Source: Clostridia bacterium (GTDB taxonomy: Bacteria > Bacillota > Clostridia > Lutisporales > Lutisporaceae). From it: a stretch of DNA of 34,074 nt. The notes beneath the pieces were generated by a model. That model made no database searches. It had not been told where the DNA came from and was given only the letters and a program-made list of their open reading frames with translations. Positions 1-34,074 of this stretch are shown one piece after another. How positions within the stretch are numbered: position 1 is the first letter of the stretch; each line of letters starts with the position of its first letter. The stretch spans positions 1 through 34,074 of the forward strand of contig JARBUB010000037.1 in NCBI GenBank assembly GCA_029239905.1, given 5' to 3'. The position numbers and the translations under genes were made by a program.

Positions 1-255
1 TGCTTACTCCGCGGCAGTCCCAGACCATTTTGCGGCAGATGAAAAACCTCAAAATCTCGACGGGATATAAGGGATGGAAGATAGCTTTCATCCCAAAATT
101 TTTTGTTTTTTTCGCCAAACAGAGTAACACTTATGTTTGATTTATCCAGCATAAAATCATAGCCGTCGTTTGGCCAAAAAAAGGTATATGAATTGCTATT
201 GTCAATTGATATAATATTTTCCATCAATCTTGCAGTGTAAGTCCCTATGCCGGTT
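1..255 (-). pseudogene. Host glycosyltransferase gene, 3' portion (runs off the left edge), split by the prophage
   Basis: Minus-strand frame from attL to the left edge is open: ...TGIGTYTARLMENIISIDNSNSYTFFWPNDGYDFMLDKSNISVTLFGEKNKKFWDESYLPSLISRRDFEVFHLPQNGLGLPRSK... The GTGIGTYT and FHLPQNGLGLP motifs are typical of family-1 type glycosyltransferases. The frame joins the right-end fragment when the prophage is removed in silico. Confidence 0.8.
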
Positions 256-1881
256 GCTATCGGCACTAAAGTACAACTCTTTAGCTTTGCCGGTACCCCA
301 GATGTTTATATCTATCTTGCCTTTTGTCCATACAACACTTTCAACAACCTTGTTAATCAGCTTTCGCTTTTCTTCAACTGTCGCATTCTCAATATCTTTT
401 GCAAAGGTGATAATGCTTTCAGTAACTATATCAGCATTAATAGAAACGTTATTGATTACAAATAATTGATCATTGATTTTATTAAGCTCCTGTTGCAATG
501 CATCAAGCTCTGTTTGATGCTTAGATATCTTCTGTTTGATATTGGACTTAGGGAGGTCGTTATCTGTCAACAGATCGATAAGTGCTGATATTCTATCATT
601 TAGCTTGATTATTTCCTTATTGATTTGCTGCTTTTGCTTTTCCATCTCTACACTAGATACCTTTGCTTTATCTTTAAGCTCATTAATCTGTGCTTTGACT
701 ATTTCGGGATTATTAGCTATCTCAATTAGCTTCTCAACAACAATATTGTCTATAATTTCAGTTCGTATATTTGTATTCTCACAAGACTTCATGCCTTTTA
801 CAACTTTAGTCCTGCAGCGGTAATATGTGACCCTCTCATTAGATTGCCTTATTACTTTGCTACCTGACACTACATTCATATTCTTGCCACAGCAGCCGCA
901 TTTCAATATGCCGGCAGATAGAATCCCCTTCTGGGATGGCAAGTTACCTTCTAGTCGCCTATCTACTAAACCCTTCGATACTTCGGCAAATAGTTTGCCT
1001 GGTATTATGCCCTCATGAATACCTATGCTAATAATCCAATCCTCTTTTTCCTTCCAATAACTCTCGCCTACCTTATGACTGGATTTGTTATAGCACATAA
1101 CACCTTTGCTTCCATCCCATTCCTCGCGTGATCCTACTAGATTTACCCCCAAGGTGGAGAAGTAATCATAGGCATCTTGGTCGGCACTACAAAAGACCGG
1201 ATTGTGCAGTAACCTAGCTACAGTACTTAATCCCCACTTGCCATTATGTATTCCTGACACACGATTAGAGATAAGCTTCTCTGAAATTGTGCGTAAAGAT
1301 TCTCCATCCTTTGCCCAGGTAAATATATGTTCTACAATTTTTGAGCGTTCTGGATCCTTGACTAAGAGAGTGGTATTTTTACCATCAACTTTTGTTTTCT
1401 CTACTAAGTAGCCAAAAGGAGGCCTGCCGCCGTTCCATTTACCCTTTTTAGCAAGGTCTAGCATATTATCCTTAACACGCTCAGAAATAGTCTCACGTTC
1501 AAGCTGTGCAAATACAGCAGTAATTAAAAGCATAGCTCTGCCCATTGGGGTAGTAGTATCAAAATTCTCAGATATAGATACAAATCCAATCCCCTTTTTA
1601 TTCAGATCCTCAATAAAATTAATAATATCTATGACTCGTCTTGAAACACGATCCAGTCGATAAAATATTACATTCTGAATTTCGCCACGGTTTATAGCTC
1701 GAAGCATTTCCTGAAATTGCGGGCGGTTCATATCTTTTCCGGAATAATCTTCATCAGAGTAGACTTTGATTTCCCAACCTCTCATAGCAGCAAATGCGCT
1801 GCATCGATCTATTTGGTTTTGTATACTCTCGCCTTTATCAGTAAATACACTTTTACGCGCGTATATAGCTGCTAATTCCAT
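202..1881 (-). CDS. int: Large serine recombinase (phage integrase), prophage form; last 16 codons lie in host DNA
   Basis: Resolvase N-terminus (AIYARKS...QNQIDRC...YSDEDYSGKDMNRPQFQEML...VIFYRLDRVSR), recombinase domain, zinc ribbon (CGCCGKNM...YYRCRTK...SCENTNI), coiled coil. RBS GAGGTG upstream. Confidence 0.95.
   Translation of the reverse strand: MELAAIYARKSVFTDKGESIQNQIDRCSAFAAMRGWEIKVYSDEDYSGKDMNRPQFQEMLRAINRGEIQNVIFYRLDRVSRRVIDIINFIEDLNKKGIGFVSISENFDTTTPMGRAMLLITAVFAQLERETISERVKDNMLDLAKKGKWNGGRPPFGYLVEKTKVDGKNTTLLVKDPERSKIVEHIFTWAKDGESLRTISEKLISNRVSGIHNGKWGLSTVARLLHNPVFCSADQDAYDYFSTLGVNLVGSREEWDGSKGVMCYNKSSHKVGESYWKEKEDWIISIGIHEGIIPGKLFAEVSKGLVDRRLEGNLPSQKGILSAGILKCGCCGKNMNVVSGSKVIRQSNERVTYYRCRTKVVKGMKSCENTNIRTEIIDNIVVEKLIEIANNPEIVKAQINELKDKAKVSSVEMEKQKQQINKEIIKLNDRISALIDLLTDNDLPKSNIKQKISKHQTELDALQQELNKINDQLFVINNVSINADIVTESIITFAKDIENATVEEKRKLINKVVESVVWTKGKIDINIWGTGKAKELYFSADSNRHRDLHCKIDGKYYIN
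243..277. other. attL: attL (host half-site CCCTATGCCG, core GTT 253-255, phage arm GGCACTAAAGTACAAC 262-277)
   Basis: Reconstructed by comparison with the right end. Shared core is GTT/AAC. Phage arm 262-277 matches the right phage arm 33938-33953 as an inverted repeat at 14/16 positions. Host arm matches 33964-33972 as a perfect inverted repeat. Confidence 0.85.
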
Positions 1882-2027
1882 AAGAACACCTCACTCTTTA
1901 AAATATTCGGACTCTCAAATTTCTTATGCATAGTAGATTTGAGAAGGATTAAAAAAAAGTTTGTAGAAAACATTATAATATATTTTCAAATATGTATTTT
2001 TAATAGCATTTTTTTTGTAAATCATGG

Positions 2028-2033
2028 TATAAT
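2028..2033 (+). promoter_or_regulatory. Extended -10 promoter element (TGGTATAAT) for the 2102-3134 operon
   Basis: TGG TATAAT upstream of the operon; weak -35. Confidence 0.5.
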
Positions 2034-2046
2034 ATAATTATAAACA

Positions 2047-2058
2047 GAACACTTGTTC
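2047..2058. promoter_or_regulatory. SOS/LexA-type operator GAAC-ACTT-GTTC
   Basis: Perfect GAACNNNNGTTC palindrome, 14 bp downstream of the -10, overlapping the expected transcription start. Confidence 0.55.
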
Positions 2059-2101
2059 GCATCAAGATATTTGTTATTGTTTATGATAAGGAGGTTCTTT
2101 T

Positions 2102-2689
2102 ATGAATAAAAAGGATTTAAAAGCTAAAGACTTATTGCTTACACTTTTATTTTTACCGGGAATTAACAATGAGTATAATGAGCCTATAGATGGAAGGACT
2201 AGAATTACAAAAATGTTCTATCTATTTGATAAAGAGATAGTTCAATATTTTAACAATTTTAATATTATCAATATGCCAGAGTTTTTTGCTTATAACTATG
2301 GACCTTTCTCAAAAGAATTATTAGATGATATTGGTTTTTTCAGCGCAATAGGATTTGTAAATGAGAAAACACTTGAACAGCCTATGTCAGAATCAGAAGC
2401 TGCTGAATATTGTTTTGATAAGTACGATGATATTGGATATGGAGAAGAATCAGAGAGTTGCGAAAAGGAGAATCCTTTAGAAGTAAGTTATTATCTTACC
2501 GAAAAGGGAATAGAATATGTTAAGGAAAACGTAATTAATAACTTTTCAGAGGATCAGATCGAATTACTTACTAAGTTTAAAAGCAAAATAAACGCACTTC
2601 CTCTTGATGCAATAATAGAATATGTTTATAAAAAGTATCCTGAAAGTGCAGAGAAATCAAAAATAAAAGATAAGTATTTGAAGAATTAA
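2102..2689 (+). CDS. YwgA-like protein of unknown function
   Basis: RBS AAGGAGG upstream; EYNEPIDGRTRITKMFYLF...YNYGPFSKEL resembles YwgA-type proteins. Confidence 0.55.
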   Translation: MNKKDLKAKDLLLTLLFLPGINNEYNEPIDGRTRITKMFYLFDKEIVQYFNNFNIINMPEFFAYNYGPFSKELLDDIGFFSAIGFVNEKTLEQPMSESEAAEYCFDKYDDIGYGEESESCEKENPLEVSYYLTEKGIEYVKENVINNFSEDQIELLTKFKSKINALPLDAIIEYVYKKYPESAEKSKIKDKYLKN

Positions 2690-2699
2690 GGTGGTTTTT

Positions 2700-3134
2700 A
2701 TGACAGAAACTGAAATGATGCTTGACTGCTATAACAAGTTGCAATCAAATGAATTATATAAAGAAATTGTATTAGAAGTACCATATCTTTCTAGGTGTAT
2801 TGATATGGTACTTGTAGACCAAAATAACGAGATTTTGAGTATTGAGTTTAAATTAAAAGACTGGAGAAAGGCTATTGCGCAAGCAAAGGATCATAGGTTG
2901 GGAGCTGATAGAGCATATATATGCTTGCCAAAACCTTATAAGGAAGTATCAAAGCTATTAATACAGGAAGTTGAAAATCAAGGGATAGGCTTACTACTAT
3001 ATGATAATGAAAGTGAGTATCCATTTATAGAAGTAGTACCATCAAAGTCTTTGAATGATAGATGGCAACCATGGATCGATAGTCTGAAAAATAGAATTAA
3101 TAGAATCTCTGAAAAAGTAGTTTTTGAGAGATAA
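2700..3134 (+). CDS. PD-(D/E)XK nuclease-like hypothetical protein
   Basis: IDMVLVDQNNEILSIEFKLKDWRKAIAQAKDH resembles a D...ExK nuclease core. ATG at 2700 preferred over the track start at 2691 (AAGGTGG upstream). Confidence 0.5.
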   Translation: MTETEMMLDCYNKLQSNELYKEIVLEVPYLSRCIDMVLVDQNNEILSIEFKLKDWRKAIAQAKDHRLGADRAYICLPKPYKEVSKLLIQEVENQGIGLLLYDNESEYPFIEVVPSKSLNDRWQPWIDSLKNRINRISEKVVFER

Positions 3135-3146
3135 TACATTAATTTT

Positions 3147-4469
3147 TTAAAACCACCCATCATTCAATGCATTTTCAATGCCCTTGTAACAGAATTCAAC
3201 CTTATGATTTTTAAAAAAGGAAATGTATCTTTTATAGGGTAAGTTTATTCTATAAAATGTTTCATTTTTGTCTGCAATGGGTTTAATATCTTTTAAAATA
3301 GAACGATATAACTTGGGGTTGTCCTTTTGGTGAAGGATAACCTTTATTTTTGCACTAGGTTTGATAGCTTTTTTTAATAAATATCTTAATTCAAAGTCTG
3401 CATCAGGGAATGAATATCCAATAAAAATTATTTCATCAGCCTCACATAAATCTAAATAAGCATTATGCCACACGTTTTTTAAATGTAGATTATTAAAAGC
3501 TTTTATAAAGGTTGGGGTTATAATAAGTCTTCTGAGCTTATATTCTCTGCTGGACGATTCGCAAAATTTACACTTCACTTCACCTTTGTTACTGTATTGT
3601 AGTGATATATTTCTAGCGTAGTCAGAATATAAACGACCACAATTACTGCAGACTAACCAATTTATTGAACCATGTAATTTCATCAGTTTAATATTATAAT
3701 TACCTTTTGCTTTTATATGAATTGATGGAACTTCTGAATTAATATCGTAATTGTAACAACAGTAATCAGGAAAAATTTGTTTTTCAGGATGAATCAAGTT
3801 ATTACTCTTACACTTATCGTAAATGTACTTATCTAATACTGTATCCCAGTTTAAAGTTATTAAAGAAAAGGTATCAGCTTCTAAGCCAGGTTTTAATCTT
3901 TTTCTTATTAGGAACTCTGCAATTTTATCATATAATTCAACATGGCTGGAAATATGTATAGAATTAGAAATTGAATATACTATACAGTAGTTTAAGCTTT
4001 CTTGAATATTGTCCATATCAGCTACCGAATACAGCGAAAAGTATTCTTTTGATAATGATGCTTTGTCAAGCAGTGTAAATACATCTTCAAGAGAAATATC
4101 AATGTCTTTAAGGTGAATATAAAATTGATTCCATTTTTCATTGAGTTCTATATTTGTGTTATCATATCTGTTAATATCGTAATCATATGAAACAAATTTA
4201 TCTTTGAATCTCTGACGAAGCTGGATATCTCCAAAAGTCTGTATAATAAATTTTGTAAGTATACGTCTGCTTTTTTCAAAGAATTCATATTGACTTATTA
4301 ACATAACAGAAAACTCATCAAAGGATTCAATAAAACCAAGGGGCATTGTAATAATTGGTTTTTGCAAAGTAAAAATGTTATTCAAGATATTTGATTGAAT
4401 TGGTAGCTTCGCTGCTACTGACGCACCGGCACCAAATATATAAACCTTCTTTTTAACTGGTCTAGACAT
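3147..4469 (-). CDS. SIR2-like domain protein
   Basis: N-terminal KVYIFGAGASVAAKLP, KLHGSINWLVCSNCG...CKFC zinc ribbon, IIFIGYSFPDADFELR. True start probably the ATG at 4469, sharing TAATG with the upstream stop. Confidence 0.75.
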   Translation of the reverse strand: MSRPVKKKVYIFGAGASVAAKLPIQSNILNNIFTLQKPIITMPLGFIESFDEFSVMLISQYEFFEKSRRILTKFIIQTFGDIQLRQRFKDKFVSYDYDINRYDNTNIELNEKWNQFYIHLKDIDISLEDVFTLLDKASLSKEYFSLYSVADMDNIQESLNYCIVYSISNSIHISSHVELYDKIAEFLIRKRLKPGLEADTFSLITLNWDTVLDKYIYDKCKSNNLIHPEKQIFPDYCCYNYDINSEVPSIHIKAKGNYNIKLMKLHGSINWLVCSNCGRLYSDYARNISLQYSNKGEVKCKFCESSSREYKLRRLIITPTFIKAFNNLHLKNVWHNAYLDLCEADEIIFIGYSFPDADFELRYLLKKAIKPSAKIKVILHQKDNPKLYRSILKDIKPIADKNETFYRINLPYKRYISFFKNHKVEFCYKGIENALNDGWF

Positions 4470-5884
4470 TATTTCAACCCCACTAGAGATTTTAAAACTG
4501 ACGACCAATTACTTAAATAGTCAATTTGCTTAGACAATTCAGGTTCATGTGGAGCATAATCGCTATTAGTTTTTTCTAATCTGCTTATGAAATCATTTAG
4601 GCTTCTTTTTTCTACCTCTAAGAACTCTTTATGCTTGTTGTACTGATAATGTAATACGCAAATCTCTTTTGTATCTTGACTTGCATAGCTTCTTTTTTGT
4701 TTTACTCCATGTAGGGTAATGTCGTAGAACTCAGTATTTTCAAATAACGAGAAATTATTAATATCATCTTGAATAACTTCCATGCAAGTTGGGCAATGAC
4801 AAATATTCTTCTTATACTCTCTTGCTCCATCAGATGGAGGCACAGAAAAATAGCCCAATGACCTTAATAGCGTACTGGCATCCTTATAATCAAGGCGATT
4901 ATGTAAGGGATAATAGTAATACTTATTTGTAGGTATACCTCCTCCAACTGGAACTACAGCTCGACTCTCGCCATATTCAAGAGCATGTCCAACACCGCTC
5001 AATTCAAATCCAAGCTCGTTTTTAAATCCGGTTAATATAGTAGAGAAGAAACCACCATACAAATTATAAATTGGGATTTCATTTTGAGTAAATTTTTTAA
5101 TAATTTCTACAAAGCTATTTAATTCTGAAATATTTGCATCATGGTCATCAAACTTATCAATCCATAATAATACACCACTTGGTTTAACCTTAGTATATTC
5201 ATCTAAGATTTCATTTCTAAAGCTTTCATTAGTAAGGATTTCCTTTGAGACTACAAGCTGTGCATAGACTTCTTGATCATTTGCTATTGATTTTGTTAGC
5301 TTAATAAATTCACAATTTAGTGGCAACCATTTAAAATCAGTAGGTTTTGTAGTTAAGTAAAAATAGGGTGCTATTAAAAAACATGGTTTCAATTTACTTA
5401 TATCAAGAGCGGCATTATTTATATAGTCCATAAATCCTTTTTTTTCTAATTCTGTAATAATAGTATTAAGCTGAAAATTAATAACGTTTTTACAGAATTC
5501 CAACTTTAATTCAGGTGTATTAAAATGTGAGGGTAATACACTTATTTCAGAATTAATATTTGATTGTATTGGTTCGCCATATGCTTCAATTAAGTTTTCA
5601 ACAGATTTCTTTATTTTTATTTTCTTTTCTTTTTCACTATAGGAAGATATAGTACTTATGTCATGTTGAAATGCATGTGTAATAGGATCAATAAAGTAAC
5701 CTTTCGAACGCTTGCTTTTTAATATATGCATCATAATAAAACCTGCAATAGCACCAGGTGTATATGCTAACATATTTCCGTTAAAAGCCAATAAATCAAA
5801 TGAATTTTTAATTTGCTCAATATACTTCTGCTCTGCATTGGTTCCATATCTCAAAATATGTTTCATATTACTGCAATTATCCAT
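4469..5884 (-). CDS. TGT/DpdA-like TIM-barrel protein (putative base-transglycosylase-like)
   Basis: SGVGHALEYGESRAVVPVGGG followed by a CxCxxC motif (CHCPTC) and a downstream CVLHYQYNKHKEFLE histidine segment, resembling the zinc region of TGT-family proteins. RBS GAGGGGGAG. Confidence 0.45.
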   Translation of the reverse strand: MDNCSNMKHILRYGTNAEQKYIEQIKNSFDLLAFNGNMLAYTPGAIAGFIMMHILKSKRSKGYFIDPITHAFQHDISTISSYSEKEKKIKIKKSVENLIEAYGEPIQSNINSEISVLPSHFNTPELKLEFCKNVINFQLNTIITELEKKGFMDYINNAALDISKLKPCFLIAPYFYLTTKPTDFKWLPLNCEFIKLTKSIANDQEVYAQLVVSKEILTNESFRNEILDEYTKVKPSGVLLWIDKFDDHDANISELNSFVEIIKKFTQNEIPIYNLYGGFFSTILTGFKNELGFELSGVGHALEYGESRAVVPVGGGIPTNKYYYYPLHNRLDYKDASTLLRSLGYFSVPPSDGAREYKKNICHCPTCMEVIQDDINNFSLFENTEFYDITLHGVKQKRSYASQDTKEICVLHYQYNKHKEFLEVEKRSLNDFISRLEKTNSDYAPHEPELSKQIDYLSNWSSVLKSLVGLK

Positions 5885-5960
5885 AGCAACTCCCCCTCGT
5901 TACATTGTTATTATGTTTATAGCCATTACCATATAAGAGATTATTTTCCTTAAATAGGTG

Positions 5961-5990
5961 TAAAAATAGTCCCCTTTGGAGGACTATTGA
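5961..5990 (-). terminator. Rho-independent terminator of the repressor gene
   Basis: Minus strand AATAGTCCTCCAAAGGGGACTATT followed by TTTAC; 8-bp perfect outer stem. Confidence 0.7.
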
Positions 5991-6027
5991 TAACAAATTA
6001 TTATTCATATTATTTTTACTAACTAAC

Positions 6028-6789
6028 CTAAGTTTTTTTTATATGAGATAGCACATCAAGATACTGTCTCAAGCTAACCGCATCAAGTCCTAATGAAATA
6101 GCCTTTTCTATGGTCTCATTCCATTCATTACTTAGACTCTCTTTATCATGTAGAAAGTCTCTATATGTAGACATAGTTGGAGCATCCTTTTGGACACTTA
6201 CCAGGGTGCCAATAATCTTATGCACACCGTTAACTTTAATATCTGGATAACTTGGATTGGCAGCTCTTAATACAGGGGTGCCGTTTTCTTGACAGAAGAA
6301 TTTAAGAGTAGCGGTCCATTCACCTTCATTGGCACCAGCAGCGACGATCTGTCCATGTTGAGCAGTGCTTGTCTGCTTCATAATAGCAATATCACCTTCA
6401 TGTATGCCTACCCAGCTCATGCTGTCTCCTACAACCCTCAATGCAAAGTCTGCCTTTAAATCCGTGGGGACTTCTATTTGCCCATCCCAATTATCTTCCG
6501 CAAGTAATGGAAGTCCGGCACGGATAGTGCCAAGTATAGGAATATTGAATCTATTTTGTGTATCTTTAAATTTCTCATCTATATAACCTGCAACTACAAG
6601 CAATTTCATATAGTCCAGATTTAAATAATCAGATATTTTTTTTAAAATCTCCGGACTAGGATTTAATCTTTCTCCGGATTCAATTTTTGATATTTCTGTG
6701 TTGCTAATTCCTGTGTAAAGAGCAAGTTGCCTTTGTGAGTAATCTTTTTTATCTCTAGCTTCTTTAATTATTTCTCCCACAGTTTTCAT
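6028..6789 (-). CDS. CI/LexA-like phage repressor (XRE HTH + S24 peptidase)
   Basis: HTH YSQRQLALYTGISNTEISKIESGER; cleavage-site-like RAGLPL; GDSMSWVGIHEGDIAIM catalytic serine region. Confidence 0.92.
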   Translation of the reverse strand: MKTVGEIIKEARDKKDYSQRQLALYTGISNTEISKIESGERLNPSPEILKKISDYLNLDYMKLLVVAGYIDEKFKDTQNRFNIPILGTIRAGLPLLAEDNWDGQIEVPTDLKADFALRVVGDSMSWVGIHEGDIAIMKQTSTAQHGQIVAAGANEGEWTATLKFFCQENGTPVLRAANPSYPDIKVNGVHKIIGTLVSVQKDAPTMSTYRDFLHDKESLSNEWNETIEKAISLGLDAVSLRQYLDVLSHIKKT

Positions 6790-6823
6790 TCACTCACCAC
6801 CTATTTTAATATTATCAGTGATG

Positions 6824-6837
6824 TTACCAATTGGAAA
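6824..6837. promoter_or_regulatory. Candidate repressor operator TTACCAATTGGAAA
   Basis: 11/14 identical to 6867-6880 in the divergent CI/Cro-like intergenic region. Confidence 0.4.
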
Positions 6838-6866
6838 TATGTTTTAAAAAAATGTGTAAACGCATG

Positions 6867-6895
6867 TTGACAAATGGAAAGGCTTGGACTATACT
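6867..6895 (+). promoter_or_regulatory. Early lytic promoter (PR-like): TTGACA-17-TATACT
   Basis: Consensus -35 at 6867-6872, 17-nt spacer, -10 TATACT at 6890-6895. The -35 overlaps the second operator-like repeat. Confidence 0.8.
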
Positions 6896-6941
6896 GTAAT
6901 TGAACGATGACACCAGTCAACAACAACTAGGAGGTGATAAG

Positions 6942-7196
6942 GTGCGTATTAATAAAGATTATATAATATTATTAATGCAGCAGTATGGATGGTCGCAGTC
7001 TGAGTTGGCAAGGAGAATGAACGTTTCTAGAGCTACAATAAGTCGTATATTTAATGACAGCAGAGGTTCGGGCAAAGAAGTGATTGCGGGATTATTGAAA
7101 GCTTTTCCTAATGAACCAATCGATAAATTATTTTTTTTATCTGATGTGTCAACCAATGATGACAAAGGCGGCGTGCAGACAAGTCAAGCAAGTTAG
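6942..7196 (+). CDS. Cro-like HTH transcriptional regulator
   Basis: YGWSQSELARRMNVSRATISRIFNDSRGSGKEVIAGLLKAFP; AGGAGGTGATAAG before GTG at 6942. Confidence 0.8.
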   Translation: MRINKDYIILLMQQYGWSQSELARRMNVSRATISRIFNDSRGSGKEVIAGLLKAFPNEPIDKLFFLSDVSTNDDKGGVQTSQAS

Positions 7197-7209
7197 GGGG
7201 TGAGGGAAG

Positions 7210-7362
7210 ATGGATTATAAGAAAGAGCTGGAAGAGCAAATTGAGACGCTTAAAACCAAACAAAAAGAACTCCAGTATAAGCCAGGGACAGCATCAGATA
7301 TGTGCAAGATAGCAGAGACAATTATTCAACTTGTTGATAAAGCATCTGCCTATTTTGACTAG
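7210..7362 (+). CDS. Small hypothetical protein (50 aa)
   Basis: MDYKKELEEQIETLKTKQKELQYKPGTASDMCKIAETIIQLVDKASAYFD; RBS GGGGGTGAGGG. Confidence 0.6.
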   Translation: MDYKKELEEQIETLKTKQKELQYKPGTASDMCKIAETIIQLVDKASAYFD

Positions 7363-7376
7363 ATGTAAAGGGGCTT
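7362..7376. repeat. Left arm of perfect 15-bp inverted repeat GATGTAAAGGGGCTT
   Basis: Exact reverse complement of 7586-7600. Confidence 0.95.
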
Positions 7377-7383
7377 CCGTTAT

Positions 7384-7584
7384 TTAATCTTTAGTAGATA
7401 CATTTAATGATTCAACAACATGATTATATATTGAATCAAAAATTCGGTGTATTTCATCTAATCTTTGCTCAGGGTTACCTTTAAACTCATACTTGTTAAT
7501 TAAAGCTACTGTTATGTCTTTGGCTATTAAAGCTGATGTTTCCTTAAAATTGTTGTCTGACATTAAATCACGCTCCAAATACAT
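7384..7584 (-). CDS. Small hypothetical phage protein on the opposite strand (start at 7584 or internal ATG MSDNNFKE)
   Basis: MSDNNFKETSALIAKDITVALINKYEFKGNPEQRLDEIHRIFDSIYNHVVESLNV; GGAG upstream of the internal ATG. Confidence 0.6.
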   Translation of the reverse strand: MYLERDLMSDNNFKETSALIAKDITVALINKYEFKGNPEQRLDEIHRIFDSIYNHVVESLNVSTKD

Positions 7585-7585
7585 T

Positions 7586-7600
7586 AAGCCCCTTTACATC
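7586..7600. repeat. Right arm of perfect 15-bp inverted repeat AAGCCCCTTTACATC
   Basis: Exact reverse complement of 7362-7376; the pair encloses the 7384-7584 ORF. Confidence 0.95.
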
Positions 7601-7697
7601 AACATTTTACCATTTGTTAAGAAGGTGAGTAAATAAGCATAGTATCAGACAAACCGTGCACTGCATAGAATTCAATAAACGATAAAGGGGGTATATC

Positions 7698-7853
7698 ATG
7701 AAATCCAGCCCAGTAATAAGCGTAACTGTGAATATAATACCAAAATACAGCGAAGATGAATGGAATAAGATATGGCTGGATTGGCATTATGAGGTACAGT
7801 CCAGAATGGAGAAAGATAAGTTAGATATACAAAAGAAGGAGAAGGCAGTGTAA
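7698..7853 (+). CDS. Small hypothetical protein (51 aa)
   Basis: MKSSPVISVTVNIIPKYSEDEWNKIWLDWHYEVQSRMEKDKLDIQKKEKAV; AAAGGGGG upstream. Confidence 0.6.
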   Translation: MKSSPVISVTVNIIPKYSEDEWNKIWLDWHYEVQSRMEKDKLDIQKKEKAV

Positions 7854-7917
7854 GCCTTCTTTTATAGGGAAAAAGTAGGACATGCAGCCCAATAGTAATC
7901 TTGAGAGGAGGTGTAAT

Positions 7918-8151
7918 ATGAGCTATGTAGCTAAAACTGATAAGGTCCGACCTGTGGAGGAAGCTCCAAAGAAGAGAACAGGAATTCGGATACTTAAGGA
8001 TGTTCCCTATGAAGTGCTGGCTGCTGAATGCAGAGTATGCCAACTTCTGAAATTCAATAAAGGTTCTTGTGGAGGCAGGAGGGGGCAAAATATTTGTCTC
8101 GCGTTCAAAGAAAGTCCTTCAGCAAAATTAAGAGAGAAAGCATTTCAATAA
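7918..8151 (+). CDS. Hypothetical protein
   Basis: GAGAGGAGGTGTAAT before ATG 7918: MSYVAKTDKVRPVEEAPKKRTGIRILKDVPYEVLAAECRVCQLLKFNKG... Confidence 0.65.
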   Translation: MSYVAKTDKVRPVEEAPKKRTGIRILKDVPYEVLAAECRVCQLLKFNKGSCGGRRGQNICLAFKESPSAKLREKAFQ

Positions 8152-8355
8152 CTTAAGGTGGGCAGGCGGCAGCTATCTACCGCCAATACATAATAGAACA
8201 GCATAGATATGAATACATTAAAATAGTTTGGGGTGGGAAGCCCAAAAGATTTGATTTATTTAATTTTATCAATAGTGGTAGTTATAAATAAATTCCCTTT
8301 TTATAACAATTTCATATAGATTTCAAGAACTTTATACAGAGGGGAGGTGTGGATA

Positions 8356-8874
8356 ATGTGCATGGCTGATCGTATTAGAGAGGCAAGATTAAGCAATAAT
8401 TTGTCTCAAGCTGAGCTGGCAAGGATGCTTCATATATCACAGCCAATGATTTCTGATATCGAAGCAGGCAAAAAACCTGCCCCAGCCGATATCGTCTCAA
8501 GAATACCTTTAGTGCTGGATGATGCAAAGGCGAAAGCTGAACTTTCTTATGAAACAGGCAGTGAGTTTTTTAATGTGCCGTTGCTTAAAAATGTGGATGA
8601 CAATCCTAAGAATGTGCTTGAAGTGCTGACTACTGAAATGTTCGAAGCCGGCAAAGGCATTCAAACAATTAAGACTCTATTAACAAATAAAAAGCCAGGT
8701 AGCAGTTTAACTGATGAGCTAAGGGAGCAAATATATGAACAAGAAGAGCAAATTGCAGATTTATATGTAGCATTAAAGATGCATTTCACTAGCATGGATG
8801 AAGCATATGGCATAAAGCTCAAGGACATCGAGAAAAGAACCAATGCAAAGCTAAAGAGAAAGGGGTATGTGTAA
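8356..8874 (+). CDS. XRE-family HTH protein with C-terminal coiled coil
   Basis: RIREARLSNNLSQAELARMLHISQPMISDIEAGKKPAP; GGGGAGG before ATG 8356. Confidence 0.8.
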   Translation: MCMADRIREARLSNNLSQAELARMLHISQPMISDIEAGKKPAPADIVSRIPLVLDDAKAKAELSYETGSEFFNVPLLKNVDDNPKNVLEVLTTEMFEAGKGIQTIKTLLTNKKPGSSLTDELREQIYEQEEQIADLYVALKMHFTSMDEAYGIKLKDIEKRTNAKLKRKGYV

Positions 8875-8875
8875 A

Positions 8876-9109
8876 ATGAGGACAAGCCGTATGTACCTGA
8901 TTGTATTACTACTAGGATTACTACTTACACCTTATGCAGTTAAAGCAGCTTATATTCAGAGAGGGTATTTTGCAGTAGGTGGAGAGCTATTTGTACCATT
9001 TTTATTTGTCATATTATTAGCCCTGGGTAAAGAAATAAAGAGAGTGCTTCCAGAGCATAAAAAAAGCACACAAGACTGTGCGCAAACTAAAATTATATCG
9101 TTGAATTAA
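8876..9109 (+). CDS. Small membrane protein
   Basis: MRTSRMYLIVLLLGLLLTPYAVKA...LFVPFLFVILLALGKEIKRV; two hydrophobic segments. Confidence 0.6.
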   Translation: MRTSRMYLIVLLLGLLLTPYAVKAAYIQRGYFAVGGELFVPFLFVILLALGKEIKRVLPEHKKSTQDCAQTKIISLN

Positions 9110-9190
9110 GTATAACAAAGTACATAAGTAAAATCAATAGGTAGAAGAGCTCTGCCTATTGATTTAAATTACCTTATTTTAAGGGAGTGA

Positions 9191-9553
9191 ATGTATATGC
9201 TAGAAAAAGCGAGAAAAAAACTTCTCGATGAGATAGGAAAAGATAATGGATATAAGAAGATAATCGGTGATTTCCTGCTCCAACAGTTAGATGCAAATCC
9301 AGGATCAGCTGATATGATTCTTAAGGGTAACAAGTCAATTAAAGGTGCCATGGAAGCTATGAAAGCTGAGGCGCGGAAGATTCAAAAGGATGGCTGCGGG
9401 GTCCTGACTGATGATGAGGGTTTTGCAATTGTCCTTGAATACTTTGATATTCCAATGGCTAGGGTTACGAAACCTATACTGCAGGTGGTCAAACCCACAG
9501 TGGCTGAAACAACTAAATTCGATGTCAATCTGGAGGATCTGTTAAATGGATGA
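9191..9553 (+). CDS. PcfK-like family protein
   Basis: LLQQLDANPGSADMILKGNKSIKGAMEAMKAEARK...DDEGFAIVLEYF; directly precedes PcfJ-like gene. Confidence 0.7.
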   Translation: MYMLEKARKKLLDEIGKDNGYKKIIGDFLLQQLDANPGSADMILKGNKSIKGAMEAMKAEARKIQKDGCGVLTDDEGFAIVLEYFDIPMARVTKPILQVVKPTVAETTKFDVNLEDLLNG

Positions 9554-11165
9554 GAAGGTGAAAGCTTATATTCAACATTTCAATGATGGATACAGCCAAG
9601 AAATTATTGACTATGCTACTAATGTGATGCTTGAAGAAAGCAGATACGTATTTGTAACTACAATCAAGAAACAACAGTATGGCTATTGCACACACTGCTA
9701 CAGCGAATTTAAAACCCATTTGAAGAAACCTACAGAAAGGCAGAAATCAGAAGTAGACCAGTGTGGGTGTCATGCAGCATATTACTACAATTCAGAATAC
9801 GAGAAACAGAAACACGGACAGTCTATGGAGTGCCCAGTATGCAAGAGTAAATGTAAAGTACGTTACTCAGGACTTGGGCACAGTAGGCTCTTGGATAGCT
9901 CATACTTTGTCTACTATGAAAAATCAGTATTGGATCCAAAAATAATCGTAGCGAGAGGCTTTTTAGCTTGGAGAGATTATACTGCGGACTATAAAAATGT
10001 AAAAACCAATTTACATACTGATTACTATTACATTTTCGAGTATAGCAAGGGCGGAAAAATGATCAAATGGATTGACAGGTGGCAGGCTCCATCGGGATGG
10101 GGATTCACGAAGACGGTATATTCAAGGTTACACAACCAGGCACCAAGTACTGTGACCGGGTATTCAAAAGAGAGCATCAAGACAGCTGTTAAAGACACAC
10201 CTTTTGCTTGGAGTGGCTGGGAGCTATGTGAATATGAAGACATGGTGAGATTCTTTGATTTCTATGCTAGGTATCCGGTTGTTGAGTATCTTAACAAGCT
10301 TGGCTACCGGAAGCTGATACTTAGCAGGCTTAAAGGTGATAACACTTTCAATACAATCAACTGGCGAGGCAAGACACTGTTAAAGGTATTCAAACTCACT
10401 GATGAAGAGTATCAGATGATTAAACAACAAAAGATTATACCGACCTTTTGGTTCCTGCACTTGATAAAACTAAATAAAGATAAGGGACTAGGGCTTAGCA
10501 TCATTGAAGTAAAACAACTGTCTGAAATGATTTATGGTATTGGCGAAATAGACACCATTGGAAGTATGACATGTGAAAGCTTCACATTCAAAGATGCAAT
10601 AAGGTATATATCAAAACAACTGAGAAATAGCAATCGCACATATTATGGAACCTCTAATGTCGTGAGGGATTGGATGGATTATAAACAGGAGTGTAAGAAA
10701 CTTAACATTGATACAAGTGAAATGAGGATTCTTTACCCAAATAATCTACATTCTGCTCATCAGAATACAAGTGCCCAAATAAAATACGCAGAGGACCTCG
10801 CACTGACAGAAAAGATTAAGGAGAGGTTGCCTGATCTAAAAAAATTCTCTTTTAAATACAATGGTTTGTTCATTAGGGCAGCTGTGAGTTCACAAGAGTT
10901 AGTAAATGAGGGAAAAGCTCTAAATCATTGTGTAGGACGCTATAGCAAAGACTATGCGGATGGAAAGACCAATATCTTACTGATAAGGAAAGAGAGAGAG
11001 CCAGATACTCCATTCTACACATTGGAAGTGCGTGGAACCACAATATACCAAACTAGGGGACTTCGCAACTGCGTAGCCACAGATGAGGTACAAGCTTTCG
11101 TTGATGAGTTCGAAGCTGAAGTGCTACTCAAGAAAAAGAAATCAAAAGTTAAGGTGCCGGCATAA
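9546..11165 (+). CDS. PcfJ-like protein
   Basis: Zinc-ribbon N-terminus (YCTHCYSEF...CPVCKSKC) and C-terminal ALNHCVGRYSKDYADGKTNILLIRK motif. Confidence 0.8.
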   Translation: MDEKVKAYIQHFNDGYSQEIIDYATNVMLEESRYVFVTTIKKQQYGYCTHCYSEFKTHLKKPTERQKSEVDQCGCHAAYYYNSEYEKQKHGQSMECPVCKSKCKVRYSGLGHSRLLDSSYFVYYEKSVLDPKIIVARGFLAWRDYTADYKNVKTNLHTDYYYIFEYSKGGKMIKWIDRWQAPSGWGFTKTVYSRLHNQAPSTVTGYSKESIKTAVKDTPFAWSGWELCEYEDMVRFFDFYARYPVVEYLNKLGYRKLILSRLKGDNTFNTINWRGKTLLKVFKLTDEEYQMIKQQKIIPTFWFLHLIKLNKDKGLGLSIIEVKQLSEMIYGIGEIDTIGSMTCESFTFKDAIRYISKQLRNSNRTYYGTSNVVRDWMDYKQECKKLNIDTSEMRILYPNNLHSAHQNTSAQIKYAEDLALTEKIKERLPDLKKFSFKYNGLFIRAAVSSQELVNEGKALNHCVGRYSKDYADGKTNILLIRKEREPDTPFYTLEVRGTTIYQTRGLRNCVATDEVQAFVDEFEAEVLLKKKKSKVKVPA

Positions 11166-11183
11166 CCGGAGAAAGGACAAAAG

Positions 11184-12134
11184 ATGAGTGATTTAGTTAT
11201 AAATAGAACCCCTGAACTGATAGCAGCTGAGATTAATAATATTAAGAATCAGACTAGGAAGATGGTTTTATATAACAGCATTGAAATAGGCCGTCGCCTA
11301 ACCGAGGCAAAGCAACTTGTATCTCATGGCGAGTGGGGCGGTTGGTTAGAAGCTTCAGTGGACTACTCGCAAAGAACCGCCTCAAATCTAATGAGGATAT
11401 TTGAAGAATATGGAGCTGATCAACTAACTCTTTTAGGGGATAATTCAAAATCGCAAGCGCTTGCCAATTTGAGCTATACGCAAGCAGTTGCATTGCTCGG
11501 AGTACCTGAAGAAGAGCGAGAAGAGTTCGTTGGAAAGCATGATATAGACAATATGAGCACCAGAGAGCTGCAGCAAGCCATAAAAGAAAGAGACGAGGCA
11601 GTTAAGAAGCTTAAGGATGCTATACAGACAGCGAAAGCTAAAGAAGATGAAGCTTCAAAGCTGCAGCAAGACCTTAAAAAAGAGCAAGAGCATTCAGTTG
11701 TTGAGATAACTCGACTTAGAAAATCCATAGAAGAACTGAAGGATAAAATCAAGGATGCTGAGGACTCAGGGAATGATGAAGAGATTGATGCCTTAAACGA
11801 TTCACTTAAGAAAACAGAGGATGATTTGAATTGGGCAAACAGTAGGATCCTTGAACTTGAGAAGCAGCTCAAAGAAAAACCCATCGAAGCTACTGTAGCA
11901 ACTATAGAAAAGGTACCAGAAGAAATTGAGAAAGAGCTTGAGGATTTAAGAAGAAAAGCTTTGGTTGGTGGAGCTGCTGAGAAATTTGCAATTTACTTTG
12001 ATGAGCTGGTTAAGGACTTCCAGAAGCTACTCGGAGTATTGGCCGAAATCGCCGGCACAGACGAAGAGAGCTATAGCAAATATAAGAATGCTATCAATGC
12101 TTTGCTTAGTAAAATGGGAGAGAAAGTCCTGTAA
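11184..12134 (+). CDS. DUF3102 domain protein
   Basis: IEIGRRLTEAKQLVSHGEWGGWLEASVDYSQRTASNLMRIFEEYG plus long coiled coil. Confidence 0.85.
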   Translation: MSDLVINRTPELIAAEINNIKNQTRKMVLYNSIEIGRRLTEAKQLVSHGEWGGWLEASVDYSQRTASNLMRIFEEYGADQLTLLGDNSKSQALANLSYTQAVALLGVPEEEREEFVGKHDIDNMSTRELQQAIKERDEAVKKLKDAIQTAKAKEDEASKLQQDLKKEQEHSVVEITRLRKSIEELKDKIKDAEDSGNDEEIDALNDSLKKTEDDLNWANSRILELEKQLKEKPIEATVATIEKVPEEIEKELEDLRRKALVGGAAEKFAIYFDELVKDFQKLLGVLAEIAGTDEESYSKYKNAINALLSKMGEKVL

Positions 12135-12161
12135 TGACTAAAATGCGAAGGAGTGAAATTG

Positions 12162-12422
12162 ATGAATAAACCTCATTGCTACGGAAAAATGGATTGGGTA
12201 TTAAAGTACTCAGAGGATGAAATACCAAGAACAAGTATTTGCTCTTGCAACTATACAAACAGTTGTTTAAGGATTACTAATAACAAAAGACAGGAAGTTA
12301 AATGCAACGAAGCTGAAAAAACTACCGAAAACAAATGTTTAGGGTATCAAATGTCAGAACATGATGATGAGCCAATAGAAAGATGCAAAGGGTGCAAAGA
12401 CAATATTTTTTATGAAGAATAG
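12162..12422 (+). CDS. Cysteine-rich small hypothetical protein
   Basis: MNKPHCYGKMDWVLKYSEDEIPRTSICSCNYTNSCLR...CKGCKDNIFYEE; RBS AAGGAG. Confidence 0.6.
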   Translation: MNKPHCYGKMDWVLKYSEDEIPRTSICSCNYTNSCLRITNNKRQEVKCNEAEKTTENKCLGYQMSEHDDEPIERCKGCKDNIFYEE

Positions 12423-12468
12423 TTACACATCACAAGATAGATATTCAATGAGATTGGAGGTTTTTGAA

Positions 12469-12810
12469 TTGGACAAAGACTGTATATACTATCTTAGTCA
12501 TCCATGCACAACTTTTGGAGATCCAGCTGCTAATAGATATGCAGCTGCTATATATGAACGTTGTTTAAGCGATATGCATCAAATCACTATGATAAATCCT
12601 ATTGTTATAATTCCTGTTAACACAGAAGACTCTGTTGCAATGATAATGTGCAGGAAGATGTTTGACGTATGCGGTGCAATAATTATGTGTCCAAATTGGG
12701 ACAAGTCCAAAGGCTGTAACGAAGAGTTTCAGTGGGCATTGCAGGATAACAAGCCAATATATATTTTGAATCAGGACTTAACTGTATTTCGATATGAGCT
12801 AGCAGGTTAA
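12469..12810 (+). CDS. DUF4406 / nucleoside 2-deoxyribosyltransferase-like protein
   Basis: CIYYLSHPCTTFGDPAANRYAAAIYERC...AIIMCPNWDKSKGCNEEFQWALQDNKPIYIL. TTG start at 12469 behind GGAGG preferred. Confidence 0.65.
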   Translation: MDKDCIYYLSHPCTTFGDPAANRYAAAIYERCLSDMHQITMINPIVIIPVNTEDSVAMIMCRKMFDVCGAIIMCPNWDKSKGCNEEFQWALQDNKPIYILNQDLTVFRYELAG

Positions 12811-12839
12811 GAAATTTTATAGTAAGAGGGTGATACAAA

Positions 12840-13835
12840 TTGCCTAATAGGATAATAAAAGAAAGCATCTGCATAAGCGAAGATATAGATGAATTGAGTC
12901 CTGAAGAAGAAGCTTTTTTTTATAGAATAATTGTGAATTGTGATGACTATGGAAGAATGGATGCAAGGACTCAAATTGTAAGAGCTAAGTGCTACCCTTT
13001 AAGGACAGATCGATTAAGTCTTGAAGTTATCGATAGTTGGCTGCTAGCACTTACAAAGAGATTAATTACTCTATATGAGGTTTGCGGAAAAAGATACCTT
13101 CAAGTAAATACCTGGGAAAGACATCAAAACATTAGGGCTAAAGAAAGCAAATTTCCGTCGATAGAAGAAGGTGATATTATAAACCTACATATGAATACGG
13201 ATGAATACATATGTAATCATGTGCAATCAAATGTTCCCGTATCTCGTATCTCGTATCTCGATACTCGTAACTCGATACTCGATAATATGTCTGCACCTGT
13301 CGGTACAGACGATTGCGCAAAGGCCTCGGCTGAGAAACCCAATTCAAAGGGTGGAGCGCAGAATGGAGATTCTGGCAAAGGCAAGAATGAGTATACAGAT
13401 GAGTTTGAGAAGTTTTGGAGCTACTATCCTCGTAAAACGGAGAAATCTGCTGCATTTAGCAAATGGAAGGCCAGGCTTAAGCAAAAGGTGTCAGCTGCGG
13501 ATATGATAAAGGCTGCACAAAACTATGCTGAAAAGTGTAAGCTAGAGGGCGCAGAAGAAAGATTCATAAAGCATGCGAAAACTTTCTTGGGTGAGAATAA
13601 ACCATTTGAAGAGTTTATAACGGGGACATCCATACAAAAGGCTGGTAAAGCATATCCTCTAGCAGGAAAAAGTAAGTCTAATGGATTTAATAATTTTACG
13701 CCAAGGGACTATGACCATAAAGACCTTGAAGAGAAGCTGCTAAAGAGGAGCAGTATCGAAAACCCAATGAGCGAGGAAGAATTTGAAAAGCTCATGGCAG
13801 ATCGTAGAGCAAGAGCAGAACTTAACGTTCAATAG
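12840..13835 (+). CDS. Phage replisome organiser / DnaD-like replication protein
   Basis: MPNRIIKESICISEDIDELSPEEEAFFYRIIVNCDDYGRMDARTQIVRAKCYPLR...VNTWERHQNIRAKESKFP; second domain FEKFWSYYPRKTEKSAAFSKWKARLK. Confidence 0.85.
   Translation: MPNRIIKESICISEDIDELSPEEEAFFYRIIVNCDDYGRMDARTQIVRAKCYPLRTDRLSLEVIDSWLLALTKRLITLYEVCGKRYLQVNTWERHQNIRAKESKFPSIEEGDIINLHMNTDEYICNHVQSNVPVSRISYLDTRNSILDNMSAPVGTDDCAKASAEKPNSKGGAQNGDSGKGKNEYTDEFEKFWSYYPRKTEKSAAFSKWKARLKQKVSAADMIKAAQNYAEKCKLEGAEERFIKHAKTFLGENKPFEEFITGTSIQKAGKAYPLAGKSKSNGFNNFTPRDYDHKDLEEKLLKRSSIENPMSEEEFEKLMADRRARAELNVQ
13238..13286 (+). repeat. Seven 7-bp tandem iteron-like repeats (CGTATCT/CGATACT) within the replication gene
   Basis: CGTATCT CGTATCT CGTATCT CGATACT CGTAACT CGATACT CGATAAT. 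Confidence 0.85.
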
Positions 13836-13851
13836 CAGAGGGGGAATGGAA

Positions 13852-14022
13852 TTGGACAATGATAAAAAGCAGCTTAAACGAAAGATAGTTGAAAGAGCAG
13901 GGGAGCTGGTGGACTGCATAGAGAAAATTGGAAAGTCTGACTACTTTGAAATCAATATCCGGCATGTAAACGGAGAAATAATTTCAAAGACGGAGTTTTC
14001 AGAGAAAGAAAAAATTAAGTAG
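13852..14022 (+). CDS. Small hypothetical protein
   Basis: AGAGGGGGAATGGAA before TTG 13852; LDNDKKQLKRKIVERAGELVDCIEKIGKSDYFEINIRHVNGEIISKTEF. Confidence 0.6.
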   Translation: MDNDKKQLKRKIVERAGELVDCIEKIGKSDYFEINIRHVNGEIISKTEFSEKEKIK

Positions 14023-14040
14023 GGCTGACCGAAGAGCGGA

Positions 14041-14075
14041 GGCACTATCCTTGGGAGGGGTAGTGCCTTTTATTA
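14041..14075 (+). terminator. Rho-independent terminator
   Basis: GGCACTATCC-TTGGGA-GGGGTAGTGCC followed by TTTTATTATT. Confidence 0.8.
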
Positions 14076-14117
14076 TTAGTAACTAGGAAATGAATACAAG
14101 AGAAGGGTGGGAGTCGC

Positions 14118-14552
14118 ATGGATTTTGGGTCATTCAAAAATTTGGTTTTACAGAGGGAAATGCATGAAAGATATCTAGAGATAGCAGAAGAAAATTATAA
14201 CTATTATAAGAAGCTGCTGCACAAGGATGCTCCACACGAAATAAGTAGTATCAGCTATGATGGCTTGCCAAGTGGGAACGGTAACGCTATGAGCTTAGAT
14301 CGAATATATATGTATCTTCAGAAATATGAGAGTATGATTGAACATGAAACATGGACCATTGAGAACTTGAAAAAGCTGGAGAAGGAAATACTGGCAAAGG
14401 TGATGCAGTTGGATGGTATTGATCAAAAGGTAGTTTACCTTAGAGACATAAAGGGAATGAAGCTGCAGGAGATTGCTGATGAGTTGAAATATACACTGGA
14501 TTATATAAAAGAAATTTCAAAGAGGAATAAAAACCCACTTTTTACCCACTGA
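14118..14552 (+). CDS. Sigma-70 region-4-like phage late transcription regulator (ArpU/RinA-like role)
   Basis: KVVYLRDIKGMKLQEIADELKYTLDYIKEISKR C-terminal HTH; position before packaging genes. Confidence 0.65.
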   Translation: MDFGSFKNLVLQREMHERYLEIAEENYNYYKKLLHKDAPHEISSISYDGLPSGNGNAMSLDRIYMYLQKYESMIEHETWTIENLKKLEKEILAKVMQLDGIDQKVVYLRDIKGMKLQEIADELKYTLDYIKEISKRNKNPLFTH

Positions 14553-14603
14553 CAATATTGACAAACTAAATTAATCTATAAAATAGAAGTACAATAAAAT
14601 TTA

Positions 14604-14629
14604 GCTCGGGCACATGCCCGGGCTTTTTA
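14604..14629 (+). terminator. Strong hairpin + T-tract
   Basis: GCTCGGGC-ACAT-GCCCGGGC-TTTTT. Confidence 0.8.
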
Positions 14630-14642
14630 ATTAGGTGATATT

Positions 14643-14810
14643 ATGAGTAAAAAGCTTGAAGTAAAAAAGCAAAAACTAATTGATTCAGAGGTCCAGAAAG
14701 AACGGTCTGATCACAAATGTACAGGCTGCTGGTGCGGAAGATGGTTGGAATACAAGTATTTTTGTTTAGTGCCTTTTTGTATTAAAGAAGATCAAAAAAA
14801 TTCAAGGTAG
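14643..14810 (+). CDS. Small Cys-containing protein (55 aa)
   Basis: MSKKLEVKKQKLIDSEVQKERSDHKCTGCWCGRWLEYKYFCLVPFCIKEDQKNSR. Confidence 0.5.
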   Translation: MSKKLEVKKQKLIDSEVQKERSDHKCTGCWCGRWLEYKYFCLVPFCIKEDQKNSR

Positions 14811-14820
14811 GTAGATTCAG

Positions 14821-15429
14821 ATGGTAAAGAAGAGACCAGCTAATCCGATAAAAGATGAAAAGTTGATACTGGATATCCAGGATTATTTGAAATATAAAGA
14901 TGAGAGAAATTTTGTTTTATTTGTCCTTGGGATATCAACTGGATATAGAGCTGGTGATCTTGTAATCCTGAAGTCAAGAGATATAAGAAAGGCTCTATCT
15001 GATGGCTATTTTGAAATTTTAGAAGGGAAAAAGATTCATAGCAAAAATATCCGGAAAGAAAATATTAAACCTAGAGTAGTAAAGATAATAGGAAATCTTG
15101 AGATAATATTAAAACGGTTTATTAAAGATAAAAAAGACTATGAATATATATTTCAATCAAGAAAAGGCTGCAACAAACATATAGAGGTCAGTAGAGTGAG
15201 CACTATATTAAGGGAAGCCGGGGAACAATTTGGTTTAAAAAATATAACAGCCCATTCTTTGAGAAAAACCTTTGCTTATCAGATCTATGTTGAAAGTAAT
15301 TATGATATCACTGTTGTTAAAGAGATGCTTGGTCATAGCAGCATTGAAGAAACTAAAGCATATATAGGCCTCGATAGAGAAACCTACGACAAATATACAG
15401 ATTCACTTAATAAGTTCATAAGAGCTTGA
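14821..15429 (+). CDS. Tyrosine recombinase (catalytic domain only)
   Basis: TGYRAGDLVILKSRDI, ITAHSLRKTFAYQIYVES, MLGHSSIEETKAYIGLDRETYDKY: R...HxLR...H...Y signature. Confidence 0.88.
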   Translation: MVKKRPANPIKDEKLILDIQDYLKYKDERNFVLFVLGISTGYRAGDLVILKSRDIRKALSDGYFEILEGKKIHSKNIRKENIKPRVVKIIGNLEIILKRFIKDKKDYEYIFQSRKGCNKHIEVSRVSTILREAGEQFGLKNITAHSLRKTFAYQIYVESNYDITVVKEMLGHSSIEETKAYIGLDRETYDKYTDSLNKFIRA

Positions 15430-15445
15430 GTGAATCTTATTTTTT
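15399..15445 (+). terminator. Terminator overlapping the end of the tyrosine recombinase gene
   Basis: AGATTCACT (15399-15407) / AGTGAATCT (15429-15437) stem followed by TATTTTTT. Confidence 0.6.
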
Positions 15446-15790
15446 AGGCTCGAATGTTTTATTTTTTAACTATTGAACATTAACATATAAAAATTATCGT
15501 GCATATATAAGAAGAGATTTTTAAAAATGAATGTTTGATTCCCTATGAAAATGCAACATTCAAAAAGTAGTGGAAGAATCAACTCAAAGCATTGATATAT
15601 TTAGCTTACAAGCACTTAGTGGTGAAAATTATAAAAAGAATATCAAAAACTGAAATTCTCAAACTGTCCTTTTTAAAGCGGATAAATGCCGAGAACAACT
15701 CAACTAAATTCATTTCAGTAAAGTTTATTGTATATTTTTATTAGAATTTATAGACAGTGAAAATGGACAGTTACATGTGGAGGAGAGGAT

Positions 15791-16429
15791 ATGGCTAAGG
15801 AAAGAAATCCAAACAGAGATAAAGCATTTGTTTTATACAAGGAGCATCATGGCAATATAACAATAATTAAAATAGCTGAGATGCTATCTGAAAAAGAAAG
15901 AAACGTTAGGTTCTGGAAAAGTGAAGATAAATGGGACGAGAACTATAACCCAAAAGGAGGAGCACCAAAGGGGAATCAGAATGCCGTTGGTAATAATGGT
16001 GGTGCTTCTGAGAGAAATCAAAATGCAAGAAAAGAAGGATGGTATTCAAAATATTATCCTACTGAGTCTAGAAACCTTATAAAAGAGGTTGAGGAAGCGG
16101 GAGGTTCTACCTTAGAAATACTTTGGGCTCAGATAATTACACAATGGGAATGGGAATTCCAGTTCGCTTGGGATAGACAAGCTACTTTTCTTAATTCTCA
16201 ATCAAGGGCAATGGCGCAATTGACAAGCATGATTAAGCGCTATGAAGAAATGCTTGTTACAAATAGAGATTTAATTACAGAAGAACAACGGTTAAGAGTT
16301 CAAAAGCTTAAGACAGAATTAAAGAATCCGGAGCTTAAGCATAGAATTAAGCATGACAATGAAAAGCTTAAGCTTGAGAAGGAAAAATTCAAGCATCAAA
16401 AAGCAATGAACAAAGAAAAGATGTGGTGA
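15791..16429 (+). CDS. Phage terminase small subunit-like protein (PBSX/phBC6A51 type)
   Basis: NITIIKIAEMLSEKERNVRFWKSEDKWD N-terminal HTH and GGAPKGNQNAVGNNGGASERNQNA segment typical of this group. Confidence 0.75.
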   Translation: MAKERNPNRDKAFVLYKEHHGNITIIKIAEMLSEKERNVRFWKSEDKWDENYNPKGGAPKGNQNAVGNNGGASERNQNARKEGWYSKYYPTESRNLIKEVEEAGGSTLEILWAQIITQWEWEFQFAWDRQATFLNSQSRAMAQLTSMIKRYEEMLVTNRDLITEEQRLRVQKLKTELKNPELKHRIKHDNEKLKLEKEKFKHQKAMNKEKMW

Positions 16430-17100
16430 TGAGCATGGACAAGGTACATTTATTTTATTGTTCTAAACCTTGGAGGGACTTGTCATATAGACTAAAGATA
16501 GAAGCCAAGGGCAGATGCAGCAGGTGCGGAGAAGTAATTGAAGACTTTAGCCAGTTGATAGGGCATCACAAGATAGAACTTACTGAAGATAATGTAGATG
16601 ATCCTAACATATCTCTTAACCCAATACACATTGAGATTATCTGTTTTAATTGTCACAACAAAGAGCATAGAAGGTTTGGCAATAAGCAGCATGTATATAT
16701 TGTGTATGGCAGTCCACTTAGTGGAAAGAGTACTTTGGTTAGGGAACTCATGCAGCATGGAGATATAGTACTTGATATGGATGCGCTATGGCAGGCGGTT
16801 ACATTTCAACCTGAGTATATCAAGCCAAAGAATGTACGCTTTAATGTGTTTAAGATTAGGGATGATATACTCGACCAGATAAAGACAAGGTATGGTCAAT
16901 GGTATGATGCATATATCATAGGGGGTTATCCTGATAAGTATGAGCGTGAGAGATTGGCACAGTCCTTAGGAGCAGAGTTTATTTATTGTGAGAGTACTAA
17001 AGAAGAATGTATTAAAAGATTAGAGCAAAGCAATAAGCCGAAGCAATGGCTTGAATATATAAATGATTGGTGGGAAAAGTATAGCCCCCCTGGTCAGTGA
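16423..17100 (+). CDS. HNH endonuclease fused to a P-loop kinase-like domain
   Basis: CSRCG...LIGHHKIELTEDNVDDPNISLNPIHIEIICFNCHNKEHRRF (HNH) then YIVYGSPLSGKSTLVREL (Walker A) and VLDMDALW. Confidence 0.8.
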   Translation: MVMSMDKVHLFYCSKPWRDLSYRLKIEAKGRCSRCGEVIEDFSQLIGHHKIELTEDNVDDPNISLNPIHIEIICFNCHNKEHRRFGNKQHVYIVYGSPLSGKSTLVRELMQHGDIVLDMDALWQAVTFQPEYIKPKNVRFNVFKIRDDILDQIKTRYGQWYDAYIIGGYPDKYERERLAQSLGAEFIYCESTKEECIKRLEQSNKPKQWLEYINDWWEKYSPPGQ

Positions 17101-17203
17101 TATATAGCGATAGCGATTTACTGGGAGGGGTTATCTTTGTAACATACAGTAAAATTTTGACTTTTTGTTTCAGATTTTTGGAGAAAAATTAAAAGAGGGT
17201 GAG

Positions 17204-17527
17204 ATGATGGCAAATGTTGACTTGTTAGCCGAGATTGAGAGGCTTAAAGCAGAATTTATTGGTGCAAGCGAAAATAAATTAAGAGCTTTTGCATTGATAG
17301 AGCAAGCAGCTTATGAAAGGTTATATTTACGTAGGCTGAATGAGCAGGCCTTAGCAACCGGATTGGTCAAAATACACCCTAAGAATCCTCAAATGCAAAA
17401 GGCTTTGCCTGTATCTAATGAGATTTCTAAACATTCAGCTTCACTGACAAATATAATGGATAAGCTAATAAAGCATTTATATACAGAAACGGATGATGAT
17501 GATGACGGACTTGACGAATATGCATAG
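17204..17527 (+). CDS. P27-family-like terminase small subunit
   Basis: Small helical protein immediately upstream of TerL: LLAEIERLKAEFIGASENKLRAFALIEQAAYERLYL...KIHPKNPQMQKALP. Confidence 0.65.
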   Translation: MMANVDLLAEIERLKAEFIGASENKLRAFALIEQAAYERLYLRRLNEQALATGLVKIHPKNPQMQKALPVSNEISKHSASLTNIMDKLIKHLYTETDDDDDGLDEYA

Positions 17528-19205
17528 TTACTTAATTGAGTACTATAAGAAATGTAAATCTAAAGAAATCATCATAGGCAAAGAGTTAATGGCACAACTT
17601 GAAATACTTATGAATGACATGGATAGTTCTTCATATCGTTTTGATGTAACTGAAGCTCATAAGAGGATTAAGTTTATCGAGCATGAGTGTAAACATAGCA
17701 TTTCACCTTTTGCCGGGGCTCCTTTTTTACTGGAGTTATGGCAAAAAGCATTTCTTGAAGCAAAGTACAGCTTTTATATGGAGATTGAGGGGAAGTGGCT
17801 AAGAAGATTTAACAGGACCTTATTATTAATTGGCAGAAAAAACGGAAAAACAACACTCTGCGCAGCTGACAGCTTAGCGGAGTTTTTTTGTGGGAATGTT
17901 GGTACCAATATCTTATGTGCCTCTAATGATTATGAGCAGGCAGGGCTTGTTTTTGATGAGATAAACAACATGAGGGAAGAAAGCCCAAAGCTTGAAAAGG
18001 TAAGCCGCAAAAATATTAAGGGCATATTCATGGGTAACCCTAAGCAAAAGAAGAAAAAGGGTAAGTTTAGCAAGCAAAATAAGGCTAAAATTAAAAAGCT
18101 TTCTGTTAAGACTGGTGCCAAAGAAGGCAAGAACGTAGATAAGGCGGTTATTGATGAAGTGCATGAGATGGAAGACAACAGTCTAGTAGCACCAATAGTT
18201 CAGTCCACTTCGACTAAAGATGAAGCAATGATTGATGAAATATCAACTGAGGGATTCACTCAAGATGGATATTTAGATGGGGAGCTTAAAGAAGCCAGAT
18301 TAGCGCTAAAAGGAGAGTTGCATCGGCCAAGAACACTGTATTGGCTTTACACCCAGGATAGTGAAATTGAGATATGGCAAGACCGCAGCAGTTGGCCGAA
18401 GAGCAATCCTAATCTTGGAATAGCAAAGAAATGGCATTATCTTGATGGGTTAATTGAAGAAGCTAAGACCAACAGCGCAACCAGAGCATTCATGTTAGCA
18501 AAGGATTTTAACATAAAGCAATCCAATGCCCAGGCTTGGATGCAGCAAAGTGACATACTGAATACTGAAACCTTCGACCTTAAGGATTTTGTCGGAGGTT
18601 TTTATATTTCCGGTAATGACTTTGCAGAAACTACGGATTTGTGTGCATCAAGAATACTTCTTAAGAAGCCTAATGATAAAAAGACTTATTTATATTCAAG
18701 GTATTGGATCCCAGAAAGCAAATTAGAAAACGCTCCGGATGATGTAGACTATAGAGAATGGGAGAGCATGGGATTGCTTACAATTGTGCCAGGCAATGTA
18801 GTTACAAGCTCGTTGATAGCCGATTGGCATTTTTATTTGCTTACTGAATATGATTTAAAGCCTTTTAAAAGTGGATACGATAACAGATTTGCTAAGGATT
18901 TTCAAAATAAATATATAGAGTTGTTTGGAGAAAAGGTAGCTGTCAATATACCACAGGAAGCAAAGGTTCTAAATAATCCAATGAGAACATTAGAAGCAGA
19001 TCTAAGAGATAAGACTGTAATTTATAATAATAATCCTATGGACTTCTGGTGCTTTTGCAATACAGGCATAAAACTTGATACCGTGGGCCGAATAATGCCT
19101 TGTAAAATGCATCCTAAAAAGAAGATTGACGGCACAGCTACTGCAGTTATTTGTTATGCAACTTTAGAATGGTTTAGATCAGAGTTTATGTCTCTGATTG
19201 GATAG
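17493..19205 (+). CDS. terL: Terminase large subunit
   Basis: FNRTLLLIGRKNGKTTLCAADSLAEFF (Walker A region), KAVIDEVHEM (Walker B), C-terminal nuclease region; true start may be slightly downstream (MTDLTNMHSYL). Confidence 0.92.
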   Translation: MMMMTDLTNMHSYLIEYYKKCKSKEIIIGKELMAQLEILMNDMDSSSYRFDVTEAHKRIKFIEHECKHSISPFAGAPFLLELWQKAFLEAKYSFYMEIEGKWLRRFNRTLLLIGRKNGKTTLCAADSLAEFFCGNVGTNILCASNDYEQAGLVFDEINNMREESPKLEKVSRKNIKGIFMGNPKQKKKKGKFSKQNKAKIKKLSVKTGAKEGKNVDKAVIDEVHEMEDNSLVAPIVQSTSTKDEAMIDEISTEGFTQDGYLDGELKEARLALKGELHRPRTLYWLYTQDSEIEIWQDRSSWPKSNPNLGIAKKWHYLDGLIEEAKTNSATRAFMLAKDFNIKQSNAQAWMQQSDILNTETFDLKDFVGGFYISGNDFAETTDLCASRILLKKPNDKKTYLYSRYWIPESKLENAPDDVDYREWESMGLLTIVPGNVVTSSLIADWHFYLLTEYDLKPFKSGYDNRFAKDFQNKYIELFGEKVAVNIPQEAKVLNNPMRTLEADLRDKTVIYNNNPMDFWCFCNTGIKLDTVGRIMPCKMHPKKKIDGTATAVICYATLEWFRSEFMSLIG

Positions 19206-19212
19206 GAGGTGA

Positions 19213-20463
19213 ATGATGAGAATATTAGATTATCTTAAAAATGTACTACCCCAGAGCCAAGAGCGAAAATATAGGTCTTGGCTGATTGATGGCGCACCAC
19301 TCTTTTCAAGTTTCGGAAAAGATATCTACCTTTCTGACTTCGTCAATAACGCCATCGATAGGGTAGCAAGTGAAATTAGTAAGATAGAATTAAAAAGCAT
19401 AGTTCAGAATGGTGATGTGCTGAAAGTTCAAAACGATGACATTACAAGACTATTCAGATTTAAACCTAACCCTCTGCAAACAACAAGTGATTTTTTTGCA
19501 AACGTAGAATGGTTGCGGCGCAAACACTGTAATGCATTTATTTACCCACAGTATGTGAATATTATATTACCTGATGGAAGACAATTCAAAAAATATATTG
19601 CCTTCTATCCACTGAATCCAAGTTTTGTTTATATAGGTGAAAATGATGGCAAGGTGTGGGAGATAAGATTTGATTTTGAGGATGGGAGCAGCTACACATT
19701 ACCTTACGCAGACTTGATTCATTTAAGGTGGCGCAGGGGAGCGAATACGATCATTGGCGGTGGTGATGATCGCGGTGAGGTCAATGATTACGATGTAATT
19801 CGTACCATTGATGCTTTGGACAAAACAATCCAAGGCTTACCGAAGAGTATAGAAGCATCCTTGCAAATTAAAGGAGTCTATAGCGCTAAGACACTAGCAG
19901 ATCAAGCGAAACTGGGCAAAATGAGAGATGACTTTGAAAGCCATATAACAACAAGTAAAAGTGGTATGATTGCCACAGATTTAGCGGGTGAGTTTACACC
20001 GGTTAATATTAATGCTCCGGAAATATCTGATACAGCATTAAAATTTCTTAAGTCAGTTATTCAAGAACGCTATGGAGTTTCAGCTGCAATTCTCAGTGGT
20101 GATTATACCGGCAATCAACATAGCGCATTTTATCAAACTGCAATAGAAGACTTTATAGTGCAATTTGAACAGGCATTTACAGCTTGTATATTCACTCAGA
20201 GGGAGCAGGATGTAGGCCATAGGGGCAAATGCTATTACTCTAAGGTTAATTATATGGCAACTGCTGACAAAATGAACCTAGCAGGGCTTGCAAAGGAAAC
20301 TGGAATAATGACACTTAATCAAATAAATGAAATGTTTGGCATTGAACCATTCCCAGATGGAAATAGGAGGCTGCAGAGTCTTAACTATGTGAATATCAAA
20401 GATATAGATGCTTACCAAAAGGGCAAGGCGGGAGTGAAGGAGGGAAAAGATGAGCAAGAATAA
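19213..20463 (+). CDS. HK97-family portal protein
   Basis: FVNNAIDRVASEISKIELK...RLFRFKPNPLQTTSDFFANVEWLR...LKSVIQERYGVSAAILSGDYTGNQHSAFYQTAIEDFI. Confidence 0.93.
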   Translation: MMRILDYLKNVLPQSQERKYRSWLIDGAPLFSSFGKDIYLSDFVNNAIDRVASEISKIELKSIVQNGDVLKVQNDDITRLFRFKPNPLQTTSDFFANVEWLRRKHCNAFIYPQYVNIILPDGRQFKKYIAFYPLNPSFVYIGENDGKVWEIRFDFEDGSSYTLPYADLIHLRWRRGANTIIGGGDDRGEVNDYDVIRTIDALDKTIQGLPKSIEASLQIKGVYSAKTLADQAKLGKMRDDFESHITTSKSGMIATDLAGEFTPVNINAPEISDTALKFLKSVIQERYGVSAAILSGDYTGNQHSAFYQTAIEDFIVQFEQAFTACIFTQREQDVGHRGKCYYSKVNYMATADKMNLAGLAKETGIMTLNQINEMFGIEPFPDGNRRLQSLNYVNIKDIDAYQKGKAGVKEGKDEQE

Positions 20464-21052
20464 AGAATATGAACGTCGATTGATTGAAATTAGAGCTGTT
20501 GAAAATGATGAAGATAAAATGTTAGTGGAAGGTTATGCAATTATTTATGATCAACCGGCTACTCATCAATATGGTAGCAGGAAATTTACGGAGACAATAA
20601 AAAAAGGTGCGCTAGACAACACTGACATGAAAGATGTACCTATGAGGTATAACCATAATGATAATGTAATGATTATGGCCAGAACAAGAAATAAGTCATT
20701 GCAGCTTATAAAAGATGCTAAGGGGTTAAAGATACAAGCTGATCTATTAGATACACAAAGCAATAGAGATTTATACAAAGGGATACAGGAAGGTCTGATA
20801 GACAAAATGTCCTTTGCCTTTTCCGTTGCTGATGGCGGAGATACTTGGACCTTTGGAGAGAAAGAGACTACTAGAGATGTAAACAACATTGCGAAACTGT
20901 ACGACGTATCGGTTGTGGACACGCCGTTTTACGATAGTACATCTATATATGCTCGTAGCCTTGAATTGCTGGATAGCGAAGAGAAGCGGCTGGAAAGCTT
21001 ACACGAGTTAGAATTACTAAAACTAAAAGCAAAAATTAAGGGGGAAATGTAA
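20450..21052 (+). CDS. HK97-family prohead protease
   Basis: VEGYAIIYDQPA...DVPMRYNHNDNVMIMARTRNKSLQL...MSFAFSVADGGDTW...LYDVSVVDTPFYDSTSIYARS. Confidence 0.93.
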   Translation: MSKNKEYERRLIEIRAVENDEDKMLVEGYAIIYDQPATHQYGSRKFTETIKKGALDNTDMKDVPMRYNHNDNVMIMARTRNKSLQLIKDAKGLKIQADLLDTQSNRDLYKGIQEGLIDKMSFAFSVADGGDTWTFGEKETTRDVNNIAKLYDVSVVDTPFYDSTSIYARSLELLDSEEKRLESLHELELLKLKAKIKGEM

Positions 21053-21053
21053 A

Positions 21054-22316
21054 TTGAAAAAGAAATTAATGGACCTGTTAGCAAAGAAAAATGAGAGAAA
21101 GGCAGCTATAAACACGCAAGCTCAAGCATCTAGCGATGTTGCAGAGCTAAGAAACTTGAATGCAGAACTTGATGGGCTTAATGTGGAGATTAGAAGTCTT
21201 GAAGAAATGATTGCTGCTCTTCCTGATGAGGAAGAAAAGCCAAATGAAAGAACAGCAGCAGTTAACGGACAAATCCCAGGGGTAGTAGTGGCAAGTGCCA
21301 AAGGTCAAGAGCAACGTAAAGCTGCGGATGAAATAGAAACCCGCATTGAAGCAGTTGCCACAGATTTGAGAAGCGGCAAAGAAGTAGCTATTTCAGCTGA
21401 TATTCAAGAATACCTTGAAAAGCGTGCAGTTACCACTGCCAATATTATGTTGGAAAATAAATACAAGAGAGAAGTAGCGGAAAACTTTAATGAGGTAGCA
21501 CAGACAATTGACTTAGTTGATGCTTTCCCGCTTGATGGCGGAAGTGCTTATGATGTTTCTTTCCAAATTACTGATGGCGATGCAGATTATGCTGTTGAAG
21601 GAGAAACATATACAAACGATGAGGGTACATTTGGAACTGCAAGCACTGGCAGAGCAAAGATTACCAATAGTGCAATTGTAAATGAGGAAGTTGTGGAGCT
21701 TCCGAATGCTGACTATCTTACTAGAATTGTAAACAGCGTAAGAAAGTCAATTCGTAAGAAGGCAAGCAATCAAATCATTGCTGGATTAGGAGGGACCAAT
21801 CAGCTAAAAGGTATTTACAATGCTCCAGCAATATTAATACCTGACACTTATAAGGTTGAAGTATCTGAGATTAACGGAGAGACTTTAAGAAAGATAGTGT
21901 TTGCGTATGGTGGAGATGAAGATATCGAAAGCCCTGCAACTTTGTTCTTGAGCAAGCTTGATTTAGCTGCATTTGCTGCAGTCAAAGCAACAGATGGCAG
22001 ACCTTACTACAGCATAACCTACAATGGAGCAAACGGTACTATTGAAGAAGTTGGCGGAGGATTAAGAGTTCCATACAGCATTAATAGTGCTTGTAATGCT
22101 CTATCAAATGTTGCTACAGTTGTAGGAACAAAGACTATGGTTTATGGTTCCCCAACGAACTATGAATTGCCATTATTCTCTCCTTTGACAATAAAAAGGT
22201 CAGACGAGAGATACATCGACCAAGGCAAGATTGGTTTCTTTGGCAAGACTATCGCTGGAGGAATAGTAAACAAATACAAAGGCTTCATTCCTATAGTTAA
22301 AATAGCAGCAGTATAG
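21054..22316 (+). CDS. HK97-fold major capsid protein
   Basis: N-terminal coiled-coil delta domain followed by capsid segments VEGETYTNDEGTFGTASTGRAKITNSAIVNEE...; TTG start. Confidence 0.9.
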   Translation: MKKKLMDLLAKKNERKAAINTQAQASSDVAELRNLNAELDGLNVEIRSLEEMIAALPDEEEKPNERTAAVNGQIPGVVVASAKGQEQRKAADEIETRIEAVATDLRSGKEVAISADIQEYLEKRAVTTANIMLENKYKREVAENFNEVAQTIDLVDAFPLDGGSAYDVSFQITDGDADYAVEGETYTNDEGTFGTASTGRAKITNSAIVNEEVVELPNADYLTRIVNSVRKSIRKKASNQIIAGLGGTNQLKGIYNAPAILIPDTYKVEVSEINGETLRKIVFAYGGDEDIESPATLFLSKLDLAAFAAVKATDGRPYYSITYNGANGTIEEVGGGLRVPYSINSACNALSNVATVVGTKTMVYGSPTNYELPLFSPLTIKRSDERYIDQGKIGFFGKTIAGGIVNKYKGFIPIVKIAAV

Positions 22317-22327
22317 GAGGCTGAATT

Positions 22328-22750
22328 ATGAAAGCAAAAGTAATTAAGCGGTTTGAAGATAAATACACCAAAGCCATTCATGTAGAGGGTGAGGATATAA
22401 CAATATCAAATGAGAGGTTCGAGGAAATTAACTCGACCTCTCTAGGTATTTTCCTTGAACCTATCGAAGATGAAGAAGAAAAACTTGCTAAAGAAAAGGC
22501 AGAAAAACAAAAGGAAGCTGAGGCAAAACTAAAGGCAGAACTTTATGCTAGAGTAGAAAAATTACAACTTGAACTGCCTGATGGGCTAACAATAAAGCAA
22601 GTGCAAGAAGCAGTTGAAGAGGCTGAGGCTAAGGCAAGAGTGCTTGCTGAAAAAGAAGCAGAGGAAGCGAAGGCCAAAGCTAAAGAAGAAGCGAGGGTTA
22701 AGAAGAAGAAGCGAGGGTTAAGTCCGAGGAAGATAAAAAGAAAAAGTTAG
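22328..22750 (+). CDS. Hypothetical KE-rich head-region protein, C-terminus frameshifted by a 20-bp tandem duplication
   Basis: RBS GGAGG; position after capsid gene; duplication 22683-22702/22703-22722. Confidence 0.7.
   Translation: MKAKVIKRFEDKYTKAIHVEGEDITISNERFEEINSTSLGIFLEPIEDEEEKLAKEKAEKQKEAEAKLKAELYARVEKLQLELPDGLTIKQVQEAVEEAEAKARVLAEKEAEEAKAKAKEEARVKKKKRGLSPRKIKRKS
22683..22722 (+). repeat. Perfect 2 x 20-bp tandem duplication
   Basis: AAGAAGAAGCGAGGGTTAAG-type unit; 22683-22702 identical to 22703-22722. Confidence 0.95.
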
Positions 22751-22768
22751 AAGAGTAGGTGATGGAGT

Positions 22769-23038
22769 ATGGCACTAATTGATGATGTAAAACCACGACT
22801 CGGAATATACTACTCCGATGTCAAAAAAGACAAAGAAGTCCAGGACATGATTAATGGTGCTACTCTATATTTCAAAGGTGCGGGGTGGGATATTTCCACC
22901 CCTGATGCCTTAGCTATAGAGGCAGTCACACTCTATTGCAAAATGGCTCAGTCAACAGACCCAGCACAACTAATCAATCATCCTGTGCTTTTGTCTTTCA
23001 TTGCACAAGGAAGGGTGGTGGTATCGGATGAAATTTAA
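22769..23038 (+). CDS. Head-tail connector (gp6-like)
   Basis: MALIDDVKPRLGIYYSDVKKDKEVQDMINGATLYFKGAGWD...EAVTLYCKMAQSTDP. Confidence 0.75.
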   Translation: MALIDDVKPRLGIYYSDVKKDKEVQDMINGATLYFKGAGWDISTPDALAIEAVTLYCKMAQSTDPAQLINHPVLLSFIAQGRVVVSDEI

Positions 23039-23462
23039 CCCGAATACACCTATTATGTTGTATGCCAAAGAAAGCGGCGCATATGTGCCTGGTCAAGGTC
23101 AAACAAATACATGGGCTTTGGTAGAAAGCATAACCAAACCTGAAACAGAAGAAATGCCTGCAGAAAAAGCAAGCGTTTTTTATTGTGAATGGAAAGGCAG
23201 CTTTGGAGACAGGGCAATATCTGCAGAGGCCATAGGTGTAAAAGACTCAGCGACTATAAGAACATTTTATAATCCCACAGTTTATGAAAAGCTTAAGACT
23301 GTACAAGTAGTAATTGTGAAAAATGCTGATTCTACCGCCATTGTAGATGGAGAACCAAACAAGAATAATCCCAATGTTTATGAACTCTGGGGCTGCGTGG
23401 ACAACGTGCTGGAGGAAAATCAGTTTATGGAATTTAGGGTTAGGAGGTATGAAGGACTATGA
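23028..23462 (+). CDS. Phage head closure / head-tail adaptor
   Basis: MKFNPNTPIMLYAKESGAYVPGQGQTNTWALVESI...FYCEWKGSFGDRAISAEAIGVKDSATIRTFYNP; ATG 23028 preferred over track start. Confidence 0.75.
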   Translation: MKFNPNTPIMLYAKESGAYVPGQGQTNTWALVESITKPETEEMPAEKASVFYCEWKGSFGDRAISAEAIGVKDSATIRTFYNPTVYEKLKTVQVVIVKNADSTAIVDGEPNKNNPNVYELWGCVDNVLEENQFMEFRVRRYEGL

Positions 23463-23836
23463 TAAAAGACTTATTACAGAATACCCTTGATACAGTCCTA
23501 CATCCTAAAGGAATTCACGTTCATGATCAAAGAAAATCAGGACCAGAAGCACACGAATATGTAGTATATTCATCTGCAGGGGATAGCTCACAAGAGTTTG
23601 CAGACGATATAGTACTCACTAAAAATGCCAGCTTAACCGTTAGGTATTATTACAGATCAAGTAAACTTGACAATTATACCACCAGAAAAAAGGTCAGAGA
23701 AATTGAGGATATCATTGAGAATGCTCTAATTGACGCAGGATTTGAAATACCTCCGGGAAGATTTGATGCTGGGGATGTTGATGATATTGGATATTGTGTT
23801 ACCGTGTTTGAATGTGAGTACTGGAGGGGTGTATAA
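23459..23836 (+). CDS. Tail terminator/completion-like protein
   Basis: Gene order; HDQRKSGPEAHEYVVYSSAGDSSQEFADDIVLTKNASLTVRYYYR. Confidence 0.6.
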   Translation: MIKDLLQNTLDTVLHPKGIHVHDQRKSGPEAHEYVVYSSAGDSSQEFADDIVLTKNASLTVRYYYRSSKLDNYTTRKKVREIEDIIENALIDAGFEIPPGRFDAGDVDDIGYCVTVFECEYWRGV

Positions 23837-24213
23837 TGGCAGGCATAAAAATTGATGATTTAGAGGGTGCCATTGCAGACATATTGAGAGGTTACGGCGA
23901 TGTAGTTTACCAAGCAACTGAAGAAGGGCTTGATGCAGCTCAAAAGGTTTTAATTAAGAACCTTAAAGCAGCAAGTCCTAAAGGAATAAGCAAGCAGTTT
24001 GCAAAGTCTTGGAAGAGCAAAAAGAAATATAAATTAAAGAGATATGTTGGAAATACAAAAATGGTACCAGGCAAAAAAGGTGATATACCTTTATCAAACA
24101 TATTAGAATACAGCTCAAATTCACCGCACCAAGGGCTTATAAAAAGAACTTATGAAAAAAGTATAAATGAAATGGCAGCCGCGGTGGTGGCTGAAATAAA
24201 AGGAGTGAAATAG
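23836..24213 (+). CDS. HK97 gp10-like protein
   Basis: LEGAIADILRGYGDVVYQATEEGLDAAQKVLIKNLKAASPKGISKQFAKSWK...GKKGDIPLSNILEYSSNSPHQGLI. Confidence 0.8.
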   Translation: MAGIKIDDLEGAIADILRGYGDVVYQATEEGLDAAQKVLIKNLKAASPKGISKQFAKSWKSKKKYKLKRYVGNTKMVPGKKGDIPLSNILEYSSNSPHQGLIKRTYEKSINEMAAAVVAEIKGVK

Positions 24214-25038
24214 ATGCCGAAAAATAAAGTTAAATTTGGTCTGAAAAATGCTCATTATGCTGTTATAACAGAGCTTAATGGAGTTGTAACTTATGGCACA
24301 CCTAAACCAATACCCGGTGCTGTCAATTTAGTTCAAAATCCTGTAGGAGATCCAGTATTATTCCATGCAGATGATATAGAGTATTTCAACGAGGATACAA
24401 ACAATGGATATGATGGATCCTTAGAAATGGCATTGATACCGGATGATTTCAGGGTGGATGTGTTTGGCGATGAAATAGATGCCAACGGAGCACTTATTGA
24501 AAATGCTGACGCTAAACCAAATAAAATTGCCTTAATGTATGAGTTTACAGGAGATGTAAACAAGATAAGACATGTCAACTACAATGTAAAAGTTTCTAGG
24601 CCGAATATAGATGGGTCAACCAAGACAAATACCAAAGAGCCAAAAACGGAAACAATGAATATTGCGGTAAGACCTGCAGTGGACACCAGCAATGTAAAAG
24701 CTAAATTAGAACAAGATAAAACAGGATATGATACCTTCTTTACAGCGGTATATCTGAAGAATGCAGTAAATAACTCCGTAGCCGTATCAACTGCAACATT
24801 TAGCCTAGCAGCTCCAGCAAATGTTACTATTGATGCAACAAGTACTGATGCCACTAATACAATCAAGGATGTTAAGCTTGATGGAGTATCCATTGGCGGT
24901 GCAAATATGTCATACATTGGCGTTGATGCAACAATCCTTAGCGCATATCTATCTACTCTTGATATTGGAACTTATACAATTACTGTTGAGTTTGTCAAGG
25001 GCAATGCAATAACTGTAACTCTAACTGTAACAGCTTAG
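24214..25038 (+). CDS. Major tail protein with C-terminal X2/Ig-like domain
   Basis: KVKFGLKNAHYAVITE...YGTPKPIPGAVNL...ALIPDDFRVDVFGDEIDANGALIENADAKPNKIALMYEF; C-terminal ATFSLAAPANVTIDA...LSAYLSTLDIGTYTITVEFVKGNAITVTLTV. Confidence 0.88.
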   Translation: MPKNKVKFGLKNAHYAVITELNGVVTYGTPKPIPGAVNLVQNPVGDPVLFHADDIEYFNEDTNNGYDGSLEMALIPDDFRVDVFGDEIDANGALIENADAKPNKIALMYEFTGDVNKIRHVNYNVKVSRPNIDGSTKTNTKEPKTETMNIAVRPAVDTSNVKAKLEQDKTGYDTFFTAVYLKNAVNNSVAVSTATFSLAAPANVTIDATSTDATNTIKDVKLDGVSIGGANMSYIGVDATILSAYLSTLDIGTYTITVEFVKGNAITVTLTVTA

Positions 25039-25049
25039 GAGTGAATTAG

Positions 25050-25397
25050 ATGGAAAAAGTATTAAATATTGATTGTAGAAATGTAAAATTCAAGTCTACT
25101 GGTGCTTTTTTACTAAGGTATAAAGCGCAATTTCACAGGGATGCATTGCAAGATATTTATAGGCTGCAAGGTGCAGTAGATGAGAACAATAAGATCACTA
25201 ACATCGAAGCACTTGACCTAGAAGTGTTTTATAACTTGATTTGGACACTTGCAAAGGCGGCAGACCCATTGATACCACCTCCAGTTGAATGGCTAGATAC
25301 TTTTAGCGAATTTCCGTTGATGGATATCATACCAGAATTAACAGATATGATGTTCAACTGCTTGACTTCAACGGTACAGAGTAAAAAAAAAGTATAG
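25050..25397 (+). CDS. Tail assembly chaperone, short (gpG-like) product
   Basis: Position between major tail protein and tape measure; ends at TAG just after an A9 run. Confidence 0.8.
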   Translation: MEKVLNIDCRNVKFKSTGAFLLRYKAQFHRDALQDIYRLQGAVDENNKITNIEALDLEVFYNLIWTLAKAADPLIPPPVEWLDTFSEFPLMDIIPELTDMMFNCLTSTVQSKKKV

Positions 25398-25609
25398 AGA
25401 ATAATGATGAAGAGACCTCTCTCGAGCTAACAACAGAAATATTGATGTTGAGAGCTATCGAGAGAGGTCTCTGTTTGAATGATTTTGAAAACATGACTCC
25501 TGGAATGATTATTGGGTTTATTATCACTTATAACAATGAGCATCTAGCTGATGATGAAAAAGAAGACGATGTGAGAATGGCGACTCAATCAGACTTCGAC
25601 AGATTCTGA
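25050..25609 (+). CDS. Tail assembly chaperone, predicted -1 frameshift (gpGT-like) product, 186 aa
   Basis: A9 run at 25383-25391; the -1 frame reads SIENNDEETSLELTTEILMLRAIERGLCLNDFENMTPGMIIGFIITYNNEHLADDEKEDDVRMATQSDFDRF and stops at 25607-25609. Confidence 0.8.
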
Positions 25610-25624
25610 TAGGGAGGTGAAGGC

Positions 25625-27427
25625 ATGGCAAGTATTAAAGGCATTACTATAGAAATTGGCGGCAATACGCAGCCTTTAAATAAGGCTTTAGAAGGTGTAA
25701 ATAAAAAGTCCAAGGATTTACAGTCTGAGCTTAAGCAAGTTGATAGACTATTAAAGCTAGATCCATCCAATACAACCTTAATTGAACAAAAGCAAAAACT
25801 CCTAGCTGAGGCAATTGGAAATACAAAGAGCAAATTAGACACCTTAAAGGAAACAGAGAAGCAAATATATCTGCAATTGAAGGAAGAAGGCAAAGGCAGT
25901 GAAGAACAATACAGGCTCATCCAAAGAGAAGTAATAGCTACTACGCAGAATTTAGAGAGCTTAGAGAACCAAGCAAAAAAATCGAATGCAGTTTTATCCA
26001 AGGACGAAGCTGTAGGAAATCTTAAGAATATAGCAGTAGCAGCAGGAACTGCAGCTTTAGCAGTTGGAGCGGCATTTGTTGGATTGGCAGCAGAAGCAGT
26101 CAATAGCGCTGATGAACTACAAAGACAGGCTGATGTAACAGGACTAACAGCTGAAAGATTGCAAGAACTGCAATATGCAGGTAATAATTTAGGGGTAGAG
26201 CTTGAAACGATAACAGGAGCTCAAGCAAAGCTAACAAAAGCAATGTATGAAGCTCAAGATGGTACCGGTACACAAGCTGATGCATTTAAAGCATTAGGCA
26301 TTTCTGTTGTTGATAGTAATGGTCAAATGAGAGATGCTAAAGCAGTTATGGAAGAAGCTTTTACAGCTCTCAATAACGTAGGGAATGAAACCGAACGCGA
26401 CGCTTTATCAATGCAAATATTCGGTAGATCTGCTATGGATATGAATCCTCTTATTAAAGCTGGTGGAGATGAGCTTGCGAGACTCTCTGAAGAAGCTAGA
26501 AATAACGGAGCAGTAATGTCTGATGAAGCCGTTGCAGGATTAGATGCTTTTGGAGATACAATAGATAATTTGAAATCATCCGTATTAGGTTCGTTTGGGG
26601 AAAAGTTTGCCGAGGTACTTCCTCAAATACAAGAATTTCTTGAAAAGTTAAAAGAATTACCTGAATGGATAGAAAACAATTCAACACTGCTGACAGTGCT
26701 AGGTGTAGTGATAGGAACAATTATAACCTTAATGATAGCTTTCAATATACAGCAAGCCCTTATGGCTGCTGAAATGACATTGTGGAGTGCCATAGCTGCA
26801 GGTGCAACTGCAGTAACAACGGCTTTGGGTACGGCCTTTGCATTTTTAACAAGCCCAATTGGACTTATTATTTTGGCAATTGGGGCAGTAATCGCTGCAG
26901 GAGTACTTTTATATAAAAATTGGGACACCGTTAAAGAAAAGCTTGGTGCGCTTGGATCTGCGATTAGTCAAAAGTTTAATGAAATAAAAACAGGTATTAC
27001 AGATAAAATTAATGCAGCAAAGGATGCAATACGAATTGCTATAGATAAAATAAAAGATTTCTTTAAATTCAAATGGGAGTTACCAAAGATCAAGCTGCCA
27101 CACTTCGATGTAACTGGCAAGTTTAGTTTGAATCCACCACAAATACCGAAATTCAATATTGATTGGTACGACAAAGGGGGAGTATTTAGATCACCTGGCA
27201 TTATTGGTATAGCTGAAAAAAGACCTGAATTTGTTGGTGCATTAGATGATCTAAGAAAAATTGTAAGAGAAGAGTTTAATAACAGTAATGGACAATCATC
27301 GGCGCAGGATATATATGTGACTATGCCTGTATATTTAGAAGGTAAAGAGATTGCTAGAAGCACAAGTAGAATTCAAGCTCAGAATAACAGAAGCAAATCA
27401 AGGGCGTTAGGAGTGGTGCCAGTATGA
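25625..27427 (+). CDS. Tail tape measure protein
   Basis: GNTQPLNKALEGVNKKSKDLQSELKQVDRLLKLDPSNTTLIEQKQKLL...QADVTGLTAERLQELQYAGNNLGV; hydrophobic central segments. Confidence 0.92.
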   Translation: MASIKGITIEIGGNTQPLNKALEGVNKKSKDLQSELKQVDRLLKLDPSNTTLIEQKQKLLAEAIGNTKSKLDTLKETEKQIYLQLKEEGKGSEEQYRLIQREVIATTQNLESLENQAKKSNAVLSKDEAVGNLKNIAVAAGTAALAVGAAFVGLAAEAVNSADELQRQADVTGLTAERLQELQYAGNNLGVELETITGAQAKLTKAMYEAQDGTGTQADAFKALGISVVDSNGQMRDAKAVMEEAFTALNNVGNETERDALSMQIFGRSAMDMNPLIKAGGDELARLSEEARNNGAVMSDEAVAGLDAFGDTIDNLKSSVLGSFGEKFAEVLPQIQEFLEKLKELPEWIENNSTLLTVLGVVIGTIITLMIAFNIQQALMAAEMTLWSAIAAGATAVTTALGTAFAFLTSPIGLIILAIGAVIAAGVLLYKNWDTVKEKLGALGSAISQKFNEIKTGITDKINAAKDAIRIAIDKIKDFFKFKWELPKIKLPHFDVTGKFSLNPPQIPKFNIDWYDKGGVFRSPGIIGIAEKRPEFVGALDDLRKIVREEFNNSNGQSSAQDIYVTMPVYLEGKEIARSTSRIQAQNNRSKSRALGVVPV

Positions 27428-28254
27428 TAGGTAGCTTTGAGTATAAAGGCACAGCAAGCATGATATTTAAGCTTGTCTGCATGTCCATAAAACGCCCCAT
27501 GCTCGCTGCTATACGTCCTAAATCGAAAGAAATATACGGCAAGTCAGGCATAATTGACTATGGCGAAAATGATTACTCTCCAAAGCCTATAATAATGCAT
27601 ATTGCCTATAAAGGTGAAAGCTATGCAGAATTGAGAAGGAGAGCAAGAGAAATAGCGGCATGGCTAAGCTCAGAACAGTGGGAAAAACTTATCATAAATG
27701 ATGAGCCTGATAAATACTATCTGGCTAGAGTTATTGGTGGAGTAGATTTAGACACTTTCAAAAAAACTGGTCAGGCAGATATCACCTTTGAATGCCAGCC
27801 CTTTGCATATATGGTTATAGACACTGATGCTGATCTAACTTGGGGAGAAGCCAATTTTCCTTGGGGGACGGATATACCATGGGGAATGAGTAATGCTTAC
27901 ACATTTTCAGCCACGGCAAATACATCCTTTGAATTTGAGAATCCTGGTACTAAAGAAATAGACAATAGCAGTCCACAAGGCAGCAAGTTTAATGTAGTTA
28001 TAACAGGTACATGGACAACCCTTTCAATATCGCTTAACGGTAAGACATTAGGATATGTTGGTGCAGGTACAGGAACCTTAGTGATTAATAATATCGATAT
28101 GGAAGCCACCTTGGATGGCCTTAATGATCTTGATAATATAGATGGGGACATAGATAGCTTCCTCAGTATTATACCCGGGCAGAACTCAATCAATGTAAGC
28201 GGTACCGGGCTAAATATAACAGTTCAAATAGTATTTGCTCCTATGTGGTTATAA
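27424..28254 (+). CDS. Distal tail protein (Dit-like)
   Basis: FKLVCMSIKRPMLAAIRPKSKEIYGKSGIIDYGENDYSPKPIIMHIAYKG...ADITFECQPFAY. Confidence 0.85.
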   Translation: MIGSFEYKGTASMIFKLVCMSIKRPMLAAIRPKSKEIYGKSGIIDYGENDYSPKPIIMHIAYKGESYAELRRRAREIAAWLSSEQWEKLIINDEPDKYYLARVIGGVDLDTFKKTGQADITFECQPFAYMVIDTDADLTWGEANFPWGTDIPWGMSNAYTFSATANTSFEFENPGTKEIDNSSPQGSKFNVVITGTWTTLSISLNGKTLGYVGAGTGTLVINNIDMEATLDGLNDLDNIDGDIDSFLSIIPGQNSINVSGTGLNITVQIVFAPMWL

Positions 28255-28270
28255 GGCAGGTGATAGACTT

Positions 28271-29725
28271 GTGATAAAGATATTAAATAGTGCTTTTAAA
28301 AGGCTTGTAATACTCAAGAAGGCAGAAAATCCAGTTCGCTCTGAAGAAATAAATGGAGAGAATACGCTTAATTTTAGTACTGAGTTAACTGAAAAATTAG
28401 CTCAAAATGTTGATGAAAACAGCATAATTGAGCTAGAAAATGACTATTTTGACATAGCTTATTACTTAAAAGGACAGGCAGAGAACGGTTTATTATCGAT
28501 GGATATACAAGCAGAACATGTGAGCTATAGATTGAATAATCCAGAGTATGACATGGAATACTTTACAGCTACCGGTACACCAGAAACTATATTAGCACAG
28601 ATGCTTGTTGGTACAGAATTCGCTGTAGGCACAGTAGAATTCACTAAAAATACAACATATTCAGCACAAGAAGCAAAGAGCAGACGGCAAATCCTCATGG
28701 AGTTCATTGCACAGCTGGGTGGAGAAGCTGATTTTAACAAGTTTGAAATATCCATTGTTGCACATCGAGGTAACACTACACGTAAGTTGTTGACCAAGGG
28801 TAAAAACATCAAGGTTGTCAGCAAGGTATATGACAAGAGACAAGCAGATGAGGCTGGAAATGCATTAGTGGCTTATGCCTGTGAGCCTATTCAATTAGAA
28901 AATACGAAATTTGCATTAGGTGATGAAGCACTACTCATACAAAAGGATCTAGGCATACAACAACAGTTGAGAATAGTTAAAATTAGTTACAACCCATACA
29001 ACAACCTAGAAGCAAGCATAGAGCTTGCTAATTTTATTGATACGATAGAAACCCAAATGTATCGTATGGAAACGAAAACAGTCATCAAAGACAAATTGTA
29101 TTACGGATCCAGGATAGGTCCTGAATTTGGATTTGAGTGCGTAAGGTCAGATAAACTGGCCAGAAGTATTTACAATGCAGATACTATAGCTATGCAAGCT
29201 GGAGACGGGTTAGGCAGCTATGTAGATAAGCTGTATTTTAATCCATTAGAAGGCGAGTTTGTATTTGACGGCACAATATATGCAGCCAGTGGAGTATTCT
29301 CCGGGGATGTAACAGCAGCGACTATTACCGGGGGTTCAATTATGGGTAGTACAATAGACATTGGAGAGGACGGATCTGGCGGTTACAACTTTAGTGTTGA
29401 TGTTGCAGGACATATGAATGCTAAAACTGGAACCTTTGGCGGAACAATAGAAACTGTTGAAAATGCAAGAGTAGGCAATAATCTTTACTTAGGCGATACG
29501 AATAACACTGGTAAGGCTATTGTTTTTAGTGCAAGTGCCAGTATAAGCAATCCATACGGCACAGATGCTGTATTGCTTTCAGCTCTTGGCAATATTGAAT
29601 TTGAAACTCCATATGATGTGGATTTTTCATCGGTAAATGTAGTAGGCTTAGGAAACTCAGGGTATGTAAAGCAATCCGCTATAAACGCGGCAATAGCAGA
29701 TCACATAGCTGCTTATCATGTATAA
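28271..29725 (+). CDS. Tail-associated protein (Tal / endopeptidase-tail-like baseplate)
   Basis: GTG start behind GGCAGGTGATAG; MIKILNSAFKRLVILKKAENPVRSEEINGENTLNFST...FDIAYYLKGQAENGLLSMDIQAEHVSYRLN. Confidence 0.8.
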   Translation: MIKILNSAFKRLVILKKAENPVRSEEINGENTLNFSTELTEKLAQNVDENSIIELENDYFDIAYYLKGQAENGLLSMDIQAEHVSYRLNNPEYDMEYFTATGTPETILAQMLVGTEFAVGTVEFTKNTTYSAQEAKSRRQILMEFIAQLGGEADFNKFEISIVAHRGNTTRKLLTKGKNIKVVSKVYDKRQADEAGNALVAYACEPIQLENTKFALGDEALLIQKDLGIQQQLRIVKISYNPYNNLEASIELANFIDTIETQMYRMETKTVIKDKLYYGSRIGPEFGFECVRSDKLARSIYNADTIAMQAGDGLGSYVDKLYFNPLEGEFVFDGTIYAASGVFSGDVTAATITGGSIMGSTIDIGEDGSGGYNFSVDVAGHMNAKTGTFGGTIETVENARVGNNLYLGDTNNTGKAIVFSASASISNPYGTDAVLLSALGNIEFETPYDVDFSSVNVVGLGNSGYVKQSAINAAIADHIAAYHV

Positions 29726-29743
29726 AGATAAAGGAGGATTCAC

Positions 29744-29989
29744 ATGGCAATTCAAAAGACTTTAAAGAAAAATTTCAAAACCACTGAAAATGGTGGTGTG
29801 ATAATAACAGAGACGGTGGAAAAGCAACTTTCGAAAGAAGAGCTCATGGCAGAAAAACAAAGATATTTTGCACAACAACAGCAGATCGTAAGGCAGAGCA
29901 CCCAACTAAAGGCTCAATATGATTTATTGAATGCAAACATACAAGAAATTGACGAGATGATAGCTGCAATACCCGAAACTTCATTATAG
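29744..29989 (+). CDS. Small coiled-coil hypothetical protein
   Basis: AAAGGAGG upstream; MAIQKTLKKNFKTTENGGVIITETVEKQLSKEELMAEKQRYFAQQQQIVR. Confidence 0.65.
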   Translation: MAIQKTLKKNFKTTENGGVIITETVEKQLSKEELMAEKQRYFAQQQQIVRQSTQLKAQYDLLNANIQEIDEMIAAIPETSL

Positions 29990-30108
29990 GCGTTAAGTGA
30001 TTAGTAAAGTATATATTAATTTACTTAATTATAAATATTTACAATAATTTAATAAAAGTGTTATATAATGGTATTTGTGGAATATAATTATAGGTTGGAG
30101 GTTTTGTT

Positions 30109-31830
30109 ATGTTTTATAAGTATAATAAACTTGCAGTACGAATTGCTATTTTTATATTAGCATTTTCTATTATCTCTGTAGGTGCCATTGGTAACACGGA
30201 AGAGGTGACTAGAATGAATAACAAGTATTGCAACCTTGATGTGAACAAAAACATAAGTGAAGAATACATAAAAATAAATGATGGCTTTGGTAAGGTAGAA
30301 GCTGATATAAATGCGACTAACAACAGAGTGAATGAAATTATCACCACGCCAGTAGATGGTACTATAGCAGCTCAGGAGATTATTGATGCTAGGGGTGGAG
30401 AAGCTACTCTTGGTCTTAGACTAGATGGTAATGCGCAAGATATATCGGATATTAATGCAAATTTGACTGAATATGCTAAAAAGATAAAGTACATGAATCA
30501 AGCTGATTACGTTGAACTAATAAAAAAGCATACTAATTATAATCGATTAAGATTTAGGATGATTGCAGAAAATAGTTATCAAGTATGTGTTGACAATGGT
30601 AATAATTATGTGTCTTATGGTTTTATCAAAGACGCAAACGATGACTTTATAAAATTAGGTGCTTGTGATATTGGGTTAATTGGCGGATTGGTTGATACCG
30701 GATTAGCGACAAATCTAACAGGTACATGGAATACAGCTAGTCCGCCCGATTATTATACAACAATAGCAGAATCCACATTTACAGTTAATGTAACAGGTAC
30801 AAAACTTGTATTTAGACATAGAGCAGATTCAAGAGGTGGCATATTTGAATTTGTAATAGATGGAGATACTGCCAATCCAATTACTATATCAACGTGGAAT
30901 CTAACTGATACAGGCGGTGTTAGATTAGAATCGGAAATTGTAAGAGGTTTAAATAATGTAGAGCATACTATTGTAGCAACATATAAAGGGGCTGACCCTA
31001 ACCATGCCCCAACAGGTGGAACAGCGAGGGGTTGGATAAATGGCACAGATGCACTAGTTGCAGGTACTATACAAGGATATGATGAAGATGGCATTGTAAA
31101 AACAGCAACCTTGTTAAATGAAGCATCTAATAAAGAGATAGCGGTTGATATTAGTTATAATGGAGTACATCGTTTCAATCCTGAGCATGAAATGATAGGA
31201 ACAACATTTGCCAATGATATTCCTGTATTTACGGTTGATGGAGTAAAAATAAATGAAGCAGATTTACCGTTAAATGAATGGGTTGAAGGGGCGAGTTTTC
31301 AGCTATTTCAAGATAATTATATCGAATATACTGAATTCCCTGGAGTCAAACTTGCAACATGGTTTATAACACACAGTATAGGATTAGATGGAGTTGTTGA
31401 ATATAGTGGATATTTAAGAGCTGAGGCGGATACTGTATGTAATACAATATATCCACTGATGTTACCTGTTGAATATTCCACATTAAATAGAGCGATTACT
31501 TCATTAGGAGATTCAAGAACTTCTCAAAATGATGGTACAGACTATTATTTTACAGAAAATGACAATATGAAAAGCGGTTGCTTTATTTCATCTGTAAATA
31601 ACTCCTATATTGCGGCTGGTACAATAACCGAACCACTCAGCACAATGCGAATTGGCGAAACAGTTGGAAAAGCAGAATTTCCTATTAGATTTTGGCAAAG
31701 ATTAAATTATCCAAAACTTTATTTTAGTGCAGCCGAATTATGGGATGTTAACACGTTAGATACCTATAGATGGGGTGGGAAAATTGCAGTTGCAAACATC
31801 AATAAGATAATGGCATATGTAAAAGGATAA
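30109..31830 (+). CDS. Tail fibre/receptor-binding-like protein with an N-terminal hydrophobic (signal/anchor) segment; possible internal start at 30214
   Basis: MFYKYNKLAVRIAIFILAFSIISVGAIG leader; then MNNKYCNLDVNKN... and IIDARGGEATLGLRLD typical of Firmicutes phage fibres. RBS GGAGG before 30109 and GAGGTG before 30214. Confidence 0.75.
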   Translation: MFYKYNKLAVRIAIFILAFSIISVGAIGNTEEVTRMNNKYCNLDVNKNISEEYIKINDGFGKVEADINATNNRVNEIITTPVDGTIAAQEIIDARGGEATLGLRLDGNAQDISDINANLTEYAKKIKYMNQADYVELIKKHTNYNRLRFRMIAENSYQVCVDNGNNYVSYGFIKDANDDFIKLGACDIGLIGGLVDTGLATNLTGTWNTASPPDYYTTIAESTFTVNVTGTKLVFRHRADSRGGIFEFVIDGDTANPITISTWNLTDTGGVRLESEIVRGLNNVEHTIVATYKGADPNHAPTGGTARGWINGTDALVAGTIQGYDEDGIVKTATLLNEASNKEIAVDISYNGVHRFNPEHEMIGTTFANDIPVFTVDGVKINEADLPLNEWVEGASFQLFQDNYIEYTEFPGVKLATWFITHSIGLDGVVEYSGYLRAEADTVCNTIYPLMLPVEYSTLNRAITSLGDSRTSQNDGTDYYFTENDNMKSGCFISSVNNSYIAAGTITEPLSTMRIGETVGKAEFPIRFWQRLNYPKLYFSAAELWDVNTLDTYRWGGKIAVANINKIMAYVKG

Positions 31831-31867
31831 TTCACATGAGGACAATTATGCGTAACTAAAAACAGAT

Positions 31868-31897
31868 AGGAGCTTACAAAAGTAGGCTCCTTTTTCA
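31868..31897 (+). terminator. Rho-independent terminator
   Basis: AGGAGCTTAC-AAAA-GTAGGCTCCT followed by TTTT. Confidence 0.75.
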
Positions 31898-31928
31898 TTA
31901 CAAAAACTAGACTTGATGGAGGTGCCGA

Positions 31929-32255
31929 ATGCAAGATTGGATACTCAAATACTGGATTGAGGTACTATTTGGACTTATATGTGCGGGCTTGGTTGCGTTA
32001 TATAGAAAGCTTCAAATGAAGTCAAGAGAGCAAGATGCTATTAAGCTAGGCATACAAGCGCTGCTTAGAGACCGAATAATCCAGTCGTATAATCACTATC
32101 ATGAAAAAGAGTTCTGCCCCATATATGCGCTTGATAACGTTACGGCACTATATACTCAATATCATGCGCTTGGCGGCAATGGAACTGTTACGGAGCTGGT
32201 TGAAAGACTTAAGGATCTTCCAACGGAGAAAAAAGATATCAAAAATATAATTTAG
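31929..32255 (+). CDS. Phage membrane protein, holin-like region
   Basis: Single N-terminal TM; LGIQALLRDRIIQSYNHYHEKEFCPIYALDNVTALYTQYHALGGNGTVTELVERL. Confidence 0.7.
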   Translation: MQDWILKYWIEVLFGLICAGLVALYRKLQMKSREQDAIKLGIQALLRDRIIQSYNHYHEKEFCPIYALDNVTALYTQYHALGGNGTVTELVERLKDLPTEKKDIKNII

Positions 32256-32266
32256 GAGAGATGAAA

Positions 32267-32584
32267 ATGGATATGGAAATATTACTACAATTCGTGAAAC
32301 CTGAGCTACTGATATTAGTAGCATTCTTATGGTGCTTAGGATTGTTCCTAAAAAAGGCACCTTGGTTCAAATCAGAGTGGATGATACCTTTTATTTTACT
32401 GCTTATAGGCATAATTTTTGCGGTGATATACTCAGCTATTGTTTTAGGTGAAGGCTTTACTATAGCTGGACTTATTATAGGTATCATTCAAGGGGTAATC
32501 ATAGCGGCGTTAACTGTATTTTTTAATGAGTCAGTAAAACAGGTATTAGTCAAACGCCAAGATGATAATCCTAAAAGAGAATAA
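32267..32584 (+). CDS. Phage holin
   Basis: MDMEILLQFVKPELLILVAFLWCLGLFLKK...three hydrophobic segments, upstream of amidase. Confidence 0.75.
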   Translation: MDMEILLQFVKPELLILVAFLWCLGLFLKKAPWFKSEWMIPFILLLIGIIFAVIYSAIVLGEGFTIAGLIIGIIQGVIIAALTVFFNESVKQVLVKRQDDNPKRE

Positions 32585-32636
32585 ATTTAAACTGGGGTAG
32601 GCAGCTGCCTGCTCCTTTCTTTTTGGAGGTGCAAAC

Positions 32637-33368
32637 ATGAGTAAAGTATTAATTGACATTGGTCATGGCGGCAGTGATCCGGGAGCCCAGGCAAACGGAC
32701 TTGTTGAAAAAGTTATCAACTTGAAGGTAGGCCTTCTGCTAAAGGATTATTTATTAGGCTTTGAATGTGATGTGAAGCTGACAAGAGAAACAGACATAAC
32801 CCTTACAGCAGATCAAAGGGTTGCAATCGCAAAAGCTTATAATCCTGATTTATGTATATCCGTACATCATAATGCTGCAGAAGATATAAAAGCAAGAGGC
32901 AGCGAGGTCATTCATGCGCATTATGATGATTATGATGATAAACTGGCACTTGATATAATGCAAAGGTTAGCTGTAGCAGGTATGCCAAAACGAAGGGCAT
33001 TTACAAAACTTAATAGTATCGGTTCTGATTGGTATTACATGATCCGCAGAATATGGGATAATGACACCGATGCCATTATAACAGAGGGTGGTTTTGTAAC
33101 CAATGCAGCTGATGCAGCTCTGCTTAAAACAGATGCCTTTTTAACCGTAGAAGCTCAGGCAATAGCTTATAGTATTGTTGATTACTTAAAACTGCGGCTA
33201 AAGAAGCTGACAGAGGAACAACAGCTATATATAGCAATAGCCAAGTTGAAAGATAGGGGCATAATGAATTCACCTGCTCACTGGTTAGAAAATGCAAAAG
33301 CTGGCAAGTTGATAAGAGGCGAATTTGCTTCACAATTAATTATAAAATTTGCAAAGGAATTAGAATAG
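32637..33368 (+). CDS. N-acetylmuramoyl-L-alanine amidase (Amidase_3) endolysin
   Basis: VLIDIGHGGSDPGAQANGLVEKVINLKV...LTRETDITLTADQRVAIA...CISVHHNAA...IITEGGFVTNAADAALL. Confidence 0.93.
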   Translation: MSKVLIDIGHGGSDPGAQANGLVEKVINLKVGLLLKDYLLGFECDVKLTRETDITLTADQRVAIAKAYNPDLCISVHHNAAEDIKARGSEVIHAHYDDYDDKLALDIMQRLAVAGMPKRRAFTKLNSIGSDWYYMIRRIWDNDTDAIITEGGFVTNAADAALLKTDAFLTVEAQAIAYSIVDYLKLRLKKLTEEQQLYIAIAKLKDRGIMNSPAHWLENAKAGKLIRGEFASQLIIKFAKELE

Positions 33369-33369
33369 T

Positions 33370-33402
33370 AAAAAAGCGTAGCGTTGTCTACGCTTTTTTA
33401 TT
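33370..33402 (+). terminator. Rho-independent terminator after the lysis cassette
   Basis: AAAAAGCGTAG-CGTTGT-CTACGCTTTTTTATTTTTT. Confidence 0.85.
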
Positions 33403-33507
33403 TTTTGAAAAAACAACCTCTCAAAATGCTCTACAACGAAGTAAAATCAATGGGGTAATAGGTTTATACCTCTGGGTTTTACGCGTTATTAGATTTATGT
33501 TCCAAAG

Positions 33508-33528
33508 CAAACATATGTTTGGTATAAT
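33508..33528 (+). promoter_or_regulatory. Palindrome CAAACATATGTTTG (33508-33521) abutting extended -10 TGGTATAAT (TATAAT 33523-33528)
   Basis: Perfect 14-bp palindrome, similar to the GAAC-N4-GTTC/T LexA class, next to the -10 of the terminal gene. Confidence 0.55.
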
Positions 33529-33555
33529 ATACTAAAAAATATGCGGAGGGATACT

Positions 33556-33816
33556 ATGAGACCTGTGGAATGTATAGTTGATTGTGATGGCAAAGGCGGG
33601 CTAAAGCCAATGCGAATAAGATTCGAGGATAAAGAAGGAAAACACGTTATAAACGTGGATAAGATTGTTGAGCAAGAGGTTAAAAAGGTCTTTGCATCAA
33701 TGAACAATCCTGCTGGAAGAGCATTCCATTATAAATGTGAGAGCACTATTGATGGTTTACGAGTACCCTTTAAGTTGATGTTCGATAATAATAATTGCAA
33801 ATGGTATTTAATGTAG
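33556..33816 (+). CDS. Small hypothetical protein (last phage gene)
   Basis: RBS GGAGGG; MRPVECIVDCDGKGGLKPMRIRFEDKEGKHVINVDKIVEQEVKKVF...FHYKCESTIDGLRVPFKLMFDNNNCKWYLM. Confidence 0.75.
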   Translation: MRPVECIVDCDGKGGLKPMRIRFEDKEGKHVINVDKIVEQEVKKVFASMNNPAGRAFHYKCESTIDGLRVPFKLMFDNNNCKWYLM

Positions 33817-33848
33817 AAGGGTTGGACAAGTATTGTTATTGTAGATTA

Positions 33849-33890
33849 AGACCATTCGGAAAGCTGCAAGAGCTGCTGAGAGAATGGTCT
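33849..33890 (-). terminator. Hairpin immediately after the predicted phage-form integrase stop codon
   Basis: AGACCATTC (33849-33857) / GAATGGTCT (33882-33890). On the minus strand it begins at the TAG at 33889-33891 that ends the attP-form integrase frame. Confidence 0.45.
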
Positions 33891-33923
33891 ATTCCCGCGA
33901 AAATTTTGTTTCATAAGAAAAAC

Positions 33924-34007
33924 TCAATATACTATTTGTTGTACTTTTGTACCTATTGGAGTTCCGGCATAGAGCTTTGCTCCTCTGGTATCAACGCATA
34001 TTTGCAT
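33924..34007 (-). pseudogene. Host glycosyltransferase gene, 5' portion fused to phage DNA (27-aa truncated ORF)
   Basis: RBS GGGAGTGA, ATG at 34007: MQICVDTRGAKLYAGT then phage-derived PIGTKVQQIVY*. Host part ends at the attR core. Confidence 0.8.
33938..33972. other. attR: attR (phage arm GTTGTACTTTTGTACC 33938-33953, core GTT 33961-33963, host half-site CCGGCATAG 33964-33972)
   Basis: See attL; reconstruction gives a palindromic attB and an inverted-repeat attP. Confidence 0.85.
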
Positions 34008-34074
34008 AAGCTCACTCCCAAGGTTTGATTCAGTATACACTTTTCATTATATGATAAGAGGCTGTAAAGGTTGC

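Follow-up and report, generated by a model that had tools for sequence, protein, structure and literature searches.

Does a prophage that integrates through a site inside its own integrase gene regulate that integrase by doing so, or is the change at the end of the protein a by-product of where the site lies? The question is raised by contig JARBUB010000037.1 (G000:C224 in the draft genome), which was analyzed over its whole length of 34,074 nt, referred to here as the window. The contig carries a siphovirus-like prophage of ~33.7 kb that encodes a large serine integrase (LSR), ends at GTT 253-255 and GTT 33961-33963, and lies inside a family-4 glycosyltransferase gene. The initial annotation proposed that attP is located within the integrase gene and that the resulting exchange of C-terminal tail and 3′ UTR constitutes a recombination-coded switch. 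The position of attP in the ORF and the exchange itself stood up to analysis, but a functional effect of the exchange appears unlikely from the sequence. We instead favor, with a probability of about 0.84, an ordinary LSR encoded by a gene with attP directly against its 3′ end, in which the variable tail is a tolerated by-product, both forms are active, and the RDF is a separate protein.

The ends of the prophage were placed by comparison with an unoccupied copy of the host gene. The glycosyltransferase gene runs on the minus strand, with the segment from its ATG up to the insertion at positions 33961-34007 and the portion downstream of the insertion at positions 1-255, from which it continues beyond the window. 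Joining the host flanks at GTT restores an unbroken frame, MQICVDTRGAKLYAGT-GIGTYTARL..., which, extended in a longer identical record (L008), encodes a complete glycosyltransferase of 371 residues with Pfam matches to Glycos_transf_1 (3.6e-37) and Glyco_transf_4 (1e-11). In the sister species G004, the same gene is empty. Its DNA is 93.4% identical across all 366 joined bases, the alignment is ungapped at the junction, and the core of the empty site reads CCCTATGCCGGTTCCGGCATA. The junction with this empty attB identifies GTT at 253-255 as the attL core and GTT at 33961-33963 as the attR core. A search for near homologues of the prophage yielded a sole close record (G148; L008 and L058), which represents the same prophage at the same site and is 100% identical where compared.

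The integrase gene (202-1881, minus strand) encodes a protein of 559 residues in the prophage. Its product contains the combination of domains expected of an LSR, namely a Resolvase catalytic domain (4.5e-41), a Recombinase domain (3.2e-12), and a zinc ribbon (Zn_ribbon_recom, 1.2e-13), all above the Pfam cut-offs, and it matches an integrase in PHROG (3.5e-120). The 3′ end of the gene faces outward, and the ORF crosses the left core in frame, where AAC on the coding strand is read as Asn. The empty attB in G004, the restored host frame, and this in-frame core together place attP within the integrase gene. In the prophage, the protein ends SADSN-RHRDLHCKIDGKYYIN, the last 16 codons and the stop (202-252, minus strand) being host DNA translated out of the glycosyltransferase frame. 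When the phage ends are joined at GTT, the ORF is predicted to continue from the same Asn through 23 codons, SNRYKSTTNSILSFSYETKFSRE, to a TAG at 33891-33889 (33889-33960 including the stop, minus strand), such that the circle form would have 566 residues and end SADSN-SNRYKSTTNSILSFSYETKFSRE. The two forms have 543 residues in common. This shared length, the 16-residue prophage tail, and the position of the circle-form stop agree with the initial annotation; the 24 residues it gave for the circle tail are reached only by including the core Asn. Integration therefore alters the C-terminus in both sequence and length and exchanges the 3′ UTR.

Open tails of 24 and 16 codons are, we infer, about what chance would give once the conserved part ends without a stop, and tails of these lengths therefore need no special explanation. 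At the right phage end, the two alternative frames encounter stops after 12 and 2 codons. An AlphaFold model of the prophage form, built from 5 sequences, had a pTM of 0.41 and a pLDDT below 50 at residues 513-559, which is too poor for placement of the tail.

The two transcripts differ in predicted structure beyond the stop. Directly past the circle-form stop lies a stable hairpin with a 9-bp outer stem (about 33851-33890, minus strand), which overlaps the last two bases of the TAG. Folding bears out this previously noted element, with an energy of -19.4 kcal/mol and a z score of -3.07 compared with shuffled sequences. We considered an intrinsic terminator at this position and rejected it, as the U-tract is absent and the hairpin is missing from the terminator scan. 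No comparable hairpin follows the prophage-form stop (fold z = +1.1).

Alignment of the integrase with its relatives (30-43% identity) stops at residue ~530-537, ahead of the core at residue 543, and several of the relatives terminate within a few residues of this point. The last structural element identified in LSRs is β-strand 14; φC31 integrase can dispense with the 21 residues that follow it, which are its last 21, and integrases that carry large fusions at the C-terminus keep activity (PMC5737554). Neither tail resembles ANENYALAA, the tmRNA tag of the genus, and the circle tail ends KFSRE. The degron logic of integration-dependent immunity is therefore inapplicable here.

Many of the integrase relatives are recombinases of elements that interrupt sigK, and these were the nearest in the genome search. 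We surveyed nine related elements for which both ends could be read, rebuilding the joints in silico. The tail depended on the integration state in six of the nine. Tail lengths in the two states were 0 versus 8 residues in G010 and in G013, 0 versus 52 in G012, 0 versus 33 in G097, 3 versus 202 in G143, and 29 versus 201 in G061, with core placement in the last three being less certain owing to a short common run. In the other three (G015, G021, and G019), the stop codon starts 9-15 nt ahead of the core and the tail is the same in either state. The tail swap is thus conserved neither in sequence, in length, nor in presence, even among close relatives. In free phages that encode related integrases, the best dyad near int is predicted past its stop codon in TPELB_ph1 (+61 nt), A118 (+45 nt), and BL3 (+147 or +186 nt), while the same search near int of ANDSL2_ph1 gave no clear dyad. 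TP901-1 and streptococcal and lactococcal phage records that begin with int were left out because the record ends lie too near int for attP.

Several features of these relatives were observed in passing. In the predicted circles of the sigK elements of G061 (L011/L084) and G143 (L012/L085), the recombinase ORF reads across attP, without a change of frame, into a tandem helix-turn-helix protein (HTH_19 and HTH_3 matches) and gains 201-202 extra residues. The same helix-turn-helix gene is present in G097 (L013/L082), out of frame with the recombinase. In five genomes of one genus of the host family (G010, G015, G021, G019, and G013; L014, L018, L021, L023, and L024, respectively), sigK is split by an element of ~1.6 kb that seemingly consists of a serine recombinase gene alone, with no evident room for an RDF. 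In the Terrisporobacter phage TPELB_ph1, a 103-aa ORF with weak helix-turn-helix similarity (L059:4609-4949) follows the integrase gene directly and apparently starts within the predicted attP.

These observations are consistent with a simple course of events. From about residue 530-537, where the conserved fold ends, up to attP, the integrase frame has no stop codon. Translation would consequently cross attP in the circle, and in the prophage it runs over attL into host DNA, so that integration swaps the 3′ UTR together with a short tail that is not conserved and has 23 residues in the circle and 16 in the prophage. After infection, the circular phage would make the 566-residue integrase, which would recombine attP with a palindromic attB located close to the glycosyltransferase start. 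Once integrated, int ends 16 codons into host DNA, and the resulting 559-residue integrase, together with a separate RDF, would release the phage and thereby repair the glycosyltransferase. Directionality would be set by the RDF, as in other LSRs, where a phage-encoded RDF is needed for excision. Activity of both integrase forms and neutrality of the tail are what we infer from this arrangement.

A functional switch, as initially proposed, would instead require the tail or 3′ UTR to tune the integrase according to its integration state. Good production of the circle form might serve integration, and the prophage form might be scarcer or weaker, limiting spontaneous excision. Both the tail and the 3′ UTR do differ between the forms, and a strong hairpin is present in the circle only. 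Precedent comes from phage Mx8, whose tyrosine integrase is described in PMC4701971 as less active when integrated, and from Ambroset et al., who suggested that the integrase forms of rumA ICEs may differ in function (PMC4701971). An effect is also physically possible in an LSR, as the extreme C-terminus of LI integrase is near the coiled coil, which is involved in directionality (PMC5737554). However, the tail exchanged here lies beyond the conserved region, contains no degron in either form, and belongs to a swap that comes and goes among close relatives, and φC31 integrase can spare its 21-residue tail. We therefore consider a functional effect of some kind improbable. Even less probable is a recombination-coded rheostat, in which the circle form, with its hairpin-capped mRNA and a 23-residue tail near the coiled coil, favors integration and a prophage form that is scarcer or recombines less stabilizes lysogeny without a regulator.

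The attachment sites have the features of an ordinary LSR, being short and dyad-like with a common core of a few bases. On the integrase side, the attP half-site GCTATCGGCACTAAAGTACAACTCTTTA (256-283) lies within the integrase coding sequence, and the half-site at the right phage end (33936-33960) terminates in TTGTACTTTTGTACCTATTGGA. The reconstructed attP, TTGTTGTACTTTTGTACCTATTGGAGTTGCTATCGGCACTAAAGTACAACTC, forms an imperfect dyad around the core with 18 of 25 positions paired, a score matched at only 5 of 33,645 centers within the prophage. The dyad score of attB is 15/25, and the core common to both sites is GTT. An exact 20-mer of intact attP was absent from the viral contigs searched; attP is known here as an in silico joint, with its core expected to read GGAGTTGC. 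The dyad centers lie one base apart, between G and T in attP and between T and T in attB, so the central dinucleotide would be GT or TT. Although this offset and the reconstruction of attP from joined ends could point to a crossover elsewhere, with attP outside the integrase frame or a different circle tail, we regard this as very unlikely because the empty site in G004 aligns ungapped over the joined-flank junction, joining restores the host ORF, and crossover anywhere within GTT yields identical products.

The little-noticed geometry of this locus is already known from other elements, and what is new here is a further phage example. In streptococcal rumA ICEs, the att site lies inside the serine-integrase gene and integration alters the C-terminus in sequence and length (PMC4701971, Ambroset et al. 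2016), as it does here; unlike these conjugative elements, which target rumA, the element in the window is a siphovirus-like prophage inserted into a glycosyltransferase gene. The recombination site is likewise inside the serine integrase gene in IME_Spy2096_SNF2, while in IME_SsuT15_SNF2, which has the same snf2 target, it is adjacent to int (PMC5357655, Coluzzi et al. 2017). This variation parallels that seen in our sigK survey; IME_Spy2096_SNF2 differs from the present prophage in being a mobilizable element that targets snf2. Myxococcus phage Mx8 also carries attP inside int, and according to the account in PMC4701971 (citing Magrini et al. 1999), integration replaces 112 C-terminal residues with 13 and lowers activity. 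As described there, Mx8 differs from our case in the tyrosine type of its integrase, the far larger swap, and the demonstrated loss of activity in the integrated form. The sigK-intervening (skin-type) elements, which are excised during sporulation in studied cases (PMC5025042), encode the nearest relatives of the integrase, several of which also read across the att core, but they target sigK and several copies are very small. Integration-dependent immunity in mycobacteriophages similarly depends on recombination at an attP inside a coding sequence that alters a C-terminus, with integration removing an ssrA-like tag (PMC9262239). That system involves a repressor gene, a tyrosine integrase, and an attB in a tRNA gene, whereas here attP lies in the integrase ORF and the circle form carries no ssrA-like tag.

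State-dependent integrase tails are therefore common, yet inconstant, among the sigK-embedded relatives. An integrase annotated or cloned from a prophage of this type carries a host-derived C-terminus rather than that of the infecting phage, and recombinase mining should for this reason reconstruct the attP version. Serine integrases would possess a built-in sensor of their integration state if the tails did affect activity.

At the right end of the window, an ORF at 33541-33816 is the final phage gene ahead of attR; its product is paralogous to a small chromosomal protein that is conserved and, in related genomes, encoded beside a dinB-like polymerase gene. We considered this ORF as the RDF of an int-attP-rdf unit and rejected it. 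Its homologues include the chromosomal gene next to the dinB-like polymerase gene, further copies have no integrase among the neighboring ORFs read, and it has zero matches in phage records.

An intact copy of the glycosyltransferase gene is located elsewhere in the draft genome (G000:C174, L039) at 84% DNA identity. The flanks in the window (1-255 and 33961-34074) are nearer to the sister species G004, at 93%, with 90-95% identity along the L008 flank. Because the flanks match G004 more closely than the intact copy, the contig may be misbinned or derive from a mixed population. The prophage splits this polysaccharide-type glycosyltransferase gene after ~15 codons, comparable to the insertion of SP-beta in spsM; excision would repair the gene, and lysogeny may change a surface glycan.

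Follow-up and report, generated by a model that had tools for sequence, protein, structure and literature searches.

The locus considered here raises the question of whether a short gene cluster carried near one end of a prophage represents an immune system and, if so, whether it is of a kind already described. The window, i.e., the whole stretch of DNA that was analyzed, comprises 34,074 nucleotides of a Clostridia bacterium contig (JARBUB010000037.1) and harbors terminase (TerL), portal, capsid, tail, and amidase genes to the right of the cluster, which identifies it as a prophage. An earlier note, made from the sequence alone, had proposed a candidate defense module at positions 3147-5884, in which a protein related to tRNA-guanine transglycosylases (TGT) or DpdA is coupled to a SIR2-like effector. 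Both of the minus-strand open reading frames on which that proposal was built are present, but its extent was drawn too narrowly, as the unit spans positions 2102-5884 and includes a Panacea-like gene and a PD-(D/E)XK gene at 2102-3134. The features to which we refer below are as follows.

202-1881: large serine recombinase, forming the left flank of the cassette
2000-6000: low-GC region, with about 28-33% GC compared to 36-41% in the flanks, whose limits match the four genes
2102-2689, plus strand: gene A, encoding a 195-aa Panacea/SocA-like protein, likely an antitoxin-type control protein
2691-3134, plus strand: gene B, encoding a 147-aa protein of predicted PD-(D/E)XK nuclease fold, with E6...D38...E52-x-K54...Q64
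3147-4469, minus strand: gene D, encoding a 440-aa SIR2-like protein, likely an NADase effector, with the motifs GAGAS, N207-W-D209, H266, a zinc ribbon (C274/C277/C300/C303), and GYSFPDAD
4467-4471, minus strand: TAATG, read in the sequence, in which the stop codon of gene C overlaps the start codon of gene D (translational coupling)
4469-5884, minus strand: gene C, encoding a 471-aa protein of predicted TGT fold, with the motifs C362-x-C364-x2-C367...H412, D66PxTHxxQ, and EYGExR...PVGGG
5962-5988, minus strand: inverted repeat AATAGTCC-TCCAAAGG-GGACTATT (8-bp stem, 8-nt loop), between the repressor and gene C, at the site given as 5961-5990 in the earlier note
6028-6789: S24-type repressor, forming the right flank of the cassette

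Genes A and B, on the plus strand, converge on genes C and D, on the minus strand. The junction between the latter pair is exactly as formerly reported, with the TAA stop codon of gene C (4471-4469) and the ATG start codon of gene D (4469-4467) overlapping by one base. This ATG is the likely start of gene D; a 453-aa version initiated at a TTG codon begins within gene C, and such a longer start is unnecessary. The ribosome binding site attributed to gene C was also found (GAGGGGGAG, immediately 5' of the start at 5884). As regards the terminator that was thought to insulate the pair from the repressor, the inverted repeat itself is legible, but its T-run is short and a consensus terminator scan did not call it, and we consider it a possible weak terminator. 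The low GC content across the four genes is as would be expected if the cassette had been gained from elsewhere.

Protein C is predicted to adopt the TIM-barrel fold of the TGT family, in agreement with the earlier note. Its AlphaFold model, based on 19 sequences, has a pLDDT of 89.7 and a pTM of 0.90, and each of the first 46 PDB entries that Foldseek matched to this model is a tRNA-guanine transglycosylase (best E 6.4e-5, prob 1.00). Structural alignment with VIA-align yielded a Z score of 20.9 to the archaeosine TGT 1iq8 (304 residues, 3.4 Å, 11% identity) and of about 18 to both Zymomonas Tgt and QTRT1. None of the 19 protein C members matches PF01702 or has a convincing Pfam family, and application of the PF01702 profile to the host genome retrieved one ordinary Tgt and not gene C. 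Searches of NCBIfam and PHROGs with the window protein produced no match of note, in PADLOC (2023) the best E value reached by the 19 members was no better than 0.006, a sequence search of the PDB with the protein C profile returned chance matches only, and the viral structure library returned no match at E <= 0.001.

The CxCxxC...H signature formerly ascribed to this protein corresponds to C362, C364, C367, and H412, predicted zinc ligands of which C364 is retained in 18 of the 19 relatives and the other three in all 19. As this zinc motif is the only part of protein C that aligns with Tgt in a profile-profile comparison, the catalytic residues can be mapped by strand order only. When mapped in this manner, N35 and D66 occupy what we take to be the places of Tgt Asn70 and Asp102, Tyr174 is found at the place of Asp156, the base-recognizing residue of Tgt, and His or Gln (position 300) is found at that of the nucleophile, Asp280. 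Because neither Asp156 nor Asp280 appears to be kept, classical base exchange, the activity with which the earlier note had linked this family, is unlikely, and a binding or sensing role is favored. Asp280, the TGT nucleophile, is absent from the noncatalytic eukaryotic TGT subunit, which keeps its zinc site (PMC3660597); protein C resembles this subunit in that its zinc site appears to be kept and its nucleophile lost.

The cleft contains two acidic residues, D66 and E306, which do not vary among the 19 members and leave room for another chemistry. Protein C might accordingly be imagined as an active transglycosylase or glycosylase of altered substrate, which would act on a base of tRNA or DNA by cutting or exchanging it, or conjugate a nucleobase to a partner, with the state of the base licensing SIR2. 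While the TGT fold, the retained zinc site, and the location of D66 would suit such an enzyme, we regard it as unlikely given the substitutions at the Asp280 and Asp156 places, the presence of Thr at the position matching E306 in a distant homologue (locus L083), and the fact that neither preQ0 nor dpd genes were seen by eye among the open reading frames of the window, as the earlier note had remarked, or among those beside the related loci.

The remaining three proteins are more readily related to known families. Protein D matches PF13289 (SIR2_2) at 7.4e-6, above the cutoff, and PADLOC SIR2 models, including SIR2 and Aga_SIR2, at values down to 3.2e-9, while its profile matches 8w9l, a SIR2-like domain protein, at 3e-7. 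The SIR2-like motifs that had been recognized in the downstream gene are all present, and across 16 relatives there is no variation in GAGxS, NWD (N207 and D209), HGS (H266), the four cysteines, or GYSxPxAD. Judged from its sequence, protein D is of SIR2 type with all catalytic, NAD-binding, and zinc residues kept, and it is likely to function as an NADase effector. Protein B is predicted to possess the PD-(D/E)XK core fold with a full D...ExK motif: its AlphaFold model (pLDDT 93.8, pTM 0.88) is nearest in structure to 3dnx, NucS/EndoMS, XisH, and Can2, with Foldseek values of 1.2e-5, 2.6e-4, and 6e-4 and VIA Z scores of 12.8, 9.8, and 9.6 for 3dnx, NucS, and Can2, respectively, and none of the residues E6, D38, E52, K54, and Q64 varies among 20 members. 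Protein A of the window scores just below the 25.7 cutoff of the PF13274 (SocA_Panacea) profile (E 1.1e-4, 23.5 bits), which matches 11 of the 20 gene A family members at E <= 0.01 (best 2.9e-5), and the Haloarcula homologue is annotated as a SocA-domain antitoxin. The PADLOC model PDC-M19A, which was also considered for gene A, was set aside since the match is only partial; no paper naming this model was found in the open-access literature.

Single-protein queries (P0002) against phages and genome contigs returned no matches. When a four-row alignment was used to scan genome contigs, 20 loci were retrieved, representing Firmicutes, Kryptoniota, Paceibacterota, Terriglobia, Scalindua, Phycisphaerae, Aminicenantes, and Spiroplasma. 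A profile survey of all loci, once duplicates had been discarded, left 24 distinct gene C loci (a short fragment of C, L007, and C-like proteins beside kinases being excluded from the counts), which come from bacteria of many phyla, one archaeal plasmid, and a second phage. Within these loci, gene C adjoins gene A in 23 cases and gene B in 22; neighbors are missing at L020, which is cut by the contig end, and in the decayed Spiroplasma copy (L032), from which B has been lost. SIR2 is present in 20 of the 24 loci, namely, 18 with complete motifs, one truncated fusion (L031), and one remnant (L032); the 18 include L023, whose GAGFS stretch lies in frame 5' of the listed start. It is absent from L003, L004, L016, and L017. 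Genes A, B, and C therefore constitute a core which is constant across the loci, and more so than SIR2. The system is nonetheless rare, with a full gene C in 3 of 398 genomes of the phylum, and a whole-genome search within the same phylum identified two sequences in which A, B, C, and D lie head to tail.

Three arrangements of the genes were observed: A-B-C-D; C-D-A-B, seen in Halanaerobium and an unclassified member of the Halanaerobiales; and the convergent layout of C-D against A-B, found in the two phages. This difference in order indicates that it is the gene set which has been kept and not one ancestral operon order. The second virus contig carries all four genes in the identical slot and the identical convergent layout, its C, A, and B proteins being 51-58% identical to those of the window and its SIR2 protein 54%. 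Genes A, B, and C reside on plasmids of Haloarcula and Arthrobacter, the archaeal (Haloarcula) copy being a three-gene form (A-B-C) with neither SIR2 nor an obvious transmembrane partner. The distance matrices of the four protein families correlate at 0.85-0.93 pairwise (13 loci; 0 of 5,000 permutations as high), and this correlation, together with the recurrence of the pair in the 18 loci with complete SIR2 motifs, indicates that the coupling of the TGT-like and SIR2 genes, as formerly put forward, is more than chance.

Some copies are visibly degraded. In Spiroplasma (L032:5312-7326), A is intact, C is broken, B has been lost, and a SIR2 remnant is legible under code 4. At L031:4067-5905, C and SIR2 are fused in one open reading frame from which CxCxxC is missing in the C part and GAGxS in the SIR2 part, and which is either the product of an in-frame deletion or an assembly artifact. 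Fragments of B and C in a further genome (G275:C11:18689-18922 and 42511-42627), which also has a kinase-type locus, are the remains of a lost cassette.

Where SIR2 is absent, its place may be taken by a different protein. Loci L016 and L017 encode, between A and B, proteins of 170-174 aa in which two or three segments are hydrophobic, and which are homologous to each other (26%, E 1e-15), and L004 encodes a 200-aa protein of similar topology, also between A and B; no convincing Pfam match was obtained for any of the three. SIR2 and the small membrane protein are mutually exclusive in the loci seen, and the replacement of the one by the other in these three loci is an effector swap. A transmembrane protein encoded 3' of B at L013 was rejected as a further example, as that locus has SIR2 and the protein is unlike the others. 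Of the 24 loci, 23 contain an effector gene of one type or the other (SIR2 or transmembrane), be it intact or decayed.

The reading of the cluster as a candidate defense module is in keeping with its position as low-GC prophage cargo and with the restriction-modification (RM) or Abi genes located by some of the related loci. The cassette neighbors AbiD and a type I RM system at L019 and is bordered on either side by a type II RM system at L027; since such neighbors were scanned at few loci, chosen by eye, they are support for a defense role and not a statistic. In Moorella mulderi, two more SIR2-type proteins are encoded within 7 kb of the cassette (L021:1455-3950 and 12403-13260), one of which, at 831 aa, begins with a long portion of seemingly helical, repeat-like character.

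The protein B profile also matches loci without A and D. At L083:2-1942, a homologue of C (hhalign 97.6%, E 3.5e-12, 312 aligned columns) is followed by B; the contig begins within C, A and D are not visible, and two genes further on resemble, by eye, an AbiE-type pair. At three other loci (L084:3619-6034, L082:1785-4625, and L081:2015-3709), B is accompanied by a protein kinase and by a C-like protein that has a DPQ motif, and a B-type PD-(D/E)XK gene lies beside a protein kinase at L070:2-1014. The C-like proteins beside kinases reach a best E of 0.0045 to the C family, which is weak sequence evidence, and they were not accepted as proven homologues of C; the kinase loci may form a kinase branch within this superfamily. 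Such B-containing loci bring to mind a system in which B is the main weapon, i.e., a nuclease that the TGT-fold protein directs to modified or foreign DNA, SIR2 or the transmembrane protein serving as a backup. The intact PD-(D/E)XK motif and predicted fold, the Haloarcula A-B-C form, and the B and C-homologue pair at L083 would accord with this notion, which we consider quite improbable in view of the near-constant presence of an effector gene and of the very small size of B, in which a DNA recognition domain is not visible.

We propose, as the rather more probable interpretation, that the cassette is a prophage-borne four-gene immune (or toxin-antitoxin-like) system of a kind undescribed in the sources searched, in which A, B, and C act as a control and sensing core and SIR2 as a replaceable killing effector, an organization in which a constant part and a replaceable part correspond to the build of sensor-effector immune systems. 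We infer a defense role, complex formation, NAD+ hydrolysis, and an inhibitory function of the Panacea protein, and our guess is that the infection signal is a nucleic acid, most likely tRNA or DNA. In the resting state, A, probably with B and C, would keep the effector silent. Upon infection by another phage, B and C would engage the nucleic acid signal by means of the TGT-type cleft and the nuclease-type site, the effector would be set free, and SIR2 would hydrolyze NAD+, the loss of which would halt the cell ahead of the replication of the invader. Depletion of NAD+ by SIR2 domains is established for several known systems (e.g., PMC10981675). Panacea proteins directly neutralize diverse toxins, including membrane-depolarizing ones (PMC8832971), as would suit a single control gene that serves two types of effector, and Panacea has been proposed to have a sensory role (PMC10440598). 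Against this four-gene model, gene A falls just below the Pfam Panacea cutoff, the core may act alone, as suggested by the four loci without SIR2 and by the Haloarcula form, and the substrate of SIR2 could be other than NAD+; furthermore, in most loci SIR2 comes at the end of a single operon, unlike the classical two-gene toxin-antitoxin layout, and the system is rare.

The same Panacea connection would be shared by a plain prophage toxin-antitoxin or addiction module, in which a Panacea antitoxin opposes a SIR2 toxin, B and C are accessory or regulatory, and selection acts on plasmid or prophage maintenance. Cassettes do occur on prophages and plasmids, and accessory genes are found beside Panacea toxin-antitoxin pairs (PMC8832971); such third genes, however, accompany a small fraction of the pairs only (PMC8832971), whereas B and C are here more constant than the toxin. 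Moreover, several cassette loci sit on long chromosomal contigs, some beside RM or Abi genes. We therefore judge an addiction module to be unlikely and retain the four-gene immune system as the preferred reading. A more specific and tentative version of it, which we consider less likely than not, is that protein C is a TGT-fold pseudoenzyme which senses modified or damaged bases of tRNA or DNA (for instance, 7-deazaguanines in phage DNA or phage-attacked tRNAs) and, with its PD-(D/E)XK partner, switches Panacea-restrained, exchangeable NADase or membrane effectors, including, in the wider family, perhaps protein kinases. If true, the proposed system would represent a widely spread immune system with a core that includes a protein family unnamed in Pfam, NCBIfam, PADLOC, and PHROGs, as well as a second, apparently separate reuse of the TGT scaffold in immunity, after type IV CBASS, and would connect SIR2 and membrane effectors with Panacea antitoxin-like control via one constant sensing core. 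The four small genes of this clean cassette render it directly testable.

No named system with this gene set was found in PADLOC 2023 or the open-access literature, and the libraries and papers searched yielded neither a fold at odds with the TGT and SIR2 assignments nor a sign that the pairing is unconserved, so that the proposal of the earlier note withstood the outcomes by which it might have failed. The open-access literature likewise held no description of defense by Panacea with SIR2, DUF4065 with SIR2, or TGT with SIR2, although a later or closed one may exist. The cassette resembles the Panacea (PanA) toxin-antitoxin systems (PMC8832971, PMC10440598) in its gene A, the Haloarcula copy of which (WP_049938427.1) is included in the Panacea survey (PMC8832971, PMC10440598), but adds two further constant core genes; SIR2 does not occur in the text of PMC8832971 or PMC10440598, nor does transglycosylase in that of PMC10440598. 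With Thoeris, SIR2-HerA, DSR1/2, the short-pAgo SIR2 system (SPARSA), and AVAST it shares a SIR2 domain as the likely NADase effector, whereas the sensor proteins of those systems are absent from the cassette, in which SIR2 is not fused to SLOG, STAND, or pAgo and lies beside three other genes. Protein C has the predicted fold and structural zinc site of Tgt, archaeosine TGT, QTRT1/QTRT2, and DpdA, but differs from Tgt and DpdA in its about 7-12% identity, its lack of a PF01702 match, its gene neighbors, the residues that strand order places at Asp156 and Asp280, and the absence of preQ0 genes from the neighborhoods seen; identity with a dpd system was dropped, as the partner genes are lacking. 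Type IV CBASS (Cap9/Cap10; PMC11996544) is similar in that a TGT-family protein has been repurposed in an immune system. In contrast, the partners in the cassette are SIR2, Panacea, and PD-(D/E)XK proteins, protein C matches no PADLOC model, and neither a CD-NTase nor a QueC-like Cap9 was seen by eye among the cassette genes or the neighbors read; identity with type IV CBASS was likewise dropped for want of its partner genes. The combination, the TGT-like family, and the effector swap are undescribed in the sources searched, while each of the folds of which the cassette is composed is already known in immunity.

Follow-up and report, generated by a model that had tools for sequence, protein, structure and literature searches.

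A temperate siphophage has very probably inserted itself, through a serine integrase, into a probable spore-coat gene for a GT4 glycosyltransferase in a way that leaves the gene exactly restorable. The window (the whole stretch of DNA analyzed, 34,074 nt) is one entire contig of a metagenome bin (G000:C224; bin completeness, 76.9%) and holds a ~33.7-kb siphophage prophage between the separated parts of the gene. The phage's own serine integrase would have used a palindromic attB, formed by conserved codons of the GTGIGTYT loop, and the insertion would leave a mother-cell-type promoter and the first 16 codons on one side and the remaining ~355 codons on the other. With promoter and start separated from the rest, the gene would be inactivated in the lysogen, and integrase-driven excision, which would require a directionality factor, would rebuild it exactly.

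Insertion site and prophage

Since the window is the entire contig, only the initial part of the 3′ gene fragment lies inside it. A second assembly, IMGVR_UViG_3300042923_001353 (locus L042), carries the same prophage at 100% identity wherever the two were compared (window 1-7881 and 27541-34074); there, all of the remaining gene is complete and open. A single lysogen is known, from these two assemblies, which are possibly non-independent. The features of the window are as follows.

3..255, minus strand, 3′ part of the glycosyltransferase gene, which runs off the contig and is completed in L042 (5992-7074)
202..1881, minus strand, large serine integrase, 559 aa (Pfam Resolvase, Recombinase, and Zn_ribbon_recom; PHROG 95 integrase)
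253..255, minus strand, attL core AAC, with int-side arm GTTGTACTTTAGTGCCGATAGC and host arm CGGCATAGG
6028..6789, minus strand, HTH and S24 peptidase repressor of the LexA/CI type (Pfam)
17493..33368, plus strand, late module (Pfam and PHROG matches)
33541..33816, plus strand, 91-aa ORF beside attR (position)
33961..33963, minus strand, attR core AAC, with host arm CTATGCCGG and phage arm TCCAATAGGTACAAAAGTACAAC
33961..34007, minus strand, 5′ part of the GT4 glycosyltransferase gene, the opening 16 codons from the ATG at 34007 (sequence and translation)
34045..34072, minus strand, putative sigma-K-like promoter driving the glycosyltransferase gene, AACC-N15-CATATAATG (AAC-N16-CATATAATG; consensus match)

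Both junctions can be read directly. The minus strand from 34007 to 33961 encodes MQICVDTRGAKLYAGT and ends at the AAC core (33961-33963), and on the same strand, reading onward from the other AAC core (253-255) gives GIGTYTARLMENIIS...; these 3 bp are the only identity common to both ends of the element. Joining the flanks gives a single open frame, MQICVDTRGAKLYAGTGIGTYTARLMENIISIDNSNSYTFFWPNDGYDF...FHLPQNGLGLPRSK, that equals the intact orthologs across the junction. The rebuilt attB, CTATGCCGG-AA-CCGGCATAG, is a perfect 9-bp palindrome around AA and falls on the invariant GTGIGTYT codons, while the rejoined attP is an imperfect palindrome (17/22) with arms GTTGTACTTT.../...AAAGTACAAC. Palindromic attB and attP sites of such form are the expected anatomy for serine integrases. 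The crossover dinucleotide would be AA or AC, because the best symmetry centers of attB and attP lie one base apart. Together, attL and attR, the palindromic attB, and the serine integrase beside attL identify a site-specific insertion inside a coding region, as the sequence-only reading had proposed when it placed a prophage at the GTGIGTYT motif of a glycosyltransferase; its further claim, that excision would restore the frame, is borne out by the joined flanks.

The integrase has the three domains and the length (~450 to 600 aa) of large serine integrases, and its identity to GenBank phage integrases is about 25 to 32% for the best among the matches listed. Because its frame crosses attL (window 202-255), the last 16 integrase residues are host-encoded in the lysogen; in the circular form, the computed protein has a different, phage-encoded tail and a total of 566 aa. 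The exchange of C-terminal tails could in principle report or tune the integration state. The late module encodes a terminase, portal, prohead protease, major head protein, tape measure, tail proteins, tail fiber, holin, and amidase, and on this gene content the prophage is apparently a complete temperate siphophage. Its S24/HTH repressor is expected to place lysogeny under SOS-inducible control.

Pfam and PHROG searches with the 91-aa ORF beside attR gave no match, and relatives with 85 to 89% identity occur in three other viral contigs (L053, L054, and L055). The ORF and its upstream DNA (81 to 87% at the DNA level) are kept in otherwise different viral contigs. One relative adjoins a different serine recombinase, while a 40.7-kb contig with a relative has none, so that position makes the ORF at most a weak candidate excision factor. 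Several other genes of the phage were noted. Besides the serine integrase, the phage encodes a second recombinase, of the tyrosine type (14821-15429, plus strand). Near the integrase, a gene for a SIR2-domain protein overlaps one for a 471-aa protein that belongs to no known family (3147-5884, minus strand); the two are a candidate prophage-borne defense pair, with weak SIR2 matches in PADLOC, and a SocA/Panacea-like protein (under the Pfam cut-off) followed by a 147-aa protein without a known family (2102-3134, plus strand) may be a toxin-antitoxin or defense pair.

The interrupted gene and its neighborhood

The sequence-only reading had asked for phage-free relatives with an intact gene, and these are common: a close ortholog was found in 18 of the 22 family genomes searched (the bin itself, on contig C174; all four congeners; and 13 of the 17 other family genomes), and every one reads through the insertion site. 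One of them, in G002, is ended by a contig end at residue 211, well beyond the site; the remaining four family genomes have no close ortholog in their assemblies. The intact copy on C174 reads MQICVDTRGAKLYAGTGIGTYTARLMENIMSIDDTNSYTFFWPN..., and the start of the 5′ fragment is identical or nearly so in orthologs. Motif residues G17 to T22 are invariant in 16/16 aligned proteins. Apart from the same phage, no recurrent insertion at this site was found in the 22 family genomes, 391 class genomes, or IMG/VR.

Assignment to GT4 (GT-B) follows from a Glycos_transf_1 domain (PF00534) and an AlphaFold model (mean pLDDT, 91) with a GT-B fold, for which PDB matches include MshA, BshA, and PimA; a plain phmmer search of the PDB returned nothing at 1e-20, while profile and fold searches did match. 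In the model, residues 2 to 5 form the first strand and residues 17 to 32 the first long helix, and the insertion is accordingly predicted to remove strand 1 and to split the glycine-rich loop. In GT4 enzymes, this loop is located at the donor phosphate. The split gene should therefore be inactive, and we infer loss of function in the lysogen. The L042 gene has 97% amino acid identity to that of the sister species G004 (locus L005) over 355 codons, with a dN/dS of about 0.02; the 3′ part thus appears free of decay, though most of the difference could have arisen before the insertion.

In relatives, the gene and that for a CotS-family spore-coat kinase (TIGR02906, well above cut-off) are divergently oriented; more CotS genes, YabG, and a SpoIID/CwlD-like gene are found close by, and manC flanks the other side. 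SpoIVA is present in four of the five genomes of the genus (the bin and three of its four congeners). In 12 of 13 relatives, the ortholog is preceded by a sigma-K-like box, whereas about 0.04 would be expected per 160 bp, a comparison in which the pattern had been loosened at two positions after inspection of the alignment and the relatives are not independent. The box appears clearly conserved amid diverged intergenic DNA. Given this box and the spore neighborhood, expression of the glycosyltransferase gene in the mother cell is likely. An earlier suggestion of a surface or spore polysaccharide can thus be narrowed: the CotS kinases, yabG, the sigma-K-like box, and SpoIVA all point to the spore coat, and a vegetative surface polysaccharide is the less likely product.

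Beside the interrupted glycosyltransferase gene is a second split gene, manC, which is unusual. In G004, a second serine-recombinase element splits manC: contig C22 encodes residues 1 to 88, C43 carries the remainder next to a serine recombinase, and joining the halves at a common ACTGC restores a 358-aa ManC. The split loci are as follows.

L042 8010-9191; L005 4917-7225; L067 1459-1776 (G004), split manC

The IMG/VR contig of the prophage lysogen has this 3′ half-site and recombinase end as well, and with manC also split there, the local sugar pathway may be impaired anyway. Between the two split-carrying lineages, the manC fragment has a dN of 0.012 and a dS of 0.28 (dN/dS about 0.04); if the insertion is common by descent, the fragment would have been under selection while split. 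The Pfam match of the G004 recombinase spans only profile positions 52 to 143, so part of the catalytic domain seems to be missing, whether through a genuine loss or an error of assembly. In L042, a GNAT acetyltransferase gene (7148-7957) separates the glycosyltransferase gene from manC, whereas C174 and L005 have none at that place.

Lysogeny, excision, and the origin of the contig

With use of the gene probably confined to the mother cell at sporulation, the insertion would cost the lysogen little during growth. Ordinary lysogeny, in which the gene is knocked out and comes back only on induction or loss of the phage, with no role in sporulation, has a slightly better than even chance of being the full account. 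The phage looks complete and carries an SOS-type repressor, and one lysogen among 22 family genomes is what a recent insertion would give. Nor was a sporulation signal found in the phage: no sigma-E/K-like box was detected upstream of int, the 91-aa ORF on the attR side, or the repressor, and sigma-K-like consensus matches within the phage numbered 8 versus a shuffled expectation of 15.5, with none before a likely control gene. However, the mother-cell-type target and the split manC nearby hint that the locus tolerates or reverses insertions.

The sequence-only reading had gone further and envisaged a phase-type or developmental switch, a reading that the data do not support. In a switch like that of SPbeta in spsM, mother-cell excision during sporulation would restore the glycosyltransferase for the coat of that spore while the forespore kept the prophage. 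The mother-cell-type promoter and spore-coat context fit such a scheme, as do a reading frame intact on both sides and the match to the SPbeta architecture (serine integrase, exact gene restoration); moreover, the known intervening elements in sporulation genes are almost all in mother-cell genes (PMC6957869). Against it, no directionality factor was found, and neither the integrase nor the attR-side ORF was seen to have a mother-cell promoter in front of it. SOS induction is what the S24 repressor would suggest, and the low dN/dS may merely predate a recent insertion. The excised attP junction was not found in IMG/VR, which is weak evidence either way. Developmental excision is plausible, with the balance leaning against it. 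That both the glycosyltransferase gene and manC are rejoined in the mother cell, so that a spore glycan coat would need two independent excisions, is improbable.

A truncated glycosyltransferase might also be made in the lysogen from the integrase transcript, starting at an in-frame GTG at 266 (minus strand; MPIATGIGTYT...). The open frame from this GTG runs the same way as int and overlaps the stop codon of int; in L042, it would give 360 aa. However, such a product would be without the first GT-B strand, including the nearly invariant D6, R8, G9, and A10, and no clear ribosome site was seen, which makes this reading very unlikely.

The host flanks of C224 have 92% and 96.5% DNA identity to G004 (locus L005), with alignments that meet at the core, versus 82 to 89% identity to the bin's own C174 copy, while other DNA of the bin (SpoIVA region) has about 81 to 87% identity to G004. 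Because its flanks are so much nearer to G004 than to C174, C224 was probably mis-binned, and the prophage-bearing contig most likely comes from another, unbinned relative of G004. As the simple reading, two gene copies within one genome were rejected, since the divergence between C174 and G004 is typical of the bin and the C224 flanks are far nearer to G004. Probable mis-binning is also what could suggest a false joining of phage and host sequence, but such an assembly artifact is exceedingly improbable, as a 3-bp core is common to both junctions, rejoining yields a perfect attB palindrome, and the junctions recur in the IMG/VR contig with 3 kb of extra host DNA on one side.

Known intervening elements and implications

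The prophage would be a new member of an established class: elements that enter sporulation genes by way of a serine integrase and interrupt them. The closest parallel is SPbeta in spsM of Bacillus subtilis, likewise a serine-recombinase prophage in a spore polysaccharide gene from which exact excision restores the frame, and for which excision during sporulation has been demonstrated (PMC4191935). The two differ in target (spsM versus a GT4 gene next to cotS), in bacterial class, and in size, the phage here being smaller. SPbeta also has sprB and sporulation-timed excision, both of which are hypothetical for the present element; in an SPbeta-like unit (SprA/SprB), the factor has its own mother-cell promoter, and here no such promoter was found at the candidate factor. 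The yin element of Clostridium botulinum is also a prophage-like serine-recombinase element inside a clostridial sporulation coat gene, and it has been demonstrated to excise and circularize (PMC10747680), which for the present prophage can so far be predicted only from the DNA. The target of yin is yabG, here a gene in the same neighborhood as the target rather than the target itself. Similarly, skin in sigK, the spoVFB and spoVR elements, and gin in gerE excise precisely through serine recombinases (PMC6957869, PMC5595907) and split mother-cell genes, as is putatively the case here. Several of these elements are defective prophages or are not phages, in contrast to the complete-looking phage described here. 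In the open-access literature searched, we found no report of this glycosyltransferase gene as the interrupted target.

Prophage interruption of spore-envelope sugar genes would thereby extend from Bacillus to an uncultured family of Clostridia and to a new target gene, with an interrupting phage that is apparently complete. As the codons of the site are fixed by protein function, this would explain how the phage could find its target across species. The integrase and the attB/attP pair, which are short and well delimited, could be tested in a laboratory host, and the doubly split locus offers a direct way to tell whether insertions of this kind are passive hitchhikers or controlled switches.
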